From positions 1,685,045 to 1,749,044 of the forward strand of contig JAJEAN010000007.1 in the NCBI GenBank assembly GCA_022822725.1: a stretch of DNA of 64,000 bases, read 5' to 3'. How positions within the stretch are numbered: the first letter of the stretch is position 1; the number at the start of each line of letters is the position of its first letter. Under the pieces are notes generated by a model. It had not been told where the DNA came from and made no database searches. It worked only from the letters and a program-made list of their open reading frames with translations. Shown here in pieces: positions 1-64,000 of this stretch. Both the position numbers and the translations under genes were made by a program. Source of the stretch: Candidatus Latescibacterota bacterium. GTDB taxonomy: Bacteria > JAAXHH01.

Positions 1-1083
1 CTGTCGTTCTCGCACTAACTCTTCTACGGCCTGTCTTGCTTGTTCGGCTTTCTGTTCTGATTCCCGCTGAATCGCTATAACTATACTGAATATAACAATC
101 GCGAAAAACACGATCACCACAGTCCACTGGGATCGTGTCATTTTGGTTTGTAAGCTCTGAAGCTGGGGGTTCGGCCTTGATAGAGGTGTTATCTTCGCAG
201 GCTTGGGGTCTACCTTCGATATCGATGCTTTCCATGCAACTATTGTCTGAGGACGATCTACTTCCTTAACGTTTAAGGCCCAATCGATCGCCTTAAGGAA
301 CCTTCCACTTCCTTTATCAGCACATCGATTGGAAACTGAATCGAGTGGGTCGTCATTCAATCGGTCAATCGAATCGACCGGGGTTTTCCCTGTTAACGCT
401 TTGTAACAAACTGCACCTAATGCATAAACATCAGTCCACGGTCCCTGTTTCCCTCTGCTTGAATACTGCTCGATAGGTGCGTATCCTGGAGTGACAATTG
501 TCGTCACTGACCGACTTCTGGCACCAACTGCATGACGGGCAGCACCGAAGTCAATCAGCACCGGTGAAGCATCTTCGTCTCTGATGACGATATTACTGGG
601 TTTTATATCTCGGTGCAGGAATTCAGCACGATGGACCGTTTCCAAACCTTCAAGCACGGGCAACAATATGCGTTTAAGTTCGTCTTCATCCAGCGTACTT
701 TTTCGCGAAAGATAGGCTGCGAACGTCTCACCCTCGGCATATTCCATGACAATATACGCGGTACCGTTCGCCTCGAAAAATCGGTACACTTTTATTATGT
801 TTCGATGGTCGAACCGAGCCAAAGTACGTGCTTCATCAAGAAACCTTTCCAGACCCCATTCGTAGTCTTCCCGATAAGTACTTGCCTGTGGGGCAACACT
901 CTGATGGTCTGTGCGAATAGCGATGTCTGTTGGCAGGTACTCTTTGATAGCGACTGGTTTCTCGAGGTTATGGTCGTAACCCAGATAGGTCACGCCAAAT
1001 CCTCCAAACCCCAATACGCGGACCAGTTCGTATTCTTGGAGTCTATAGCCCTGAGGAAGGGCATTGAGGGGATGCTCGTTCAA
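1..1083 (-). CDS. Ser/Thr protein kinase, membrane-anchored (3' end outside window)
   Basis: Hanks-type kinase reading off the left edge; about 361 codons are visible. From a TTG start the Gly-rich loop GFGGFG is at residues 25-30, the ATP lysine in VAIKEY at 47, the catalytic loop HRDIKPSN from 157, DFGAAR from 178, and the bacterial activation-segment signature GYAPIEQY follows. One TM helix (WTVVIVFFAIVIFSIVIAI, about 320-338) is followed by a charged, probably coiled-coil stretch. The TTG at 1083 is chosen because an in-frame TAG lies immediately upstream and AAAGGA sits about 8 nt before it. It is the last visible gene of the minus-strand signalling cluster, 94 bp after the PP2C gene, and probably phosphorylates the cluster's FHA partners. 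The family call is firm; the substrates are inference. Confidence 0.93.
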   Translation of the reverse strand, partial: MNEHPLNALPQGYRLQEYELVRVLGFGGFGVTYLGYDHNLEKPVAIKEYLPTDIAIRTDHQSVAPQASTYREDYEWGLERFLDEARTLARFDHRNIIKVYRFFEANGTAYIVMEYAEGETFAAYLSRKSTLDEDELKRILLPVLEGLETVHRAEFLHRDIKPSNIVIRDEDASPVLIDFGAARHAVGARSRSVTTIVTPGYAPIEQYSSRGKQGPWTDVYALGAVCYKALTGKTPVDSIDRLNDDPLDSVSNRCADKGSGRFLKAIDWALNVKEVDRPQTIVAWKASISKVDPKPAKITPLSRPNPQLQSLQTKMTRSQWTVVIVFFAIVIFSIVIAIQRESEQKAEQARQAVEELVRERQ

Positions 1084-1177
1084 CTAGATATCCTTTGAAT
1101 TACTCGCTATTTCGCATGACTCTGATATGGAGCACAGAACGACACACTCACGATATCTGTGTCAGGGATGGATTGGC

Positions 1178-2227
1178 CTACTCTCCTCGTGACCCATCCA
1201 GAGTATCGCCTGATTCGATCGACGGTGATGGATTCTCCAGAGTTTCAGTTTCATTCTCGGATACTGCTTTCTCCTGTTCCGTATCAGTAGAATCGGATAC
1301 CGATCCTCCCACCTGCAGGTAACCTCGTACGGTTTGCCAGTCTATACCTGACCGGTTAACTAGCCAATATCCAGCTAAAGCGAGAGCAACTATGGCACCA
1401 CTCATCGTCAGCCACTTCACCTTTCCGATTCTAGTTGAAATCTTTGGAGACCCCGATGTACCGGTATCTAGAGTAAAGAGCAACACAGTAGTATTGTCTT
1501 GTCTCGGGTTTCTGGCATCCTCGACAGCCTTGATTAAGGTGTCAGCAACATCAGCTCGAGGATTACCTTTATTTCGTTCAAGCGTCTCGGCAATCACTTC
1601 TTCATCCAGTGTAAAAAGGCCATCACTCCCCAACATCACACAATCGCTTTTCTGTAAAGCAACCGGTTGAGATGAGACATCCACCATGGGTATTTCGTCA
1701 CCAACTATAGCTGATCGCAATGCGTGACGTTTTGGATCTGTTGAAGCTTCCTGTGCAGTCATACGACCTTCGTCAACCAGGATAGAAAGTGCCGGGGCCA
1801 TGGAATGATCCGCATTTAGGCGTATAAGTTCACCATTTCGAAACAACCACAGCGGAGAATCGCCTACGCTGATCCAGTCCATTCCCTTCTGGGAAACAAC
1901 AGCAGCTACAACTGTGGATCCCATACCCTCTAGTGCGGGATCTTCTTCGATAGATTTGGCTATAGCTTCATTGGCGGCATATAGACAGGACCTTAAACGA
2001 TCGGGTATAGGCCCTGTTGTACTGTGATACGTTTGGGCGAATGTCCTGACTACGGTTGAGCTGGCAGTATCACCACCGATATGCCCACCCATACCATCCG
2101 CAAGAAGCAGTACAACGCTACTATCAGTACCTTTACCTGACGGTTCGATCAGACCGAAATCGTCCTCTTGAGCTTCTCGACTGCCAAGAATCTGCCGAGC
2201 AGCGAATCGCCCATCGAGACCATTCAT
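1178..2227 (-). CDS. PP2C-family Ser/Thr phosphatase with C-terminal TM
   Basis: PPM/PP2C metal-dependent phosphatase, 349 aa. Motifs in order: EDDFG near 21-25 (metal Asp), LLADGMGGHIGG at about 41-52, GSTVVAAV, VGDSPLWLF, SDGLF, and RQDNTTVLLF, which holds the C-terminal metal Asp. All acidic metal ligands appear present, so it should be active. The catalytic domain covers about 1-255; a single TM helix (about 273-291) and a short acidic Ser/Glu tail follow, so the enzyme would be tethered with the catalytic domain in the cytoplasm. It lies directly upstream of the kinase gene and is the likely eraser of the kinase's phospho-marks. This kinase/PP2C/FHA set recalls known TerYP-type and T6SS threonine-phosphorylation pathways, but no Ter or T6SS gene is visible. 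Confidence 0.93.
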   Translation of the reverse strand: MNGLDGRFAARQILGSREAQEDDFGLIEPSGKGTDSSVVLLLADGMGGHIGGDTASSTVVRTFAQTYHSTTGPIPDRLRSCLYAANEAIAKSIEEDPALEGMGSTVVAAVVSQKGMDWISVGDSPLWLFRNGELIRLNADHSMAPALSILVDEGRMTAQEASTDPKRHALRSAIVGDEIPMVDVSSQPVALQKSDCVMLGSDGLFTLDEEVIAETLERNKGNPRADVADTLIKAVEDARNPRQDNTTVLLFTLDTGTSGSPKISTRIGKVKWLTMSGAIVALALAGYWLVNRSGIDWQTVRGYLQVGGSVSDSTDTEQEKAVSENETETLENPSPSIESGDTLDGSRGE

Positions 2228-2375
2228 AAATTACCATTCACGTATGAGAGGCTAGCTTGTTTCTGGTTAATTTGCTAAACGGCATGGTGCTAGTCGGAAA
2301 AGGAAGGGCTAGATGTCCGTAACTCGGACTTGATCGCAGCTTGGTCTGTGCGAGTTGGAACTGTGATCTACAGCC

Positions 2376-3011
2376 TTAATCCAGATCCTGCCAGTCAAAT
2401 TCCTCGCCACAAAGAGGAACAAACCGGAGCACCGTATCTCCGATTGTAATGTGGGTCAAAGCCGCTAGTTCGGTCGGGGTGAGAACGGGTTTGTCATCTA
2501 CATAGGTCAAGTTTGTACCGCCCCCATGCTGAACATAGTACACCCGGCCACGAGGATCGTAGGTAACCGTACTTTGCCCACTTCGAGAAATCCGGTTATC
2601 TCCAAAATCGACTTTTACTCGATCGGTTTCCCCTCTGCCTATGGAATTTGTACCATATCCCAACGGCAGTGCTCTTCCTTTGCCAGGTCCCGATACGATT
2701 ACCAACCATCCCACAACCGGGTCGTCCATTGCATCCACGGTCCCGGCCTGATCCGGCGACTGTTCCTTGCTCCGTCGACGGTGACGGCCTCCAAGAACAC
2801 GTGTCTTTTCATCGTCATCACTTCCAGACGATGAAGGGGTGCCGGTCATCAACCGTGTTGGCGCATCCAGGCGATCAGCATCATCTTGCTGACCGGTTTG
2901 TTTAGGAGTTTCCGGTAATGGGTCGGAGTTGTGCTTCGTAGTCTTCGTGGAAGCATCTTTTTCAGTTTTTTTTTCGATTATCTTTCCATCGGGGCCACGG
3001 TAAACAGGCAT
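2376..3011 (-). CDS. FHA-domain protein (intact copy of a duplicated pair)
   Basis: 211 aa. The N-terminal hundred residues are charged and disordered-looking and contain several Thr/Ser that could be phosphorylated (for example DAPTRLMTG and EKTRVLGG). An FHA fold follows at about 105-200, with GRGETDRVKVDFGDNRISR as the phosphopeptide-binding edge. The usual His after Ser-Arg is replaced (ISRSGQ), so binding may be weakened or atypical. No TM segment. Its start sits next to a remnant of a TolQ-like gene, and its closest relative is the broken FHA copy at 3218-3894. The pair arose by tandem duplication of an FHA plus TolQ-tail block. The role as a phospho-reader for the neighbouring kinase is inferred. 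Confidence 0.85.
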   Translation of the reverse strand: MPVYRGPDGKIIEKKTEKDASTKTTKHNSDPLPETPKQTGQQDDADRLDAPTRLMTGTPSSSGSDDDEKTRVLGGRHRRRSKEQSPDQAGTVDAMDDPVVGWLVIVSGPGKGRALPLGYGTNSIGRGETDRVKVDFGDNRISRSGQSTVTYDPRGRVYYVQHGGGTNLTYVDDKPVLTPTELAALTHITIGDTVLRFVPLCGEEFDWQDLD

Positions 3012-3023
3012 ATTAACTGCCTC

Positions 3024-3155
3024 CTATTTTTCATACAGGCGATTAATCAGATTGTCCAAACAATACTGGCCCGCGCGATTTAAAGCCATCTCCTCCCGTC
3101 CCTGTACAAAATGGAGGGCGAATACTAAAAGAGCGGACTGCATTAGAGCCAAGAG
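3024..3155 (-). pseudogene. C-terminal remnant of a second MotA/TolQ-like gene
   Basis: The minus strand reads LLALMQSALLVFALHFVQG then REEMALNRAGQYCLDN and LINRLYEK with an intact TAG. This matches almost residue for residue the last 43 residues of the intact TolQ-like protein encoded at 3906-4685. Nothing of the protein N-terminal to this can be read, so the copy is a tail only. Nucleotide similarity to the 3' end of the intact gene is obvious by eye over about 135 bases. It shows that the FHA and TolQ genes were duplicated together and that one TolQ copy was then mostly deleted. Confidence 0.85.
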
Positions 3156-3217
3156 CACAGAGTGCCCTTAACATGATAAAGTCAGTTACACAAAATCCGT
3201 GACTGACCCACACTACG

Positions 3218-3894
3218 TCATCTCATTTCGACTTTCAGATTCCCTCTGTTACTCCATTCCAGTACCTCGCCTGTACGAAGATCGATTTCTATCGTGCTCG
3301 ATCCGTACCGCCAAACCTCGTGGCCCAAAGCTGAGTAGCTAGCTAGAAATTGCATCCGGCGTGCCTTGTAGTCGTAGTACGTCATCCTTAATCAAGTTAG
3401 TACCGCCGCCATGTTGAACATAAAACGTGCGACCTCGTGGATCATAAGTGACAGTACTGTGCCCACCTCGCAAGATCTGATTGTCTCCGAAATCAATCCG
3501 AACCCGGTCTGTTTCGCCTCTACCAATTGAATTCGTCCCGTAACCCAGCGTCAATGCTCGGTCTTTCCCCGGTCCTGATACAACCACGAGCCACCCCACC
3601 ACGGGATCATCCATTGCATTCGCGACCTCGGTTCGGTCCTGAGTCCGATCTATATTTCTTCGACGCCGCCGTCCTCCGAGAATTCGTGTTTTTCTTCATC
3701 CTCCCTATTAGAAGGAGCGGAAGAATCTATCGTTAATCGAGTCGGCGCCTCCAGACGATCAGCGTCACTTTCCTGATCTGAATTTGATGGCACTTCGGGC
3801 AACGCTTCAGACTGACGCTTCGTAGACTCTGTCGGGGAGTCTTTCTGGGATTTTCTTCTATGATCTTACCGTCAGGTCCGCGATAAACAGGCAC
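3218..3894 (-). pseudogene. Degraded FHA-domain gene with chimeric C-terminus
   Basis: Frame-corrected translation starts at a GTG (VPVYRGPDGKII) matching the intact FHA paralogue. It passes through DADRLEAPTRLT, TRILGGRRRR, then MDDPVVGWLVVVSGPGK and GRGETDRVRIDFGD. At least three frame breaks are needed: in a T-run near 3855, in a T-run near 3690, and a 4-bp duplication (AGCT AGCT) near 3336-3345. After HGGGTNLI the FHA end is replaced by VLRLQGTPDAIS, WRYGSSTIEID and EWSNRGNLKV, a pattern resembling BamE/SmpA-like repeats in secreted proteins. Two breaks are in homopolymers and could be sequencing errors. The 4-bp duplication and the foreign tail argue for real decay. Confidence 0.75.
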
Positions 3895-3905
3895 ATTACC
3901 GTCTC

Positions 3906-4685
3906 CTATTTTTCATATAGGCGGTTAATCAGGTTATCCAGGCAGTATTGGCCCGCCCTATTTAACGCCATCTCTTCTCGCCCCTGCACAATGTGTAGTA
4001 CGAACACAAGTATAGCAGATTGAACTAGCGCAAGTAGGGTAGTATAAAATGCAACCCCTAGACGCCCCGCTATTGATGCTAAAAGCCTCGGATCCTGGGG
4101 ATTCTCTATACTCGCAGCATAATCCAATGATATGGCGATACCAACGATGGTTCCGATAAAGCCAATGGTCGGAATCAGCCATACAAGGTACCGAATCATC
4201 GTGTATTTAAGATCGAGTTCGTGTTGGATCAGTTCGAGGGATGAATTCAATATTGAATTGGTCTGACTGACAGATTTGCTTCCCTGAAACTGTAAGATAC
4301 AGCGTCCAATCAGTCGTTGAACAAAAAAGTCACGCCCCCCTTCGCTCTGTTGCGTTTTTCGATATAGAGGGCCCAGATCCTGTACGCGCAACATTACAGT
4401 ATCGTCTTCGGGCAGCAAATGTTTGGTAGTTTGTACTGACTCAAGTTTGGATTGGTTGTATCTGGTCCAGAGTTCTCCGCACCCCACAGAAAACAGTAGC
4501 CACATGAAGTTTTGAATGGTGACGGGATAGGGAAAGGTAGTAGTATGTCGGTCGAGTAAAAATGCCCCCAGTTCTGAATCAGGAGAACCAAGAACCAGAC
4601 TGAGCAGCGTGACAATTAACATACCGGCCAACAAGCTGACACCCAGTACGATCAGCCTGGTCCTGGTATAAGTGTCCTGATTCAT
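3906..4685 (-). CDS. MotA/TolQ/ExbB-family proton-channel-like protein
   Basis: 259 aa with four predicted TM helices: about 11-33, 52-75, 164-187 and 205-230. The third and fourth carry the family hallmarks: IPTIGFIGTIVGIAISL (the PxxGxxGTxxG-type motif) and GVAFYTTLLALVQSA with the helix-4 threonines. A roughly 90-residue cytoplasmic loop lies between TM2 and TM3, as in MotA/TolQ. Such proteins form pentamers around a dimeric TM partner and conduct ions. The obvious partner here is the single-TM VWA protein two genes upstream in the operon. There is no flagellar, Tol-Pal or TonB context. The family call is good; the ion-driven stator role is inferred. Confidence 0.85.
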   Translation of the reverse strand: MNQDTYTRTRLIVLGVSLLAGMLIVTLLSLVLGSPDSELGAFLLDRHTTTFPYPVTIQNFMWLLFSVGCGELWTRYNQSKLESVQTTKHLLPEDDTVMLRVQDLGPLYRKTQQSEGGRDFFVQRLIGRCILQFQGSKSVSQTNSILNSSLELIQHELDLKYTMIRYLVWLIPTIGFIGTIVGIAISLDYAASIENPQDPRLLASIAGRLGVAFYTTLLALVQSAILVFVLHIVQGREEMALNRAGQYCLDNLINRLYEK

Positions 4686-4773
4686 GATCGGTCTTTCTGT
4701 CTGTATCTACTTCGTATCCACTACGGTCCGTGCCAATGGTCTCCGCCAATTTGGATCCTGTTGAAAATAAACA

Positions 4774-5169
4774 CTAGCTATCTCTAATCACCTCACCCGT
4801 TTCCGGGTTTCGACGTACGGGACCCAAGGGAAGTTTGTTCTCATTAGGGCTGCTACGTTTTGCACCATCTGTCCACTTCTCAGTAACTTGCTTTATACCC
4901 TTCAGGATCTTTGCAACGGTGGTCTGATGCCGACCCAATAGTATAGAATCGGACGAATACACAATGTCTTGCGTGATACGCTGCCAGTTACCGCTGCGAG
5001 CGACATATGTTCCGCCGCTACTTGCCCGATCGGTTAGGAACAGATCGCCACCTTTTGTCACGACGAGTTCTGCGTGGATGCGGGATACGCTAGAGTCACC
5101 TATACGTAGGTGCACATCCGACCCACGTCCGATCAAGTAAACTGAAAACCTTTTGGATTTCGATTTCAT
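4774..5169 (-). CDS. Compact FHA-domain protein
   Basis: About 131 aa from the ATG at 5169; an alternative ATG at 5208 would overlap the VWA gene by 35 bp. A near-minimal canonical FHA domain occupies most of it: YLIGRGSDVHLRIGD, SSVSRIHAEL (the Arg, Ser and His used for phospho-Thr recognition are intact), LTDRASSGGTYV. A basic, Pro-rich tail follows, ending in NPETGEVIRDS. The preferred start begins only 5 nt after the VWA stop, which fits translational coupling. Placed between the VWA and TolQ-like genes, it is the best candidate to bridge phosphorylation to that membrane pair. Confidence 0.88.
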   Translation of the reverse strand: MKSKSKRFSVYLIGRGSDVHLRIGDSSVSRIHAELVVTKGGDLFLTDRASSGGTYVARSGNWQRITQDIVYSSDSILLGRHQTTVAKILKGIKQVTEKWTDGAKRSSPNENKLPLGPVRRNPETGEVIRDS

Positions 5170-5173
5170 ATTC

Positions 5174-6010
5174 TCAACCTGGTTTGGCTCCCACGAGTTC
5201 TCCATCATTCAGTGTCGTCAGCTCAACAAGGAAATCGATAAAATCCCGCTGAGTGACATAATCACCCACCGCCACGGCATGTATTGGGATCCTATTTACG
5301 TTTGACCGAGTTACTTCCCTTACGACACTTCGCCACGGTTCTGAAGGAGCGCCGTCACTGAGTAGAATGATCTCTTCGGGCTTCAGGGCGATGGCCGCCA
5401 GTAGCGCTTCGCGCGTAGGTGTACCACCGTCCACTTGGTTCATCCAGAGACGTATCGTGTTGTATACCTGGTCTCTTGAGCTTCCGACTATCCTGGAATA
5501 ACGCATATTCCCAGGCCAATAGAGTAACTTAGCGGATCCATACGGAGCATGGAATCCGATCATCGCAAGGTCGAGATCCGTACCTAGGGAACCGACCATG
5601 TTTTGAATAGATAGAGTAATAAACTGCCGGTAATCGTTCTCGCCGGGTCTAAATATGCTTCCGGACAAATCCACGACAAAAACGAATCTACTGGCTGTAG
5701 TTTTGATTCCCAGTAACACAGTGGTTTTATCAATCTCGTCTTGTAAAGACCTGATACGTTCTTCGAGTACGGCATCTTTGGAAGCTGTAGGGTCCTGCTT
5801 GAGGTTGGCATTCTCTTTCAATAGTTCCTCGTTCTCCTGTTTGAGCCTTTCGTTCTCAAGAGTTATGATTTCAGTTTCTCGAGCATCGCCCTGATTGGGA
5901 AAAAAAGGAACGAGCACCAGGGTAATCAGTATGAATACACCCATTGCCGAAGCAAATAGATCCAGGGCTGACATACTGAATATGTTGATTTCCTGACCGC
6001 GTCTTTTCAT
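5174..6010 (-). CDS. TM-coiled-coil-VWA domain protein, putative stator partner
   Basis: 278 aa. A single N-terminal TM (about 15-37) contains an Asp at residue 17 in SALDLFASAMGVFILIT. Its spacing from the downstream Phe recalls the proton-carrying Asp of MotB, ExbD and ZorB. A Glu/Lys/Asn-rich coiled coil (about 45-95) follows, then a VWA domain (about 107-270) with a complete MIDAS: DLSGS, the GGTPT threonine and LLSDGAP. MotB and ZorB carry a peptidoglycan-binding OmpA-like domain at this place, so VWA would be an unusual substitution. The gene is followed by the FHA and MotA/TolQ genes in the same operon. VWA and TM are clear; stator pairing is inferred. Confidence 0.9.
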   Translation of the reverse strand: MKRRGQEINIFSMSALDLFASAMGVFILITLVLVPFFPNQGDARETEIITLENERLKQENEELLKENANLKQDPTASKDAVLEERIRSLQDEIDKTTVLLGIKTTASRFVFVVDLSGSIFRPGENDYRQFITLSIQNMVGSLGTDLDLAMIGFHAPYGSAKLLYWPGNMRYSRIVGSSRDQVYNTIRLWMNQVDGGTPTREALLAAIALKPEEIILLSDGAPSEPWRSVVREVTRSNVNRIPIHAVAVGDYVTQRDFIDFLVELTTLNDGELVGAKPG

Positions 6011-6027
6011 AAGGTCTATGTCGATAA

Positions 6028-6096
6028 TTAACTGGGTTTCGACAGTATGTACTCAGGTACCACGAAAGCAAGAAGCGCCCACATGAACGCCACCAA
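6028..6096 (-). CDS. Possible 22-residue transmembrane peptide
   Basis: A tiny frame lies in the 97-bp gap between the protease-FHA gene and the VWA gene. From a TTG at 6096 it reads M/L-VAFMWALLAFVVPEYIL then SKPS and TAA. A GAGGA-like stretch at the end of the upstream gene lies about 13 nt before it. It is strongly hydrophobic and lies 11 nt past the upstream stop, so a coupled leader or small membrane subunit is possible. A frame this short could also be chance. No homology is recognised. Confidence 0.25.
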   Translation of the reverse strand: MVAFMWALLAFVVPEYILSKPS

Positions 6097-6107
6097 CTTA
6101 AAAGTTC

Positions 6108-7439
6108 CTAATCCTCTTTCGATATGTGTAATTCTAGTTTGCCAAACCGCATCAGGGAACCGTAAGGGAGCGGAATCGGTTTGAATGGAGTAAGCCTGGT
6201 ATTCTGAACGAAAGTACCATTCAATGAGTTTAAATCTTCGATACATAATTGACCTTTGCGGCTGGATATCCTGGCGTGTCGACGCGATACACTTTGATCT
6301 GATATGGTTTCGTCTACCAGTTCAGGTATCCGACCAAAGGAGATTCCAAGTGTTTGGTCAGCAAAACGGGTTCTTGGGATTACGATCCGGATCCGGTTTC
6401 CGTCAGCGTTGAAACCCGCAAGTACCAGACCCGAGTCAGGCAGTTGAGTTTGGGAAGACACGGCCTCTGAGAGGTTTTTTGCACCCGCGTTATTCGAAAC
6501 ACTATCTCGTTGTGATTCGCTTTCTGTCGTGGAAGCAGGTTTTGCTTTGAGTTTCTTCCTCGCAAGAATAAAAACAGCTAAACAAAGTCCACCTAGAACC
6601 AATCCCCATACCAATAAATAGCCATACTTTCCTTCTGCTTGTGTCTGCGCACGTTGGGTCTGTGTACTACTCAATCCACTCCCTGGATTAGCCACGCTCG
6701 CAATCTCAGGAGAGCACGGCTCAGTAAGAAACTCGTAAGGGATGGAGACCTCTTCTAAGAATCTCGACAATTCATCCACGTGCGAAGACCAATAGATTCC
6801 CGCGGTATGTGGGATTCTCTCGAAACCTGCGTTTGGGCTGTCGACCAAGACCAGTGATGCCTGGGTATTGACACCAACGATCTGACCACAGTCATCAAGT
6901 AATGGACCTCCGCTATTACCCGGATTCATCGGTGCGTTGTGCTGAACTATTGTAAGTTGCTCAGTAAACTGTCGACCGTCCCAAGTTCCCCTGAATGTAC
7001 GCCCGATCACACCGTCCTGAACCGTTGGATCGTCGGCAATATGCTCTCTGTCTGCTCCTCCGGGGTATCCAATTGCCCAGATTTTCTGACCCTTTTGTAG
7101 CTCTACGAGAGACAGCGTCAAAGGTGACAAGTTAAGCGTTGAAGCATGAAGTACTGCTAGATCGAGTTCTTCTGATATGGCGATTACCTTTCCTTCGTGG
7201 GGAACAGTTGAATTCATGGGTAGTATCACGATCCGACTGCTACTACTGACAACATGAGCGTTTGTAATAACGTGCCCACTCTTGTTAACCGAAAATCCAG
7301 TTCCGGTGTTAAGTCCAAGAGGAGTCTGCGTTACTATACGTACGATGCTTTTTTCTATTTCTTTGAAGTTTGGCGAAGCTACCGAGTCAAAATGATATAC
7401 GAGAACTATCAGACCCAGTGCGAACTGACGTAAGGACAT
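6108..7439 (-). CDS. Trypsin-like (HtrA-type) protease with TM and cytoplasmic FHA domain
   Basis: 443 aa. A signal peptide (about 1-22) is followed by a periplasmic trypsin-like domain with an intact triad: His62 in TNAHVV, Asp93 in LDLAVL and Ser176 in NPGNSGGPL. A TM helix (YLLVWGLVLGGLCLAVFIL, about 272-291) and a linker come next, then a C-terminal FHA domain (about 345-438) with DQSVSRRHARI and EDLNSLNGTFV intact. There is no PDZ domain, unlike DegP. The topology puts the protease outside and the phospho-reader inside, so the protein could couple cytoplasmic phosphorylation to periplasmic proteolysis in either direction. Its neighbour is a catalytically broken paralogue with the same layout. 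Confidence 0.92.
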   Translation of the reverse strand: MSLRQFALGLIVLVYHFDSVASPNFKEIEKSIVRIVTQTPLGLNTGTGFSVNKSGHVITNAHVVSSSSRIVILPMNSTVPHEGKVIAISEELDLAVLHASTLNLSPLTLSLVELQKGQKIWAIGYPGGADREHIADDPTVQDGVIGRTFRGTWDGRQFTEQLTIVQHNAPMNPGNSGGPLLDDCGQIVGVNTQASLVLVDSPNAGFERIPHTAGIYWSSHVDELSRFLEEVSIPYEFLTEPCSPEIASVANPGSGLSSTQTQRAQTQAEGKYGYLLVWGLVLGGLCLAVFILARKKLKAKPASTTESESQRDSVSNNAGAKNLSEAVSSQTQLPDSGLVLAGFNADGNRIRIVIPRTRFADQTLGISFGRIPELVDETISDQSVSRRHARISSRKGQLCIEDLNSLNGTFVQNTRLTPFKPIPLPYGSLMRFGKLELHISKED

Positions 7440-7523
7440 CGACTAGTCCACCCATGCGACAATTGTGGAAGAGATGGTTGATCTTGAATTACAGTTGTGT
7501 TTTTAAGGGGAACTGGGATTGCT

Positions 7524-9068
7524 CTATGACACCCATATTAGGCGTACCGTAAACGCTACGGGTCCAATTTCGAGTCTATCATCGTCATTTATTTCTAAAG
7601 GATTGCCCGGAGAGAGAGGTTGGTCATTTACTTTTGTCCCGTTCAACGTGTCCAGATCTTCCACATATAGGCGTCCTGAGTCCTGAGTTAGTCTGACATG
7701 CTCTCGGGAAACTTCCTGGTGGTCAATTAGGTACTCCGCATCGGCCGGACTCCTGCCCAAAACCACCCCTGAAGCATAACCAAGTGCCAACTCCGAGATG
7801 TTGACGACATGAGTCCGCCCTGAGTTATCTGTTCCATCCAGTACGCACTTAAACGGAGCAGGTACTGGTGCCTTGTCGGCGGCTTGTCTTGCAGCTTCTG
7901 CTTCCCGTTCAGCCGAGTGTGCACGAGTGGAAGCTTTGGAAACTTGGGCCTTTTTCTTTCTCGCATATAAAAACCACCCAATAAGCAACACAACCAACAT
8001 TCCAATTGCTGCATATTTGATTTCTTGAATCCGCGATGAAAACTGTGTTGATTCGGCCTTCAAACTGTCTTGCAGAGCGGTCTGCACCGAGTCAGCGAAT
8101 GACTCCATCCGGACCAGGCTGTCCTTCGTCGCGTCTTGAAGTGAATCTGTCTGGGCTTGATGGAGAGAATCAGAGATCGCCTTTTCCTGCTCAGATACTA
8201 ACAATGCAGCTCTTGCAGCTTCTGTTTCTTCTTGACTAGATCTTGCGGCTTCTTCAGCAGTCAACCTCGCCGTTCTTTCACGGTTCAGGCTATCCTGGGT
8301 CGCCTGCTCTAACGCTCTTAGTCGTTCTTCGACATTCGCTCTTTCTAGTTCGGCTCGTTCAATAGCGCTTGGACATTCCTCATCAACTATTGTGAAGGAG
8401 ATATTCAAAGCCGTGAGGGTAGTTACTATCTCCTTATTCATTAACGCGGAAACAGATCCTGTTGGATTGACCAAGTTTTGAAACGGCCAGGTTTCATTGG
8501 TTGGATCTGGAACATTCATTCCAATGACATCGCCACATTCATTAAACAGAGGCATACCGAAACCGGCTGAGGGAATGAGGGCGTTATGTTGGAATAAACT
8601 TAGAGTAGTTTCGGCTTCTTGTATGACAGGAATACTTTGGTAAGCTCCAATGGAGCCTACAATAACCTGAACATCAGTATCGCCAAAAACCTGCAGTGTC
8701 TCGACACCACGGCCGACTTCGATACCCTGTTCAGAGAGGTATAAAGGTGGTAGTCCCAGGCCTGTCACTCGGAGAAGGGCCAGGTTCCGATCACTTCGCA
8801 GTTCATCATGCAGCCGTGCTACGTATTCGGCACCGGATTTTAACGATAGTACAGTTATACTCTCAGCATCAACGAGAAGATGAGCATTCGTCACGATATA
8901 ACCGTCGCTAACCACAAAACCACTGCCCTCAGCTACTATTCTGTTATCCACATAGGACCGAACTTTGACTAAGCTTGAAGTGACGGAATCAACGTCAATT
9001 CTGCCCGAGACAGGATATGTAAAAAAAGTTGTGACGATGATCGAAAGAACCAAACTGCGAAACAACAT
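7524..9068 (-). CDS. Trypsin-fold pseudoprotease with coiled coil, TM and FHA domain
   Basis: 514 aa, the first gene of the signalling operon. A signal peptide (about 1-22) is followed by a trypsin fold that keeps His62 (TNAHLL). The serine is lost: against HNAPMNPGNSGGPLLDDCG of its neighbour it reads HNALIPSAGFGMPLFNECG, so Ser becomes Phe170. The Asp position is Asn95, though Asp93 lies two residues away. A long coiled coil (about 225-350) with repeated DSL heptads, a TM (YAAIGMLVVLLIGWFLYA) and a canonical FHA domain (EVSREHVRL, EDLDTLNGTKV) complete it. It is probably a binding-only sensor or regulator paired with the active protease gene downstream. Confidence 0.88.
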   Translation of the reverse strand: MLFRSLVLSIIVTTFFTYPVSGRIDVDSVTSSLVKVRSYVDNRIVAEGSGFVVSDGYIVTNAHLLVDAESITVLSLKSGAEYVARLHDELRSDRNLALLRVTGLGLPPLYLSEQGIEVGRGVETLQVFGDTDVQVIVGSIGAYQSIPVIQEAETTLSLFQHNALIPSAGFGMPLFNECGDVIGMNVPDPTNETWPFQNLVNPTGSVSALMNKEIVTTLTALNISFTIVDEECPSAIERAELERANVEERLRALEQATQDSLNRERTARLTAEEAARSSQEETEAARAALLVSEQEKAISDSLHQAQTDSLQDATKDSLVRMESFADSVQTALQDSLKAESTQFSSRIQEIKYAAIGMLVVLLIGWFLYARKKKAQVSKASTRAHSAEREAEAARQAADKAPVPAPFKCVLDGTDNSGRTHVVNISELALGYASGVVLGRSPADAEYLIDHQEVSREHVRLTQDSGRLYVEDLDTLNGTKVNDQPLSPGNPLEINDDDRLEIGPVAFTVRLIWVS

Positions 9069-9096
9069 TGCAGCCTACCTTTTAAACATTCATAAA

Positions 9097-9116
9097 GGAT
9101 TAAATTAGTTTAATCC
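9097..9116. promoter_or_regulatory. Palindrome GGATTAAA-N4-TTTAATCC upstream of the signalling operon
   Basis: A perfect 8-bp inverted repeat with a 4-base centre lies 28 bp upstream of the first gene of the minus-strand operon, in an AT-rich gap of 79 bp. Size and position suit a dimeric repressor site or overlap with a -10 region. No binding protein is known from the sequence, so the regulatory role is inferred. Confidence 0.35.
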
Positions 9117-9147
9117 GATAAACACGAAAGTATCAGACTTACACATG

Positions 9148-9396
9148 TTAAGGGCTTGGGGGCCTGTCACGCAGAAATCGATGTATTCTTACCGCACCTA
9201 CAAAGAGACCGTACATGTAAACAGGGAAAGTTATCAGAATGACAATGAGTTCAATGACACCAGGCAGTTGATCTGAAAACCATTCCTCATATAAGCTAAA
9301 ATACGCGACAGTGACGTAGTAGTAAACAACGACACCGACTACCCACATCACCCATATAACTAGACCTTGCTCTATTATCCTTTGTATCTTGTTCAT
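9148..9396 (-). CDS. Small two-TM membrane protein, unknown function
   Basis: 82 aa. Two hydrophobic helices (about 11-33, rich in Val/Tyr/Trp, and 47-68) are separated by an acidic turn (YEEWFSDQLPG); the C-terminus is basic and Pro-ending (RDRPPSP). It is just upstream of and co-oriented with the FHA signalling operon, but a 79-bp gap holding a palindrome separates them, so it may be a separate unit. No family recognised. Confidence 0.55.
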   Translation of the reverse strand: MNKIQRIIEQGLVIWVMWVVGVVVYYYVTVAYFSLYEEWFSDQLPGVIELIVILITFPVYMYGLFVGAVRIHRFLRDRPPSP

Positions 9397-9609
9397 ACAA
9401 TTTGCTCCGGCGAATCAAAACTTAGTGAATTACATCGAAAGGTAGATTCGCAATCAAAGCGGGTTGAGTTCGTGATTTGTTTTTGGGGTTTCCGTTGATA
9501 TTCCCTACCGATATAAAATACCCTGCTTGGTGCAAAAAGCAATGCCCAGCAAACATGAGTTTGGCGGGGCATTGCGTACGAGTGGCCCCATAAGGAAGTA
9601 GGTCGCAAC

Positions 9610-9945
9610 ATGAGTGGTTTTTCCCACCTAAGTCTTCGTGAAAAGCTGGTGGTACTGATTGATATGGCAAAATGGCGGTGGCGCAACCGAGTTTCGATGG
9701 CCGTCGATGTGGGACGTCGGTTACCGGCCAACAAGAGATTACGATGGTGGTTGTGGAATTGCATGATCGAGGTTAGGCTGAAATGGATTATGGCACGCGC
9801 TGGGGATAGTTCGATATCCAACGAAACTGCGGATGAAGTTCATAAACTGGTTGGACGTGTCCTCATCAGTCATCCGTCGAAAACCGATCTCATAGATGGA
9901 CTACTCGACCAAGCCGAGAGCATTCTGGACAAGAATGGGACTTAA
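9610..9945 (+). CDS. Hypothetical protein, basic and Trp-rich
   Basis: 111 aa. The N-terminal half is strongly basic and amphipathic (KWRWRNRV, KRLRWWLWN), the C-terminal half acidic and helical (ADEVHKLVGRVL, LLDQAESILDKNGT). AAGGAAG about 14 nt before the ATG is a distant ribosome site. The reverse strand also has an open frame here, but its composition (many Arg, Ser and Thr, no coherent hydrophobic pattern) looks like a shadow. No family recognised; it may be a genuine small gene at the edge of the island or a remnant. Confidence 0.4.
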   Translation: MSGFSHLSLREKLVVLIDMAKWRWRNRVSMAVDVGRRLPANKRLRWWLWNCMIEVRLKWIMARAGDSSISNETADEVHKLVGRVLISHPSKTDLIDGLLDQAESILDKNGT

Positions 9946-10019
9946 CGGAGGATATTGTTGCGCACTTAACGATTCCAGGTCACTTGATTAAACCCAGACT
10001 ACGACCGCCCCGGACCACG

Positions 10020-10223
10020 GCCATGGCCAACTTACTGTGAGATCTTTGGGCGTATGGCGAACCTGACAGGGCGTCAGCTCTGGCCATTCCGGTAGTCAAG
10101 TTACATCTGTACGGGAAACAGGAAGCCCGCGCAGGGAGGATGATGGGACATTTGACGGCAATGGTGGATACGCGGGAGCAAGCGGTGGAAAGGGTGGTGG
10201 AGGCGAGGCGGGGGTTGGGGTGA
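10020..10223 (+). pseudogene. purK: purK 3'-end remnant with in-frame stop
   Basis: The plus strand reads AMANLL-stop-DLW, then VVKLHLYGKQEARAGR and MMGHLTAMVDT ending at TGA 10221-10223. This is the recognisable C-terminus of N5-carboxyaminoimidazole ribonucleotide synthase (family pattern NLLGDLW ... KLHLYGK ... R-x-MGHLT). TGA at 10038-10040 replaces the conserved glycine codon GGA. Upstream residues (RPPRTT) still look weakly PurK-like and then fade. No ATP-grasp domain or purE is nearby. It is a decayed fragment marking an old rearrangement at the border of the low-GC block. Confidence 0.75.
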
Positions 10224-10248
10224 TGGTCGTTATTGGAGAGCGATTACG

Positions 10249-10947
10249 ATGTCCAACAGATGCTTTGAAAACGTAACTGAAAAACTTAGAGAACTGAAGA
10301 ACGACGATAAAGTAATGCTCGACTTAGCTCAAAAAGCGTTTCGGGCGTATAACGGAGCAATCTATCCATTTGATTTACTTATCAATGCCGCGATAAACCG
10401 AAATCTAGCTCTATCGGAAGGGTTCAGGACAATGATCAATGACAGAAACATGATCTGCGCCGGTTCACTTCTCCGCATGAATTTAGATTCGGCACTTCGC
10501 GTCTATGCAGGATTCAGGGTTGGCGACCCGCATGAACTTGCTATTTCCGTAATGCAAGGTAAACAAATCCGTAAGGTGAAAGATAGAAGCGGAAACCCTA
10601 TGACCGACCACTACCTTATTTCTAAACTGTCACGTAATCACCCTTGGATAGAATCGGTATACAAAAAAACCTCCGGATACGTACACTTATCTGAAATCCA
10701 TGTTTTTAGTTCTTTAGATCCAAACATAGATCCAAAAACCGGTGAGTTTGGTGTTAAAATCGGACCACGCGATAATGATATTCCCGAAGAGATCTACCTT
10801 GAAGCAATCCTCGCATTTCACGAGTCATCGGGGATTCTAGCGAAATACGTAAGCGGATGGGTGTTTACAAAGAACAATCCGGATAAAGTAGCTGAAATAA
10901 GAAAGCACCTCGAAAATCAAGGGATTGACCCGATTCTGGACATTTAA
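10249..10947 (+). CDS. Hypothetical protein, unrecognised family
   Basis: 232 aa, low-GC, probably mainly helical, no signal or TM. A conserved-looking core reads NRNLALSEGFRTMI then CAGSLLRMNLDSALRVYAGF, with a later segment SGYVHLSEIHVF. His and Asp/Glu residues are scattered without a catalytic pattern I can name. The type is common in accessory or defence-like regions, but I do not recognise a family. It starts 25 bp after the purK remnant and runs toward a convergent phosphotransferase gene. Confidence 0.7.
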   Translation: MSNRCFENVTEKLRELKNDDKVMLDLAQKAFRAYNGAIYPFDLLINAAINRNLALSEGFRTMINDRNMICAGSLLRMNLDSALRVYAGFRVGDPHELAISVMQGKQIRKVKDRSGNPMTDHYLISKLSRNHPWIESVYKKTSGYVHLSEIHVFSSLDPNIDPKTGEFGVKIGPRDNDIPEEIYLEAILAFHESSGILAKYVSGWVFTKNNPDKVAEIRKHLENQGIDPILDI

Positions 10948-10990
10948 ACAGGTAAGGTCGTACTGTACCGTACATTTGTACTACACCCAC

Positions 10991-12202
10991 TCACACCATC
11001 CCCCGCAACGTCTCCACCGCCTCATCCAAATACTCATCCTGAGACAGGTCACCCTCAATCAGATCCGGGCGGTGACCACCCCACTGCGTAGCAAGCACCA
11101 GCGTCTCGCCGATATCCCAAAGCGTCCACGCATTCGCGAATACCGGCAGGCAGTCCAACTCCGCCTGGTTCAGTGGACGTACCCGGTTGTACCCTTCCAG
11201 GAAACAACGCCAGATCTCGTCCGTTAAATGATCGGGTACCGTCTCCATGATGTTATACTTGAAGGTCGCTACATCGTAGGCCCGCCAGCCGAAGGCACAC
11301 TGGTCGAAATCCAGAATGCAATATCCGTTCTCGTGATGGTACAGGATGTTTCCGACGTGCAGATCGGCGTGGATAAGGCCGTAGATGTCCTTGCCCTTGC
11401 CTAACTTGCTGATCTGACGGCGCATGTGATCGGCGTATTCCTTGAAGAAAGTCAGGTCTTCGCCACGACGCTTCTTCAGGATGGATTCCAGCGTTTGCAG
11501 CGGCCCGTCAAGCAGGTATTGCAGATCGAAATAATGGCGGCAGTAGGGCCTGGAGAACTGGTCCGACTGCTGGTGGATCTCGGCCACGGAGGAACCGAAG
11601 GAGATCACGACCGGCTCATTCACTTCGGGATGCCAGGTGACGTGCTCCTCGCCCTCGAAGAAGCGGAACAAGGCTCCGCAACGTGGTGTGTCTGGTGGGT
11701 CGGCAGGCGAATCGATCGATGGACCAGACCGAGGAATGGACGTTAGCGGATCGGAAGGTCGACCGGTGTGAGAATCGGTTGCGGCGCCCATCACACTCAA
11801 CCGCTCCCCATCCAGCCTCGTGACCGGCTCCGGAACGGCCAGTTTGTATTCGCGCAGGTACGCCAGCAGGTCGAGCTCGTATCGATAGGCCTTGGGGTTA
11901 CGAACGTAGAAGTCGTGATCCGTGTAGATCCTGTATACGTATCGCTGACCTTGCGACGTAACGAGGAAGTTCCGGTTGGCCCCGCGCTCCAGTTCACGCA
12001 GTTCGACGGGTTCGGCCAGACCGTAGTGTTTCGCCAGGTATGAAGCGATGTCAGAGCAGGACGGATCAGCGGATTCGGCAGAAGCGTCTGTACCGGAAGA
12101 AGCGCCTGTATCGGAAGAAGTGGAGGATTCTGAAGAAGAATCCGTACCGGGGGCGTCGGTAGATGCAGAAGGATCAGGTGTAATATCCATGATGGTCACC
12201 AA
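10991..12202 (-). CDS. Aminoglycoside-phosphotransferase-like kinase (APH fold)
   Basis: 403 aa. After a Ser/Thr/Asp-rich, probably disordered N-terminus (about 1-47; an internal Met at 5 is an alternative start) comes an APH/choline-kinase fold. VYRIY resembles the N-lobe strand with the nucleotide site; HADLHVGNIL is the Brenner catalytic loop (H-x-D-x4-N) and ILDFDQC the metal-binding D-x-D. FRFFEGEEH is typical of COG2334 homoserine-kinase-II-like members. The substrate is unknown and may be a small alcohol, amino alcohol or sugar. It is divergently transcribed from the sulfatase gene across 175 bp. Resistance should not be assumed. Confidence 0.85.
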   Translation of the reverse strand: MVTIMDITPDPSASTDAPGTDSSSESSTSSDTGASSGTDASAESADPSCSDIASYLAKHYGLAEPVELRELERGANRNFLVTSQGQRYVYRIYTDHDFYVRNPKAYRYELDLLAYLREYKLAVPEPVTRLDGERLSVMGAATDSHTGRPSDPLTSIPRSGPSIDSPADPPDTPRCGALFRFFEGEEHVTWHPEVNEPVVISFGSSVAEIHQQSDQFSRPYCRHYFDLQYLLDGPLQTLESILKKRRGEDLTFFKEYADHMRRQISKLGKGKDIYGLIHADLHVGNILYHHENGYCILDFDQCAFGWRAYDVATFKYNIMETVPDHLTDEIWRCFLEGYNRVRPLNQAELDCLPVFANAWTLWDIGETLVLATQWGGHRPDLIEGDLSQDEYLDEAVETLRGMV

Positions 12203-12377
12203 TATGGGTTTGCGAACTTGACCGGGGCAACAGGTTTCAGTTCATTGCGTGGATAGCTGGCTACGCGTGGATTACTGAATGCTACCGAGTGATTACAACG
12301 GATAATTACACACTATATGCAACCTTGTATTAACACCGAATGATGCACATTGATTGTAACGTCGAGAGGAGCCCCCA

Positions 12378-13838
12378 TTGCCTAAGCGACCCAATATCGT
12401 CGTCCTGATGTCCGACCAACAGCGGCTTGACACGGTGAGTTGCTACGGGATGAACGATGTGTGCCGTACGCCGCACATCGACGCCCTGGCCGCACGCGGC
12501 GTGCGCTTTGACTGGGCGTTCACGCCGACGGCGATCTGCTCGCCGGCCCGCGCCTCCTTTTACACGGGTCTCTATCCGCACAATCACGGGGTCACGGCCA
12601 ACGGCCTGTGCCTGAACGAGGATGTGCGCGGCGTAAATCACTACCTGGCGGATGCAGGTTACCGCTGCGGGTACGCCGGCAAGTGGCACGTGGATCAGGA
12701 GACCGGACCGTCGGGATACGGGTTCACCGGCAGGGACTTCATGGGCTACGGATTCCCTGGCGGCAACCTGCTGCCGGGCCTGCAGTTTGGCGGCAGTCTG
12801 AGCAGCCACAATCACTACGCCGACTATCTCAAAGAACACGGCTTCGACCCGCCGCCCACGGTTTCTCATCGCTACGTCGGCACAAATCCCGCGAACCAGC
12901 GGCAGGAGATGTTCGCCCTGCACGAGGGGCCGGTCGAGTCGTGCATCGAGTATTTCGTCGCGGAAGAAGCCATCCACGTGCTCGACGAGGTGGCCGGCGG
13001 AGAAGAGCCCTTCTACCTGTGGGCCAACTTCTGGGGGCCGCACAGCCCTTCGCTCGTGCCGGAGCCGTACTTTTCCATGTACGATCCCAGGGCCATTCCT
13101 GAACACCCGGGGTACGCCGAGACCTTTGAAAAGAAGCCCCTGCGCCAGAAGCTGATCGAACACATGTGGGGGCTGGGCGACTATGGCTGGGAGGGATTCC
13201 AGGAAATCGCCGCGCGTTACTTCGGGCACTGCACGCTCATCGACGACATGGTGGGACGGGTGGTGGCGCACCTTGAAAAGCTGGGCGAACTCGACAACAC
13301 GATCATCGTATATACGTCCGACCACGGAGACTGCCTCGGCGCGCACAAGCTGATCGAGAAGGGCGAGTTCATGTACGACGAGATCTACCGCATCCCCCTC
13401 GTCATCGCCCATCCCGAGTGCCAGGCGCCCGGCACGACCTGTGACGAGTTCGTCTACCTCCACGAGATCATGCACTCGTCGCTCGACGCCGCAGGTCTCG
13501 AAGTCCCCGCCAATCTCGACGGCCAGTCCTTCCTCCCGGCCATCGAGGGACGTCCCTTCGCGAACGGACGCGAGGAAGTCTACTGCGTGTTCGACCGCCA
13601 CTTTACGGTTGCCAACCAGCGCATGGTCCGCACCCGCACGCATCAGTTTACCTTCAACTCCACCGATACCGGCGAGCTGTACGACCTACAGCGCGACCCC
13701 TACCAGCTCGACAATGTGTATGGCGAGCCAGCCTATGAAGCCGTGCGCCAGGAACTTATTGGGCGGATGGATCGCTACATGGAGGAACTGGGCGATCCGC
13801 TGCGCGGGTGGTTTGGGAAGATCAAAGGCGCGTATTGA
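12378..13838 (+). CDS. Sulfatase (formylglycine-dependent)
   Basis: 486 aa alkaline-phosphatase-superfamily sulfatase. Cys54 in ICSPARASFYTG is the C-x-P-x-R site converted to formylglycine; the metal ligands D13-Q14 (VLMSDQQR) and the later TSDHGD are present. The C-terminal block holds FDRHFTVANQRM and ELYDLQRDPYQLDN, typical of choline-/polysaccharide-type sulfatases in COG3119. There is no signal peptide, so it appears cytoplasmic. It starts at TTG with GAGAGGAG 6 nt upstream. A maturation enzyme (FGE or anSME) is not in the window. Its neighbour is a convergent dioxygenase. The desulfated substrate cannot be told from sequence. Confidence 0.93.
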   Translation: MPKRPNIVVLMSDQQRLDTVSCYGMNDVCRTPHIDALAARGVRFDWAFTPTAICSPARASFYTGLYPHNHGVTANGLCLNEDVRGVNHYLADAGYRCGYAGKWHVDQETGPSGYGFTGRDFMGYGFPGGNLLPGLQFGGSLSSHNHYADYLKEHGFDPPPTVSHRYVGTNPANQRQEMFALHEGPVESCIEYFVAEEAIHVLDEVAGGEEPFYLWANFWGPHSPSLVPEPYFSMYDPRAIPEHPGYAETFEKKPLRQKLIEHMWGLGDYGWEGFQEIAARYFGHCTLIDDMVGRVVAHLEKLGELDNTIIVYTSDHGDCLGAHKLIEKGEFMYDEIYRIPLVIAHPECQAPGTTCDEFVYLHEIMHSSLDAAGLEVPANLDGQSFLPAIEGRPFANGREEVYCVFDRHFTVANQRMVRTRTHQFTFNSTDTGELYDLQRDPYQLDNVYGEPAYEAVRQELIGRMDRYMEELGDPLRGWFGKIKGAY

Positions 13839-13919
13839 CGACTACCTGGCCCCTACCTTCCGACCAGGTTCAGCGGGTTTCACGCGGATTGAGAAGTAAC
13901 GCGTGCGGCGCAGGAGATA

Positions 13920-13953
13920 CTAACCAGACGCCCTCGCTAACCAGACGCCCTCG
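13920..13953. repeat. 17-bp tandem duplication across a stop codon
   Basis: Two identical 17-bp units (CTAACCAGACGCCCTCG on the plus strand) abut at 13920-13936 and 13937-13953. The second contains the stop codon and last codons of the minus-strand dioxygenase, so the gene's 3' end was duplicated outward. Same type as several others in this window. Confidence 0.9.
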
Positions 13954-14851
13954 TCTGCGCCCACTCGCGCAGCGGCACGTCGTCCAGATTCTCCGACATC
14001 CAGTGCCGGGAAGCGGGATGGTAGGCCGGGTCCGGTCCCATGGGATCGCCTTCCGGGGACAATGCACCCAGCAGCTGCCGCCGGACTGGTGATGATTGCT
14101 CGATGAGCCCGGGGTCCTGCACGTTGAAATCGGTGGGACGCAGCCAGCGGTAGTGGTATCCCACGTGCATGATCTTGCGCGTCTTCCGCGACAGGTTGGG
14201 GCCGACGCAGTGCCACACCGCGGTGCGCCACAACACGGCCGATCCGATGGGCAGCTTGAGCTCGACGGCCCCTTCCGGATCGACGCCATTCTCCCGCTCG
14301 CGCAGTTCGGCGGGCCGCCGCCGATGACTGCCCGGCACCAGCCACAGGTTGCCGCAATTGGATTCGTTCATGTCGTAGAGTACGTAGAAGACCTTGACCT
14401 CCATGAACGGGAGGCGTCCATCGAGGGAAGGCGCCATGAACAGGTCGTCGCTCGCCAGATCCGGATGCCACCCGACATTGCGGTATCCCGCCTTGTGGTC
14501 TTCGCCCTTGCCGACGCCCGAAATGCGGCCCTTCAAGTCCTCGGGATAGGGCGGCCGGTAGTCCAGGTGCGTGGTGCGGATCTGGATGTTCCAGCCGATG
14601 GCGTCCACCACCAGGGGCAGCATGCGGGGATGGTCGATGAGATCGAGAAAGGCCTCGTGATGCGCCAGGGCATTGCGCACGGCAAAGGGGTCCTCGGGGC
14701 CGAGTTCCTTCTCCGCTCGAATCTCTTCCCCCACCTCGTCAATCGCCCGGAGCAACCGGTCGAGTTCGGCCTGGTCAAAGAACTCCTCGAGCACGACAAA
14801 CCCCTGCTCGTCGAAGTCCCTGGTTTGTTGGTCGTTCATTGCGAGTGGCAT
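13937..14851 (-). CDS. Phytanoyl-CoA dioxygenase (PhyH) family protein
   Basis: 304 aa Fe(II)/2-oxoglutarate oxygenase. The facial triad is visible as WHPDLA (H-x-D) and the distal His in AVWHCVGPNLSRKTRK, which also supplies the 2OG-binding Arg. The N-terminus (FDEQGFVVLEEFF) is the usual PhyH opening, and GNLWLVPGSHRRRP is the core-strand signature. The M5 start (MNDQQT) is an alternative. It is one of three divergent PhyH genes here; such families are large in Poribacteria- and Latescibacterota-like genomes and hydroxylate varied small molecules. The substrate is unknown. It converges with the sulfatase gene. Confidence 0.92.
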   Translation of the reverse strand: MPLAMNDQQTRDFDEQGFVVLEEFFDQAELDRLLRAIDEVGEEIRAEKELGPEDPFAVRNALAHHEAFLDLIDHPRMLPLVVDAIGWNIQIRTTHLDYRPPYPEDLKGRISGVGKGEDHKAGYRNVGWHPDLASDDLFMAPSLDGRLPFMEVKVFYVLYDMNESNCGNLWLVPGSHRRRPAELRERENGVDPEGAVELKLPIGSAVLWRTAVWHCVGPNLSRKTRKIMHVGYHYRWLRPTDFNVQDPGLIEQSSPVRRQLLGALSPEGDPMGPDPAYHPASRHWMSENLDDVPLREWAQTRASG

Positions 14852-14923
14852 GTGGTCTTCCTCAGCGAAACTTCCAGGTTAATGAATGTCTATAATCAAT
14901 CTAACCTGCCTGGTCAACCGCTT

Positions 14924-15014
14924 GCTGATGAAGCGCTTCACCTCACCGCGCCAGCCACGTGCTGAAGCGCTCGTTCACCTCACCGCGCCAGCCACGTGCT
15001 GAAGCGCTCGTTCA
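14924..15014. repeat. 37-bp tandem repeat at the 3' end of a solute-binding-protein gene
   Basis: Units begin at 14924, 14961 and 14998 (period 37; core CACCTCACCGCGCCAGCCACGT). The third, partial unit lies inside the minus-strand gene ending at 14980. The repeat replicates the codons for STWLAR and the stop. The first unit carries small changes, so it is the oldest or has diverged. Confidence 0.88.
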
Positions 15015-16104
15015 TTTCTTCACCGTTGTCGCTCCACCATTCCCAGTCGTTGTGCAGCGCCCGGACCGCGTTCTCCGGCGTGGTGGGCATGTGCGGTGTC
15101 ATGTCGACGCCCGTCTCGGCGTGGGTCGAGATCAGGGACATGGCGGATCGGCGCGTAGGGCTGTAGGCGATGTACCGGGCGAGGCCGGCCATGGACTCCG
15201 CTGTGGTGGCGAAGTTGAGAAACCGGAGCGCGGCTTTGGGGTTGCGCGTGCCCTCGACGATGCCGAACCCGCTCGAATCCAGGACCTGGCCGTCCCAGAC
15301 GATGACAAAAGGCTGATCCTCCAGCACCTGGGCGTTGAAGATGCGCCCGTTGTAGGCCGTGGTCATCACCACCTCGCCGTCGGCCAGCAACTGTGGCGGA
15401 TGGGCCCCGGTCTCCCACCATATGATGTGATCCTTGATGGTATCCAGCTTGCGGAAGGCCCGGGCGATGCCCACCTCGGTGTCCAGCGTGGCGTACACCT
15501 TATCCTGTGGCACACCGTCCGCCATCAGCGCGAATTCGAGATTGACCCGCGGAACTCGCCGCATGCCCCGGCGGCCCGGGAACTTTTCCAGGTCGAAGAA
15601 GTCGTTGACGGTGATTGGCTTCACGTCGCCGATGCGTTCGTCGTTGTACGCGAATACCGTCGAAAAGAAAAGGGTCGTCACGCCGCATTCCGAGATCGTA
15701 CCCTCAACGAAGTCATCTACGGCCGGCGTGCCATCAGCGCCCGGAGACAGATCGTCGATGTTGATTGGAACGAGCAGTCCTTCATCGCAACCCCGGACGA
15801 TTTCGGCCACATTCAGATCAACTACGTCCCAATACACGTTCCCCACGTCCACCTGCGCGCGGATCTGCGCCAGCCCGCCGTTGTAGTCCTCGAAGTTGAT
15901 GTCGATGCCCGTTTCCGCTTCGAACCGCTCGTGGTATCCCTTCTCGCAGGCGCGGGAGTAGGAGCCGCCGAAGCTGACGACGGTGAGGGTTTGGGCGGCT
16001 GTCCGGCCGGTGGGTAGAAGCACCAGCGTAATCAGGGCAGGAGTAAAAAAACTAATCAGCGGATGTAAACTAACAAACAGTTTTTTTAACACACTTAAAC
16101 TCAT
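14980..16104 (-). CDS. Extracellular solute-binding protein, PotD-like (ABC transporter)
   Basis: 374 aa periplasmic binding protein (SBP_bac family, spermidine/putrescine type). A signal peptide with hydrophobic core LITLVLLPTG and a likely AAAQ-type cleavage region near 36-38 is followed by LTVVSFGGSYSRACEKGY, the usual first strand. YWDVVDLNVAEIVRGC, FSTVFAYND and VMTTAYNGRIF match the two-lobed fold. No permease or ATPase gene is adjacent, so it is an orphan component here. The next gene downstream is a PhyH gene. The ligand is probably a polyamine-like or small cationic compound by family, not proven. Tandem 37-bp duplications extend from its 3' end. Confidence 0.88.
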   Translation of the reverse strand: MSLSVLKKLFVSLHPLISFFTPALITLVLLPTGRTAAQTLTVVSFGGSYSRACEKGYHERFEAETGIDINFEDYNGGLAQIRAQVDVGNVYWDVVDLNVAEIVRGCDEGLLVPINIDDLSPGADGTPAVDDFVEGTISECGVTTLFFSTVFAYNDERIGDVKPITVNDFFDLEKFPGRRGMRRVPRVNLEFALMADGVPQDKVYATLDTEVGIARAFRKLDTIKDHIIWWETGAHPPQLLADGEVVMTTAYNGRIFNAQVLEDQPFVIVWDGQVLDSSGFGIVEGTRNPKAALRFLNFATTAESMAGLARYIAYSPTRRSAMSLISTHAETGVDMTPHMPTTPENAVRALHNDWEWWSDNGEEMNERFSTWLAR

Positions 16105-16206
16105 AACTGGTTCTGGTAGTAATCAACTTCCGTTTTGTGTGCCTGAACAGGTGCCTTTGACATCGAATAAAGTGAATCCGACACAACTTGTCGATGTCGA
16201 GTACAA

Positions 16207-16233
16207 TAGAACAAGGTCGCAGACCTTGTTCTA
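16207..16233. terminator. Perfect 12-bp hairpin downstream of the ClpP-fold gene
   Basis: Arms TAGAACAAGGTC and GACCTTGTTCTA flank the loop GCA. It lies 37 bp past the stop of the minus-strand gene ending at 16270. There is no strong T-tract on either strand, so it is a weak intrinsic terminator or an mRNA 3' stabiliser. Confidence 0.5.
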
Positions 16234-16269
16234 AATATTACTTGTGTTCTTCGTCATTGATGGATTCTT

Positions 16270-17844
16270 CTACAATGAGGAAAAGGAATACCTAAGGACG
16301 TTCCCTGCAGTTTCCTTATCGTAGGACAAAACTGTTTCGAAAAACTTTATGTATATCTGACAAGTCTTGGCGTAACCTTCCTTATTCACTGCTATTGAAG
16401 TATCCAAGTAGGCCGCGTCGTCACCAAGTTGCAGAAAGATCTCATCAAGTATTAAGTTTGCGTTTAAAACACTTATGGAAACTTCAGACGTTTCGTACCG
16501 ATCTGTAATTACATTAACAAGTGCATTTTGCATCGGAGCGAAGTCTTTTATTTCTAAGACGCTTGCCATATCCACCGGGCCAAATCTGTCAGGATCTAGA
16601 TATTTAACACATTGTATAGAATCGACAGTTTCTAGCTTCTTTAGTATCTCTATATATGCCTCGATATAATCCAGAATTGCGTTATCGCTTGTGTAAGGAA
16701 GTAACTTCATTTCCAGATTCGATATGTGATTCCTAGCTGTTTCTTGAATCTCGAGACGGCTGCCCCCTCTTTGTAGCTGAATTAAAACATCGTCAATTAT
16801 AGCATTGTACGTATCTGGTTCGTAGGATTTAACTATGTGGAATACGGGACTACTTTCCAAAATATCGGCTTCGATTTCTTTCCTGGTATACTCCTCATGC
16901 TCGAAGGGCCAGAAATCGGATCCATCAACGATCTCATGTACTACATTTGCTGACAGCAGTTCCTCAATCGTAGGATACCAAAAATCACCTGGTTCTGCAC
17001 TATATAGTCGGTCCAGAAAGCTCGAATCTACACCCGCCTGGCTGAACAACTGAAGGTCAATTTCTTGAGACATTTCTGGATTTGACGGAATTACCTCACC
17101 TTTTCCAATTGCTGAATATTGGTGAAATGCAATGTTAGCACCATGGGCGAGAGTGCGTTGCTTTCCTGATACAAATGCGATTGTACATGCAGAATAACAT
17201 CCTGTGATGGTGTAGGTATCGAGTTGTTCTTCCTTAATCAAATTTGAAATCTGTCTACCTTCGTATACCCAGCCACCTGGGCTATCGAGAACAATACCTG
17301 TTACCTTTGAGTTAGTCTTCATTATGGATTTGACTTCGTCAGAAACGCCTATTCCTAAACGTCCATTCACTCGTACAAGTGTGCCGTCATCACTAATTTG
17401 TACCTTAAAACCCGAGTATTGGTCTCTTCCCACGGCTAAATCAAAAACTGATACGAATTCTTGAAATGATGAAATGGAACCGAAAACAGAGGAAATAACA
17501 CCCATTACTACTGTGAACTTGGCATATCGAGCCCATAGCTTCCTGCCTTTATCCTCAATATGACGATTGGCAGATCTCCATAGTCCTACTGCCTGCCATG
17601 GAAAAACCAGGTATAGCACAAAGAAGTAAATTAAAGAAGATCTTGCGATATTACGTGGATTCAGTTCTGCTTCTGACTGAATTGCAACCAATACGATGTA
17701 CATAACGGTTAATCCGACGTTAACTAGACCACAATTGATCCAAAATGTCCTGGCCAGTTTAAACTCACCTCGCCAATGGGCGAGTATGTAGCCTTTGAAT
17801 GTACTTGGAATGGACTCTTGGTGATTATCGAGTACTACTAACAT
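16270..17844 (-). CDS. Membrane protein with ClpP/crotonase-fold serine protease domain
   Basis: 524 aa. Three TM helices (about 35-57, 70-88, 108-126) precede a ClpP-like domain (about 145-290) of the COG3904 type. LDSPGGWVYEGRQIS is the oxyanion strand, GCYSACTIAFVSGKQR carries the nucleophile Ser in SAC, and ANIAFHQYSA supplies a His. A long helical C-terminal region (about 330-520) has no recognised domain. The usual COG3904 protein is shorter and lacks this tail. GC is lower than in flanking core genes and it stands alone between a solute-binding gene and the restriction block, suggesting acquired DNA. Protease activity is inferred from the motif. Confidence 0.75.
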   Translation of the reverse strand: MLVVLDNHQESIPSTFKGYILAHWRGEFKLARTFWINCGLVNVGLTVMYIVLVAIQSEAELNPRNIARSSLIYFFVLYLVFPWQAVGLWRSANRHIEDKGRKLWARYAKFTVVMGVISSVFGSISSFQEFVSVFDLAVGRDQYSGFKVQISDDGTLVRVNGRLGIGVSDEVKSIMKTNSKVTGIVLDSPGGWVYEGRQISNLIKEEQLDTYTITGCYSACTIAFVSGKQRTLAHGANIAFHQYSAIGKGEVIPSNPEMSQEIDLQLFSQAGVDSSFLDRLYSAEPGDFWYPTIEELLSANVVHEIVDGSDFWPFEHEEYTRKEIEADILESSPVFHIVKSYEPDTYNAIIDDVLIQLQRGGSRLEIQETARNHISNLEMKLLPYTSDNAILDYIEAYIEILKKLETVDSIQCVKYLDPDRFGPVDMASVLEIKDFAPMQNALVNVITDRYETSEVSISVLNANLILDEIFLQLGDDAAYLDTSIAVNKEGYAKTCQIYIKFFETVLSYDKETAGNVLRYSFSSL

Positions 17845-17948
17845 AATCCGTCCTCTCTAACCTGTCGGATTAGGTTCTCATTTTATTGTAAAGGAGTAGA
17901 ATAGGTATTGTACAAATCATAAATGTAACGTACGACAACGGTTAAATT

Positions 17949-20900
17949 CTACTCCCCCGCCCCCTCGTACGCCAACTCGAACACCGTATTCTTCATCCAT
18001 CGGCTGAATTCAGGATTGTTGGCGTATAACTTATACAGTTGCATTTCGTCCTTCATCATCGAGGTGATGACGCGCGACAGCGCTTTGTCGTGCTCGATGC
18101 GCGCGTTTTGCCGGTCCGAGTTCTGGCGGGCATTTTTGAACGCAGTGTCCATGGCAACCCGCGCCGGAATCGTGTCGTAGACCTGCTTCATAATGCGGTC
18201 TGCGTCTTCCCACTTGATATTTCCGAAAAGATCGTTGAATTCCGCGATTATGTTCGACAGGCGATCCATCTCGGGGTCGGAGCTTGATCCACCACCTGTG
18301 GGCGGTACGGGTCCGATCTCGGCATCCTCATCGGGAAGGATGATCTTCTGCATAGCTCTCTTCTCGACCCTGTAGCTATCCAGATCGATGGCCTCGAGGA
18401 TACCCTTGGAAAGGTCATCGTCGGCGGGGGCCGGCAGCTTCGAAACCAGGAAGTTCAGGAAAATGGACCGCTTTTCCCAATCGGCATTGGTATACGGAAG
18501 GATCGATGCCAGGAACGCGTAGGTCCGCAGGAAGCCCTTAGCTTTACCTTTGAAGTCGACCTGTCCGTCTTCATCGAGCTGTTCTTTGTACGCTGCCACG
18601 CAGGCATCGAGGATGGGGTGGAGCTGGTCGACGTCCGCGCCGTCCAGGTACTGGCGCACAAAGTCTTCAATCTGTTCCTCGGAATAGACCTGGGAGCTGT
18701 CGAGATCGGCCTGCAAGTCGTGGAGCTTGTTGGGATCGGTCTCCTCGGACAGGATCGTGGTGCGGTAGAAGTTGGAGAACGCGTCGCGGATGGTATCGGT
18801 ATCGTTCAGGAAATCCAGGACGAGGACATCGTGCTTGTCCGGATGTGCTCGATTCAGGCGCGATAGCGTCTGTACGGCCTTGATGCTCGACAGCGTCTTG
18901 TCGACGTACATCGTATGCAGCAGCGGTTCGTCGTAACCCGTCTGGAACTTGTCGGCGCAGACCAGGAAACGGTACGGATCCTCCTGGAACCGCTCTTCAA
19001 TCTTGACTGACGGAAAACCATTAAGCAAAGACTCGCTGACCTTCGACCCTCCGTAATCGTATTCGCCGGAGAAAGCGACAAGGGCCTGGTAAGGACTCTT
19101 TCGCTCTTTCAGGTAGTCTCGGATGGCATAAAAGTACTGGATTGCACGTTCGATGCCGTTGGTAACGACCATAGCGCGCGCCTTGCCGCGGATCCTGTGT
19201 TGCACCAGTACCTGGTCGTGGAAATGGTCCACCATGATCTCCGCCTTGAGCCGGATGGCATGGTCGCTTCCTTCCACGAAGCGCCGCAGTTTCTTCTGGG
19301 CCTTCTTCGTGTCAAATTTTGGGTCGTCCTCTATCGTCTTGGCAAGTTTGTAGTAGCTTTCCACCGGCGTGTAATGCTCAAGCACGTCCAGGATGAACCC
19401 TTCCTGGATCGCCTGCTTCATGGTGTAGCTATGGAAAGCCCGGTGCCTCACCGTGCCGTCGGCCTGCGATTCCGGATCGCCGAAGGTCTCCAGCGTCTTG
19501 TTCTTGGGCGTGGCGGTAAAAGCGAAGTAGCTGGCGTTGGACAGCAACTTGCGGTTCTCCATAAGGTCGTTGATCTTATCCTCGAAGGAATTTTCTACGA
19601 TCTCATTCACGGACTCAGAAAGTACCTTCGACATCGCCGCGCTTGTACGGCCCCCCTGACTGGAATGGGCCTCGTCGATGATGATGGCAAAACACCGGCT
19701 CTGCTGCGCTTTGTCTATCTCGTCCAGGATGAAGGGAAACTTCTGCACGGTGGAGATGATGATCTTCTTGCCGTCCTGGATGAACTTCTTCAGGTCGCCC
19801 GACTTGTTGGCATGCCCCACCGTCGCGCTTACCTGCTCGTACTGCCTGATTGTATCGTGGATCTGCCGATCGAGGATCCTTCGGTCCGTGACCACGACGA
19901 TCGAGTCGAAGACCGGCTTCCCATCTTTCGTAAGCCCGATCAACTGATGAGCCAACCAGGCGATGGAGTTGCTCTTTCCACTGCCGGCCGAATGCTGGAT
20001 CAGGTAGCGCTTGCCCACACCGGAGACGGTCGCGTCGGCCAGAAGCTTGCGAACTACGTCGAGCTGATGGTACCGCGGCCACGTCTGCGTCCTTCTCTTC
20101 TGGTTGGATTTCGCATCCTTGGTCACGACCACCTGAGCATAGTTCTCCAGGATGTTGGTCAGACTCTCTCTGGACAGCACTTCCCGCCAAAGGTAGTCGG
20201 TCTTGATCCCGTTTGGATTGGGCGGATTGCCGGCGCCGTCATTCCATCCGAGATTGAAAGGCAGGAACCATGACGCCTTCCCCTTGAGGTGAGTACAAAA
20301 ACGGACCTCGCTCTCGTCCACTGCAAAATGGGCAATGCACCGGCCGAGTTCGAACAGTTTCTCCTTGGGATTGCGATCCAGCTTGTACTGCTCAACGGCG
20401 TCGCTCACGGTTTGCTTGGTCAGGCTGTTCTTCAACTCGAACGTGAACACCGGGAGACCGTTGATGAACAGACCAATATCCAGGGCCCGTTGCGTCTCAT
20501 CCTTGCTGTAACGCAGCTGCCGGGTCACGGTGAACCGGTTCAGTTCGAATTGCGCCTTGGCCTGCTCGTTCCCGGGCGACGGGGTACCGTAAAACAGGTC
20601 CAGGTCGTGCGCTCCGTGCCTGATACCGTTACGAAGTACGTCGATAGTACCGCGCTTGCTGATTTCGTTCTGAAGCCGGGCGAGAAACTTCTGTCGTGTA
20701 GGGCAGTTCTCAGACAGTGCCAATGAGTCAGCCGCCGCGGGTTGCGTATCACCTAGGAATTCCGAGAGCTGAACCAAATCGACGCAGTACGTCCGGTCGT
20801 AGTCGTGGGGATTCCCACAACTCCAGCCCACACCGCCGTAGCCAGCTGCCGGCTCGGCCACGGTACCCGATGAAAGGGGATCGCACGGATGTCCTGTCAG

Positions 20901-20990
20901 GGTCTTGCAGATGAGGCGTTCGAGGCCCTTTTCAGAAGTGTCGGTGGTCATGCTGTCATTACCGAGAACCCTTGTCGGGAATCGCACCAT
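17949..20990 (-). CDS. hsdR: Type I restriction enzyme R subunit
   Basis: 1013 aa. The N-terminal nuclease (HsdR_N) shows ALDIGLFINGLPVFTFELKN with the D ... E-x-K catalytic pattern. The SF2 translocase motifs follow: HSAGSGKSNSIAW (Walker A), DEAHSSQGG (DEAH box), AFTATPKNKT, FQTGYDEPLLHTMYVDK, and QTLSRLNRAH (motif VI). A helical C-terminal domain would contact HsdM. The first Met (20990) and Met14 (20951, MTTDTSEKG) are both possible starts, neither with a strong ribosome site. It is the last gene of the RM locus and has its own AT-rich upstream region. It translocates and cleaves unmodified DNA with HsdM and HsdS. Confidence 0.95.
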   Translation of the reverse strand: MVRFPTRVLGNDSMTTDTSEKGLERLICKTLTGHPCDPLSSGTVAEPAAGYGGVGWSCGNPHDYDRTYCVDLVQLSEFLGDTQPAAADSLALSENCPTRQKFLARLQNEISKRGTIDVLRNGIRHGAHDLDLFYGTPSPGNEQAKAQFELNRFTVTRQLRYSKDETQRALDIGLFINGLPVFTFELKNSLTKQTVSDAVEQYKLDRNPKEKLFELGRCIAHFAVDESEVRFCTHLKGKASWFLPFNLGWNDGAGNPPNPNGIKTDYLWREVLSRESLTNILENYAQVVVTKDAKSNQKRRTQTWPRYHQLDVVRKLLADATVSGVGKRYLIQHSAGSGKSNSIAWLAHQLIGLTKDGKPVFDSIVVVTDRRILDRQIHDTIRQYEQVSATVGHANKSGDLKKFIQDGKKIIISTVQKFPFILDEIDKAQQSRCFAIIIDEAHSSQGGRTSAAMSKVLSESVNEIVENSFEDKINDLMENRKLLSNASYFAFTATPKNKTLETFGDPESQADGTVRHRAFHSYTMKQAIQEGFILDVLEHYTPVESYYKLAKTIEDDPKFDTKKAQKKLRRFVEGSDHAIRLKAEIMVDHFHDQVLVQHRIRGKARAMVVTNGIERAIQYFYAIRDYLKERKSPYQALVAFSGEYDYGGSKVSESLLNGFPSVKIEERFQEDPYRFLVCADKFQTGYDEPLLHTMYVDKTLSSIKAVQTLSRLNRAHPDKHDVLVLDFLNDTDTIRDAFSNFYRTTILSEETDPNKLHDLQADLDSSQVYSEEQIEDFVRQYLDGADVDQLHPILDACVAAYKEQLDEDGQVDFKGKAKGFLRTYAFLASILPYTNADWEKRSIFLNFLVSKLPAPADDDLSKGILEAIDLDSYRVEKRAMQKIILPDEDAEIGPVPPTGGGSSSDPEMDRLSNIIAEFNDLFGNIKWEDADRIMKQVYDTIPARVAMDTAFKNARQNSDRQNARIEHDKALSRVITSMMKDEMQLYKLYANNPEFSRWMKNTVFELAYEGAGE

Positions 20991-20994
20991 TATG

Positions 20995-21110
20995 CCGTAT
21001 TGTGGTTATAACCCAACGCTAATGGCACAAATTACCTGCACACAAATATATAATAGACATATACTTACAAAATCAATTATGTCTAAATTATGCCGAAATT
21101 ACGCTTAAAT
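20995..21110 (-). promoter_or_regulatory. AT-rich upstream region of hsdR, related to the one upstream of the AlbA_2 gene
   Basis: This gap of about 140 bp contains blocks (ATTGTGGT, GGCACAAAT, CACACAAATAT, GACATATACTTA, ATTATGCCG) that recur in the same order at 22890-22990. Conserved order and spacing suggest a duplicated promoter or operator, letting hsdR be controlled separately from the upstream genes. No regulator was identified. Confidence 0.4.
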
Positions 21111-21131
21111 TGTAAAAACCACTTTAAACTG

Positions 21132-22784
21132 TTATTTACTTTCAGGATTATCGCCAGAAGGCGGTATCTTCGGATACCAGCGAGCGGCTTTAGTATTCCC
21201 TACTTTGTGTATCTGTCCATTGATTCTCATCTCTTGAAGTAATTTCTGAACCTGGATATAGGAGAGCGCTGGCAGCACCTGAACAAGCTCCTTCAACGGA
21301 CTCCCATCTTTCCGGTTATATTGAATATGCTTAAGCAGCAACTCCTTGTTAGTCTCGCGGTCCAATCCACGCTTGCGTGTGTACACCCCTGCCTTACCGA
21401 TATACCGGTAGAACCGCCGGGACAATAGCAACCGTACACTCCGCCCGCGTCCCGTGCGTTCAATTATGCCCCGTTCCAGCAGAGGCTCGATTCTGGGTTT
21501 AAGGTCGTCGGGAATGGGTTGATCGCGGTGGACAAGATCGACCAACAATAGATCGTCAAGTCCAAACAAGGCGACCTGTTCCTGCCCGATCTCCTCCAGA
21601 AAACGCAAAAATTCCTGATCTTGAATATCGCCGTGCAGCGTGAGCCATACGCCGTTCGCATCCGTATGGGTAAAATCAGGCAACGGCTTACTCTGCTGAA
21701 TACACTCGCGAAATATGCGGTCAAACCCCTGTCCGGCTCGTTCGACCAGGCCGCATTTGCCAAGCACTTCGGCGATACGGCGATTGCGGGGGTTTTGTTG
21801 CCGGAGGACGTTCTCAGGGGTTATGCCGGGTGGAAAACCTCCAGGACTCACGATTTCTACGCGACGTGGATACTGCCGGACGAAAATAGAACCTCCATTG
21901 CGATAATCGCGGTGACTCACGGCGTTCAAAACGGCCTCGCGAACCATGCGCTCGTTGAACGTGGGCACGTCCCAGATAAAGAGCCCCTGCTGAAAGTGTT
22001 GCAGGTCGTTTCGTTGGTTGATGAGTCGCCAGATCTCGTCCAGAACAGAGAGGAATCCCAGCCTGAATTCATGTCGTTCCGCCGCCGGTCCGGGTTCTTC
22101 ATTTGATCGGTACTCGAATATGACTTCCGCCTGGGAAAGGTATTTGCCCAGAGCTTTTCGTGTGCCCAGCAGGATCAACGCCGCATACGTCACCTCGCCA
22201 TCGACAAGCAACTCCGCATCTGTCAGCAGTTGCTCATCGGGACGGGTCGAGATGCCTTGGTCCGGCGACTTTCGATGCCACAGCTTACGCAGAGCATTCA
22301 AAGCGGTCGGATCGAGATCTTCCAATCGGGCTTGTGTACAAATCTCCGCAGAAAAATCGAGGCTGGCCTCAGCGAATATGCGTTGGAGTTGATCCTGAGT
22401 CATAGGTACGAGGGCATCTCCACCACGCATCCAATAAGCACCTTTGTACTGTAGCGGTACTCCTAAAGGTCGAGGCGGGACCTGAAGCACAAGTATCCGC
22501 CTGCCCCGGTGTTGTACCTCCTCGGCATCTATACGTAGCCTCAGTCGCTCAAACAGGCTGGCCTTCGTCCTTTCGAGATCAGGAAAAGCACGGCTGCCAA
22601 CCACTTCGCGCGGTGGTTTGTCTGTCACACCCAGGATCATCCTTCCGCCACCTTCATTGGAAAGGGCAATGCAGTACTTTACCAACTCCTCAAAATCGAA
22701 CCTGTTTTTTGCCTCTTTGAACTCCAGATGCTCGTCTTCCCTGGCGTCCATCCAGGTCTGGAGTTCGGATAGGGGAATGGTCAT
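21132..22784 (-). CDS. AlbA_2/Schlafen-domain ATP-binding protein in the RM locus
   Basis: 550 aa. The N-terminal AlbA_2 domain (PF04326) shows EDEHLEFKEAKNRFDFEELVK-type opening residues, ALSNEGGGRMILGV, and YWMRGGDALVPM. The middle region has an ATPase-like segment of the COG2865 type: FNERMVREAVLNAVSHRDYRN, SIFVRQYPRRVEIVSPGGFP, GLVERAGQGFDRIF. A winged-helix-like C-terminus (LPALSYIQVQKLLQEMR) may bind DNA or RNA. Such proteins are frequent passengers of type I RM operons and may act as regulators or add-on effectors. It lies between hsdS and hsdR, with about 340 bp to hsdR-side and hsdS-side AT-rich gaps. Confidence 0.85.
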   Translation of the reverse strand: MTIPLSELQTWMDAREDEHLEFKEAKNRFDFEELVKYCIALSNEGGGRMILGVTDKPPREVVGSRAFPDLERTKASLFERLRLRIDAEEVQHRGRRILVLQVPPRPLGVPLQYKGAYWMRGGDALVPMTQDQLQRIFAEASLDFSAEICTQARLEDLDPTALNALRKLWHRKSPDQGISTRPDEQLLTDAELLVDGEVTYAALILLGTRKALGKYLSQAEVIFEYRSNEEPGPAAERHEFRLGFLSVLDEIWRLINQRNDLQHFQQGLFIWDVPTFNERMVREAVLNAVSHRDYRNGGSIFVRQYPRRVEIVSPGGFPPGITPENVLRQQNPRNRRIAEVLGKCGLVERAGQGFDRIFRECIQQSKPLPDFTHTDANGVWLTLHGDIQDQEFLRFLEEIGQEQVALFGLDDLLLVDLVHRDQPIPDDLKPRIEPLLERGIIERTGRGRSVRLLLSRRFYRYIGKAGVYTRKRGLDRETNKELLLKHIQYNRKDGSPLKELVQVLPALSYIQVQKLLQEMRINGQIHKVGNTKAARWYPKIPPSGDNPESK

Positions 22785-22815
22785 GGTGTTATATTTGTCT
22801 AATCATGTGAATTAT

Positions 22816-22834
22816 GCACCCTCAACGAGGGTGC
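22816..22834. other. Short hairpin GCACCCTC-AAC-GAGGGTGC
   Basis: A perfect 8-bp stem with a 3-nt loop lies just upstream of the AlbA_2 gene start (22784) in the minus-strand sense, with no T-tract. It could be an operator or a leader hairpin. Confidence 0.35.
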
Positions 22835-22887
22835 CGGAATATCCTGCCATCTTGTCATCCGTACCGGAAATGAACTCGTAAACTGCA

Positions 22888-22997
22888 TTATTATGCTGGA
22901 TTGTGGTGATGGTATAATTGGTATTGGTACAAATGCGTCACACATAAAGGTATGATAAACAGATACTTATAAACGGAAAGTCGTTCCCATTATGCGG
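22888..22997 (-). promoter_or_regulatory. AT-rich upstream region of the AlbA_2 gene, related to the hsdR upstream region
   Basis: Blocks ATTGTGGT, GGTACAAAT, CACACATAAAGG, AACAGATACTTA and ATTATGCGG parallel those upstream of hsdR. The 383-bp gap between hsdS and the AlbA_2 gene otherwise holds only a doubtful 39-codon frame and a small hairpin. Confidence 0.4.
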
Positions 22998-23021
22998 TTA
23001 ATTGTGCCTTTTACCCTTTTT

Positions 23022-23141
23022 TTAACGTAATTCCGAATGATCACCGACTTCTATCAAGATACCGTATACCTGTGTCTGAGCGTCGTAGACTTCCTCAACG
23101 GCTTCAGTCACTTCAAAGGTGTTTTCGCTCGGACCTTTCAT
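23022..23141 (-). CDS. Possible 39-residue acidic protein
   Basis: ATG at 23141 to TAA at 23022; it reads MKGPSENTFEVTEAVEE then VYDAQTQVYGILIEVGDHSE. It is acidic, with no Cys and no TM. It starts 27 bp after the hsdS stop in the same direction. No clear ribosome site. It could be a small anti-restriction or regulatory peptide, a remnant, or chance. Confidence 0.25.
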   Translation of the reverse strand: MKGPSENTFEVTEAVEEVYDAQTQVYGILIEVGDHSELR

Positions 23142-23167
23142 AGATTTCTAAATTAGTAAGCTTCGTA

Positions 23168-24592
23168 TCAGCTAGCAACATGACTGACGGCATAGTTGAT
23201 AGAACCTGACTCTGCAGGACCATCCATCGATTCTGTGTCATCAGGAAGATTGGTGGCTGCTTCACGTACGTCCAGCTTGCCGGTGACAACATCGGAGATC
23301 AGGCGAGTGCGGTACTCCTGAAAGAGTTCGATCTGGCGACGCGTGCGGGTAATGGCTGTCTCAATGTTAGTCGAGACCTCGTCGAGATAGTGGACGATGG
23401 CAGATTGTTCGGAGAGGGGTGGGAGAGGAAGCCATACCGATTTGATACCAGCATGAGAGAGCCCATATCTAGTTACGCCTTTCGCTTCGACATGGAACTG
23501 TTTTGCCAGCCCCTTACTCTGTAAAGCTCGTAGTAGATAAGCACCCGCAAGCCTGTCAGATTGGGGACGCAACAAGGCCAAGTGATAGCCTGAGACAAGA
23601 TCGCATGCAGGATCAGTTACCAGTGCAGGCACCCCTATGTCGTCCCAAGTCTCGGAGTCCTTGGTGATGAGGACATCATTTCTTTCAAGTCTGAATCGCT
23701 CGATTTCCTCATTGGTAGCGGTCGCATGCATAAAATCCATCTGTTTGTTGATGTAGTCATTGTTGTAAACATCAACATAATTACAGAGACGGACCGGATT
23801 CTCGCCATCCTTTATGTGTTTGTCAACGTTGCTTACTCGCATATCTACTACATTCCGCAGCCGCCGTACCTCCCAATGCTTCGGCACATCTCCCAGCCAC
23901 TCCGCTCCTGATGGTTGGTAGGCTGGATACGGCTTTCCGGATCGGACATCGAACTGCCCAGTGACAGCTTTCTGTGTGATGACCACTTTCTGTTCATCTA
24001 AAAGGGAAAGGAGTTTCTGCTTGCCTTGTGTGTAGTCTTGTATACGCTGTTGGGCATGTTCGAGGAATCTCACAATTTCGTTTTGTTCAGCAATTGGCAA
24101 AATCGGAATCGACTGATTAGCAAAAGTGCTATATCGAAAGTCAGTAGATCGCTCCCTTATACCTTTTGAGAGTGCCAAGATCCACTGGTTTCTGGCCATT
24201 TCTCGGATATAGAAGGCATAATAGTATGGATTGACCCCTGTCCGAGCAGGGGTACAGACAGAATAAACAGAGGTACCCATTCCATTCGAATCGGAAACGC
24301 CGACTGCACCGGCGAACGCATCCATTGAATGGATAACGAGGTCTCCACATCGTATACCCTGATACCTAAATCGACTTAGGGATTCCGTGAAACCACCTAA
24401 CCGACGATTGCTCCTAAGTGTCACGGTACCATCACGAAAGCACGTAACAACCTCATCGTCCTTTTCTGCAGGGCGTTCTATTTTGCAAAATAACCACTTT
24501 GCCCGGCAAGTACTCCAGTGCTTCGGCATGTTTTCCAACCACTCGACCTCAGAATCCTTCATTTCGGAAAATGGTTTGAGACCTTTCATCAT
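23168..24592 (-). CDS. hsdS: Type I restriction specificity subunit
   Basis: 474 aa with the classic two-half layout. TRD1 is about 15-150 (opening VEWLENMPKHWSTCRAK); a conserved helical spacer is about 160-215 (LPIAEQNEIVRFLEHAQQRI). TRD2 is about 222-370 (AEWLGDVPKHWEVRRLR), followed by a second helical region (LPPLSEQSAIVHYLDEV) and a tail. It determines the bipartite DNA target for HsdM/HsdR. The ATG overlaps the stop of the upstream DUF262 gene in an ATGA arrangement, so translation is coupled. The recognition sequence cannot be predicted from the TRDs by eye. Confidence 0.95.
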   Translation of the reverse strand: MMKGLKPFSEMKDSEVEWLENMPKHWSTCRAKWLFCKIERPAEKDDEVVTCFRDGTVTLRSNRRLGGFTESLSRFRYQGIRCGDLVIHSMDAFAGAVGVSDSNGMGTSVYSVCTPARTGVNPYYYAFYIREMARNQWILALSKGIRERSTDFRYSTFANQSIPILPIAEQNEIVRFLEHAQQRIQDYTQGKQKLLSLLDEQKVVITQKAVTGQFDVRSGKPYPAYQPSGAEWLGDVPKHWEVRRLRNVVDMRVSNVDKHIKDGENPVRLCNYVDVYNNDYINKQMDFMHATATNEEIERFRLERNDVLITKDSETWDDIGVPALVTDPACDLVSGYHLALLRPQSDRLAGAYLLRALQSKGLAKQFHVEAKGVTRYGLSHAGIKSVWLPLPPLSEQSAIVHYLDEVSTNIETAITRTRRQIELFQEYRTRLISDVVTGKLDVREAATNLPDDTESMDGPAESGSINYAVSHVAS

Positions 24593-26421
24593 GATTTCGC
24601 TGCCTCTTCCAATCGATCCGGGCTCCAGATCCTTTCCGCAATACGCAGATAAAGAACCTGCCGTGCATCCAGGTCAGCCTTCTTGAACTGCTCGTGAGGT
24701 TGAAACGGTAGCCCACTTCCATCAATAAATTGCTTGAATCCTGGATCGCGGTCGTACGCGTCCTCGTGAAGGCTTTGCGCCAGTAGATTCTGCTTGATGT
24801 AATGCTTCCGCTTTCTACCGTAAGTCATGTCGCCATAGCTTTGGTTAAAACTTTTCTGAAGGAGCAAAAGGCCGCCAATCCGGTTACGGTATTCGGCAAA
24901 ATCAGCAGGATGGGAGAACTCATCGTCGTGACGCTTCGGATGATTTGCCCAAATATGTTCCACTTCGTATCCGTCCTTACCTCTTCTGTGAATATACTCG
25001 TGGAAACGCGAAGGTCGACCCGACTGAGTTTCCAGATAGTCAGTCAAACGGGCGAGTATTCGATGGATCTGACGACCGTTTGTCCCGTGTAATCTGAACC
25101 CCTCGTTGGAGGCGAATACGTCGGCCTCGTCCGCCAGGCGTTTACTCAGAAGGGGCACCAGCTCTTGAACGCTCTTTCCTCGTATATCTCGCATAACCAG
25201 GAACATTGCATACTGCATAGTGGAGTAATCAATCGCCCGCCAGTTCCACACACGCCTTGCAACCAGTATATCAAGGAAAGCGGATACAACCTGCAGCTTA
25301 CGTCGTATATCGTGGTCTGTGTCTTCACGACGCAGAGTAGCCAGGAGAACAGGATACTGGAGCGTAAAATTGTTCTGTGCGCAGTAATGAATTGCTTCTA
25401 AACCTTCAGTTAGCGATTCTGCCGCTTTGCGTATCCGTATGTACCAGCGAGTGTAGAAATCGAAATCCTGCTCGATAAACCGACCGAATTCGTTACTTGA
25501 CGTCAGTTCAAGTAGTTCCTCGCAATCCCTTACCCAACGGTGGAATTCGGTTCCGATCAGGTCAAAATCTCGCGGCTCCGCTCCACGTCTTCGTTCTCGG
25601 ATGTTCCTGGCGTACTGACTGCGTAGCCATGCCTTGATTGCGTCTGCCTCCTCTTCCTTACCGAGATCCTGTAATTCGGATATTCTATTTCTCCAGATGT
25701 TGCTTGCGGTATTCCGACGACTGGTATCTGTAATGTTTGCGAGGAGATAGCCCTTCAACATATCGGTCGGTGTTAGTGAAAGGCCGCGGTCGTTCATAGT
25801 CTCGAAGATTGTATAGGCATCCGCATCGGAATATGCGGTAATTTCCACCAGATGGACGTTTTCAATCAGCCAATCTGTAAAATACGGTAGCGCATCCGAG
25901 GTTAGATCGACTGGGAAGAGATCCTCCACATCCTGGTATCGATTCAGGATATTGACTACTGATTCGGGTTGGTCGGTTTCATCGAACGTTGACCCTGTAA
26001 ACAGTGCTTCCATACATGCAGTTCGTTCCTCGACATCGATGTTAAACGAGCGTTTTCCAAATCTCTGTGAGAAAATCAAATCCGAAAGTTGGGCTTTCTG
26101 TTCGTCGTCATTTAATTGGCGGTAAAGATAAACCAGTAAAAGTGAGAGCGTCGTCAATCGTTGCTGACCATCAATGATGAATTTATGTCCGTCCTTATCG
26201 CTGATTATGATTGAACCTAGGAAGTAGTGTCCGTAGCCCTCAACAGCACTTCTCTCGTTGTTGGGCTCATGGCTGTCACCAAATTTCTCGGTAAGATCCT
26301 CTATCAGTTCTGAGACTTGTTTGTTTTCCCAACGGTACTCACGTTGGTAATAGTCGATCGCGAACTTAGCACCACTCAGTAGCGACCTGAGATTCTTGGC
26401 GTCACCCCTAATTTCTTTCAA
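24589..26421 (-). CDS. DUF262/DUF1524 GmrSD-like protein inside the hsd operon
   Basis: About 610 aa from a TTG at 26421 preceded by GGAGG at the right distance and overlapping the hsdM stop by 4 nt. A longer frame starting inside hsdM is unlikely. DUF262: YYQREYRW and IIDGQQRLTTLSLL (the DGQQR nucleotide motif), then FETMNDRGLSLTPTDMLKGY. DUF1524: a C-terminal HNH-like segment EVEHIWANHPKRHDDE with GGLLLLQKSFNQSYGD. GmrSD proteins cleave modified DNA using NTP hydrolysis. Placed between hsdM and hsdS with overlaps on both sides, it is co-translated with the RM system, perhaps guarding against phages that modify their DNA to evade it. Confidence 0.9.
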   Translation of the reverse strand: MKEIRGDAKNLRSLLSGAKFAIDYYQREYRWENKQVSELIEDLTEKFGDSHEPNNERSAVEGYGHYFLGSIIISDKDGHKFIIDGQQRLTTLSLLLVYLYRQLNDDEQKAQLSDLIFSQRFGKRSFNIDVEERTACMEALFTGSTFDETDQPESVVNILNRYQDVEDLFPVDLTSDALPYFTDWLIENVHLVEITAYSDADAYTIFETMNDRGLSLTPTDMLKGYLLANITDTSRRNTASNIWRNRISELQDLGKEEEADAIKAWLRSQYARNIRERRRGAEPRDFDLIGTEFHRWVRDCEELLELTSSNEFGRFIEQDFDFYTRWYIRIRKAAESLTEGLEAIHYCAQNNFTLQYPVLLATLRREDTDHDIRRKLQVVSAFLDILVARRVWNWRAIDYSTMQYAMFLVMRDIRGKSVQELVPLLSKRLADEADVFASNEGFRLHGTNGRQIHRILARLTDYLETQSGRPSRFHEYIHRRGKDGYEVEHIWANHPKRHDDEFSHPADFAEYRNRIGGLLLLQKSFNQSYGDMTYGRKRKHYIKQNLLAQSLHEDAYDRDPGFKQFIDGSGLPFQPHEQFKKADLDARQVLYLRIAERIWSPDRLEEAAKS

Positions 26422-28400
26422 TTCATACCTCCACCGATAATCTCCTCCAACAACCCCTCCGTCTCCTTCTCCACAGCCAAAATGTCCGCCCTGATCTCTT
26501 CCAATGTACGCATGGGCTTTGGCTTGTAAAAGTACCGCGTAAAACTGACTTCGTACCCGATCCGCACGCTTTCGGATTGATACCACGCATCGGTTGCAAA
26601 CGGCACAACCTCTCTCTTCATGAACGCTTCGATACCACCTTGTTCCTGAAGAGGGATCTGCTCGGTATCACGAAGGTCGGTATCGGGTTCGTATTCCACC
26701 ACTTCGGGTCGACCATCGACTGTGGACTCGAACAATCCACGCAAAGGATAGGCTTCGGTACCTTTCTTGTGAATCTTCCGGATAACCGGCGTACCGTCTT
26801 CGCTGCGCTTGCCGTCTTCTTTCATCTTCTTGATCTCGGCGGCCTTGTAAGCCCTGTTTGGATCGGCACCTTCAATGCGGAGGGGCCGGTCCACAGTCAC
26901 TTTCCAGTACCCAAATGCGGCGTTGTCGAAGATTTTGCTTTCCTCGGTTTCTTCAAATGCCAGGAAAGTCTCGCAGATTCGGGTGATTTCCTCTTCCCCA
27001 AGTTCGCAATTCTTGTTGCCAAGATTCTTGCGCAAGGGCTGGAACCACTTCGTTGCGTCGATCAGTTGAATTTTGCCCTGGCGGTGCTCGGGCTTGCGGT
27101 TGGTGAGGACCCAGACGTAGGTCGCGATGCCGGTGTTGTAGAACATATTGAGCGGCAAGGCAACGATGGCCTCGAGCCAGTCGTTCTCGATGATCCAACG
27201 GCGGATGTTGCTTTCACCCTGTCCCGCGTCGCCGGTGAAGAGGGAACTGCCGTTGTGTACCTCGGCGATGCGGCTTCCGAGTGGCGTGTCCTTCTTCATC
27301 TTGGACAGCTTGTTGGCGAGGAACAGCATCTGGCCATCGCTGGAACGGGTAACCAGCGAGTATTCCGGATCGTCACCGTGTTCGATTACGAAACGCGGGT
27401 CCCGCACTTCCTTCTTACCGCCCATGCGGTCCAGGTCGGTCTTCCAACTCTTACCGTAGGGCGGATTGGAGAGCATAAAGTCGAATTCCCGTGAAGGGAA
27501 CGCGTCGTTGGAGAGGGTGGAGTGTTCGGGCCCGCCCACGATATTGTCGGCGGCTTCACCACCACCCTTGAGCAGAAGATCCGCCTTGCAGATGGCATAG
27601 GTTTCGGCGTTGATCTCCTGTCCGTACAAGTGGGTGGAAACCTGCTTGCCGCGTTCTTCGGCCAGTTCCCTCAGGGTGTCTTCGGCCACGGTCAGCATGC
27701 CGCCCGTTCCACAGGCACCGTCGTAGAGCAGATAGGTGGATGACTGGATCTGGTCCGCGACGGGAAGGAAGACCAGCCTGGCCATCAGCTTCACGGCGTC
27801 CCGTGGAGTCCAGTGTTCCCCAGCCTCCTCGTTGTTCTCCTCGTTAAAACGCCGGATCAGTTCTTCGAAGATCGTACCCATGCCGTGGTTGTCCAGACCG
27901 GGATGCCGAACCGTACCGTCGGTGTTCATTACGGGGTCGGGACTCAGGTTGATCTCGGACGAGGTGAGTTTCTCGATCAATGTGCCGAGGGAGTCGGCGC
28001 GGGACAGGCGGGAAATCTGGTTGCGGAACTCGAAGTTCTCCAGGATTTCCTGAACGTTAGGCGAGAACCCGTCAAGGTAGGCCGTGAAGTCGGCCGTCAA
28101 CTGCTGACGATTGGCTCGGGCGCGCAGGTCGCGCAGGGTGAACTTCGAGGTATTGTAGAATTCCTGCCCGGCAGCCTGGCGAAGGGCAAAATCCTGATCA
28201 ATGATGCCCTGGTCGTCGAGCAAATTCCTGGTTTCGAGGACTTCCTTTTTCGTGTACTCCAACACCGCATCCAGCCGGCGGAGCACCGTCATAGGAAGAA
28301 TGACGTCGCGATATTTACCCCGGACGTATAGGTCGCGAAGCACATCGTCGGCGATTCCCCAGATGTAATTGGTGATCCAGTTAAGGTCGGAGTTGCTCAT
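26418..28400 (-). CDS. hsdM: Type I restriction DNA methyltransferase (N6-adenine)
   Basis: 660 aa. The N-terminal helical HsdM_N region is followed by the N6-MTase core: EHWTPRDAVKLMARL, DGACGTGGML (SAM motif I), and FMLSNPPYGKSWK (catalytic NPPY). It ends with LEEIIGGGMN; the GGAGGT inside these last codons serves the next gene. Length is somewhat above the usual 500-550 aa, with an extended C-terminal part. It modifies the target adenine and forms the M2S core with HsdS. The start lies 50 bp after the HNH gene stop, so the two probably share a transcript. Confidence 0.95.
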   Translation of the reverse strand: MSNSDLNWITNYIWGIADDVLRDLYVRGKYRDVILPMTVLRRLDAVLEYTKKEVLETRNLLDDQGIIDQDFALRQAAGQEFYNTSKFTLRDLRARANRQQLTADFTAYLDGFSPNVQEILENFEFRNQISRLSRADSLGTLIEKLTSSEINLSPDPVMNTDGTVRHPGLDNHGMGTIFEELIRRFNEENNEEAGEHWTPRDAVKLMARLVFLPVADQIQSSTYLLYDGACGTGGMLTVAEDTLRELAEERGKQVSTHLYGQEINAETYAICKADLLLKGGGEAADNIVGGPEHSTLSNDAFPSREFDFMLSNPPYGKSWKTDLDRMGGKKEVRDPRFVIEHGDDPEYSLVTRSSDGQMLFLANKLSKMKKDTPLGSRIAEVHNGSSLFTGDAGQGESNIRRWIIENDWLEAIVALPLNMFYNTGIATYVWVLTNRKPEHRQGKIQLIDATKWFQPLRKNLGNKNCELGEEEITRICETFLAFEETEESKIFDNAAFGYWKVTVDRPLRIEGADPNRAYKAAEIKKMKEDGKRSEDGTPVIRKIHKKGTEAYPLRGLFESTVDGRPEVVEYEPDTDLRDTEQIPLQEQGGIEAFMKREVVPFATDAWYQSESVRIGYEVSFTRYFYKPKPMRTLEEIRADILAVEKETEGLLEEIIGGGMN

Positions 28401-28450
28401 TTGAGTTTCATCGGAGAGTCACTTGTAATCCGTATCAGTATGAAACCTTG

Positions 28451-29395
28451 TTAGTTTAGCCAAGACGTAAATAAGACCGATACGTACTGTCGATTGTAGT
28501 CTACAACAACGAAAGGAAATGACTTTCCCCCACTACTAATCTCGCCATTTCTTCCAAATAGATCCGCTCCCACTGCCTTCTCTACACCGTCAGCGTCACG
28601 AATTTCCACAGATGTCGCTATGTTCTTGCCAAACTTCGACGGAAAAAACAGCGGTCCATCGCCAAGTTCGCCATTACCTTCGCCAAATACCTTGGTCAGC
28701 CTGTAAAACGAGTCATCCCTACTACTCGGAAGTAAGACTACATACTGACCCATTTTAACTGCCCAACATGGACGTTTCTTTCGATTCATTAGAACTCCGT
28801 CCGGTCCACCCTGGTTCTCGGTCTTCATTGCATAATTACAAATGATATCTTCAGTGGGTTTTAGTATCTGTTCTCGGACCTGACGGATAGCGCTCCCCTC
28901 GGCATAGATATATCCGCACCTGCCCAGCAATGAGAACACCGTCAAATATGCAGATTTAAGCCAACTGACGTTCGCGTATCTGATTTGTGGAGGATGATAG
29001 GAAACATTGAATGTCTCACCTGCTTCAAACGCCTTCACAAAGGACTCTTCAGATATCTCAGGGCGACCTCGGATTTTGATGCTTCCATCTTGCCCGAAGT
29101 ATGCTGTATGCGGGAATCCCTGTATATCCACCCGTGCTTTTTGTCGGCCAATGAGTTTCGCAGCTGCTTGGTCAACGCCACCGCCGGCATCGTTATTACA
29201 ATCTACACAAGTCAGACACATGCCGAGACTAATCTCAGGCGCGACAGACCTTGGTGGGACGTGTTCAAGCGTTACTGTAATTCCTTCTTCAACGTCCCTT
29301 TCAGAAAACGTCGCTAAACAGATCGGGCATCTGTCGTTGCCATGCTCATATAGAGAAAGTCTCGCTTTCTTCTTACTGCGGCTCATTTCAACCAT
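28451..29395 (-). CDS. HNH endonuclease-like protein leading the RM locus
   Basis: 314 aa (M4, MSRSKKKARL, is an equally likely start). The N-terminal zinc/HNH module has CPIC, then LEHVPPRS with the catalytic His, then CLTCVDCNNDAGG closing the second Cys pair and supplying the Asn. The remaining 220 residues are an uncharacterised mixed domain with no obvious motif. As first gene of the minus-strand hsdM-DUF262-hsdS-... series it may be an accessory nuclease of the defence locus. GC is low like its neighbours. The nuclease call rests on the HNH residues; function in defence is inferred from position. Confidence 0.8.
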   Translation of the reverse strand: MVEMSRSKKKARLSLYEHGNDRCPICLATFSERDVEEGITVTLEHVPPRSVAPEISLGMCLTCVDCNNDAGGGVDQAAAKLIGRQKARVDIQGFPHTAYFGQDGSIKIRGRPEISEESFVKAFEAGETFNVSYHPPQIRYANVSWLKSAYLTVFSLLGRCGYIYAEGSAIRQVREQILKPTEDIICNYAMKTENQGGPDGVLMNRKKRPCWAVKMGQYVVLLPSSRDDSFYRLTKVFGEGNGELGDGPLFFPSKFGKNIATSVEIRDADGVEKAVGADLFGRNGEISSGGKSFPFVVVDYNRQYVSVLFTSWLN

Positions 29396-29623
29396 TCTCT
29401 CAGTGCGGATCTATAGAAACCAAGTGGATGAATCTTGTCCGAGTATGAACTACCTAACGACTACGGACACCACGACCAGAAAGTGCCGATAGGTTACGGA
29501 TTGTCAAGGAAATGAAAACATTCAACCAGGTGCTTAGGAAGTCATATCCCGTATGTAAATCTCTGCAATTAAACTCAAATCCGGTTTTCTTTACCTTCGA
29601 AAACCATTGAACATCCACACGAC

Positions 29624-29651
29624 TTGACATACTGTGTAATTTGTATATCTT
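29624..29651 (+). promoter_or_regulatory. Putative sigma-70 promoter for the AAA/DUF4143 gene
   Basis: TTGACA at 29624-29629 and TATCTT at 29646-29651 (16-bp spacer) lie 40 bp before the ATG at 29692; a further TATAAT at 29654-29659 is offset. The 296-bp gap between the divergent HNH and AAA genes holds nothing else recognisable. Confidence 0.4.
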
Positions 29652-29691
29652 ATTATAATATAACTATGAAAATTTATGACTAGGTATACAA

Positions 29692-30843
29692 ATGTCAATC
29701 TTCCGGATATTCGAAGCGCCCCAGAAAAGTTTCTTTTTACTCGGACCGCGAGGCGTAGGAAAGAGCACGTATCTGCGCGAGGCGTTTCCAGATGCGCATG
29801 TTGTCGATCTGCTTTCCGAGGATACGTATCAGCGCCTGCTTGCGAATCCAGGGCTTTTAGCGGAAGAACTGCGCGCCGTTTCGGTAGATCGGTGGGTGGT
29901 ACTGGACGAAATACAACGACTCCCCGCACTGCTCAATGAAGTGCATCGTTTCATCGAAGAACGAAAAATGCGTTTTGTTCTGTGCGGATCAAGCGCGAGG
30001 AAACTGAAACGGGCGGGCGTCAATCTGCTGGCGGGACGGGCTTCGCGCCGTGCAATGCACCCCTTCGTACCCGGGGAACTGGGTGACTGTTTCGACCTCG
30101 AAGACGCATTGCAAAACGGCTTGTTGCCCATTGTGTGGGATTCGGAGGACAAATCGGAGACGCTCACCGCTTACACGCATATGTATCTCAGGGAGGAGAT
30201 CCAATCCGAGGCGTTGGTGCGCAACCTCCCCGCCTTCGCACGGTTTCTTCCGGTTGCGGCGCTATTTCACGCTCGGGCAATGAACGCCAACAACATAGCC
30301 AGGGAAGCGCAGGTGGCACGGCCGACAGTGACCAATTACCTGGAAATCCTCGAGGAGACGCTAATGTGCTTCCGGTTGCCGGCGTTCGAGGGTAAACTAC
30401 GTGCGCGGGAAAGGAAGCTGCCCAAATGGTACTGGTGCGATCCGGGCATCGTGCGTGCGATTAAAAACCAGAAGGGACCGCCTGCCCCGGAAGAACGCGG
30501 CGCTTTGTTCGAAGGACTAGTCGCACAATTGATCCGATCATACATAGATTATCGAGACCTATGCGACGAATGGTACTACTGGGCGACCGCCGCACGGAAC
30601 CGGACAGAAGTGGATTTTCTGCTTAAACGTGAGGGCGCTTTTGTCGCGATCGAAGTAAAATCCGGCGGTACGTATACAAGAACCTGGTGCATTGGATTGA
30701 GAGCAGTTGCCGACCTGGATGGCCTGTGCCGGAGGATTATTGTCTATCCCGAAGGACCGGAACTGCGCACCGAGGACAACATCGAAATCCTGCCGTTTCA
30801 GAGTTTCTCCAATCTACTGGCCAACGACGACCTGTGGCCCTGA
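29692..30843 (+). CDS. AAA_14/DUF4143 ATPase
   Basis: 383 aa. Walker A GPRGVGKSTYL (about 19-29), Walker B VVLDEIQRLP (about 68-77), and sensor FVLCGSSARKLKR are followed by PFVPGELG and MYLREEIQSEALVRN. The C-terminal DUF4143 domain is a PD-(D/E)xK-like fold with EVDFLL and IEVKSGG, so a nuclease-related active site may be present. A winged-helix-like middle (NNIAREAQVARPTVTNYLEI) suggests DNA binding. This family is widespread, often in variable regions, and its biological role is unsettled. It is the last gene of the accessory block before core-like sequence resumes. Confidence 0.9.
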   Translation: MSIFRIFEAPQKSFFLLGPRGVGKSTYLREAFPDAHVVDLLSEDTYQRLLANPGLLAEELRAVSVDRWVVLDEIQRLPALLNEVHRFIEERKMRFVLCGSSARKLKRAGVNLLAGRASRRAMHPFVPGELGDCFDLEDALQNGLLPIVWDSEDKSETLTAYTHMYLREEIQSEALVRNLPAFARFLPVAALFHARAMNANNIAREAQVARPTVTNYLEILEETLMCFRLPAFEGKLRARERKLPKWYWCDPGIVRAIKNQKGPPAPEERGALFEGLVAQLIRSYIDYRDLCDEWYYWATAARNRTEVDFLLKREGAFVAIEVKSGGTYTRTWCIGLRAVADLDGLCRRIIVYPEGPELRTEDNIEILPFQSFSNLLANDDLWP

Positions 30844-31049
30844 CGCATGCAGAATAACCGGCACCACCCCTATCGGCGTACTGGCCTCATCCATCACCAT
30901 TCTACAAATCGGCACAGCCGACACATCCGGCACGGTCGACACAACCGGTAAAGCCGCACCTGAACAAAATGCAAATCGCTGCACCCGATCAAATCGCAAA
31001 ACAGCCCGGCGTGAACTATAAATGCTAAATTGAGGACGGAGTTCTATTC

Positions 31050-31973
31050 ATGGACCGCGTTATTTCTCTTCTACCCAGCAGCACTGAGATTATCTGTGCC
31101 ATCGGTGGTGGCGAACGCCTTGTCGGCCGTTCCCACGAATGCGATTACCCTGCCACCGTCGTCAACCTGCCCATCTGCACAGCCCCTAAATTCGACCCGG
31201 ACGGCACCTCGTACCAGATAGACCAGCGGGTCAAAGCCATCTTGCAGGAAGCCACCTCGGTATACCGGGTAGATGCCGATCAGCTCGACGAATTGGCACC
31301 GGATTTGTTGGTGACACAGTCGCAGTGCGACGTCTGCGCTGTCAGCCTCAAAGACGTCCAGGAAGCAGCCTGCCAGCTGGTGCATTCTCAGCCGACCATT
31401 TTATCACTGGAACCCAACGCCCTGACCGATGTCTGGCGCGACATCGAACGGGTGGGAACGGCTCTCGGGCTTGGAGATAAAAGTTGTGCGCTCGTGGCTC
31501 AACTAAAGGATCGGCTACACAAAATAGCAGCCCGCACCCGCGAGATTAACCACCGTCCACGGGTGGCCTGTATTGAGTGGTTTGAACCGCTCATGGCCGC
31601 TGGCAATTGGATCCCCGAACTGGTAGAAATCGCCGGTGGCCAGAACCTCTTCACCACGAGCGGAGCGCATTCTCCCTATCTGGCGTGGGACGCCGTAGTG
31701 GAAGCCCAACCGGATATCATCATCCTGATGCCCTGTGGATTTTCAATGTCCCGGATGCGAAGCGAATTGCCTGCGCTCACCCGACAGTCTGCGTGGTCTC
31801 AGCTGCGAGCTGTACAGAAGGGGCAGGTATTCCTCACCGATGGCAACCAGTATTTCAACCGTCCGGGACCGCGCCTGGTGGAATCGGCTGAAATCCTCGC
31901 CGAGGTTTTCCATCCCCGGGACTTTGGTTGTACGCACGAACACCAGGGATGGGAGCGATGGAAGTCGGATTAA
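31050..31973 (+). CDS. BtuF-like cobalamin-binding protein without signal peptide
   Basis: 307 aa periplasmic-binding fold of the COG0614 type. It opens directly with the mature-domain signature VISLLPSSTEIICAIGGG and continues VGRSHECDYP, APDLLVTQSQCDVC, ILSLEPN, VACIEWFEPLMAAGNW, GFSMSRMRSE and DGNQYFNRPGPRLVES. No signal peptide or lipobox precedes it and no BtuC/BtuD genes are nearby. Such leaderless forms are common in COG0614 and may be cytoplasmic or secreted by an unrecognised signal. Ligand assignment (B12/corrinoid) is by family resemblance. The preceding 206-bp gap holds no gene. Confidence 0.8.
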   Translation: MDRVISLLPSSTEIICAIGGGERLVGRSHECDYPATVVNLPICTAPKFDPDGTSYQIDQRVKAILQEATSVYRVDADQLDELAPDLLVTQSQCDVCAVSLKDVQEAACQLVHSQPTILSLEPNALTDVWRDIERVGTALGLGDKSCALVAQLKDRLHKIAARTREINHRPRVACIEWFEPLMAAGNWIPELVEIAGGQNLFTTSGAHSPYLAWDAVVEAQPDIIILMPCGFSMSRMRSELPALTRQSAWSQLRAVQKGQVFLTDGNQYFNRPGPRLVESAEILAEVFHPRDFGCTHEHQGWERWKSD

Positions 31974-32089
31974 GGCGCCTAACTTGAAAAGCCATCCCAG
32001 GTTTAACGAGCCCGACTTCATTCAAGATCCGAGTGGGGACGGCTCGCAGCACTGGTTCGCACTTTTAGTTTAGCCAGTGTTTAGCAGTC

Positions 32090-32294
32090 TCAACCTTCAG
32101 CCGGCTTCTTCCGCAACAACTCGTTCACCAACTTCGGGTTAGCCTTGCCCTGGGTCCCGCGCATGACCTGTCCCATGAAGAAGCCCAGGAGCTTGGTCTT
32201 GCCCGTCCGGTAGTCGGCCACGTTGTCGGGGTGTTCGGTGAGGATTCTGGCGATGTCGCAGGCTTCGATGTTGTCGGCCCGGGCCCCGTTCTCT
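32090..32294 (-). pseudogene. gatB: Partial second copy of the gatB 3' end
   Basis: The minus strand reads [12 protein letters not shown], then [32 protein letters not shown] and [16 protein letters not shown]-stop. This is the C-terminus of the intact GatB encoded at 34246-35787 with about a hundred residues cleanly deleted between ARADYFEAC and ILAEHP. The frame is still open, but there is no start codon and no catalytic part. With the intact gene end it brackets a dioxygenase gene and two small genes. Confidence 0.88.
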
Positions 32295-32423
32295 CATCTT
32301 CAGTAGGGTAAGCCTACGTTATCTTCGAGTTTCCGAGTTTCCTTCCTTTTCCGAGTTTCCTTCCTTTATCGAGATTCCTGCGTTATTCGAGTTTCCCGCC
32401 TATCCAACTGACTTACTTCCTGC
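32295..32423. repeat. Low-complexity pyrimidine-rich stretch with CGAGTTTCC repeats
   Basis: Between the gatB remnant and the dioxygenase gene the motif CGAGTTTCC (or CGAGATTCC) recurs about five times with CTTCCTTT spacers. It holds no gene. It may be decayed tandem duplications. Confidence 0.6.
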
Positions 32424-33209
32424 CTACCGCAATAGCTCACCTGGAATCCTTGAGCCGGTATATTCCGCCTCGGGGTCGCGTTCGGTGATGATGGACGGCA
32501 CCGGATCGGTCCAATAGGCGGGCACGGTGTCGGGGCGTCTGTGCCAGGCCAGCACCAGGGTGCGGCGCTCGTCGGTCAGGTTCCGATGCGCCGAGTGCAG
32601 CACACGGGCATCGGCCAGTACCAGGTCACCGGCCTTGACGCAGACCTCGACCTGGTCCGGGTGGTCGCTGAACATGGTGGGATGGTCTTCGGCAATGAAC
32701 CGGGCGCCCTGTTCGTGAGCCGGCACCAGCTGGTCGTGCAGCGGGATGCGCTTAAGGTGGGTGCCCGGGATGATCTTCAGGCATCCGTTTTCTCGCGATG
32801 TATCGCTCAGATAGTAGGACACGAAGATGATCTGCGGCCAGGGCGAGCAACTCATCGGATCGTTCCACCGCATCCAGTCCTGGTGCCAGTACAGTGCCGG
32901 TTCTCCGGGATCCTTGGTGAGGAGGATGACTCCACCGGTGCTGGCGAAGTCACCCAGACCCATCTGTTCAAGGGCGCGCCGCGTGGCGGGCCAGTCGAGC
33001 AGCTTCTGAATGGTCGGGTTCTCAGTCCCCTGTGCCGTGACGTGCTGGCCCTGGTACTTGACATCGGGTGGCGGCACCCAGTCTTCCATCATGCGCTCGG
33101 TCTCGATTCGAAGTTCCTGAAGGAAGGATTTACCGAGAATATCGTCGACCACGCAGAAACCGTCACGCATTAGCTGCTGGCGTTTTTCAAGGGCTTGTTC
33201 AGGGGACAT
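32424..33209 (-). CDS. Phytanoyl-CoA dioxygenase (PhyH) family protein
   Basis: 261 aa from the ATG at 33209, preceded by GAGGA; a frame extending to 33398 adds 63 residues without a domain and is not favoured. Fe(II)/2OG oxygenase marks: YWHQDWMRW (H-x-D), ENGCLKIIPGTHLKR, LADARVLHSAHRNLTDERRT (distal His and 2OG Arg). The DGFCVVDDIL opening is typical. It lies inside the segment bracketed by gatB 3' copies. It is unlike the other two PhyH proteins in length and motif context, so not a recent duplicate. Substrate unknown. Confidence 0.9.
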   Translation of the reverse strand: MSPEQALEKRQQLMRDGFCVVDDILGKSFLQELRIETERMMEDWVPPPDVKYQGQHVTAQGTENPTIQKLLDWPATRRALEQMGLGDFASTGGVILLTKDPGEPALYWHQDWMRWNDPMSCSPWPQIIFVSYYLSDTSRENGCLKIIPGTHLKRIPLHDQLVPAHEQGARFIAEDHPTMFSDHPDQVEVCVKAGDLVLADARVLHSAHRNLTDERRTLVLAWHRRPDTVPAYWTDPVPSIITERDPEAEYTGSRIPGELLR

Positions 33210-33596
33210 GAGATCCTCGCTGAAATGTGGTGAAGCCGGGTACTTTCGATCATTCTGATCCCAGGATGCGGAAAACAGGGATGCGTTAAACAAGGTATTC
33301 ACAATGTATACACGAATCAAGATCGTCTCGTGACCCATTCGGCGATTCTCTCTGCCGGGTCCAGTGGTGCCTATTCTGTTTCTCCCGCGACAATTCACGC
33401 GTCTTCTACCGTTTTCTGAATCCGCACAGCAGTCGACTCAGTTACGCAACCCCGCACAAAAAATTCCATTTTCGCACGATTGTTTCCAGATTTGCTGCGT
33501 TTTCTTCGACTGATTCGTAATGGAGCGTTGGTCGCTCACATCGATTCGAAGCGCGACTGAGACCATTCACCCGAACTGCATGGGCGTAATTTGAAC

Positions 33597-33899
33597 ATGG
33601 AACTCGCACAGCTTCTTGTTACACCAACCACTTTGTTGATGGCATTCATTTTCTTCTGGAAGCAGGCCAAAACCGGCAGAGAAGAACTGAGGCGAGAATT
33701 GAAGTCAGATTTGAGGGAATTGAAAACAGAACTGAAAACTGATATGAGAGAATTGAAGGAGGCGTTCAGGGAAGAAACAACATCGATTCGCAAGGATGTT
33801 GCTTCCATCCAGGAAGAAATGCACGACATGAACGGACGCCTCAGCCGTGTCGAGGGCTTGCTGAAGACCTCCGATATCGGACGATCAAGCAAGGAGTAA
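33597..33899 (+). CDS. Small TM-coiled-coil protein (copy 1)
   Basis: About 100 aa. One N-terminal TM (ELAQLLVTPTTLLMAFIFFW) is followed by an uninterrupted coiled coil rich in Lys/Glu/Leu (repeats of ELKSDLRELK type) and the end-motif HDMNGRLSRVEGLLK. It is paralogous to the next gene, which shares both ends and has a shorter coil. TTG at 33591 is an alternative start. No catalytic motif; it may tether or scaffold something at the membrane. Family not recognised beyond general resemblance to small DUF1640/bdr-like coiled coils. Confidence 0.65.
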   Translation: MELAQLLVTPTTLLMAFIFFWKQAKTGREELRRELKSDLRELKTELKTDMRELKEAFREETTSIRKDVASIQEEMHDMNGRLSRVEGLLKTSDIGRSSKE

Positions 33900-33984
33900 C
33901 AACAGCCAATAAAGTAAAACAGTATAACGAAAGGACCTGGAACGACCGCCGGACTGCGTTCCCTATCTATTAGGAGGAAAGATC

Positions 33985-34230
33985 ATGATGGAACTCGCCC
34001 AGCTTCTTCTGACACCCGTTACGCTACTGACGGCCTTCATCTTCTTCTGGAAGCAGACCAAAGCCATCAGCAGCGAACTGAGGCAAGAATTGAAGGCAGT
34101 CAAGGAGGAGTTAAAGGAAGAGATCGTGTCCGTTCGCAAGGAAGTTACATCCATCCGGGAAGAAATGCACGACATGAACGGACGACTCGGCCGCGTCGAG
34201 GGCCTGCTGAAGATAAGGGATTCCGGTTGA
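33985..34230 (+). CDS. Small TM-coiled-coil protein (copy 2)
   Basis: 81 aa with a strong AGGAGGAAAG ribosome site before the ATG (33985, or 33988). TM ELAQLLLTPVTLLTAFIFFW, shorter coil (ELRQELKAVKEELKEEI), and the same ending HDMNGRLGRVEGLLK as copy 1. The coil differs by about 20 residues, consistent with unequal change in heptad number. It is convergent with gatB and ends 15 bp from the gatB stop. Confidence 0.7.
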   Translation: MMELAQLLLTPVTLLTAFIFFWKQTKAISSELRQELKAVKEELKEEIVSVRKEVTSIREEMHDMNGRLGRVEGLLKIRDSG

Positions 34231-34245
34231 TTCTGGTGAACGGTC

Positions 34246-35787
34246 TCAACCTTCCGCCAGCTTCTTCCGCAACAACTCGTTCACCATCTTCGGGTTCGCC
34301 TTGCCCTGGGTCGCACGCATGACCTGGCCCATGAAGAAGCCCAGGAGCTTGGTCTTGCCGGCCCGGTAGTCGGCCACGTCGTTGGGATGTTCGGCGAGGA
34401 TACCGTCGACGACGCCCTCGAGCTCGCCGGTGTCCGAGATCTGCACGAGGCCCTGCTCCTCGATGACCGTGGCGGGCGTCTTGCCGGATTCGGCCATGAT
34501 GTCGAGGACGTCCTTGCCGATCTTCCCGCTGATCTTGCCTCCCTTGATGTGTCCGAGAAGCTGGGCGAGGTGATCGGGCGGAATACGTTCTTCCAGGGTT
34601 TGCTGGTCCATGCGGTTCTCGTGCTGGACGCGAAGTAGCTCGCTGAGCATCCAGTTGCTTACCGTGCGTGCTTCGCCCGACGCCTGGCCAGCCGCTTCGC
34701 CTGATGCTTGGCCATCCGCTCCGCCGGAGACCTGATCGGCTGCATCGCCAGCCGCATCGCCGGCTACCTGGCCGACGCAGGCTTCGAAGTAGTCGGCCCG
34801 GGCCCTGTTCTCCGTCAGCTGCCGCGCCATGTCCAGGGGCAGTCCGTAGTCTTCGACGAATCGCCGCATGCGCACGTCTGGGAGTTCGGGGAGGTCTTCG
34901 CCGATCTCATCCACCCAGGATCGGGCGATTTCGACGGTGACGAGGTCAGGATCGGGGAAGTACCGGTAGTCGTGGGCCTCCTCCTTCGACCGCATGGGGA
35001 AGGTCTCCCGTTTTTCTTCATCCCACAACCGGGTCTGGCGGACGACCCGCCCGCCGTCGTCGAGCACTTCGGCCTGCCGTTCGATCTCGAACTCCAGCGC
35101 CCGTTCCATGGACCGCATGGAGTTCATGTTCTTGATCTCTACGAGTTCGCCCAGGGGATCGCCGGGATTTCGGATGGACACATTGGCGTCGCATCGCAGG
35201 CTGCCCTCATCCATGTTGCCGTCGCAGACGCCGATGTACTGCAGGATCTGCCGCAGTCGGGCGAGGTAGGCCGAGGCTTCGCGGGGGCTGCGGATGTCGG
35301 GCTCGCTGACGATCTCCATTAGGGGGACGCCCGTACGGTTGAAGTCGATGTAGCTCAGGTCCGGATCGTACCCGGGTTCGTTGTGGATGGACTTGCCGGC
35401 TTCTTCCTCCAGGTGGATCCGCCGGAGCCGGACGAAACGGGGGCCGTCTTCGCCCGCGATCTCGATGCCGCCGTGAAGGGAGATGGGTTCTCCCGCCCGG
35501 TCGTACTGCGAGATCTGGTAACCCTTGGGCAGGTCCGGATAGAAGTAGTTCTTGCGGGCGAAGGCGCTGGTCTCGGCCACGCGGCCGTCCACGGCCAGCG
35601 CCATGCGGATCGTGTACTCGACGGCGCAGCGGTTCAGGACGGGCAGGACGCCGGGCATGCCGAGGCAGATGGGGCAGACGCGGGTATTCGGTTCGCCGCC
35701 GAAGGCCACGGGGCATCCGCAGAAGATCTTCGAATTCGTCAGGAGCTGGGCGTGCACTTCCAGCCCGATTACCGCTTCGTAGTTCAC
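34246..35787 (-). CDS. gatB: Asp/Glu-tRNA amidotransferase subunit B
   Basis: 513 aa Gat[21 protein letters not shown] at the N-terminus, [33 protein letters not shown], and the C-terminal YqeY-like tail ending [16 protein letters not shown]. With GatA and GatC it converts misacylated Glu-tRNAGln/Asp-tRNAAsn. Oddity: residues about 338-372 are a low-complexity insertion (GQASGEAA-type octapeptide repeats, 24-bp units) between the cradle domain and the helical tail. The length exceeds the usual 475-480 aa by that insert. It is downstream of gatA with a 79-bp gap; gatC is not in the window. Confidence 0.96.
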
Positions 35788-35812
35788 GACCTTGTCGCCT
35801 CCGAACCTCGTT

Positions 35813-35842
35813 CCGCGTCGCTTAAGTCCGCGTCGCTTAAGT
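35813..35842. repeat. 15-bp tandem duplication between gatA and gatB
   Basis: Two units CCGCGTCGCTTAAGT are followed by a partial third. They lie just beyond the gatA stop and before the gatB start. The spacer is otherwise featureless. Confidence 0.85.
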
Positions 35843-35866
35843 CCGCGCGATTCCGTTTCCCGCCAT

Positions 35867-37369
35867 TCATGACCCCGTCGCCTCCTCGAAGGCGAAGGCC
35901 GCCCTCAGGATCCGCTCCTCGCCGAAGTGGGGCCCGATGATCTGCAGGCCGATGGGCATGCCGTCGGGGTCCTTGCCGCAGGGCAGGGAGATGGCCGACA
36001 CGCCGGCGAGGTTGATGGGCACGGTGTAGATGTCGGACAGGTACATCTGGAGGGGATCGCCGATCTTCTCGCCGACACGGAAGGCGGTAGTGGGGGTTGT
36101 GGGCGCCACAATGAGATCGACCTTTTCGAAGGCCTGGTCAAAGTCGCCCTTAATCAGCGTCCGCACGCGCTGGGCCTTGTCGTAGTAGGCGTCGTAGTAG
36201 CCGGCGCTCAGTACGTAGGTGCCGAGCATGATGCGGCGCTTGACCTCCAGGCCGAATCCCCCGCTTCGGGTCGAACCGTACATATCGTCCAGCCGGTCAT
36301 CGGGCGCGCGCGACTGCGAGCCGGGCGCTCCTCCTTCTTCACCTGCGCCTGACGCGCCGCCATCTTCGCCCCGGTACCCGTACTTCACCCCGTCATATCG
36401 GGCCAGGTTGGAGGAGGCTTCGGCGGTGACCAGGATGTAGTAGGCGGCCACGGCGTACTCGGTGTGGGGCAGGCGGACGCTTTCCACGCGGGCACCGAGC
36501 GATTCCATGCGTTCGATCGCCCGGCTTACGCTCTCCTTCACGGATGCGTCGAGGCCCTCGGCCATGTATTCATCGGGCACGCCGATGCGCAGGCCCGCGA
36601 TGTCCTGTTTCAGGGTGGCCGTGTAATCCGGTACCGCTTCCGATGCCGACGTGGTATCCATGGGGTCGTGGCCCGCGATGACGCCCAGTAGCCGCGCGCA
36701 GTCTTCCACGTTCCGCGCCATGGGACCGACCTGGTCGAAGGACGACCCGTAGGCGATGATGCCGAAGCGGGAAACCCGACCGTAAGTGGGCTTGAGTCCC
36801 ACGACGCCGCAGAAGGCCGCGGGCTGGCGGATTGATCCGCCCGTGTCCTCACCCAGGGCCAGGACCGCCGTGCCCGCCGCCAGGGCCGCGGCGGAGCCCC
36901 CGCTCGAACCGCCCGGTACGCGGGAAGTGTCCAGGGGATTCCGGCAGATGTCGAACCCGGAGTTCTCGTTGGAAGACCCCATGCCGAACTGGTCCATGTT
37001 GGTCTTGCCGACGATCACGGCGTCCGCCGCGCGCAGCCGGGCGATGACCGTGGCGTCGTAGGGCGGTACGAACCCCTCGAGGATCCGGGAAGCACAGGTG
37101 GTTTCCAGGCCCTTCGTGCAGATGGCGTCCTTAATGGCGATGGGCACGCCGGCCAGCGGGCCGGTGGCTTCGCCGGCGGCGATTTTACGGTCCACTTTCC
37201 GCGCGTCTTCGACCACCGACTCCCGGTCGACCGCGAGATAGGCGTTGATGGCGGGGTCCTTCTCGTCGATCAGGCGGAGAACTTCCCTGGCCACCTCTTC
37301 CGCGGTCATCTCGCCGGACTTGATCCGCGGCGCCAGTTCGTAGGCCGTCATTTCGTTAAGGGATTCCAA
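35867..37369 (-). CDS. gatA: Asp/Glu-tRNA amidotransferase subunit A
   Basis: 500 aa amidase-signature enzyme. The catalytic Lys80 ([10 protein letters not shown]), cis-Ser155 ([12 protein letters not shown]) and nucleophile Ser179 ([10 protein letters not shown]) are all present. It hydrolyses glutamine and channels ammonia to GatB. A short Gly/Ala/Glu-rich insert ([20 protein letters not shown], about 330-350) sits before [13 protein letters not shown], in a loop where other GatA proteins have none. Same orientation as gatB; the FG-GAP gene precedes it by 57 bp. Confidence 0.96.
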
Positions 37370-37426
37370 GTCTCACTCCTGAACGGTCAACCAGTGTTGC
37401 GCTGTACTATATGTCCCGTCAGCCCT

Positions 37427-39460
37427 TCATCGCGCAATCAGCAGGATTACCCGATGCGGTTCGGTGCCCGGCGGTTCCATCGGCGCCCCGTGTGCGTCCC
37501 GTTTCGTAAACGGATGGTGCATGACGATGTCCTGCCTGCCGTCCCGGTTGAGGTCCGTCATCCAGGCATATTCCTCGTCATTGGGCAATTCGACCGCCAC
37601 CTTCCTCGGCTCGTCGGCGAACAGTTCCGGGCCGGACACGCCGGCGTACACGTGCAGTTCACGATGGGTCCACTCGATAAGCAGGTCGGCGCGGCCGTCT
37701 CCCGTCACGTCCCCGATGAACAGGTTCTTGTTGAACGCGCGCGGGTATGCTGTGTGGTCTTTGCGAAGCACATGCTTCCCGCCCTGCAGCACGACGGCCA
37801 GGGGAACCCAGCCCGGCTCCCGCGGACTCGGGGCACCGTCCAGCTGGATGCGCCGCGTGGCCGTGACTTGGTCCGGGATGCGGCCGCCGCGTATCCGGTA
37901 GAAGTCGAGATTCAGCCAGACGTCATCTCCCATGAAACCCTTGATCCGCTTGAAGAGGCCGCCTTCGAGATACTTTTTATCGATCGAGGTGACGACCAGG
38001 TCGCCTTCGCCGTCCCCGTTGAGATCGCGGCGGTCCATGGCGAGCTGGACGTGGTCTTCAGATCGGATCGATACATCCGGACTGGCCGCGAACTGAATAG
38101 GGCTGCCGGAACCAGGGCTGCCGGAACCGCGCGCTCCGGAAACACCACTGCCGACTGCGCCCGCGTCATCGACTCCGCCCGCACCGCCGACTCCGCCCGC
38201 GCCATCAACTCCGCCCACGCCATCAGGTCCGCCCGCGCCATCAGCTCCGCGCGCGCCATAATACACTTCGTAACTGGATCGTTTGTCTTTGATCCGCGCT
38301 CCCTCGAGGACGTACACCACCATGTCGGTGACGCCGTCGCCGTTCAGGTCGTCGAACGAGTGAAGTGCGCGGCCCGTCATTTCCCCGTCGGCAAGCGAGG
38401 TAACCTCGTCGGTGTCGAATCGCACGTCGGTGGTGAAAGCCAACGGTTTGGGGCCGAAGAGTTCCTGGCTGTCCTGGATATGCGCTTCGAATTGATCGCC
38501 GCTCCAGGCCACCAGGTCGACACGGACGTCGCCGTTGCAATCGAATTCGTGGATCCGGCTCACGCTCCAGGGGTCGTACCGGTAACCGTCGGCGCCCAGA
38601 ATCGGATCCAGGTTGGGCGGAGGACCCATTTCCACCGGATTGGCGAAGACACCACCTTCCAATTGGACGAAAACATGGAAACCACTATCACCGGGAACGA
38701 CCAGGTCGATCCGGCCATCGCCGTTCACATCCCGGGTGATATCCACGTGCGGCACCTCACTATCATGGGGCGTTTCGAATCCGGCCGTGGCGGTCGCGAT
38801 GGACACGAGTTCGTCCTCCGTGTCCGAACCGGGATCCCACACGTTGAGCCGCCCCGGTTCGCCGGTAATCAGGCGATCGCGGCCATCGATGCGGGCTACG
38901 TCGACGAAGGTCACGCCCGGACGCAGGCGCGTATCCATCCGCAACGCCCAGGTTCCCATTGCCTCCGGGGCAGAATGCCTTTCTTCTAGTCCGGTGGTCT
39001 CAGATCCACCTTCATCCGGTCCGCCTTCGAACGCATAGATACGCAGGCAGCGACCGCCGTCTTCCTCGACCGACACCACGGCCAAATCCGACACTTCACC
39101 TCCCAGCAGGTATCCCGTCAGCACCGTCTGCCGGACCGCCGGGCCGATGTCGATTTCGTACCGGTCGAAAGCGAAACTGTCGGGTTGCGCGGCGGCGCGG
39201 CTATTTCGGTCAAGATCGCCGGCGTCGTCCTGTACCCCGGGGTCTATGCCGGCATAGTCCGGTTCGGCAGATCTCGCGGCAGCGTGACTCAGGCCTGCGG
39301 TGCCCCGGCCACTCCAGAGCATCACCGCGACGACGGCAACGACGACCGCAACCACGATCGGCTGCCATACGAACCGCCAGGATGAACGACGCTGGTGCTT
39401 GTGAGTCGAGGGCAGGAGATTTCGGAATGAATGGATGCTGCCGGAAAGTGGTTTCGTCAT
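37427..39460 (-). CDS. Membrane-anchored FG-GAP/VCBS beta-propeller protein
   Basis: 677 aa. After a basic N-terminus, a TM or uncleaved signal (IVVAVVVAVVAVMLW, about 34-49) is followed by an extracytoplasmic region with repeated calcium-binding FG-GAP loops: DVNGDGRIDLVV, DLNGDGVTDMVV, DLNGDGEGDLVV, DVTGDGRADLLI and DLNRDGRQDIVM. These form an integrin-alpha-like propeller for surface binding. Between blades is a Gly/Ala/Val/Asp stretch (DGAGGVGGAGGVDDAG type, DNA about 38090-38260) built of short coding repeats. Function unknown; adhesion or carbohydrate binding is a guess. It lies between gatA and a DUF4321-like gene on the same strand. Confidence 0.85.
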   Translation of the reverse strand: MTKPLSGSIHSFRNLLPSTHKHQRRSSWRFVWQPIVVAVVVAVVAVMLWSGRGTAGLSHAAARSAEPDYAGIDPGVQDDAGDLDRNSRAAAQPDSFAFDRYEIDIGPAVRQTVLTGYLLGGEVSDLAVVSVEEDGGRCLRIYAFEGGPDEGGSETTGLEERHSAPEAMGTWALRMDTRLRPGVTFVDVARIDGRDRLITGEPGRLNVWDPGSDTEDELVSIATATAGFETPHDSEVPHVDITRDVNGDGRIDLVVPGDSGFHVFVQLEGGVFANPVEMGPPPNLDPILGADGYRYDPWSVSRIHEFDCNGDVRVDLVAWSGDQFEAHIQDSQELFGPKPLAFTTDVRFDTDEVTSLADGEMTGRALHSFDDLNGDGVTDMVVYVLEGARIKDKRSSYEVYYGARGADGAGGPDGVGGVDGAGGVGGAGGVDDAGAVGSGVSGARGSGSPGSGSPIQFAASPDVSIRSEDHVQLAMDRRDLNGDGEGDLVVTSIDKKYLEGGLFKRIKGFMGDDVWLNLDFYRIRGGRIPDQVTATRRIQLDGAPSPREPGWVPLAVVLQGGKHVLRKDHTAYPRAFNKNLFIGDVTGDGRADLLIEWTHRELHVYAGVSGPELFADEPRKVAVELPNDEEYAWMTDLNRDGRQDIVMHHPFTKRDAHGAPMEPPGTEPHRVILLIAR

Positions 39461-39472
39461 CTCGTCAGGGGG

Positions 39473-39748
39473 CTAGTACCAGCGATAGTAATAGGTGGCG
39501 AAACCGATCCCGAGGAGGCTGATGACGTTCACCTTGACCGTGAAGCCGAAGGTGACGGAGAGTATGACGAGCGGCAGCGTGACGGGCGGGAAGGTATAGA
39601 CGAAGGCTTCGAGGAAGAACTTCTCCACCATGCTGCCGGGCATGAAGTAACCGAACAGGAGTCCGATCAACTCACCGACTACTCCGCCGACGATGGCGCC
39701 TACCAGGATGTAGAACACCAGCAGGCCCATCCCTTTACGCTGTGCCAT
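39473..39748 (-). CDS. Small membrane protein, DUF4321-like
   Basis: 91 aa with three hydrophobic helices: FYILVGAIVGGVVGELIGLL, a central VTLPLVILSVTFGFTV, and VNVISLLGIGFATYYY. The pattern (Gly-rich first helix, FGF-x-VKVN-x-ISLLG near the end) matches the small uncharacterised family DUF4321 as I remember it. It starts 12 bp downstream of pssA and is probably co-transcribed with the phospholipid genes. Function unknown. Confidence 0.75.
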   Translation of the reverse strand: MAQRKGMGLLVFYILVGAIVGGVVGELIGLLFGYFMPGSMVEKFFLEAFVYTFPPVTLPLVILSVTFGFTVKVNVISLLGIGFATYYYRWY

Positions 39749-39760
39749 GGACGGACTCCC

Positions 39761-40519
39761 TTACTCTTCCACGGATAGCGCCACGTCCTCGTCGTGACGG
39801 ACCATGTGCACGCCCCAGGCCGCGATGCCGGAGAGGATGTACAGCAGCACGATGGGGAAGATCGTGAGCTGCGGATTCCAGACCAGGGCCGCCAGGGCCA
39901 CGGCGATGGCGATCAGCTTCAGGATGGACCACTTGCTCTTGAAGGCGAGGGAAGGCAGCGTGCGGTAGGGCAGGGGGCTGATCATGAGAATGGACAGCAC
40001 CAGCATGAATCCCATGAACGGGCCTTCCAGGTGCATTTGCTCCCACCGGTCCCAGCAGAAGATGACGTAGGACGCCACGGCGATGGCCGCCACGGGGATC
40101 GGCAGACCCATGAAGTCGTCCTTCTCCTGGTTGATCCGCTCGACGCGGCGCAGTGTCATCACGTTGTACCGGGCAAGGCGGACGGCGCCGCACATCAGGA
40201 AGAGAAGGCAGAGCACCCAGGTGATCTCGCCGAAAGGCTTCAGCGTGTACAAAAGGACTATGGGCGCGACCCCGAAGGAGATCACGTCCGCCAGGGAATC
40301 CAGTTCGATGCCGAACCGGGTCGCCCCCTGGCTGAAGCGCGCGACCTTGCCGTCGATGCTGTCCAGGAGGGCGGCGGCGATGATGAGCCATGGCGCGCGG
40401 CCGGGGTCGCCGGTCAGGGCGTTGAACCCGTCGATACAATAGAAGATGGCGGAAACCCCGCAGAAGATGCTGCCCAGCGTGAACACGTTCGGTAATGCGA
40501 CGCGCATCCAGGTTTTCAT
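39761..40519 (-). CDS. pssA: CDP-diacylglycerol-serine O-phosphatidyltransferase
   Basis: 252 aa integral membrane CDP-alcohol phosphotransferase. The invariant motif D-G-x2-A-R-x8-G-x3-D-x3-D fits exactly at D56, G57, A60, R61, G70, D74 and D78. About eight TM segments follow the type II PssA pattern. It makes phosphatidylserine, the substrate for the decarboxylase gene whose stop overlaps its start by 4 bp (40516-40519). Confidence 0.95.
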   Translation of the reverse strand: MKTWMRVALPNVFTLGSIFCGVSAIFYCIDGFNALTGDPGRAPWLIIAAALLDSIDGKVARFSQGATRFGIELDSLADVISFGVAPIVLLYTLKPFGEITWVLCLLFLMCGAVRLARYNVMTLRRVERINQEKDDFMGLPIPVAAIAVASYVIFCWDRWEQMHLEGPFMGFMLVLSILMISPLPYRTLPSLAFKSKWSILKLIAIAVALAALVWNPQLTIFPIVLLYILSGIAAWGVHMVRHDEDVALSVEE

Positions 40520-41157
40520 TTAAGTACTCCCAGAATCGTTTCACCGCCCCGGACCCGATCTCCGTTCTTAACCCGGATTTCGGCGCCGTCCGGCACGATG
40601 ACGTCTACTCTCGATCCGAAGCGTATCAGGCCGAACCGGTCGCCCATACGCACCTCGTCGCCCTCGTTGACATTGCAGACGATCCGCCGGGCCACGAAAC
40701 CGACGATCTGCTTGATCAGGACCCGGCCCTTGTTCCCTTCGATGCCCAGGACCATTTGGGCGTTGTCGCCCGAGGCCTCGTCCTTGAACGCGAGCTTGAA
40801 CTTCCCTTCGATCCGGCGGCGCAGTCTGACCACGCCGCTGATGGGAATCCGGTTGACGTGCACGTCCACGATGGACAGGAACACGCTGATCTGCGTGGCC
40901 GGTCCGCCGATGAAAGCGTCGTGCTCAATCTCTTCGACGGTCACGACCTTGCCGTCGCCGCCGGAAACCACCAGACCGTCGCCCGGAGGCACCTGCCTGG
41001 CCGGGTCACGGAAGAAGAAAGCGACGAACAGGGCCAGACCGCCGAACGCCGACGCCAGTATGATCCAGATCGCACCGGGGGCCAGGTAGCCGATCACCAC
41101 ACTGACGGCCGCAAGCGCAGCCAGGGGGATGACCATGACCCAACCGTCGCGTACCAT
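40516..41157 (-). CDS. psd: Phosphatidylserine decarboxylase proenzyme (short type)
   Basis: 213 aa, the compact PSD-A form. Two N-terminal TM helices (about 8-48) are followed by FRDPARQVP, the DVHVNR motif (Asp98, His100), and the self-cleavage site Gly181-Ser182 in RFGSRVDV, where Ser becomes the pyruvoyl group. It forms phosphatidylethanolamine from the PssA product. Translationally coupled to pssA. The upstream gene, an HtrA-like protease, ends 8 bp before its start. Confidence 0.95.
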   Translation of the reverse strand: MVRDGWVMVIPLAALAAVSVVIGYLAPGAIWIILASAFGGLALFVAFFFRDPARQVPPGDGLVVSGGDGKVVTVEEIEHDAFIGGPATQISVFLSIVDVHVNRIPISGVVRLRRRIEGKFKLAFKDEASGDNAQMVLGIEGNKGRVLIKQIVGFVARRIVCNVNEGDEVRMGDRFGLIRFGSRVDVIVPDGAEIRVKNGDRVRGGETILGVLK

Positions 41158-41165
41158 TCATTTCC

Positions 41166-42533
41166 TCACAACTCGGCGATATGCAGGACCAGGGGCATGA
41201 GGCGGCCGTCCCGCTCGACTTCCAGTTCGATGGAATCGCCCACCAGGCTGCCGTACAGCGCTTCCCGCGCTTCGGGATAGCTGGCGATCACTTCCCCGTT
41301 GATCTTCCTGATCACGTCCATGACCAGGATGCCGGCCACGTCGGCCGGGCTGTCCGGATCGATCTCGTTCACCAGTACGCCCAGGCGATTGTCGATGTTC
41401 AACTCCTGGGCCACGTATTCCGTGATGTCGATCACCGACAGGCCCGTCCATCCCCGTCTCGTTCCGCCGAACTGGATCAACTCGTCCGCGACGCGCCGGA
41501 CCCGGTCGATGGGAATGGCGAAACCCACGCCCTCCGAGCCGCCGCTTTCGGACAGGATGAACGTGTTGATGCCGATGACCTCGCCGAAGGCATTGACCAG
41601 CGGACCGCCGCTGTTGCCCGGATTGATGGTCGCGTCGGTCTGGATCATGTCCCGGTAGACCGTCCTCGACCCCTGCTGCCGGCGGAAGTTCCTTCCCAGG
41701 GCGCTGACCACGCCGACGGCCACGGCCGGCTGGGCATCCTCCACGGCCAGTCCCAGCGGATTGCCGATGGTTATGGCCCACTCGCCGGTCATGATGTCGT
41801 CGGACCGGCCCAGCGCCGCCACCGGGAGGTCTTCGCCTTCCACGAGGAGCACGGCCAGATCCGACATGACGTCCACGCCTACCAGGGTGCAGGCCAGGCT
41901 TCGGCCGTCAGTCAGGACGGCCCGGATCCGCCTGGCCGTAAAGTCGCCAAGCTGTACCACGTGGGCGTTGGTGACGATGTAGCCTGCTTCGTCGATAATC
42001 ACGCCCGACCCCGTGTTCGGTTCTTCGCGTGTATACAGCCGCGGCACCACGAAATGGCCGAACAGGGGATCGTCGAACATCGAGGAGAACCCGCGCCGCC
42101 GCATCTGGAACGTCGCGACGATGCTCACGACGGCCGGCCCCGCCCGCTCCACCGCGGATACGATGGAAGTGCGGCGGGACGTGCTGATCGCTTCGTTGGC
42201 GGCGATCAGTCCCGCCGGCGAACGCCGGGATCCCGTGCGGGGATCGGCGATGCCACCGGTCCCCGGCTCCCCGAACGCACTGCTGCGACCGGGCTGACCG
42301 TCCGAACCGGGCTGACCGGACAATGCCGGACTTTCCGCCAGGGACGGTTGCGCCGAATCCGCGTTTCCGGCCGTCGGCCCCCCTCTGAGCGAGCTCAGTG
42401 CTTCGGGATAGGCCACGACCAGGAAGACGATACCCATCAGCGCGCCAATGAAGGCCGCCAGGATGTACCACACCGCCATCGGGGTCCGTCTCGCCGTCGC
42501 GTAACCCGTATGGCGTTCTCCCAAGTTCTGCAT
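41166..42533 (-). CDS. HtrA/DegP-like serine protease with one PDZ domain
   Basis: 455 aa. An N-terminal TM anchor (VWYILAAFIGALMGIVFLV, about 21-39) and a disordered Ser/Gly linker precede the trypsin-like domain: TNAHVV (His), SDLAVL (Asp), NPGNSGGPLV (Ser), all intact. A single C-terminal PDZ domain follows (LGVLVNEIDPDSPADVAGI). It acts in periplasmic protein quality control; tethered single-PDZ forms resemble DegS. It probably heads the minus-strand psd-pssA-DUF4321 unit. Unlike the two proteases of the signalling cluster it has PDZ, not FHA. Confidence 0.93.
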   Translation of the reverse strand: MQNLGERHTGYATARRTPMAVWYILAAFIGALMGIVFLVVAYPEALSSLRGGPTAGNADSAQPSLAESPALSGQPGSDGQPGRSSAFGEPGTGGIADPRTGSRRSPAGLIAANEAISTSRRTSIVSAVERAGPAVVSIVATFQMRRRGFSSMFDDPLFGHFVVPRLYTREEPNTGSGVIIDEAGYIVTNAHVVQLGDFTARRIRAVLTDGRSLACTLVGVDVMSDLAVLLVEGEDLPVAALGRSDDIMTGEWAITIGNPLGLAVEDAQPAVAVGVVSALGRNFRRQQGSRTVYRDMIQTDATINPGNSGGPLVNAFGEVIGINTFILSESGGSEGVGFAIPIDRVRRVADELIQFGGTRRGWTGLSVIDITEYVAQELNIDNRLGVLVNEIDPDSPADVAGILVMDVIRKINGEVIASYPEAREALYGSLVGDSIELEVERDGRLMPLVLHIAEL

Positions 42534-42845
42534 CGATCGGCACCGGGCATCCGCACCACAACCATGCAGGTCTGTACAACGCTGATTTCAGTCGGAAATG
42601 CCTGGAAAAGTCGTGCATCTGAATGACCCGGAAAACACCATGCTCCATCGGGTTTCCGGCTCCTGAAACAGTTATCTAATTATATGCGCGGAGGGGTATC
42701 GAGTCAATACCTTTTTCCGGGGATTGCGGCGTCGTTAACCGCTCCGCGGACCGCCACGATGCGCGGTATCCGAACCGGGCGGATGACGGCGGACCGTCCG
42801 CCAGGCGCCAGATAAAAAAACGTGAATTAACAAGGATTTAACTTC

Positions 42846-42859
42846 GGGGAAACACTTGC
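42846..42859 (+). promoter_or_regulatory. Possible sigma-54-type element upstream of glnA
   Basis: GG at 42846-42847 and GC at 42858-42859 with 10 bases between (GGGGAAACACTTGC), the last part reading TTGC, fit the -24/-12 pattern often found before glnA. The match to the -24 consensus is partial. The 479-bp gap from the htrA start to glnA holds no gene; an AT-rich stretch near 42825-42895 could also carry a sigma-70 promoter. Confidence 0.25.
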
Positions 42860-43012
42860 GAAACAATAACCATATACATTAGATTCGCTAGGTTGTTCCA
42901 GTGACTACATGTACGAAGAGGTGCAAATCGCCGCGGAGATCCGGCGGCCCTATCCGGGTCCGGGTTCCCGGTCATCGATTCATCGAATAATCTACAGGGA
43001 GGAGCAATACTC

Positions 43013-44428
43013 GTGACTCCAATTGACGTAATCGCATTTGCAAGAGACCAGGGCGCGGAAATGGTAGACTACCGGTTCATCGACGTACCGGGAACCTGGC
43101 AGCATTTCTCGGCGCCGATCGAGACGCTTGAAGAAGACACTTTCGAAGAAGGGGTCGGGTTCGACGGTTCGAGCGTGCGGGGTTTCCAGACCATCGACAA
43201 GAGCGACATGATTCTGATCCCCGATCCGCTGTCGGCCAAGATCGATCCCTTCATGGAGGCGAAAACGCTGATCCTGGTCTGCAACGTAAAGGATCCGGTG
43301 ACGCTTGAAATGTATACACGCGACCCGCGGTACGTCGCCCAGAAGGCCGAGGCCTACATGCAGTCCGTCGGCATCGCGGACACGGCCTACTTCGGCCCGG
43401 AAGCCGAGTTCTACATCTTCGACGACGTGCGGTTCGCCCAGAAGCCGAATGCCAGCTTCCACCGGATCGACGCCAGCGAGGGCTGGTGGAACACGGGACG
43501 CGCCGAGAGTCCGAACCTCGGCAACAAGATCCCCTACAAGCGCGGGTATTTCCCCGTGCCGCCGTCCGACACCCACCAGGACCTTCGCACGCGCATGGTG
43601 CTGACGCTCCGGAGCATGGGCATCGAGTCGGAAGTGCACCACCACGAGGTGGGCACGGCGGGGCAGGCCGAGATCGACATCCGCTTCAACACGCTGCTGC
43701 GCATGTCCGACGACCTGCTCATGTACAAGTACATCGTCAAGAACGTCGCCCGGCAGGCGGGCAAGACGGTGACCTTTATGCCGAAGCCGATCTTCGAAGA
43801 CAACGGTTCGGGCATGCACGTGCACCAGAGCCTCTGGAAGGAAGGCAAGAACCTCTTCTTCGAGGCGGGCACGTACGCCGACCTGAGCGACATGGCCCGG
43901 CACTACATCGGCGGCCTGCTCCATCACTGCGCCTCCGTGCTGGCCTTCGCCGCGCCGACGACGAACTCCTACCGGAGGCTCGTCCCGGGTTACGAAGCGC
44001 CGATCAACCTGATCTACTCGCAGCGCAACAGAAGCGCCTGCGTGCGGATCCCCATGTATTCGAAGAGCGAGAAGGCCAAGCGGATCGAGTTCCGCACGCC
44101 GGATCCGGGTGCCAATCCCTATCTGGCCTTCACGGCCATGATGATGGCCGGGCTGGACGGAATCGAGAACCGGATCGAGCCGCCGGAACCGATCGACCTC
44201 GACCTCTACGATCTCGAGCCGGAACAGGCCGCGGAAGTGGCCCACACGCCGCAGGACCTCGGCGAGGCGCTGGACGCCCTGGAAGACGATCACGACTACC
44301 TCCTCAAGGGCGACGTGTTCACGCCGGACCTGGTCGAGACCTACCTCGATTACAAGCGGGAGAACGAGCTGGACCAGATTCGCCTGCGTCCGCACCCGTG
44401 GGAGTTCGGTCTCTACTACGATATCTAG
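43013..44428 (+). CDS. glnA: Glutamine synthetase type I
   Basis: 471 aa from a GTG preceded by AGGGAGGAGC. GSI hallmarks: [34 protein letters not shown] (active-site His/ATP loop), [11 protein letters not shown], and the adenylylation region [12 protein letters not shown] with the modifiable Tyr. Length and the Tyr indicate the GSI-beta type regulated by adenylylation, in keeping with the GlnE-like gene that follows. It condenses ammonia and glutamate. A strong terminator follows. Confidence 0.97.
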
Positions 44429-44461
44429 TTCAGATCGCAGGGCTGTAGCGTTTCATCGTAA

Positions 44462-44502
44462 CGCGCGCCTCCTCCGTTTCGACGCGGGGAGGCGCGGTCT
44501 TT
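44462..44502 (+). terminator. Intrinsic terminator of glnA
   Basis: Arms CGCGCCTCC (44462-44470) and GGAGGCGCG (44486-44494) are followed by TCTTTTT. It separates glnA from the GlnE-like gene. Just beyond, a 17-bp sequence (GGCGGACCAGGCCAGGG) occurs twice, at 44505 and 44572. Confidence 0.85.
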
Positions 44503-44633
44503 TTGAGGCGGACCAGGCCAGGGCTCCTGATGGACGCCGCCATGGGATTCGCCGGACGCCGCCGTTGGAATGTGGCGGACCAGGCCAGGGGAACTCGGCC
44601 GACCTCACCCTTGAACAACGACAGGCCACGACC

Positions 44634-46205
44634 ATGACGACCTTCACCATTGACCGCGTTGACCTTTCCTCGCCGTTACCGGCCGCGGTGTCCGACCACC
44701 TGCGCGGTTCCGGATTCGAGCAACCGGAAGACGCCTGGCGCATGCTGGGACAGATCGATGCTCGGCTGACCCCGACGGGCGCCCCGGAGCACCTCATTCC
44801 GGCCCTGGCGGAGGCGGCGGGAAGCTCCCTTCAACCGGACCGGGCCCTCATCAGCCTGCACACGCTCCTGACGCGAAGCGGCGACGAAGAGATCCCGGCC
44901 CTGCTGGATCTCCTGGCCGTGCCGTCGGCGTCCCGGGATGCGCTGCTCACGATCCTGTCGGCCAGCCCGTATCTCACCACGACGCTCGTCCAGGACGTGG
45001 GATTCCTGCTCGAGACCTTCGCGGGCGATGCATGGCGCACGCTCCAGCCGGAGGAGGAACTGGACGCTCAACTGGCGGACATGCTCGACGGCGCGTCAAC
45101 GCCGGACGAGGCCATGAAACCCCTGCGCACGTTCAAGCAGCAGGCCTACCTGCGCATCGCCGTGTGCGACCTGATGCGGCAGTCCGGTACGCCGGCGGTC
45201 CTGGAACGGCTCACGGATGTGGCCGACCTCTGCCTTCAGGCGGCCCACGACGTCTGCGGCCGTAAACTGCAGGCGCGTCACGGGCGGCCCATGCTCGAAG
45301 GATCGAAACCGAGCGGCTTCGCCGTCATCGGCATGGGGAAACTCGGCGGCCGGGACCTGAACTTCAGCTCGGACATCGATCTGCTTTACGTCTATGACGC
45401 TACGGACGGCCGCACCGAGAAGGACGGGACCTCCACCTACGAGTACTACCCCAAGCTCGCCCGGGCCATTACCGACCTCATCAGCCGGCTCACCCCGGAC
45501 GGCCAGGTGTTCCGCGTCGATCTTCGCCTTCGCCCGGAGGGACGGGCCGGCGACATCGCCAACTCGATCGAAGGCTACCGCTGGCACTACGAGATCCAGG
45601 GGCAGGCCTGGCAGCGCCAGGCGCTGCTGAAGGCCCGGTGTTCGGCGGGGAGCAGCGAGGTCGGCGGCCGGTTCCTCGACACGATCGAACCTTTCGTGTT
45701 CTACCCCGCCCTCGACCAGCCGCTGATCCTGGAAGATATCAACCACATGCGGGAACGCATCGCGAAGGCGTTGATCGAACGGGGCAGCGGCGACTACCAC
45801 GTCAAGCTGGGGAAAGGCGGCATCCGGGAGATCGAATTCATCGCCCAGGGGTTCCAACTGGTGTATGCCGGCGCCCAGGGTTGGCCCTGGGAACGGAGCA
45901 CACGCAGGATGCTGGCCGATCTAGCGGAAAAGGGGTACCTGTCCGATGAGGAGGCGTCCGACCTGGACGAAGCCTATCTCTTCCTGCGGGACCTGGAGAA
46001 CCGCATCCAGATGACCTCGGGCCACCAGACCCACGAGATTCCCCGGGAACACGCCGCACAGGCCGTCCTGGCCGGCATGATGGGGCTGTCCGGACCGACC
46101 CTCGACGAACGGGAGGCCGGCCCCGGCCGAATGCTGGAAGCCTACGGGAAACACACCGCCCGCGTGCACCAGGTCTACGACCGGGTCTTCCATTCGGCGA
46201 TGTGA
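44634..46205 (+). CDS. glnE: Half-length glutamine synthetase adenylyltransferase/deadenylylase homologue
   Basis: 523 aa from the ATG at 44634 (an upstream start at 44565 adds 23 unlikely residues). One nucleotidyltransferase domain: GMGKLGGRDLNFSSDIDLL with the D-x-D metal pair, DLRLRPEGRAG, AWQRQALLKAR, GGIREIEFIAQGFQL; then a helical domain, LENRIQMTSGHQTHEIP. This is the layout of one half of GlnE, closest by motif to the N-terminal deadenylylase half; bifunctional GlnE is about 950 aa. The second half is not downstream, where a terminator and convergent RND genes follow. It presumably modifies the GS encoded just upstream, perhaps with a second half elsewhere. Confidence 0.85.
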   Translation: MTTFTIDRVDLSSPLPAAVSDHLRGSGFEQPEDAWRMLGQIDARLTPTGAPEHLIPALAEAAGSSLQPDRALISLHTLLTRSGDEEIPALLDLLAVPSASRDALLTILSASPYLTTTLVQDVGFLLETFAGDAWRTLQPEEELDAQLADMLDGASTPDEAMKPLRTFKQQAYLRIAVCDLMRQSGTPAVLERLTDVADLCLQAAHDVCGRKLQARHGRPMLEGSKPSGFAVIGMGKLGGRDLNFSSDIDLLYVYDATDGRTEKDGTSTYEYYPKLARAITDLISRLTPDGQVFRVDLRLRPEGRAGDIANSIEGYRWHYEIQGQAWQRQALLKARCSAGSSEVGGRFLDTIEPFVFYPALDQPLILEDINHMRERIAKALIERGSGDYHVKLGKGGIREIEFIAQGFQLVYAGAQGWPWERSTRRMLADLAEKGYLSDEEASDLDEAYLFLRDLENRIQMTSGHQTHEIPREHAAQAVLAGMMGLSGPTLDEREAGPGRMLEAYGKHTARVHQVYDRVFHSAM

Positions 46206-46327
46206 CGGTACGCGGATCGTCTTCATGCGCTGCAGCGAGATCGCCTGGCCCCTGGCCAGACCAGCGCGGCTCGTGGGCGGCTCGTGACAAACAGCGCACT
46301 TTAAGCGTAATTTCGAAGTGTACATAG

Positions 46328-46376
46328 AAAACGCCCGGCCCTGGTTTCAACGATTCCAGGTCCGGGCGTTTTTCTT
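46328..46376. terminator. Strong bidirectional intrinsic terminator
   Basis: AAAACGCCCGG-CCTGG pairs with CCAGG-CCGGGCGTTTTT around the loop TTTCAACGATT. An A-run before and a T-run after allow use from both sides, which suits the convergent glnE-like gene (plus) and RND genes (minus). The rest of the gap (to 46511) has duplicated CTGCGCGCTAC motifs but no gene. Confidence 0.88.
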
Positions 46377-46511
46377 TTAAGTGCTCGTCTCCTGACCGGG
46401 CACCGCTATTTCAGACTGCACTCGCGCAGCAGTACTAATGTACCCGCGCGGCTGCGCGCTACCGCACTCACAACTGCGCTCAGACTGTGTCTGCGCGCTA
46501 CCTCCTCAAGC

Positions 46512-49500
46512 TTACGCCCAGGCCCGCTTCACGCTCGAGGTGACCCAGTTGCTCAGGTCTTCGAAGATGGTGTAGACCGTCGGCAGCAGGATGAGCGTCA
46601 GGATGCCGGACGTGGTCAGGCCGCCCACCAGGGCCAGGCTGACCGGGCCCCACTGGTTGGCGCCGCGGTCTTCCACCGGACCGAAGAACTCGGGGAAGAG
46701 GAGGGGGGCCACCATGGGCAGCAGGCCAAAGATGGTCGTCAGCGACGTCATCAGGATCGGCCGCAGCCGGTGCCGGCCGCCGCGGAGAAGAGCCTCGGTG
46801 CGCGTCATGCCTTCTTTGCGCAAATGGTTCACGTGGTCGATGAGCACGATGGCGTTATTCACCGCCAGCCCCGCCAGCACGATGATGCCCAGGTAAGAGT
46901 TCGTGTTCAGCGTCGTCCCCGACAGGTAGAACACGATAAAGGCGCCCACCAGTCCGCAGAGCACCGACAACAGGATCGTGAAGGGCTGGATGAAGGACTC
47001 CGATATGGCCGCCATGATCAGGTAGATGAGGATCACGGACAGCATGATGGCGAAGAGGAACTCGCTCTGGGATTCCCGCATCATGTTGAAGTTGCGCCCC
47101 ATGTTCCAGGAGTAGCCGGGAGGCAGTTCCATCTGCTCCATCATCTCCGTCACCTGTGTGTTGACCCTGCGGGAGCCGGTCCCCGTGATGTTGCCGCCCA
47201 CTTCCACCTGGGATTCCCGGTCCTCCCGCCGGATGGAGTCGGGGCCCTTCTGTCGCGTGAAACTGGCCAGGTTCGCCATGGGAATCATGCCGCCTTCCGC
47301 CCGGTCGAAGGTCATGTTCTGCAGCTTGGCCATGCTGGCCCGGTCCTCTTCCTCGAGGTGCAGCAGGATGTCTACCTCCCGGTCGTCGGCCTTGAACTTC
47401 CCCCTGGCGCGGCTGCTCAGCGCCGCCTGGACCGTCCGCGCCGCCTGGCGCGGCGATATGCCATAGGTCTGGGCCATGGCCCGGTCGACCTGCACCTGGA
47501 TCTCCTCGTCCCCCCGTTCCAAGCTGGTGTCCACGTCCTTCAACCCAGGGATGACCTCCATGCGGGTACGGATTTCCTCGGCGATGTTGGAAAGTACCGC
47601 CATGTTGTCACCGCGGAGTTCGACGTCCACGCCCGACTGCCCACCACCATAGCGGCGCATCCGGCCGGGCCTCCACCGCACGCCGGCGATCTCGGGCAGC
47701 GCACTGGTGATCCGGGACTGAAGCTGGGTGGCGGACTCCTGCCGATCTTCGGGCGGTGTCAGCACGATACGGAGATTGGCCCGGCGCAGGCTGCCGTAGG
47801 ATGAAATGGACTCGATGTGGAAATCGTCCTTGCGGTCCAGCAGAAGATCCTCCACATCCGTGAATACCGCCTTGACGTCCTCGATGCTGTAACTGCCCGG
47901 CAGATCGGCGGCTATGTTTATATCCCGCGTAGGCGCCCGGGGCTGGAACTCCGTCTCGATGTTCTGGTACAGCCAGTAGCTGCCGTAGAGAATCGCGGCG
48001 AACGAGGCTACCGTGACGAACCGGTGCTTCAGGTTCCAGGCCAGTACCTTCGAATAGAGTTCGGAAAGCCGCGCGAAGAACGACGAGGGCTTGCCCAGTG
48101 GCCGGGCGAACAGCCTGGATGAGACCAGCGGTATGAGCGTCAGCGCGATGAACACGGCCGCCACCATGACGATGCAGAAGGTGACGACGAAGTCCTTCAT
48201 GAAAAGCATGACCCGGCTGCCGCCGCCCAGGAAAACCAGGGGCATGAATACGCACAGGGTCGTGGCCGTGGCCGCGATGATGGCCATGGTTACCTCGCGG
48301 GTGCCCACGACGGCCGCGATCCGCGCCGGGAGGTTGCCCTCCTGGCGGTGCCGGTAAATACTTTCGAGCACCACGACGGCCGCGTCCACGAGCATGCCCA
48401 CCGCCAGCATCAGGCCCATGAGCGAAATCAGGTTGATGGAGACCGTGGACCCGGCGCCCTGGCGCAGCAGGTACATGAAGGTAAAGGTGCAGATGATCGA
48501 AATGGGGATCGCCAGGCTGATGATCAGGGTGCTTCGGACGTTCCGCAGGAAGAGGAACAGCACGATGACGGCCAGCATGCCGCCCAGCAACCCGGTGTTA
48601 CGCAGGTCCGACAGCCGGTCCGTGATACTCTGGGACTGGTCGAAGAAGACCCGCGTCTCCAGGTCCTCGAACCGGGGCTGGCCCATGAGTTCATCCAGTA
48701 CGGACTGGGTGCGCTGCGCCACGTCCACGATGTTGGCCGTGGACGTCTTGTACACCTGGATGGTGACCGCATCCACCCCGTTCAGCCGCTGGAAATTGTC
48801 GTCCTCCGGATAGTCGAACTTCACCTCCGCCACGTCGCGCAGCGAGAGGTTCGTGCCCGGTATGGGCAGGTTCGCCACCTCGTCGGCGGCCCGGTACTCG
48901 TTCACGGAACGGACCGAGTACTTCTTTCCGCCCTCGGTGACGGTTCCCGCCGTCAGGGTGACGTTGTTCTGCACCAGGGTCTGGCTGAGATTGAACAGAT
49001 CGAGGTTGTGGGACTGCAGCTTCTCGTTGTCCACGTGCACGAGCAGCTGCTTCTCGACCATCCCGCTGATCTCCACGTTCGCCACGCCTTCCACGCGCTG
49101 GATCCGAGGCTGGATGACCTTTGTGACGATGTTGTAGAATTCTGCTGGATCCCCGCTCCATGCGACGCTGAAGTTGTAGATCGGCATGTCGTTGGGGTTC
49201 CAGCGCCGGATGCGGATACGTTCCACATCTTCGGGCAGATCACCCCGGACCTGGTCGATCCGGTCACGGACCTCCATGGCCGCCATGTTCATGTCCGTCC
49301 CGGTCTCGAACTCGATGCGGACCCGCGCGTTGTCGTCGGCGGAATTGGACTCCATGCTCTTCATGTTGCTCAGCGTGCCGAAGGCGTCCTCCAGCGGCCG
49401 CGTGATCAGCCGTTCCACTTCTTCGGGCGACGAGGAGGGGTACGGCACGTTGACGCTCAGGGACGGGAAGGACATGTCCGGCAGGAACATCAGCGGCAGT

Positions 49501-49592
49501 TTGGTATAGGAAATCACACCCAGGGTGACGACACTGACGATGATCATGATCGTCGTCACCGGTCGGTTTACGGAAAACTCGGCTATGCTCAT
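46512..49592 (-). CDS. RND efflux permease (HAE1/AcrB-like), second of a pair
   Basis: 1026 aa with the AcrB layout: TM1, large periplasmic loop, TM2-6, second loop, TM7-12. The opening FSVNRPVTTIMIIV, proton-relay region GMLVDAAVVVLES in TM4 (one Asp, next position Ala) and TM10-11 segment NTNSYLGIIVLAGLAVNNAI are visible. It is coupled by a 4-bp overlap to a second RND permease gene and shares one membrane-fusion protein. Paired permeases recall MdtBC, where a heterotrimer forms. No outer-membrane TolC is in the window. Substrate unknown. Confidence 0.93.
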   Translation of the reverse strand: MSIAEFSVNRPVTTIMIIVSVVTLGVISYTKLPLMFLPDMSFPSLSVNVPYPSSSPEEVERLITRPLEDAFGTLSNMKSMESNSADDNARVRIEFETGTDMNMAAMEVRDRIDQVRGDLPEDVERIRIRRWNPNDMPIYNFSVAWSGDPAEFYNIVTKVIQPRIQRVEGVANVEISGMVEKQLLVHVDNEKLQSHNLDLFNLSQTLVQNNVTLTAGTVTEGGKKYSVRSVNEYRAADEVANLPIPGTNLSLRDVAEVKFDYPEDDNFQRLNGVDAVTIQVYKTSTANIVDVAQRTQSVLDELMGQPRFEDLETRVFFDQSQSITDRLSDLRNTGLLGGMLAVIVLFLFLRNVRSTLIISLAIPISIICTFTFMYLLRQGAGSTVSINLISLMGLMLAVGMLVDAAVVVLESIYRHRQEGNLPARIAAVVGTREVTMAIIAATATTLCVFMPLVFLGGGSRVMLFMKDFVVTFCIVMVAAVFIALTLIPLVSSRLFARPLGKPSSFFARLSELYSKVLAWNLKHRFVTVASFAAILYGSYWLYQNIETEFQPRAPTRDINIAADLPGSYSIEDVKAVFTDVEDLLLDRKDDFHIESISSYGSLRRANLRIVLTPPEDRQESATQLQSRITSALPEIAGVRWRPGRMRRYGGGQSGVDVELRGDNMAVLSNIAEEIRTRMEVIPGLKDVDTSLERGDEEIQVQVDRAMAQTYGISPRQAARTVQAALSSRARGKFKADDREVDILLHLEEEDRASMAKLQNMTFDRAEGGMIPMANLASFTRQKGPDSIRREDRESQVEVGGNITGTGSRRVNTQVTEMMEQMELPPGYSWNMGRNFNMMRESQSEFLFAIMLSVILIYLIMAAISESFIQPFTILLSVLCGLVGAFIVFYLSGTTLNTNSYLGIIVLAGLAVNNAIVLIDHVNHLRKEGMTRTEALLRGGRHRLRPILMTSLTTIFGLLPMVAPLLFPEFFGPVEDRGANQWGPVSLALVGGLTTSGILTLILLPTVYTIFEDLSNWVTSSVKRAWA

Positions 49593-52500
49593 GCTTCTAC
49601 CACCTCCCGGGACACAGGTCGCCCGATTGTTCTTATAAAAAGTCCGTGTACCCTGGCCACGGCCGACTCGATCGTCATGTAGATGAGCGGCACGAGGACC
49701 AGGGTTACCAGCGTACCGGCGATCAGGCCGCCAATCACGGTGATGGCCATGGGCGCGCGCAACTCGGCGCCTTCACCCACGCCGATGGCCATGGGCAGCA
49801 GGCCGAGGACCGTGGTCGCCGTCGTCATCATGATGGGCCACAGGCGCGTCTGCGCCGCTTCGACGATGGCCTCCTGCAGTTCCGTGCCCCTGCGTCGCAA
49901 CTGGTTAATGTAGTCCACCAGTACGATGGCGTTGTTTACCACGATCCCGGTGAGCATGATCACCCCGATCAGCACGACGACGCTGATCGTCTGGCCCGTG
50001 AGCACCAGCGTCGCGACGACGCCGATGATCGAAAAGGGGAAAGTGAACATGATCACGAAGGGATGGAGCAGCGATTCGAACTGGGACGCCATGACCAGGT
50101 AGACGAGAAAGATCGAGAGCAGTATGGCGAACTGCAGGCTCGCGAAGGCCACCTGCATTTCCTCGTTCTGCCCCTTGATGCCCACGACGAAATCGAGCGG
50201 CAGCATGAAGCCGTCTATGATCCCCTGGATGTCTTCGGCCGCGTCACCAAGAGAGCGGCCCGACAGACCCGCGGAGACGATGGCCACGCGCTGCTGGTTG
50301 ACCCTGCGGATCTCGCTCGGGCCCTGGGCGACGCGGACTTCCGCCACGGCCGCCAGCGGCACGGGCACCGTGCCCTCGGGGTTCACCACCAGCCGACGTA
50401 TGGCGTCCAGGCTCAGCCGGGTCTCGTCCTCCGCCCACACGCGGATGTCGATCTTCCGGTCGCGGCGGGTAAGCTCCGTGGCCACGTTGCCCTGGACCTT
50501 GTTCTGCACGATCTGGGTGACCGTGCCCAGGTTGAGCCCCAGGTTGGCGAGCTTCCGGCGGTCGAAGAGGATCTGCACTTCCGGATTCCCGCCCTCCATG
50601 CTGGCTTTCACGTCGGTCAGACCGGGTACCGTGGACATCTCCAACGCGAGTTCCTCGGAAACCTCCGTGAGCCGGGTCAGGTTGTACCCGCTGACTTCCA
50701 CCTCCACCGGGTTTTTGAAGCTGAAGAGCGCCGGACGGGCAAACTCGGGCGCCTCGATGCCCGGAATAGGCGCGAAGCTGTCCCGCAGGCGGTTCATGAC
50801 GTCCTCTTCCTCGGCGCCGCGAAAGCCGGGTGCCAGCCGGATGTGCAACTGCCCGATGTTCTCCCGCTCCTCGCCAGCATTGCCGCCGGATTGGCCCATG
50901 GTTCCCGCCAGCACGTACACCGTGCTTACTTCAGGGTATTCCCGGGCGATCTCCGACATGCGATTCAACGCGTCCTCGGTAACAGGCAGCGGCGTGCCCA
51001 CCGGTAACTTCACGTTGACGAAGAACTCGCCCTGGCTCATCTGGGGGATCAGTTCGATGCCGATCGTGGGGACGACATAGAGGGAACCCCCCAGCAGGAC
51101 GGCCCCGGTGAACAGTGTAAGGACGCGGTGGTTCAGCGCCCAGCGGAGGAAGGGCGGGTAGGCCCGGCGGACGACCGGGAAGATCCGGTCGAACAGCCAG
51201 CCCACGGGCCAGAGTACGACGCGCACCAGACCCCAGGCCGAGTAGAGCGCCCACCTGACGACGTAAAATACGCCTGTTACGATGTATCCCAGCCCACGGG
51301 AGAATGCGGTCCAGACGGTCCCGATCACGGACCGGACCTTGCCCAGCGCCGTATCCGGATCCTGCGCGGTACCGGCGTCCTCGTCGTCCGCGTATGTTTC
51401 CCGGTCGCGGTGCAGGATCGACGATATGACCGGGATCAGGGTGACGGCCACCAGGGTCGCCACGATGAGCGAAAAGGTGACGGCCAGCGCCAGGTCCCGG
51501 AACAACTGCCCGGCGATGCCCTCCACGAAGACGATGGGCACGAAGACGCACACCGTGGTCAGCGTCGCGGCCACGACGGCCTGTCCGACTTCCGACGCGC
51601 CGAGGCGGACCCGCTCGGAAACGGGCTGGTCCCCGCCCCGCCTTCGATGTCGGTCTATCCCCTCAAGCACCACGATGGAGTTGTCCACCAGCATGCCGAC
51701 CCCCAGGGCCAGGCCGCCGAGGGACATGATGTTCAACGAGACGTCGAAGGCGTAGAGGAAGAAAAAGGTGGTGACCACCGAGATCGGGATGGAAACCCCG
51801 ATGATGAGACTGCTCGAACTGCGAAGGAACAGGTACAGGACCAGGATGGCGAGGATACCGCCGTACATGGCCGTCTTGAGTACCTCGTCCACCGACTGCT
51901 GGATGAAGATCGACTGGTCGAAGACCACCTCGAGGTTCACGCCCGCGGTGAGTCCCGCCATGGTCTCCCGCACCGAATCCAGCCGGTCCTTGACCACCCC
52001 GCCCACCTGGATCGTATTGGTCCCGGCTTCCTTGTAAATGGCGATCTCAATGCTCTCCCGGCCATTGATCCCCGCCGACAGCTTGCGTTCCTTGTGACTC
52101 TTCGTAACCGTGGCGACGTCGGACAGCAGGATGGGTACCGTGTTGACCTGCCCGACGATGATGTCGCCGATCTCGTCCACGGCCTGGAACTCGTTCAGGA
52201 TGCGCACCAGGTATTCCGTCTCGCCGTCCTTGATGGTGCCGCCCGCGAGATTGACGTTCTCCTGTTCGAGCCGGGTGGCCACCTGGGTGATGGGTATGCC
52301 GAGGCTGGCCAGCCTGGACTCGTCCAGCTCCACGTGGATTTCCTCTTCCAGGCCGCCGCTGATCCTGACGGCGGCGACGCCTTCGAGAGACTCCAGCTCG
52401 CGCTTGATCTCCTCTTCCGCCATGATGCGGAGGGCGGTAAGGCTTTCATTGCCGGAGAGGGCAATGCGCAGGATGGGGTCGAGGCTCGGGTCGAACCGGA

Positions 52501-52879
52501 GCAGTATGGGTTTCGCCGCCGCCTGGGGCAGGTTGAGCAGGTCGATCTTCTCCCGCACGTTCAGACTGGCGAAATCCATGTTGGTGCCCCACTCGAACTC
52601 CAGGATGACGTCGGAACGCTCGGGACGGGAAATGGAGCTGACGCGCACCACGCCGGTCACCACGCCCACCGCTTCCTCGATGGGCTCGGAGATGAGGTTC
52701 TCGATCTCGTTCGGCGCGGCGCCGACGTACTCGGTGCGCACCGTCAGGGTCGGGTACGTGATGTCCGGAAGAAGATTGATGGGCAGCCGCGAGAAGGCGA
52801 TAGAGCCGAAGAGCAGCATCGCCGTCATCAGCATGATAATCGTGACGGGCCTGCCGATGGAGAAACCGATGATTTTCAT
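49589..52879 (-). CDS. RND efflux permease (HAE1/AcrB-like), first of a pair, with cytoplasmic-side insert
   Basis: 1096 aa, the same family as its partner, with FSIGRPVTIIMLMTAM, GMLVDNSIVVLEGIDRH (TM4 Asp), and VVVLIGVIMLTGIVVNNAIV. Between TM6 and TM7 it carries an extra stretch of about 70 residues (YADDEDAGTAQDPDTALGK, then hydrophobic YIVTGVFYVVRWALY and VLWPVGWLFDRIF), which is not usual and could add one or two reentrant or TM segments. The gene follows the membrane-fusion protein gene and is translationally coupled to the second permease. Confidence 0.93.
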   Translation of the reverse strand: MKIIGFSIGRPVTIIMLMTAMLLFGSIAFSRLPINLLPDITYPTLTVRTEYVGAAPNEIENLISEPIEEAVGVVTGVVRVSSISRPERSDVILEFEWGTNMDFASLNVREKIDLLNLPQAAAKPILLRFDPSLDPILRIALSGNESLTALRIMAEEEIKRELESLEGVAAVRISGGLEEEIHVELDESRLASLGIPITQVATRLEQENVNLAGGTIKDGETEYLVRILNEFQAVDEIGDIIVGQVNTVPILLSDVATVTKSHKERKLSAGINGRESIEIAIYKEAGTNTIQVGGVVKDRLDSVRETMAGLTAGVNLEVVFDQSIFIQQSVDEVLKTAMYGGILAILVLYLFLRSSSSLIIGVSIPISVVTTFFFLYAFDVSLNIMSLGGLALGVGMLVDNSIVVLEGIDRHRRRGGDQPVSERVRLGASEVGQAVVAATLTTVCVFVPIVFVEGIAGQLFRDLALAVTFSLIVATLVAVTLIPVISSILHRDRETYADDEDAGTAQDPDTALGKVRSVIGTVWTAFSRGLGYIVTGVFYVVRWALYSAWGLVRVVLWPVGWLFDRIFPVVRRAYPPFLRWALNHRVLTLFTGAVLLGGSLYVVPTIGIELIPQMSQGEFFVNVKLPVGTPLPVTEDALNRMSEIAREYPEVSTVYVLAGTMGQSGGNAGEERENIGQLHIRLAPGFRGAEEEDVMNRLRDSFAPIPGIEAPEFARPALFSFKNPVEVEVSGYNLTRLTEVSEELALEMSTVPGLTDVKASMEGGNPEVQILFDRRKLANLGLNLGTVTQIVQNKVQGNVATELTRRDRKIDIRVWAEDETRLSLDAIRRLVVNPEGTVPVPLAAVAEVRVAQGPSEIRRVNQQRVAIVSAGLSGRSLGDAAEDIQGIIDGFMLPLDFVVGIKGQNEEMQVAFASLQFAILLSIFLVYLVMASQFESLLHPFVIMFTFPFSIIGVVATLVLTGQTISVVVLIGVIMLTGIVVNNAIVLVDYINQLRRRGTELQEAIVEAAQTRLWPIMMTTATTVLGLLPMAIGVGEGAELRAPMAITVIGGLIAGTLVTLVLVPLIYMTIESAVARVHGLFIRTIGRPVSREVVEA

Positions 52880-52997
52880 GAATCCCTTACCGTGTTGCGT
52901 TCCGAGTTTCGGGCTAGGAGGTTACCAAATTGTGTTCAGTGATCATCCAACGCCAAACACCACTCCCACGAATGGGCAAGTTGGTCTCGCGTCCATG

Positions 52998-54575
52998 CTA
53001 CTGCGGTCGTCCCCCTCCGCTTTGCGCACGCATCTGGCGCATCTGCTGGATCAGGAACGTCCGTTGCCTTTCTTCGTCCTCGGCGAAGCCCGGATCCTCC
53101 TCCACCTGCTTGTCGAAGGCCGCCTTGATCTGGGGGTTCTGGAACATCCGCTCTTTCATCTGATCGAGATCCATGGCCATCATGCGTCCGCCGCCCATGC
53201 CGCCGCCGCCCATGCCGCCGCCCATGCCACCAGACCGGCCGCCGCCTTCATTCGCCGGCCGCGCGGCAGGTGCCTGGGACGCTTCGCCGGCCGAACCGCC
53301 CATGCCCGTCGGTCGGCCGCCGGTTCCTTCCTGCGCCGCCGGACGGGCGCCGGCTCCTTCCTGTGCCGCCGGTCGGCCGCCGGTTCCGCCACCTGTTTCG
53401 CTGGACCTGCCGCCCATGGCACCCGGTCCTCCGCCCATGCCCCCCGGTCCTCCGCCCATGCCTTCCGCGACGGGCGGGGTTTGTCCGGCGATGCGGACGG
53501 GCGCGCCGTTTCGGAGTCCCTCCTGTCCCACGGTGATGATGGAGTCGCCGTCGGACAGACCCGACAGCACTTCCACGTAATCCCCTTCCGCGATACCGAT
53601 TTCAAGGAGCCGCTTTTCAGCCGTGCCGTCCTGGAACAGAAAGGCGTAGGATCCCTCGGCCTCGGCCACCAGGGCCTTCTTCTCGACCTGCAGCACGTCT
53701 TCCTGGATCGCGATCACCAGGTTCACCGTGGTGAACATGCCTGGTCTCAGCGTGCCCATCCGGTCCCGGATTTCTACCGTGACCTTGACCGTGCCGCTCT
53801 CGGGATCCACGATTGGGCTGATCAGGGAAACCCGGCCCGTGTGGGTCTGGTCCGACCCTTCCACGTTGATGCGCACCGATTGTCCCGGCCGGACCTGACC
53901 GATGTCCTTTTCGGGCACGTAGATGCGGGCGAGCAGCGGATCGAGGTCCGCCGTACGGAATACCACGTCGTTTGCGTTTACCAGGTTGCCCACCTCGACC
54001 AGCCGCTCCGTGACAATGCCGGAGAAAGGACTGCGGATCGTGGCATACGCCAGTTGAAGCTTCGCCGACTCATACTGGGCCGCGGCGGCCTCGTACTGGA
54101 ACTTGGTCTGTTCGAATTCCTGGCTGCTGAGCAGCTCCTGCTCCAGCAGTTCCTGGGAACGGTTGTAGTTCGATTCCAGGCTGTTCATGTTCACTTCCCG
54201 CTCCCGGAGCGTCAGTTCCAGCGCGTCAGTGTCGAGCTGGGCCAGCGGCTGCCCTTCCGTCACACGGTCGCCCTCCTCGACCAGGATGGTCTTCACGAGC
54301 CCCTGCGTGCGGGAGACCACGTCCACGTGCCGCTCCGCCTCAAGCGACGTGTAGGTCAGCAGCGTCGCGGCGATATTGCCGCGGCCCACGGTCTTCACCT
54401 CGACCGGTATGGAAGCGCCGGTACGCGCCATGGCGCCCATACCGGGCCGGCCGCCTCGCTGATTCTGCGCCGCGTCTTCCGCTTCCTCTTCGCCGCCGCC
54501 GCAGGCGAGGGCGCCTGCCATCGCCAGCACAACCGGCCAGTACGCCAGTTTACATTTCCCAAGCCGCTTGAACAT
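52998..54575 (-). CDS. RND membrane-fusion lipoprotein with Gly/Met-rich C-terminal tail
   Basis: 525 aa from the ATG at 54575 (GGAGGAG 6 nt before; an upstream ATG at 54617 is less likely). The lipobox GALACGGG gives N-acyl Cys. HlyD/AcrA core: biotinyl-lipoyl half-motifs TQGLVKTILVEEGDRVTEGQ and IRSPFSGIVTERLVEVGNLV, a coiled-coil hairpin, and a beta-barrel (LRPGMFTTVNLV). An unusual tail of about 150 residues follows: GGPGGMGGGPGAMGG, three RPAAQEG/RPTGMGG repeats, GGMGGGMGGGGMGGGRMMAM, then a Met/Gln-rich helix. Met-rich tails in such adaptors can bind Cu/Ag, but that is conjecture. Confidence 0.92.
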   Translation of the reverse strand: MFKRLGKCKLAYWPVVLAMAGALACGGGEEEAEDAAQNQRGGRPGMGAMARTGASIPVEVKTVGRGNIAATLLTYTSLEAERHVDVVSRTQGLVKTILVEEGDRVTEGQPLAQLDTDALELTLREREVNMNSLESNYNRSQELLEQELLSSQEFEQTKFQYEAAAAQYESAKLQLAYATIRSPFSGIVTERLVEVGNLVNANDVVFRTADLDPLLARIYVPEKDIGQVRPGQSVRINVEGSDQTHTGRVSLISPIVDPESGTVKVTVEIRDRMGTLRPGMFTTVNLVIAIQEDVLQVEKKALVAEAEGSYAFLFQDGTAEKRLLEIGIAEGDYVEVLSGLSDGDSIITVGQEGLRNGAPVRIAGQTPPVAEGMGGGPGGMGGGPGAMGGRSSETGGGTGGRPAAQEGAGARPAAQEGTGGRPTGMGGSAGEASQAPAARPANEGGGRSGGMGGGMGGGGMGGGRMMAMDLDQMKERMFQNPQIKAAFDKQVEEDPGFAEDEERQRTFLIQQMRQMRAQSGGGRPQ

Positions 54576-54692
54576 GAACCACTCCTCCGATGGTAAGATC
54601 CTGCAATCCGGTCTCAAAGTCTTCCCGGCTGCCCCGCAGGTTTTTTTCCAGGACGCCCCTCAGGCTTACCCGGCGCCCCGCGGCCAGCCCCG

Positions 54693-55151
54693 TTACCTCC
54701 GACGGTATCCGCTTCGGAACCGTTCCTTGATCATGGTGAAGAAAATCGTCTGCTGTTCCGGGGTAAGCACTTCCTTGTGCGCCACGATGTAGTCGAAGAC
54801 GATGGCTTCCCGCTCCGCCTGAAGCGAATCCATCTGCGCCTTGACGCGGTCGACCTCTCCGCGGTCGGCGTCCGGCGCCATGAGCAGATCGTACAACTGG
54901 TCCCGTTTTTCACGGTAACCGTCCCGGAAGGGCGTCAGTTGATCTCCGAGTTCGGTCCGCATCTGCCTGACCTGCTCCACCTGGGTTTCGGTGAGACCCA
55001 GTCGTTCGGTGATGGACATCCTTCCCTCGCGCCGGGTCTCCCGGTCACGACGCTCGTCGTCGCCCCAGCGGTGGTATGCGCGCGTCGCCAGCGAAGCCAG
55101 GTTGATGACCGTCAACAGGACCACGCCCCATATGATCAGCTTCTTTTTCAT
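54693..55151 (-). CDS. Spy/CpxP-like periplasmic protein
   Basis: 152 aa. An N-terminal hydrophobic anchor (LIIWGVVLLTVINLASLAT, about 5-23) precedes an LTxxQ-type helical domain: LGLTETQVEQVRQMRTEL and VLTPEQQTIFF. Spy/CpxP/ZraP relatives are envelope chaperones or metal sensors with the same two LT-x-x-Q repeats. Its ATG overlaps the anti-sigma stop by 4 bp. It probably monitors envelope state for the sigma/anti-sigma pair; this is inferred from position. Confidence 0.85.
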   Translation of the reverse strand: MKKKLIIWGVVLLTVINLASLATRAYHRWGDDERRDRETRREGRMSITERLGLTETQVEQVRQMRTELGDQLTPFRDGYREKRDQLYDLLMAPDADRGEVDRVKAQMDSLQAEREAIVFDYIVAHKEVLTPEQQTIFFTMIKERFRSGYRRR

Positions 55152-55642
55152 CTTCCGGACTCGTCCCCGGTTTCGACCCAGTCCAGCAGCAGGAATTCCT
55201 GTTCTAACGGCTCGGACGAGATTTCCTGCAGGTCATTGGCAAAAGAGTAGACCAGTACGCCGCTTTGCACGGGTAACGGTTCGGTCCCTGCCATTTCTCC
55301 GTTGTTGCCGCTGCCGAGATAGGCCCCGATCAGGATGCCGGCGGCCAGCGTAACGGCCATCAGTGCCGGACGGGCGAGCCAGGCGATCCGTGTACCCACC
55401 GTCGGACCGGGTTCGACGACGTTCTCGCCCCGAAGCGCCGCCTCGAAACGCGCACGCAGCCGCAGGGTGGGAACGGTCACGTTCAGCAGGGCGTCCGAAT
55501 GCCAGGCCTGCCGCAGCGCGTCAACCCGCTCACGGTATTGCGGGTGGGTACGCAGGTATTCTTCGCACAGGGCCCTTTCTTCCGGCGGAAGATCTCCGTC
55601 AATATATCGAATGAGCCGATGCTCGAGATACCGTTGATTCAT
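55148..55642 (-). CDS. Anti-sigma-factor-like membrane protein (no zinc-finger Cys)
   Basis: 164 aa from the ATG at 55642 (MNQRYLEHRLIRYIDGDLPP); a frame from 55714 adds 24 residues. The N-terminal helices (GDLPPEERALCEEYLRTHP) match the anti-sigma domain opening, but the H-x3-C-x2-C zinc motif is absent. One TM (ALMAVTLAAGILIGAYLG, about 92-109) separates it from a periplasmic tail. It follows the ECF sigma gene and precedes the Spy-like gene, the normal place for a cognate anti-sigma. The sigma-binding role is inferred. Confidence 0.8.
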   Translation of the reverse strand: MNQRYLEHRLIRYIDGDLPPEERALCEEYLRTHPQYRERVDALRQAWHSDALLNVTVPTLRLRARFEAALRGENVVEPGPTVGTRIAWLARPALMAVTLAAGILIGAYLGSGNNGEMAGTEPLPVQSGVLVYSFANDLQEISSEPLEQEFLLLDWVETGDESGR

Positions 55643-55723
55643 GGTGGTCGCCCGCTTGTCGATGGTCTTGTGGGTCCTGGGGACGGTGCGATCGCTTGCG
55701 CTGACTGACTCCATCTGTACGCT

Positions 55724-55797
55724 TAGACAACCCGCTCGCCCGATCCATTCGTTTTTTGTGTAGACAACCCGCTCGCCCGATCCATTCGTTTTTTGTG
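55724..55797. repeat. 37-bp perfect tandem duplication between sigma and anti-sigma genes
   Basis: Two identical 37-bp units start at 55724 and 55761 (TAGACAACCCGCTCGCCCGA..., ending TTTTTTGTG). It lies in the 239-bp spacer. The T-run in each unit is read as A-run in the operon direction. The same period as the repeat at 14924, with a different sequence. Confidence 0.9.
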
Positions 55798-55881
55798 CAA
55801 CTCGATGTGTCAGGGCCGGCCTGCACGTTTACGGTGACGCCGGTACCAACACATTGACGGTACCAGCATATTGCAGACCAA

Positions 55882-56472
55882 TCACAAATCGCCCAGGTGC
55901 GGCCGCAGGCGCCTGGCGAGATTGGTCTTGGCCCGGTGCAGCAGGGATTCCACCGCGGAGGGCGTACAATCCATTGCTTCCGCGATGGCCTTGTAGGACA
56001 TGCGCTCGAAATGGGAGAGGATCAGGGCCGTACGCTGGCGCTCGGGGAGCGCGTCGATGGCCTTCCCGACGATACGCTCCCGGTCGGTCTGCTGAAGGTC
56101 GTCCTCGACGCCGCCGCTCCGGGCTACGGGCCATGTCGCCTCGTCGACACCCTCGTTCCAGAAGTCCAGGGCCAGCCACTGCAGCCGGCGTTTTCGGCGG
56201 CGGACGTTGAGGCACTGGTTCACCGCGATACGGTAAAGCCATGTGCCCGGGTCGGCGTCACCCCGGAACCGGTCGTACGCCTGCATGGCCCGGACGAAGA
56301 CGTCCTGGGTGATGTCCTCTGCCTCCTGCGGGTTCCCCATGAGCCGAAAACAGGTCTGGTAGACCCGTCCGTGCCACGCGTCGAAGAGCCTTCGAAAGAC
56401 CTCCTGCCGGACTTCCGGCGTATCATCCCGGCCCGGCCCGGATCGTTGGTTTTCGGCCACGGTCAACGGCAC
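55882..56472 (-). CDS. ECF-type RNA polymerase sigma factor
   Basis: 196 aa, sigma-70 regions 2 and 4 only. Region 2: FRLMGNPQEAEDITQDVFVRAM then TWLYRIAVNQCLN. Region 4: LPERQRTALILSHFERMSYKAIAEAM followed by ESLLHRAKTNLARRL. A variable linker holds an acidic insertion (GGVEDDLQQTDRE). First gene of the putative autoregulated unit sigma, anti-sigma, Spy-like, MFP, RND, RND on the minus strand. A TGTAAC motif on the minus strand near 56532 could be the -35 of its own promoter. The 298-bp region to the plus-strand dioxygenase holds no gene. Confidence 0.95.
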   Translation of the reverse strand: MPLTVAENQRSGPGRDDTPEVRQEVFRRLFDAWHGRVYQTCFRLMGNPQEAEDITQDVFVRAMQAYDRFRGDADPGTWLYRIAVNQCLNVRRRKRRLQWLALDFWNEGVDEATWPVARSGGVEDDLQQTDRERIVGKAIDALPERQRTALILSHFERMSYKAIAEAMDCTPSAVESLLHRAKTNLARRLRPHLGDL

Positions 56473-56770
56473 CTTTCAGTCAATGCGGCGGATCGGGCAT
56501 GACGCGGGCACCGCCAATAAAAACACCGGTTACATTTCTTTGGAACCGCTATGAAAAACGCGGACCTTCTTCCCTTGCGCACGGTCTGAACGGCCGCTAT
56601 AATTAAGACCGTCGGACGACATTAGCCGACTACATTATTGAATCGCATAAAGTCGATCCCGGTTCCATCCAGAATATACCGCTTTCGCGCCGATTTCTTG
56701 TCTATAAGTTGACGCGACCCGAACGCAGACGACCCGCCAGGGCCCTGCCAAAGGCGACAGGGAGGTTGAA

Positions 56771-57742
56771 ATGTCACCCATTACAAGCGAACAGATGGCC
56801 TTCTTCGAAGACCAGGGTTACCTGATGGTGCGGGGCCTGCTGGACCCGGAGGAAGTGCTCGAGCCCGTGATCGAGGAATACGGGACCGTACTCGATCGGC
56901 TCGCGGACGAGCTTTTCCTGACAGGCAAAATCGAATCCAGATACGAAGACCTGCCTTTCGGCGAACGCATCACGAAAGTCTGGGGGGAAAGCGGCAAAGT
57001 CCACGCGCAGTATTTCGACTTCACGCTGCCCCAGGGCAATATCCAGGAAGACACGCCGTTCTGGTGCGGTCCCGCGGTGTTCGACGTCCTGACCAACCCG
57101 CGGCTGCTCGATGCCGTGGAGTGCTTCATCGGTCCGGAGGTCTACTCCAACCCGGTCCAGCACGTACGCATCAAGCTGCCCGAGCACCTGACGCCGGTCA
57201 ACCCCGCCACGGGACGCATCCAGCTCGGCATTTCGCCGTGGCACCAGGACAACGGCGTCGTCACGAAAGAGGCCGACGACACCGACATGTTGACGGTCTG
57301 GTTCTCGCTCAAGGAAGCCACGATCGAACAGGGATGCCTGGCCGTCATTCCCGAAAGCCACCGCGACGGCCTGCTCCATCACTGCCCCGATATCTGGGGT
57401 CTCGAAATCCCTGAGAAAGTGAAGGACCGGTCCACCGCCGTACCCATGCCGACGCAGCCCGGCGACGTCCTGTTCCTGCACAAGCACACCTGCCACTCGT
57501 CGCTGCCGAACAAGAGCAACGAGATCCGGTGGAGCTACGACCTGCGCTACAACCCCATCGGCCAGGCCTCCGGGCGGGGCGCCTTCCCCGGATTCGTGGC
57601 CCGCAGCCGGACCAACCCGGAACGGGTCCTGACCGATCCCGTGGTGTGGAACGAGATGTGGTTGCAAGCCCGCGAAATCCTCGCGGGACAGCCCAACCCT
57701 TCCTTCAACCGGTGGAGCAGGGACCACGAGCTCTGCGCGTAG
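56771..57742 (+). CDS. Phytanoyl-CoA dioxygenase (PhyH) family protein
   Basis: 323 aa, from an ATG with GGGAGG upstream. PhyH marks: FFEDQGYLMVRGLLDPEEV, the H-x-D in SPWHQDNGVVTKEADDTD, EQGCLAVIPESHRDGL, and the distal HKHTCHSSLPNKSNEIRW with 2OG Arg. It is the longest of the three here and the most typical of large PhyH expansions in marine or sponge-associated uncultured bacteria. Substrate unknown. Converges with a TIM-barrel gene. Confidence 0.92.
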   Translation: MSPITSEQMAFFEDQGYLMVRGLLDPEEVLEPVIEEYGTVLDRLADELFLTGKIESRYEDLPFGERITKVWGESGKVHAQYFDFTLPQGNIQEDTPFWCGPAVFDVLTNPRLLDAVECFIGPEVYSNPVQHVRIKLPEHLTPVNPATGRIQLGISPWHQDNGVVTKEADDTDMLTVWFSLKEATIEQGCLAVIPESHRDGLLHHCPDIWGLEIPEKVKDRSTAVPMPTQPGDVLFLHKHTCHSSLPNKSNEIRWSYDLRYNPIGQASGRGAFPGFVARSRTNPERVLTDPVVWNEMWLQAREILAGQPNPSFNRWSRDHELCA

Positions 57743-57760
57743 GAGCGGCCCGCGGCCGGT

Positions 57761-57822
57761 TGCGCATGATGCCGGCAGAGCGTGGGCGTTTGCGCATGAT
57801 GCCGGCAACGCATGATGCCGGT
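57761..57822. repeat. Tandem repeat CGCATGATGCCGG downstream of a PhyH gene
   Basis: TGCGCATGATGCCGGCA occurs at 57761 and 57791, and CGCATGATGCCGGT again at 57809. GGCCCGCGGCCGGT also occurs on both sides (near 57748 and 57862). It fills the gap between two convergent gene ends. Confidence 0.8.
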
Positions 57823-57872
57823 TGCGCGCGGCGTACCTGCCTGTCGAAAGCCGGGAGGTGGCCCGCGGCCGG

Positions 57873-58727
57873 TCACTCGAACCGTACGCACGCCCTCTCG
57901 GCTGATTCCACCAGGAACTGCCTCACCTCCTCCACCTGTCCATAGTCGGCCAGGTGCTCGATGACCACGCACGTCCATTCAGGCAGGGATGCCGTACGGC
58001 GCAACAGGCGCTCGTAGTCCAGTACGCCCTGACCGGCGGGCCGTTCCTCGAGGTGCACGATGAGCGGCACGTCCCGGGCCGCCGCGTCCTTGGCGTGGAC
58101 GTTCACGATGCGGTTTCCCAGGCGGTCGAAGGCGTCGTCCACGAAAGCGCCGGAATCGAACAGGGACAGGGGATCCAGGATGTTGGCCGGATCAAGGTTG
58201 ATTCCGACGCCGAGAGGACCGGATTCCGAGATCATGGCCTCCGCCCGGGCCACCGTGGACAGGATCGTCATCAGGGACATCTCCGGCGCGATGGATACGC
58301 CGTGGTCCGCGGCAAAGGGCGCGACCTCCCGCAACGCCGCGACTAGACGCGCCAGCGCTTCTTCGCCGTGATTCTCCGGGTGGGGATACCAGGCGTTCGC
58401 CGGGTGCATGCCGCCGGCCTCGGTAAGCAGTACCCGGCAGCCGAGTGCCGCCGCCAGGGGCACGCGTTCGCGAAGGGCCTGGAGATGGGCCGCGGACTTC
58501 CCCCGGTCAGGCCGGACGAGCGGCGTGCCCACGCTCCAGACCTGGCCGATGGAGACGCCTTCCCCCTCAAGGACCTCGCGGACCGCGCGGCAGGCGTTCG
58601 CATCGACCGGTACGGCCGGTTCCAGGTCCACGCCCACGACGGAGAAACCCAGCTCCCTGACCCAGCATGCGGTACCCTTCGTAATTCGGTCGAGGGGCGG
58701 GACGAAACTATCCAGGCAAAGTCTCAT
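57873..58727 (-). CDS. Sugar phosphate isomerase/epimerase-like TIM-barrel protein
   Basis: 284 aa, AP_endonuc_2 (xylose isomerase-like) fold. The metal-site pattern is seen as VLLTEAGGM, SIAPEMSL (Glu), GVGINLDPANIL (Asp), IVNVHAKDA (His/Lys/Asp) and VIEHLADYG (Glu). MRLCLDSFVPP at the start is usual. Substrate not deducible; members act on keto/aldo sugars, inositols or hydroxypyruvate. Common near PhyH and sulfatase genes in environmental Planctomycetes- and Latescibacterota-like genomes. Confidence 0.85.
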   Translation of the reverse strand: MRLCLDSFVPPLDRITKGTACWVRELGFSVVGVDLEPAVPVDANACRAVREVLEGEGVSIGQVWSVGTPLVRPDRGKSAAHLQALRERVPLAAALGCRVLLTEAGGMHPANAWYPHPENHGEEALARLVAALREVAPFAADHGVSIAPEMSLMTILSTVARAEAMISESGPLGVGINLDPANILDPLSLFDSGAFVDDAFDRLGNRIVNVHAKDAAARDVPLIVHLEERPAGQGVLDYERLLRRTASLPEWTCVVIEHLADYGQVEEVRQFLVESAERACVRFE

Positions 58728-58916
58728 AAGGGACGGTGAATATTGAATTAACGCTGGTCGTTTAAGTCAGTTGCGCGGACCTTTGGATACTGGTTCGCTA
58801 AGGATTTGACACTTTGTACGTTTCATTTCATTATATAGGTATATTGAACGGAAGCAATGATATCAAGGTGCCGGTTTCTATCCTGCACGAAGGCACGCAC
58901 AATGGAAGGCATGGCG

Positions 58917-59549
58917 ATGAGCAGCAGGGACTTTTTTGACCGCGTCGCCCCGGACTGGGACGAAATGCGCGAAGGATATTACTCCGATGACGTCCGGGTG
59001 AGCGCCCTGGCGGCCGCGGCGGTCGAAGCGGGCAAAGTCGCCGCCGACATCGGCGCCGGTACGGGGTTTATTTCGCAGGGCCTGATCGAGAACGGGCTGC
59101 GGGTGATCGCCGTCGATCAGTCCGAAGCCATCCTGAATGAAATGAAGTCGAAATTCACCGGGCACCCTGCGATCGACTACCGCGTCGGCAATGCCGAGGA
59201 TATCCCGATTCCCGATGAGGCGGTCGACTACGCCTTCGCCAACATGTGTCTTCATCACGTTGAATCCCCGCGGGACGCCGTCCGGGAGATGGCGAGAATC
59301 CTGAAACCGGGAGGGAAACTGGTGATCACGGACGCGGACGAGCACGAATTCGAGTTCCTGCGCGAAGAGCACCACGACCGCTGGCTGGGTTTCAAGCATA
59401 CCGATATCAGGACCTGGTTCGAGGCCGCGGGACTGCGGGACGTCCGCGTGGACGACGCAGGCACCTGCTGCGAAGTGCAGTCGACCTGCTGCGACGACTT
59501 CGCCCGCATCGGGATATTCGTGGCGTCGGGGCAGAAAAGCACGGCGTGA
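58917..59549 (+). CDS. Class I SAM-dependent methyltransferase
   Basis: 210 aa from the ATG at 58917 with GGAAGG upstream; in-frame starts at 58857, 58902 and 58911 are possible. Methyltransf_11 type: motif I ADIGAGTGFISQGL, acidic loop VIAVDQSE, motif II-like AVDYAFANMCLHHV, and LKPGGKLVITDADEHEFEFL. The C-terminus has a CCEVQSTCCDD Cys-rich turn. Such enzymes are sometimes arsenite or small-molecule methyltransferases, but nothing decides here. The stop sits in a 19-bp tandem duplication. Confidence 0.9.
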   Translation: MSSRDFFDRVAPDWDEMREGYYSDDVRVSALAAAAVEAGKVAADIGAGTGFISQGLIENGLRVIAVDQSEAILNEMKSKFTGHPAIDYRVGNAEDIPIPDEAVDYAFANMCLHHVESPRDAVREMARILKPGGKLVITDADEHEFEFLREEHHDRWLGFKHTDIRTWFEAAGLRDVRVDDAGTCCEVQSTCCDDFARIGIFVASGQKSTA

Positions 59550-59590
59550 CCGTCGCCGCATGGCGTGACCGTCGCCGCATGGCGTAGCCG
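59543..59590. repeat. 19-bp tandem duplication spanning the methyltransferase stop
   Basis: GGCGTGACCGTCGCCGCAT at 59543 and again at 59562, then a partial third (GGCGTAGCCGG). The first copy contains the TGA stop, so the gene end was duplicated outward. Confidence 0.9.
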
Positions 59591-59674
59591 GTACTACAAA
59601 TTATCTCTCGTCGCCATGCATTATCACTCTTCGGTTGTTTTACTGTCCGCTGAACACGTTTGACCGGAACGTAT

Positions 59675-61525
59675 ATGCATCCCGCCACCGAACACATTCC
59701 CGTCTCCATCTGTCCCGACCACAGGGCGCTTTCGCGTACCGTCGCCGCGGAGATCGTCGCGTACGCGCAGGCGCGCGCCGAGACGGGGAAGATGGCCGTG
59801 CTGGGCCTCTGCACGGGTTCCACGCCCATCGACGTGTACGGGGAACTCATCGCGCTTCACCGCGGCGGCGTCAGTTTCGAGAACTTCGTCACCTTCAACC
59901 TCGACGAGTACTACCCCATGTCGCGGCGGTCGACCCAGAGCTACCACCGCTACATGCACGAGTATCTCTTCGACCACGTCGACATACCCGCGGACCAGGT
60001 ACACGTCCCCCTGGGCGACCTGGCCCCCGAGGAGATCGAGGACCACTGCGCCTGGTACGAGGAGCGGATCCGGTCCGTGGGCGGCATCGGCATCCAGCTC
60101 CTGGGCATCGGGCGCACCGGCCATATCGGATTCAACGAGCCGGGCTCCCTGCCGAATACCCGCACCCGGCTGATCCGGCTGGACGAGAGCACGCGCAAGG
60201 ACGCCGCTTCCGATTTCTTCGGCGAGGACAACGTGCCCATCGAGGCGGTGACCATGGGCGTGGGTACCATCCTCGACGCGGAACGCATCATCCTCATGGC
60301 CACGGGCGAGCACAAGGCGCCCATCATCCGCCAGGCGGTGGAGGGCGAGGTCAGCCCCCTCGTGGCGGCCAGTTACCTCCAGAACCACCCGAACACGACG
60401 GTCTTCATCGATCCACCCGCGTCCAGCGAGCTGACCCGGGTGAAACGGCCCTGGCTGAACAACCACGCGGTGGAATGGACCGACCAGCTTTCGCAGCGGG
60501 CCGTGCTCTGGCTTTGCGAGCAGGCGGAGAAGCCGGTGCTGCACCTGCAGAGAAGGGATTACAACGCCCACGACCTCTACTCCCTGGTGGACACGGTCCC
60601 GTCGGTCGACGAGCTGAACCGGAAGACCTTCGACGCGGTCCGTTCCAAGATCTACGGACGCGAGGACTTCTTTACCAACAAGCGGTGCGTCTGCTTCTCA
60701 CCCCATCCGGACGACGACGTCATCTCCATGGGCGGCACGCTCTACCGGTTGTCCGGCGCCGGCAACGACATCACCATCGCCTACATGACCAGCGGCAATA
60801 TCGCCGTCTTCGACGAGGACGTGAAACGGCTCATCGACTTCATCGGACTGACCTTCCGGGACCTGGGATGCACCCTCTCGAAGTTCGACAGTATCGTGGA
60901 AAAGGTGCGGTCCTTCATCGAGACGAAACAGGCCGGCCAGGTGGACATCCCCGAAGTGCAGGTCATCAAGACCAACATCCGCCGGTCCGAAGCCATCGCG
61001 GCGGCGTCGACGCTCGACATCCCCCCGGAAAAGACCCGGTTCCTGGACCTGCCGTTCTACAAGACCGGGCAGGTGAAAAAGCTTCCCGTCGGCGAAGAAG
61101 ACGTGGGTATCGTCCTCGATCTGCTGAACGACATCCGTCCCGAAGTCGTCTTCGTCGCCGGAGACCTGTCCGATCCCCACGGCACCCATCGCATGTGCAA
61201 GGAGGTCATCGACCAGGCCCTCGCCGTCTACGACCGGACGGACCCGGACGTGTGGCTCTACCGGGGCGCCTGGCAGGAATGGGAAGTGGACGAGGCCGAC
61301 GTGTTCATTCCCCTTTCCTACGAAGACCTCCAGCGCAAGATCCAGGCCATCTTCCGCCACGAATCCCAGAAGGACACCGCCATGTTCCCCGGTGCGTATG
61401 ACGACCGGGAATTCTGGGAGCGGGTGCAGGACCGCAACACCCACACGGCCCGGCGTCTCGACAAGCTGGGTTTCCCCCAGTACTACGCCATGGAAGCCTT
61501 CGTCCTCGAGCGCGGCGGGGGTTGA
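59675..61525 (+). CDS. nagB: Glucosamine-6-phosphate deaminase (NagB)/PIG-L deacetylase fusion
   Basis: 616 aa from the ATG at 59675. The N-terminal NagB half (about 1-260) has LCTGSTPIDVY, TFNLDEYYPM, GIGRTGHIGFNEPGS and the active-site His/Glu region. The C-terminal PIG-L/LmbE half (about 345-600) has FSPHPDDDVISMGG (zinc H-P-D-D) and SDPHGTHRMC. One chain could deacetylate GlcNAc derivatives and deaminate glucosamine-6-P. Fusions of this kind are known mainly from Bacteroidetes and relatives, so they support an FCB-type host. The gene ends in a 22-bp repeat array. Confidence 0.93.
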   Translation: MHPATEHIPVSICPDHRALSRTVAAEIVAYAQARAETGKMAVLGLCTGSTPIDVYGELIALHRGGVSFENFVTFNLDEYYPMSRRSTQSYHRYMHEYLFDHVDIPADQVHVPLGDLAPEEIEDHCAWYEERIRSVGGIGIQLLGIGRTGHIGFNEPGSLPNTRTRLIRLDESTRKDAASDFFGEDNVPIEAVTMGVGTILDAERIILMATGEHKAPIIRQAVEGEVSPLVAASYLQNHPNTTVFIDPPASSELTRVKRPWLNNHAVEWTDQLSQRAVLWLCEQAEKPVLHLQRRDYNAHDLYSLVDTVPSVDELNRKTFDAVRSKIYGREDFFTNKRCVCFSPHPDDDVISMGGTLYRLSGAGNDITIAYMTSGNIAVFDEDVKRLIDFIGLTFRDLGCTLSKFDSIVEKVRSFIETKQAGQVDIPEVQVIKTNIRRSEAIAAASTLDIPPEKTRFLDLPFYKTGQVKKLPVGEEDVGIVLDLLNDIRPEVVFVAGDLSDPHGTHRMCKEVIDQALAVYDRTDPDVWLYRGAWQEWEVDEADVFIPLSYEDLQRKIQAIFRHESQKDTAMFPGAYDDREFWERVQDRNTHTARRLDKLGFPQYYAMEAFVLERGGG

Positions 61526-61603
61526 TGAGCCCGGTGGTGGGGGTTTACGAACCCGGTGGTGGGGGTTGATGAGCCCGGTGGCGGGGTTGATGAGCCCGGT
61601 GGC
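61517..61603. repeat. 22-bp tandem array at the nagB-fusion stop
   Basis: Four units GGGGGTTGATGAGCCCGGTG(G)T-like begin at 61517, 61539, 61561 and 61583 (last one 21 bp). The first contains the TGA stop. Confidence 0.9.
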
Positions 61604-61809
61604 GCGAGCGAGGTGTTCCCGGTGCTTCCGGCCGGCCGCGGACTCCCGCCGAATCTCTTGAAAAGCAGTTGCTCTCCCGAACTTCATCCCATTATATTGG
61701 CCTGCCTGCTTGACGGCGCCTGACCGGAGTCGCGACGGCTTCCGACCAGGCGCGGCGTCCTGTGGAAATCGATACATCGACCGGGATTCCCGGACCAGCG
61801 GAGGCACAT

Positions 61810-62757
61810 GTGCGCATTGCGGTTTTCGGTACGGGAGGCGTAGGGGGTTATTACGGCGGAAGGCTTGCCGAGGCGGGGGAAGAAGTCGTATTCATCGCAC
61901 GCGGCAAGCACCTGGAAGCCCTTCAGCGGGACGGTCTCCGCGTGGAAAGCACCAAGGGCGACTTTAAGCTGCCCTCCATCGAGGCCGTCGGCGATTCCAG
62001 GCTGGCCGGCGACGTGGACGTCGTCATGCTCTGCGTAAAGTGCTGGCAGGTACCCGATGCCCTCGACGGACTCCGGCCCCTGCTCGGACCGGATACCTGC
62101 ATCCTGCCCATGGAAAACGGGGTGGAGACCCCGGAGCAACTCGCCGCGGAATTCGGCTGGCGTCACGTGCTCGGCGGTGTGTGCGGGATCGTCTCGTTCA
62201 TCGCCGAACCGGGTCTCATCCGGCACGTCGCCTACGAACCCTTCGTAAATTTCGGCGAATGGGACAACCGCCCCAGTGAACGGGTCGACCGGCTGCGCCG
62301 GGCCTTCGAAGACGCCAGAGGTCTCATCGTCGATACGCCGGCGGATATCCAGGCCGCCATGTGGCGCAAGTACATCCTCATCGCCTCGTGGAGCGGGATC
62401 GGGGGCGTGACCCGCGCGCCGATCGGCGTCGTCCGCAGTCAGCCCGGGACGCGGCGGCTCCTCGAGACGGCCATGGAGGAAATCCACCAGGTGGCCACCA
62501 CCCTGGGGGTCAACCTCCCGGAAGACATCGTGGCCCAGACCCTGGCTACCCTGGACAGTGTGGAATACGGCGGTACCGCCTCCATGCAGCGGGATATCAT
62601 GGAAGAGCGGTTCTCCGAACTGGAAGCCCAGACCGGCGCGCTGGTCCGCATGGGCAGGGAAGCGGGCGTGCCCACACCGGTCAACGAATTCATCTACCAT
62701 GCGCTTCGGCCGATGGAACTGCGCACCCGCGAGCAGGTGTCCTTCGAGGCGCCCTGA
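61810..62757 (+). CDS. Ketopantoate reductase-like protein (ApbA/PanE family)
   Basis: 315 aa from the GTG at 61810 (GGAGG 6-7 nt before). The Rossmann motif AVFGTGGVGGYYGG is at the N-terminus, followed by DVVMLCVKCWQV, LPMENGVETPEQLA, KYILIASWSGIGG (catalytic Lys helix region) and EIHQVATTLGV. The family reduces 2-dehydropantoate to pantoate with NADPH; paralogues act on other 2-ketoacids and no pan gene is adjacent, so the exact substrate is open. Confidence 0.9.
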   Translation: MRIAVFGTGGVGGYYGGRLAEAGEEVVFIARGKHLEALQRDGLRVESTKGDFKLPSIEAVGDSRLAGDVDVVMLCVKCWQVPDALDGLRPLLGPDTCILPMENGVETPEQLAAEFGWRHVLGGVCGIVSFIAEPGLIRHVAYEPFVNFGEWDNRPSERVDRLRRAFEDARGLIVDTPADIQAAMWRKYILIASWSGIGGVTRAPIGVVRSQPGTRRLLETAMEEIHQVATTLGVNLPEDIVAQTLATLDSVEYGGTASMQRDIMEERFSELEAQTGALVRMGREAGVPTPVNEFIYHALRPMELRTREQVSFEAP

Positions 62758-62800
62758 GCCGCGGCGGCAACCGTTAGGGCGACAGGCGGCGACCATACCG

Positions 62801-62985
62801 GCACCAGGCGGCGACTACCTGTGACGCCGGGCAAACAGAGGAAGCACCAGGCGGCGACTACCTGTGACGCCGGGCATACAGAGGAAGCACCAGGCGGCGA
62901 CCACCTGTGACGCCGGGCATACAGAGGAAGCACCAGGCGGCTTCCCAAATGTGACGCCGGGTATACAGAGGAAGCACCAGGCGAA
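62801..62985. repeat. 43-bp direct tandem array, about 4.3 units
   Basis: Units begin at 62801, 62844, 62887, 62930 and 62974 (partial). The core CACCAGGCGGCGA is followed by CCTGTGACGCCGGGC and ACAGAGGAAG. Units are nearly identical except the fourth, in which the middle has changed. There are no unique spacers, so it is not a CRISPR array. It fills the gap between two plus-strand genes. Confidence 0.93.
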
Positions 62986-63011
62986 CGGAATGGACCTCCA
63001 GAGTATACAGC

Positions 63012-64000
63012 ATGAAACCCTTTATTAAACGCATCGCCGACGACCGCCCCCTCCTCTACGACGGCGCCTTCGGTACCGAACTCTTCGTCCGCGGCATCGA
63101 ACTGGCCAACAGCGCCCTGGCCAACGAACTATACCCCGACGTTGTCAAGGATATCCATTTCGACTATATTGAAGCAGGCGCCGAGGTGATCGGAACCAAT
63201 ACATTCGTGGCGTCGTATCCCCATCTCGAGATGGCCGGGAAGGACGCTTCCGAGTCCGATGGACTCATCCGGCTTGCCGTGGAACACGCCCGGGACGCCA
63301 TCGAGCGCAGTGGCAGGGACGTGTACCTCGCCGGTTCCATCGGTCCCTTGCCGGGGGCCATCGAGGCCGACAGCGGCGATACGGAGTTCGGCATCGCGAA
63401 CAGCATCGCCCGGGACGCCCACACGCGCGCGGGCACGGCAATGGCGGAAGCCGGCGTGGACTTCTTCTGTGTCGAGACCATGTTCTCCGCCAACGAAGCG
63501 GCCCTGGCCGTGAACGAACTGGCGCAGTTCGGTCTGCCGATCGCGGTGAACCAGACGTACAAGTACACGAAGGACCGGGCCACGGGCGAGGTCATCTACA
63601 AGACGGACTGGGGCCATACGGCGATGGACCTGATTGAGGTCCTGGCGGGCGGCGCGCAGTCCGAAGGACGCGACCTGCTCGGGCACGTGCAGATCCTCGG
63701 CCTGAATTGCGGTGCGGAATCCCGGCGGGATGAGCACACGGGGATGCCCTACGCCATTAACGGCATCGACCAGTTGAAACGGGCCATGGCAGCCAGGCCG
63801 GAGCCGCCTAAGCGCATGATGGCCTACCCGAACGCGGGGAGGGCCCGCCTCGATGAGCAGCACCGGACCTATTACGACAATACGCCGGAGGAAATGGCCG
63901 CCCTGGTGCCGAACCTCCTGGAGGCCGGCGCCTACTTCATCGGCGGATGCTGTGGCACGGGCGTAGCCCACATCCGTGCCTTCCGCGAGGCGATGGACAG
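63012..64000 (+). CDS. Homocysteine S-methyltransferase family protein (3' end outside window)
   Basis: 329 codons visible. MetH N-terminal/BHMT-like barrel (COG0646): LLYDGAFGTELFVRG, GAEVIGTNTFVAS, SIGPLPGAIE, FFCVETMFSANEA, ILGLNCGAES (first zinc Cys) and FIGGCCGTGVAHIR (the Cys pair). All three zinc-binding Cys are present, so it should transfer a methyl group to homocysteine or a related thiol. Whether a cobalamin domain follows is beyond the window. ATG at 63012 lies 27 bp past the repeat array. Confidence 0.9.
   Translation, partial: MKPFIKRIADDRPLLYDGAFGTELFVRGIELANSALANELYPDVVKDIHFDYIEAGAEVIGTNTFVASYPHLEMAGKDASESDGLIRLAVEHARDAIERSGRDVYLAGSIGPLPGAIEADSGDTEFGIANSIARDAHTRAGTAMAEAGVDFFCVETMFSANEAALAVNELAQFGLPIAVNQTYKYTKDRATGEVIYKTDWGHTAMDLIEVLAGGAQSEGRDLLGHVQILGLNCGAESRRDEHTGMPYAINGIDQLKRAMAARPEPPKRMMAYPNAGRARLDEQHRTYYDNTPEEMAALVPNLLEAGAYFIGGCCGTGVAHIRAFREAMD

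Follow-up and report, generated by a model that had tools for sequence, protein, structure and literature searches.

A rare, conserved gene set that may encode a phosphorylation-controlled, proton-driven envelope machine

A TolQ-like motor protein and a membrane-tethered VWA protein are encoded together with a Ser/Thr kinase, a PP2C phosphatase, FHA proteins and a pair of HtrA-like proteins, one active and one dead, in a real, rare and conserved operon found in several proteobacterial lineages. Whether these genes jointly specify a phosphorylation-controlled, proton-driven envelope machine is, in our estimate, evenly poised. More tentatively, they could represent an envelope machine of a new class: Thr phosphorylation would gate a VWA-headed rotary proton motor, and the machine would recruit a protease/pseudo-protease pair through FHA domains, so that one complex would couple phosphorylation to ion flow and to periplasmic proteolysis.

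Gene content of the locus

The window, a 64,000-nucleotide stretch of a Candidatus Latescibacterota genome (GCA_022822725.1, JAJEAN010000007.1:1685045-1749044), carries nine co-oriented genes or gene remnants at 1-9068, all on the minus strand: kinase, PP2C, FHA1, debris, TolQ, FHA2, TM-VWA and two trypsin-FHA genes. This is the complement listed in the original prediction, made from the sequence alone, and every member is present. The prediction also proposed extending the sequence left of base 1; doing so completes the kinase, which runs to -494 and is followed by an M48 peptidase gene at -2138..-687 and then by purK and purE. Counting the M48 peptidase as a core part would take the unit to about -2138; none was noticed at the other loci, however, and the peptidase was set aside. 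At the opposite end, upstream of the set and in the same direction, an ORF at 9148..9396 (minus strand) encodes a small membrane protein of 82 aa without a family match; it was not found elsewhere and its membership is unsure.

The motor core

The TolQ/MotA-like motor A subunit (3906..4685, minus strand; 259 aa) matches the Pfam family MotA_ExbB (2.2e-10) and the PADLOC profile ZorA2. Thr179 and Thr216 are invariant in the family alignment, and both fall within the region that aligns to solved TolQ. Its putative partner, the TPH-vWA protein (5174..6010, minus strand), begins with a short cytoplasmic stretch followed by the helix IFSMSALDLFASAMGVFILI, which carries an Asp at the position equivalent to that of MotB and TolR. 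This residue, Asp17, is invariant in 11 aligned TPH-vWA proteins. This transpore helix is MotB/ZorB-like, although the PADLOC ZorB1 profile matches residues 6-84 only weakly (E 0.0013), and a search with the helix sequence returned no matching PDB chain. Beyond it lie a coiled coil and a predicted periplasmic VWA domain with a MIDAS motif, matched by the Pfam family VWA_3; the AlphaFold2 model (pLDDT 80) comprises a helical stalk and a confident VWA domain, and its structural matches are VWA folds. No TolR/ExbD family occurs among the cluster proteins. Given the invariant helix Asp and both channel threonines, the reading that best fits TolQ and TPH-vWA, from sequence, is a VWA-headed 5:2 motor driven by protons. 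This is in line with the stator assignment originally proposed; a motor that combines TolQ with TM-VWA was, however, already on record (PMC12204202).

The kinase, phosphatase and FHA proteins

The Ser/Thr protein kinase (1..1083, on to -494, minus strand; 525 aa) is a full ORF with a TM helix and a C-terminal tail (Pkinase, 2.4e-42), and its VAIK, HRD and DFG motifs are intact (AIKE/HRDIKPSN/DFG). The adjacent PP2C Ser/Thr phosphatase (1178..2227, minus strand; 349 aa) has a C-terminal TM helix, SpoIIE/PP2C Pfam matches, a Stp1-like NCBIfam match and the motifs ADGMGG, SDGL and DNTT. FHA1 (2376..3011, minus strand), identified by an FHA Pfam match, bears an N-terminal Thr-rich tail (DEKTRVLGG) that is a candidate phospho-switch. 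A tail motif of the form acidic-x-x-Thr-x-(Val/Ile/Leu), located ahead of the FHA domain, recurs across loci and is present in most of the FHA1 homologues aligned; we read its Thr as a candidate target of the kinase. The small FHA2 protein (4774..5208, minus strand; FHA, 3.6e-12) is conserved beside TolQ, and its gene overlaps the TM-VWA gene.

Between FHA1 and TolQ lies a stretch of debris (3012..3905, minus strand) that tblastn resolves in three frames as a frameshifted second FHA1, a kinase C-terminus and a TolQ C-terminus, the last 85% identical to the intact TolQ. Together these pieces point to a former tandem TolQ-FHA1-kinase unit, and the simplest reading of the region is a duplication of that unit, later deleted in part. 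What had been called a broken FHA gene, the 91-aa ORF at 3339-3614, belongs to this debris of three genes.

An active and a dead HtrA-like protein

Both trypsin-FHA genes encode predicted membrane-anchored HtrA-like proteins. The first (6108..7439, minus strand; 443 aa) has signal/TM segments, a cytoplasmic FHA domain (1.3e-16) and a Trypsin_2 domain (2.1e-26) that keeps the catalytic His, Asp and Ser, as expected of an active protease. The second (7524..9068, minus strand; 514 aa; Trypsin_2 2.1e-14, FHA 3.5e-16) lacks the catalytic Asp and Ser, and we term it a pseudo-protease. It carries a long coiled coil, a TM segment and an FHA domain; its structural model shows an HtrA fold, then the coiled coil, then the FHA domain, and the closest structures are RsgI9, MarP (Rv3671c) and DegS. 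No PDZ domain was found in the HtrA-like proteins of the cluster.

The pairing of an active with a dead copy is found in all four loci where both are resolved (the window, L013, L073 and L086). Five of the six dead copies group in a single clade (97/99); the sixth is a long branch. The retention of such a pair yields clear, testable predictions. The original prediction had phospho-Thr marks linking ion flow, a VWA effector and periplasmic proteolysis; the gene set accords with this and phospho-control remains an inferred element, while one of the two supposed proteases is a pseudo-protease.

Conservation across bacterial lineages

To follow the set beyond the window, we searched for the TolQ family with a profile built from ten TolQ sequences. 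Scores were bimodal, members scoring 276-411 bits and other relatives at most ~100 bits, and the family was found in six of 369 Gammaproteobacteria and in eight of 385 Alphaproteobacteria, counting centres. Co-occurrence was counted in those TolQ-family loci, 12 in all, where TolQ is flanked by 5 kb or more on either side. A TM helix partner is present in all 12, a kinase in ten, an FHA protein in ten, PP2C in nine and a trypsin-FHA protein in six. Locus L073 (genome G101) holds the whole set in a single gene run (FHA, TolQ, FHA1, PP2C, two trypsin-FHA, TM-VWA, kinase), and nearly all of it is found in L011 (SAR86), L013 (Pseudomonadales), L076, L080 and L081. A possible objection to the original prediction was that these genes might rarely co-occur; across the well-flanked loci they do recur together, and their conserved order rules out chance co-location.

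The composition of the set varies. The VWA domain is swapped for another beta domain in L005, L013, L014 and L083, and two helix-VWA genes occur in L015, L016, L081 and L082, compared with one in the window. Taken with the six loci that have no proteases, these swaps suggest that the machine is modular. In the SAR86 genome, a lone helix-plus-beta-domain gene (L085 9441-10139) has no adjoining TolQ. Plasmid searches gave no match with the TM-VWA protein. With TolQ, the only good relative lay on a Rhizobium plasmid; two cyanobacterial MotA-like genes from the latter search were set aside for their unrelated neighborhoods.

Genomic setting of the window locus

The host genome comprises 3.8 Mb in nine contigs, with the window in contig C9. 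A block from about -2000 to 11000 has a GC content of 43-51%, flanked by sequence of mostly ~60-65% to the left and by genes of ~58-63% at 11-16 kb. In congeners, the APH gene (window position 10991) lies ~0.6-1.3 kb after purK wherever both are on the compared piece, and the gap between them holds different cargo in each species. In the window, this gap is occupied by the low-GC island, together with a second, decayed copy of the 3' end of purK (10006..10224, plus strand; 79% to the intact copy by blastn, with an in-frame TGA) that marks the right edge of the insertion. Neither an integrase nor a tRNA was seen at the purK-APH insertion hotspot. Farther right, window positions 17949-28400 hold genes identified by eye only as HsdR, HsdS and HsdM, with AlbA-like and DUF262-like proteins between them, in sequence of partly low GC.

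The TM-VWA protein was not found in any of the 11 congeners searched. In the TolQ tree, the window sequence is sister to those of three gammaproteobacterial MAGs (support 100/97), which are probably sponge-associated, going by isolate names only, and it sits within a larger clade in which every named member is a gammaproteobacterium. The gene set was thus apparently acquired horizontally by this genome; for comparison within its own phylum, 16 genomes were available. A decayed TolQ-family fragment (L100 4345-4599) is present in a genome from the same family as that of the window.

A proposed envelope machine and its alternatives

In the machine that we propose, five TolQ-like subunits would assemble as an inner-membrane pentamer, into which two TPH-vWA proteins would insert their Asp-bearing helices to give a 5:2 motor with its VWA heads in the periplasm. 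The membrane kinase would sense the state of the envelope and phosphorylate Thr sites, for which the FHA1 tail is the most likely location; PP2C would reset them. The two adaptors and the pair of membrane-anchored HtrA-like proteins could then read phospho-Thr through their FHA domains, which would switch the motor and recruit to it the active protease and its dead partner, a possible sensor or regulator. Once switched, the motor may move or pull a periplasmic or outer-membrane ligand gripped by the VWA head, where the active protease would clip or clear its substrate. The most likely physiological use is envelope maintenance or remodeling under stress. If correct, this would be the first known rotary proton motor switched by eukaryote-like kinase signaling across the inner membrane. 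Deletion tests are practical, as Rhizobium leguminosarum BT01 and Methylobacterium variabile DSM 16961 are named carriers with deposited genomes; the BT01 copy has no trypsin-FHA genes.

Defense, envelope control and secretion had all been entertained for the locus. A Zorya-like anti-phage role, in which the TolQ/TPH-vWA motor would sense phage entry at the envelope, the kinase relay the signal and the FHA-protease act as effector, is a credible though unlikely alternative. The motor pair resembles ZorA/ZorB, the set is inserted at a hotspot and absent from congeners, and it has spread horizontally. The Rhizobium locus, a plasmid copy, adjoins Gabija and Mokosh genes (L005 8-5883: MkoA fragment, MkoB, GajA, GajB), AbiEii lies on one gammaproteobacterial MAG contig, and type I R-M genes occur ~9-19 kb rightward in the window. 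However, the cluster has no Zorya-type nuclease or helicase partner, and a PADLOC and Pfam survey of 63 proteins that flank the set at 12 other loci gave only a few isolated PADLOC matches, most named proteins being housekeeping; flanking genes elsewhere include tRNA synthetases, SHMT, FtsK, chemotaxis genes and similar. These neighborhoods lead us to favor envelope maintenance and to place defense second. In most genomes, neither defense nor secretion islands are tied to the set; one locus beside Gabija/Mokosh and one near a T6SS nevertheless leave room for other roles.

That T6SS neighbor, a cluster ~7 kb away from the set in Methylobacterium variabile (L101 635-11540: VgrG, TagH, TssK, TssL, TssM, TagF), is what speaks for the set regulating or energizing a secretion system, by analogy with the PpkA-PppA-Fha threonine phosphorylation pathway. 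We consider this improbable: the window's genome has no TssM, the top Pfam families found at the other flanks include no T6SS model besides the Methylobacterium VgrG, and the set has a kinase, PP2C and FHA of its own. The related concern that the window holds a fragment of a T6SS or Ter locus continuing to the left is excluded by purK on that side and by the lack of TssM and TerD in the genome. There is a similarly slim chance that the VWA heads bind surface ligands in a gliding or adhesion motor, as proposed for VWA force transducers; the fold of VWA heads is an adhesive one, gliding has been suggested for a related family (PMC12204202) and one FHA match is GltG-like, but no gliding or polysaccharide export genes were noticed near the loci, and the proteases and dead proteases would go unexplained. 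It is very improbable that the genes are island-mates without a joint function, forming in the window a decaying cluster. The debris at 3012-3905 and the absence of proteases from half of the 12 loci would suit such an account, but similar operon order in distant lineages, intact active sites and overlapping genes argue against it.

Comparison with known systems

No account of the full set, of the kinase-PP2C-FHA layer or of the protease pair was found in the open-access literature. For the whole machine this agrees, within that literature, with the original claim that no described system has exactly this set; the claim does not extend to the motor core, described in 2025 in Mol Biol Evol (PMC12204202). 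As in the T6SS PpkA/PppA/Fha pathway, a kinase, a PP2C and FHA proteins would gate a membrane machine, although the window locus has no T6SS genes and its genome no TssM. Ter/TerY-P systems differ in that the window's genome has no TerD, and the VMAP vWA-MoxR ternary systems in their MoxR-type ATPase, as no ATPase family occurs among the cluster proteins. Zorya shares with the window a MotA/MotB-like pair, visible as weak ZorA/ZorB profile matches (PADLOC), but the window set lacks ZorC, ZorD and ZorE, its 259-aa TolQ has no long ZorA tail, and a VWA domain replaces the OmpA domain. The HtrA-like proteins resemble MarP and DegS/HtrA in being periplasmic HtrA-fold proteases anchored in the inner membrane; unlike these, they show no PDZ domain in our searches, possess a cytoplasmic FHA domain, and pair an active copy with a dead one.

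The closest relatives are the TPH-vWA/TolQ force transducers (PMC12204202), a TolQ plus helix-VWA family of unknown function with a proton-binding Asp and no nearby TolR/ExbD, whose VWA genes occur mostly in heterologous pairs, a tendency rather than a strict rule; the text of that paper contains no kinase, phosphatase or FHA-domain system. The window likewise encodes a VWA protein with a MotB/TolR-like helix and conserved Asp, with TolQ adjacent and no TolR/ExbD, but has a single VWA gene in place of the pair. Among related TolQ motors (L087, L088, L089, L092, L093, L095 and L096), most have two VWA-type genes; in those that we tested, PEGA and sulfatase-modifying-factor proteins occur in L087, L088 and L095, FHA proteins in L088, L089 and L095, and a YebC-like gene lies near L087 and L092. 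Relatives of the published type recovered here have SFLDI-type VWA pairs and form a separate TolQ clade. An FHA protein accompanies three of them and a kinase two, and phospho-control may thus be a widespread feature of such VWA-bearing motors. Were the proposed machine confirmed, these orphan TolQ/TPH-vWA motors would gain a control layer and candidate substrates.

Follow-up and report, generated by a model that had tools for sequence, protein, structure and literature searches.

The window analyzed here, a 64,000-nucleotide stretch of contig JAJEAN010000007.1 from a Candidatus Latescibacterota bacterium, opens with a cluster of minus-strand genes that combines a MotA/TolQ-family channel with a Ser/Thr phospho-signaling apparatus and a pair of HtrA/trypsin-like proteins. 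The products encoded by this cluster are as follows: a Ser/Thr kinase with one transmembrane (TM) helix (1–1083, continuing past the window; 525 aa, L008:14551-16128), a PP2C-type phosphatase also with one TM helix (1178–2227), a second FHA protein with a conserved N-terminus (MPVYRGPDGKIIE; 2376–3011), a MotA/TolQ/ExbB-like channel (3906–4685), a small FHA protein (4774–5208), a protein uniting a TM helix, a coiled coil and a VWA domain, which we consider the putative axle of a motor (5174–6010), an HtrA/trypsin-like protease with an intact His/Asp/Ser triad (6108–7439), and a pseudoprotease of the same family, in which the catalytic Ser is replaced by Phe and the Asp by Asn (7524–9068). The last two each bear a TM helix and a cytoplasmic FHA domain. 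The segment 3020–3905, also on the minus strand, is a decayed tandem duplication comprising an FHA pseudogene, a fragment of the kinase tail and the end of the channel gene (its last ~48 residues), and points to recombination within the cluster. Hydropathy and charge fit a topology in which the kinase, PP2C and FHA domains would lie in the cytoplasm and the trypsin and VWA domains outside. An earlier, sequence-only reading of positions 3906–6010 had correctly recognized the channel and VWA genes and their ends, and the pair is real; it overlooked the small FHA gene, which lies between the two and overlaps the end of the axle gene by 35 bp, and it passed over the genes by which the system is defined, those for the kinase, the phosphatase, the FHA proteins and the proteases.

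Most of this set recurs in a map of 24 loci, which features the small FHA protein, the channel, the second FHA protein, PP2C, one or more kinases, the Asp-bearing TM protein (Asp-TM protein hereafter) and often the HtrA-like FHA-proteases. The small FHA gene adjoins the channel gene in 21 of the 24 loci; a kinase was detected in 21 of them and a PP2C in 20, counts that include several contigs ending early. Of the 22 loci whose contig permits seeing the Asp-TM gene, 21 have it, the exception being L069, wherein a truncated channel gene and the missing Asp-TM gene go together while the kinases and FHA-proteases remain (L069:8652-9363). The HtrA-like proteases are often paired, one member retaining His, Asp and Ser, and its partner having the catalytic Ser substituted by Phe or Tyr every time. 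Among loci the kinases vary in their C-terminal regions, as variable sensors would be expected to: some are FGE-like, and others resemble, by eye, ankyrin, PDZ, beta-helix or peptidoglycan-binding domains. The window has a single vWA gene; pairs of vWA genes are seen in L034, L035, L068, L073 and L074. A minimal version at L076:7831-10350 consists of the channel, a small TM protein and an Asp-TM protein whose head is not a VWA domain, and has no match to a kinase, FHA or PP2C domain; neither were such signaling genes seen in the gammaproteobacterial relatives of the system. Hence, the signaling part is dispensable for the motor in general. The cluster contains no gene for an ExbD, TolR or MotB protein, and the three ExbD genes detected in the window's genome all lie away from it; two of these are neighbors, at a distance of about 58 kb from the start of the window (G000:C9:1626490-1627437).

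The channel identified by the earlier reading from its GTIVG motif (residues 178–182) is recovered by the Pfam MotA_ExbB model (E=2e-10). Its P172, T179 and T216 are unchanged in all 23 proteins of an alignment that includes gammaproteobacterial members at 20–25% identity. In a profile alignment with the solved PomA stator, these residues fall on P151, T158 and T186 of PomA, as counted by hand off the printed alignment, the two threonines being those of the PomA ion path. A search of the PDB with the 23-row profile retrieved PomA, MotA and TolQ at E-values of about 0.01–0.6, and a six-row profile yielded no matches. The tail beyond the last TM helix is about 26 residues long, and its final 15 (GQYCLDNLINRLYEK) are near-identical throughout the kinase-linked group, a conservation that would fit a candidate docking site.

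The C-terminal domain of the axle protein matches the Pfam VWA_3 model (E=3e-6) and has a complete MIDAS (D114-L-S116-G-S118, T197 and D219), in line with the architecture that had been read from the letters of the window. An AlphaFold monomer models the VWA domain with a mean pLDDT of 81.8 and the TM helix (14–36) at low confidence, and Foldseek with this model returns VWA domains; one structure prediction was run on the alignment rows less one from a plasmid record. Asp17 sits near the start of the sole TM helix, in its first or second turn. The sequence-only reading had proposed aligning homologues for invariance of this residue and had named its variation as grounds for refutation; the reading survives, as the residue is an Asp in all 24 aligned homologues, which come from several phyla, span close copies through distant alphaproteobacterial versions and include five without a C-terminal VWA domain. 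Invariance in this helix extends to A22, G24, F26 and L33, and the mean majority frequency is 0.75 for the TM block versus 0.48 for the C-terminal domain. Profile–profile alignment places Asp17 on the Asp of gammaproteobacterial TolQ-linked vWA proteins (probability 99.6%, E=1e-24). Given its invariance and this match, the residue goes beyond a chance occurrence. The TM segments of ZorB are only weakly similar (E about 0.001), and the TM block by itself, searched as a profile against the PDB, retrieved no MotB or ExbD, with only chance matches to odorant receptors.

The head carried by this TM stem is exchangeable. In five of the 24 axle homologues the stem bears, in place of the VWA domain, a beta-rich domain marked by a W...DxDL motif, for which we obtained no convincing Pfam match and, with a mediocre model, no significant Foldseek match. 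The MIDAS is mostly retained in the 19 VWA versions, with residue 116 being Ser in 14 and Thr in five, and one copy (L074) is degenerate. Separately, at L065:5754-6560 the VWA gene is broken by a stop and its MIDAS segment is absent. As an unrelated beta-rich domain occurs on the same stem and the TM block is better conserved, the Asp-bearing stem is the constant part, and the VWA domain is not what defines the system; the adhesion-type effector that the earlier reading saw in it is at most putative.

Motors combining TolQ with vWA proteins that bear a transpore helix were proposed in 2025 from synteny and AF3 models, with a 5:2 model of the TolQ-linked vWA proteins placing the Asp in the Thr ring (PMC12204202). 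The clusters described here resemble them in having the Asp-bearing TM helix on a vWA protein and an adjacent TolQ-like gene with no TolR or ExbD. Profiles show the window's axle to be homologous to tandem vWA proteins matching the published description, a correspondence made by description only. From this homology to TolQ-linked vWA proteins, the motor core belongs to a kind already known from computational proposals. It differs in that the vWA genes of those motors tend, though not as a strict rule, to occur in heterologous pairs (PMC12204202), whereas such a pair is absent from the window and the present clusters usually have one vWA gene or a non-vWA head. Beyond this, the cluster brings genes for phospho-signaling (kinase, PP2C and FHA) and for the FHA-proteases; searched by word, that paper proved not to mention kinases. 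Our literature searches, mostly outside subscription papers, returned no description of a kinase-linked, head-swapping version, and both the phospho-signaling package and the head swapping appear new to the literature.

Other known systems share parts of this design. The MotAB/PomAB and TolQR/ExbBD stators have the aligned Pro/Thr/Thr set in the channel but a head other than the VWA or unnamed beta domain. As in ZorAB of Zorya, a MotA-like channel is joined to an Asp-TM partner; unlike in Zorya, the head is a VWA domain instead of the peptidoglycan-binding domain of ZorB, the channel lacks the long cytoplasmic tail of ZorA, and PADLOC found no ZorC, ZorD or ZorE among the cluster proteins. Membership in Zorya is ruled out by the missing peptidoglycan-binding domain, channel tail and effector genes, and the earlier label of a Zorya-like architecture holds for the motor core alone, there being no OmpA-like domain. 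The gene set of the TerY-P triad, namely VWA, PP2C and kinase, offers a further likeness by gene set alone, and here the VWA domain rides on a TM axle beside a channel. A parallel to the signaling part is the threonine-phosphorylation pathway of type VI secretion, in which PpkA, PppA and Fha (kinase, PP2C and FHA) gate an envelope machine (PMC6082577, PMC3953482). There too a membrane kinase, a PP2C phosphatase and an FHA reader are coded in one locus, but the regulated machine would here be a motor. A role as a type VI secretion regulator in this genome was ruled out by the lack of a type VI sheath gene (no VipB in the genome).

Taken together, we lean toward the proposal that the cluster specifies a phosphorylation-controlled, proton-motive-force-driven 5:2 rotary motor of the inner membrane with an exchangeable periplasmic head. 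By homology, the ring would consist of five MotA-like subunits, with two copies of the TM-coiled-coil-VWA protein dimerizing as its axle. Ions would pass from the T179/T216 ring to Asp17 of each axle helix, and their flow would turn the axle together with its head in the periplasm. The kinase is predicted to mark Thr residues on motor-associated proteins, the PP2C enzyme to reset them and the FHA proteins to read the phospho-Thr marks; this set most likely gates the motor in the manner of PpkA, PppA and Fha in type VI secretion. The FHA proteins may also recruit both FHA-tethered periplasmic proteases, the active one and its dead twin, to the active motor, and the type of head, VWA or other beta domain, would determine what is pulled or engaged. 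The ion-driven stator suggested by the earlier reading gains support from the invariance of Asp17 (24/24, across two unrelated head types) and of the channel P172/T179/T216 (23/23), the latter aligned with PomA, as judged from these alignments. The motor is further favored by the axle's homology to the TolQ-linked vWA proteins modeled as 5:2, by the recurrence of the FHA, kinase, PP2C and Asp-TM genes around the channel, because the cluster has no ExbD, TolR or MotB and because L069 has lost the intact channel and the Asp-TM gene together; it is weakened by the failure of the TM block to find MotB or ExbD in the PDB and by the absence of signaling genes from L076 and the gammaproteobacterial relatives.

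The genomic setting bears on what such a machine might be used for. Among 12 genomes of the genus searched, the channel occurs in the window's own genome only, with a concordant result for the VWA protein. Homology to seven relatives, all of which lack the cluster, breaks off where purK ends (3′). A second, decayed copy of this 3′ end, a 219-bp imperfect repeat on the plus strand (10007–10225; 79% identity), marks the right edge of the inserted segment, and past it synteny with the relatives resumes; the matching purK 3′ end lies at about 2142–2360 of L095. Therefore, the cluster together with an M48 peptidase constitutes a ~12-kb island in a variable slot, which holds different genes in the relatives, including an EVE/restriction-like gene in one. 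No integrase was recognized for this island. Just past the repeat, an ORF for a 232-aa protein (10249–10947) has no Pfam or PADLOC match and resembles, by eye, a weakly DUF5677-like gene beside the L035 cluster. The cluster seems to be horizontally mobile: another copy is on a conjugative Rhizobium plasmid beside Gabija, and the L007 copy adjoins Cas6-PrimPol-Cas1-Cas2 with an array. On an Anabaena plasmid, a type III-B CRISPR (Cmr) operon is directly followed by a MotA/TolQ-family gene and then by an unannotated one; a viperin-family gene is in the vicinity (L011:9779-11645). A phage origin was rejected: there was no match in phage records and, among six proteins, PHROG matches were limited to the kinase and PP2C.

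These neighborhoods raise the alternative of a Zorya-style immunity, in which phage perturbation of the envelope turns the motor on and the protease/FHA arm serves as the effector. It draws on the likeness in kind of the motor core to ZorAB, the placement of the island in a variable slot, the Gabija and Cas neighbors, and the restriction-like gene that one relative has in this slot. Against it, the cluster codes for no nuclease, has the above lack of matches in phage records, and is flanked by housekeeping genes in many other copies, compared with three defense-like contexts in a raw tally. Owing to these housekeeping neighbors a defense role is a lead, not a finding, and we hold this form of immunity to be unlikely.

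Less probable still is that the system is a gated ion leak and not a motor, with the phospho-circuit opening the channel and depolarizing the membrane in an abortive response. The same channel and Asp residues would serve conduction, the kinase/PP2C control is in place, and defense-like neighbors occur in the same three places; however, the conserved architecture of a long coiled coil and a folded periplasmic head on the Asp helix would then be superfluous. We consider it highly improbable that the Asp-TM protein lies outside the pore as a signaling or adhesion scaffold with the channel as an independent partner: the TM block's failure to retrieve MotB or ExbD from the PDB and its weak similarity to ZorB would agree with this, but Asp17 stays invariant while the head is swapped, the cluster has no other ExbD-type partner, and the axle is homologous to vWA proteins modeled in the pore.

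Returning to the phosphorylation-controlled rotary motor, a broader extrapolation is that these clusters form a class of mobile envelope machines, each a 5:2 motor driven by the proton-motive force, with its own Ser/Thr phospho-switch, exchangeable heads and exchangeable kinase sensors, that might be used against phages or neighboring cells; we offer it tentatively, as rather unlikely. If true, a stator of the MotA/TolQ/Zorya type would come with a dedicated kinase, phosphatase and set of FHA readers, making phospho-gating directly testable, and the mounting of different head types on a common axle would reveal the Asp helix and its ring to be a general-purpose engine.
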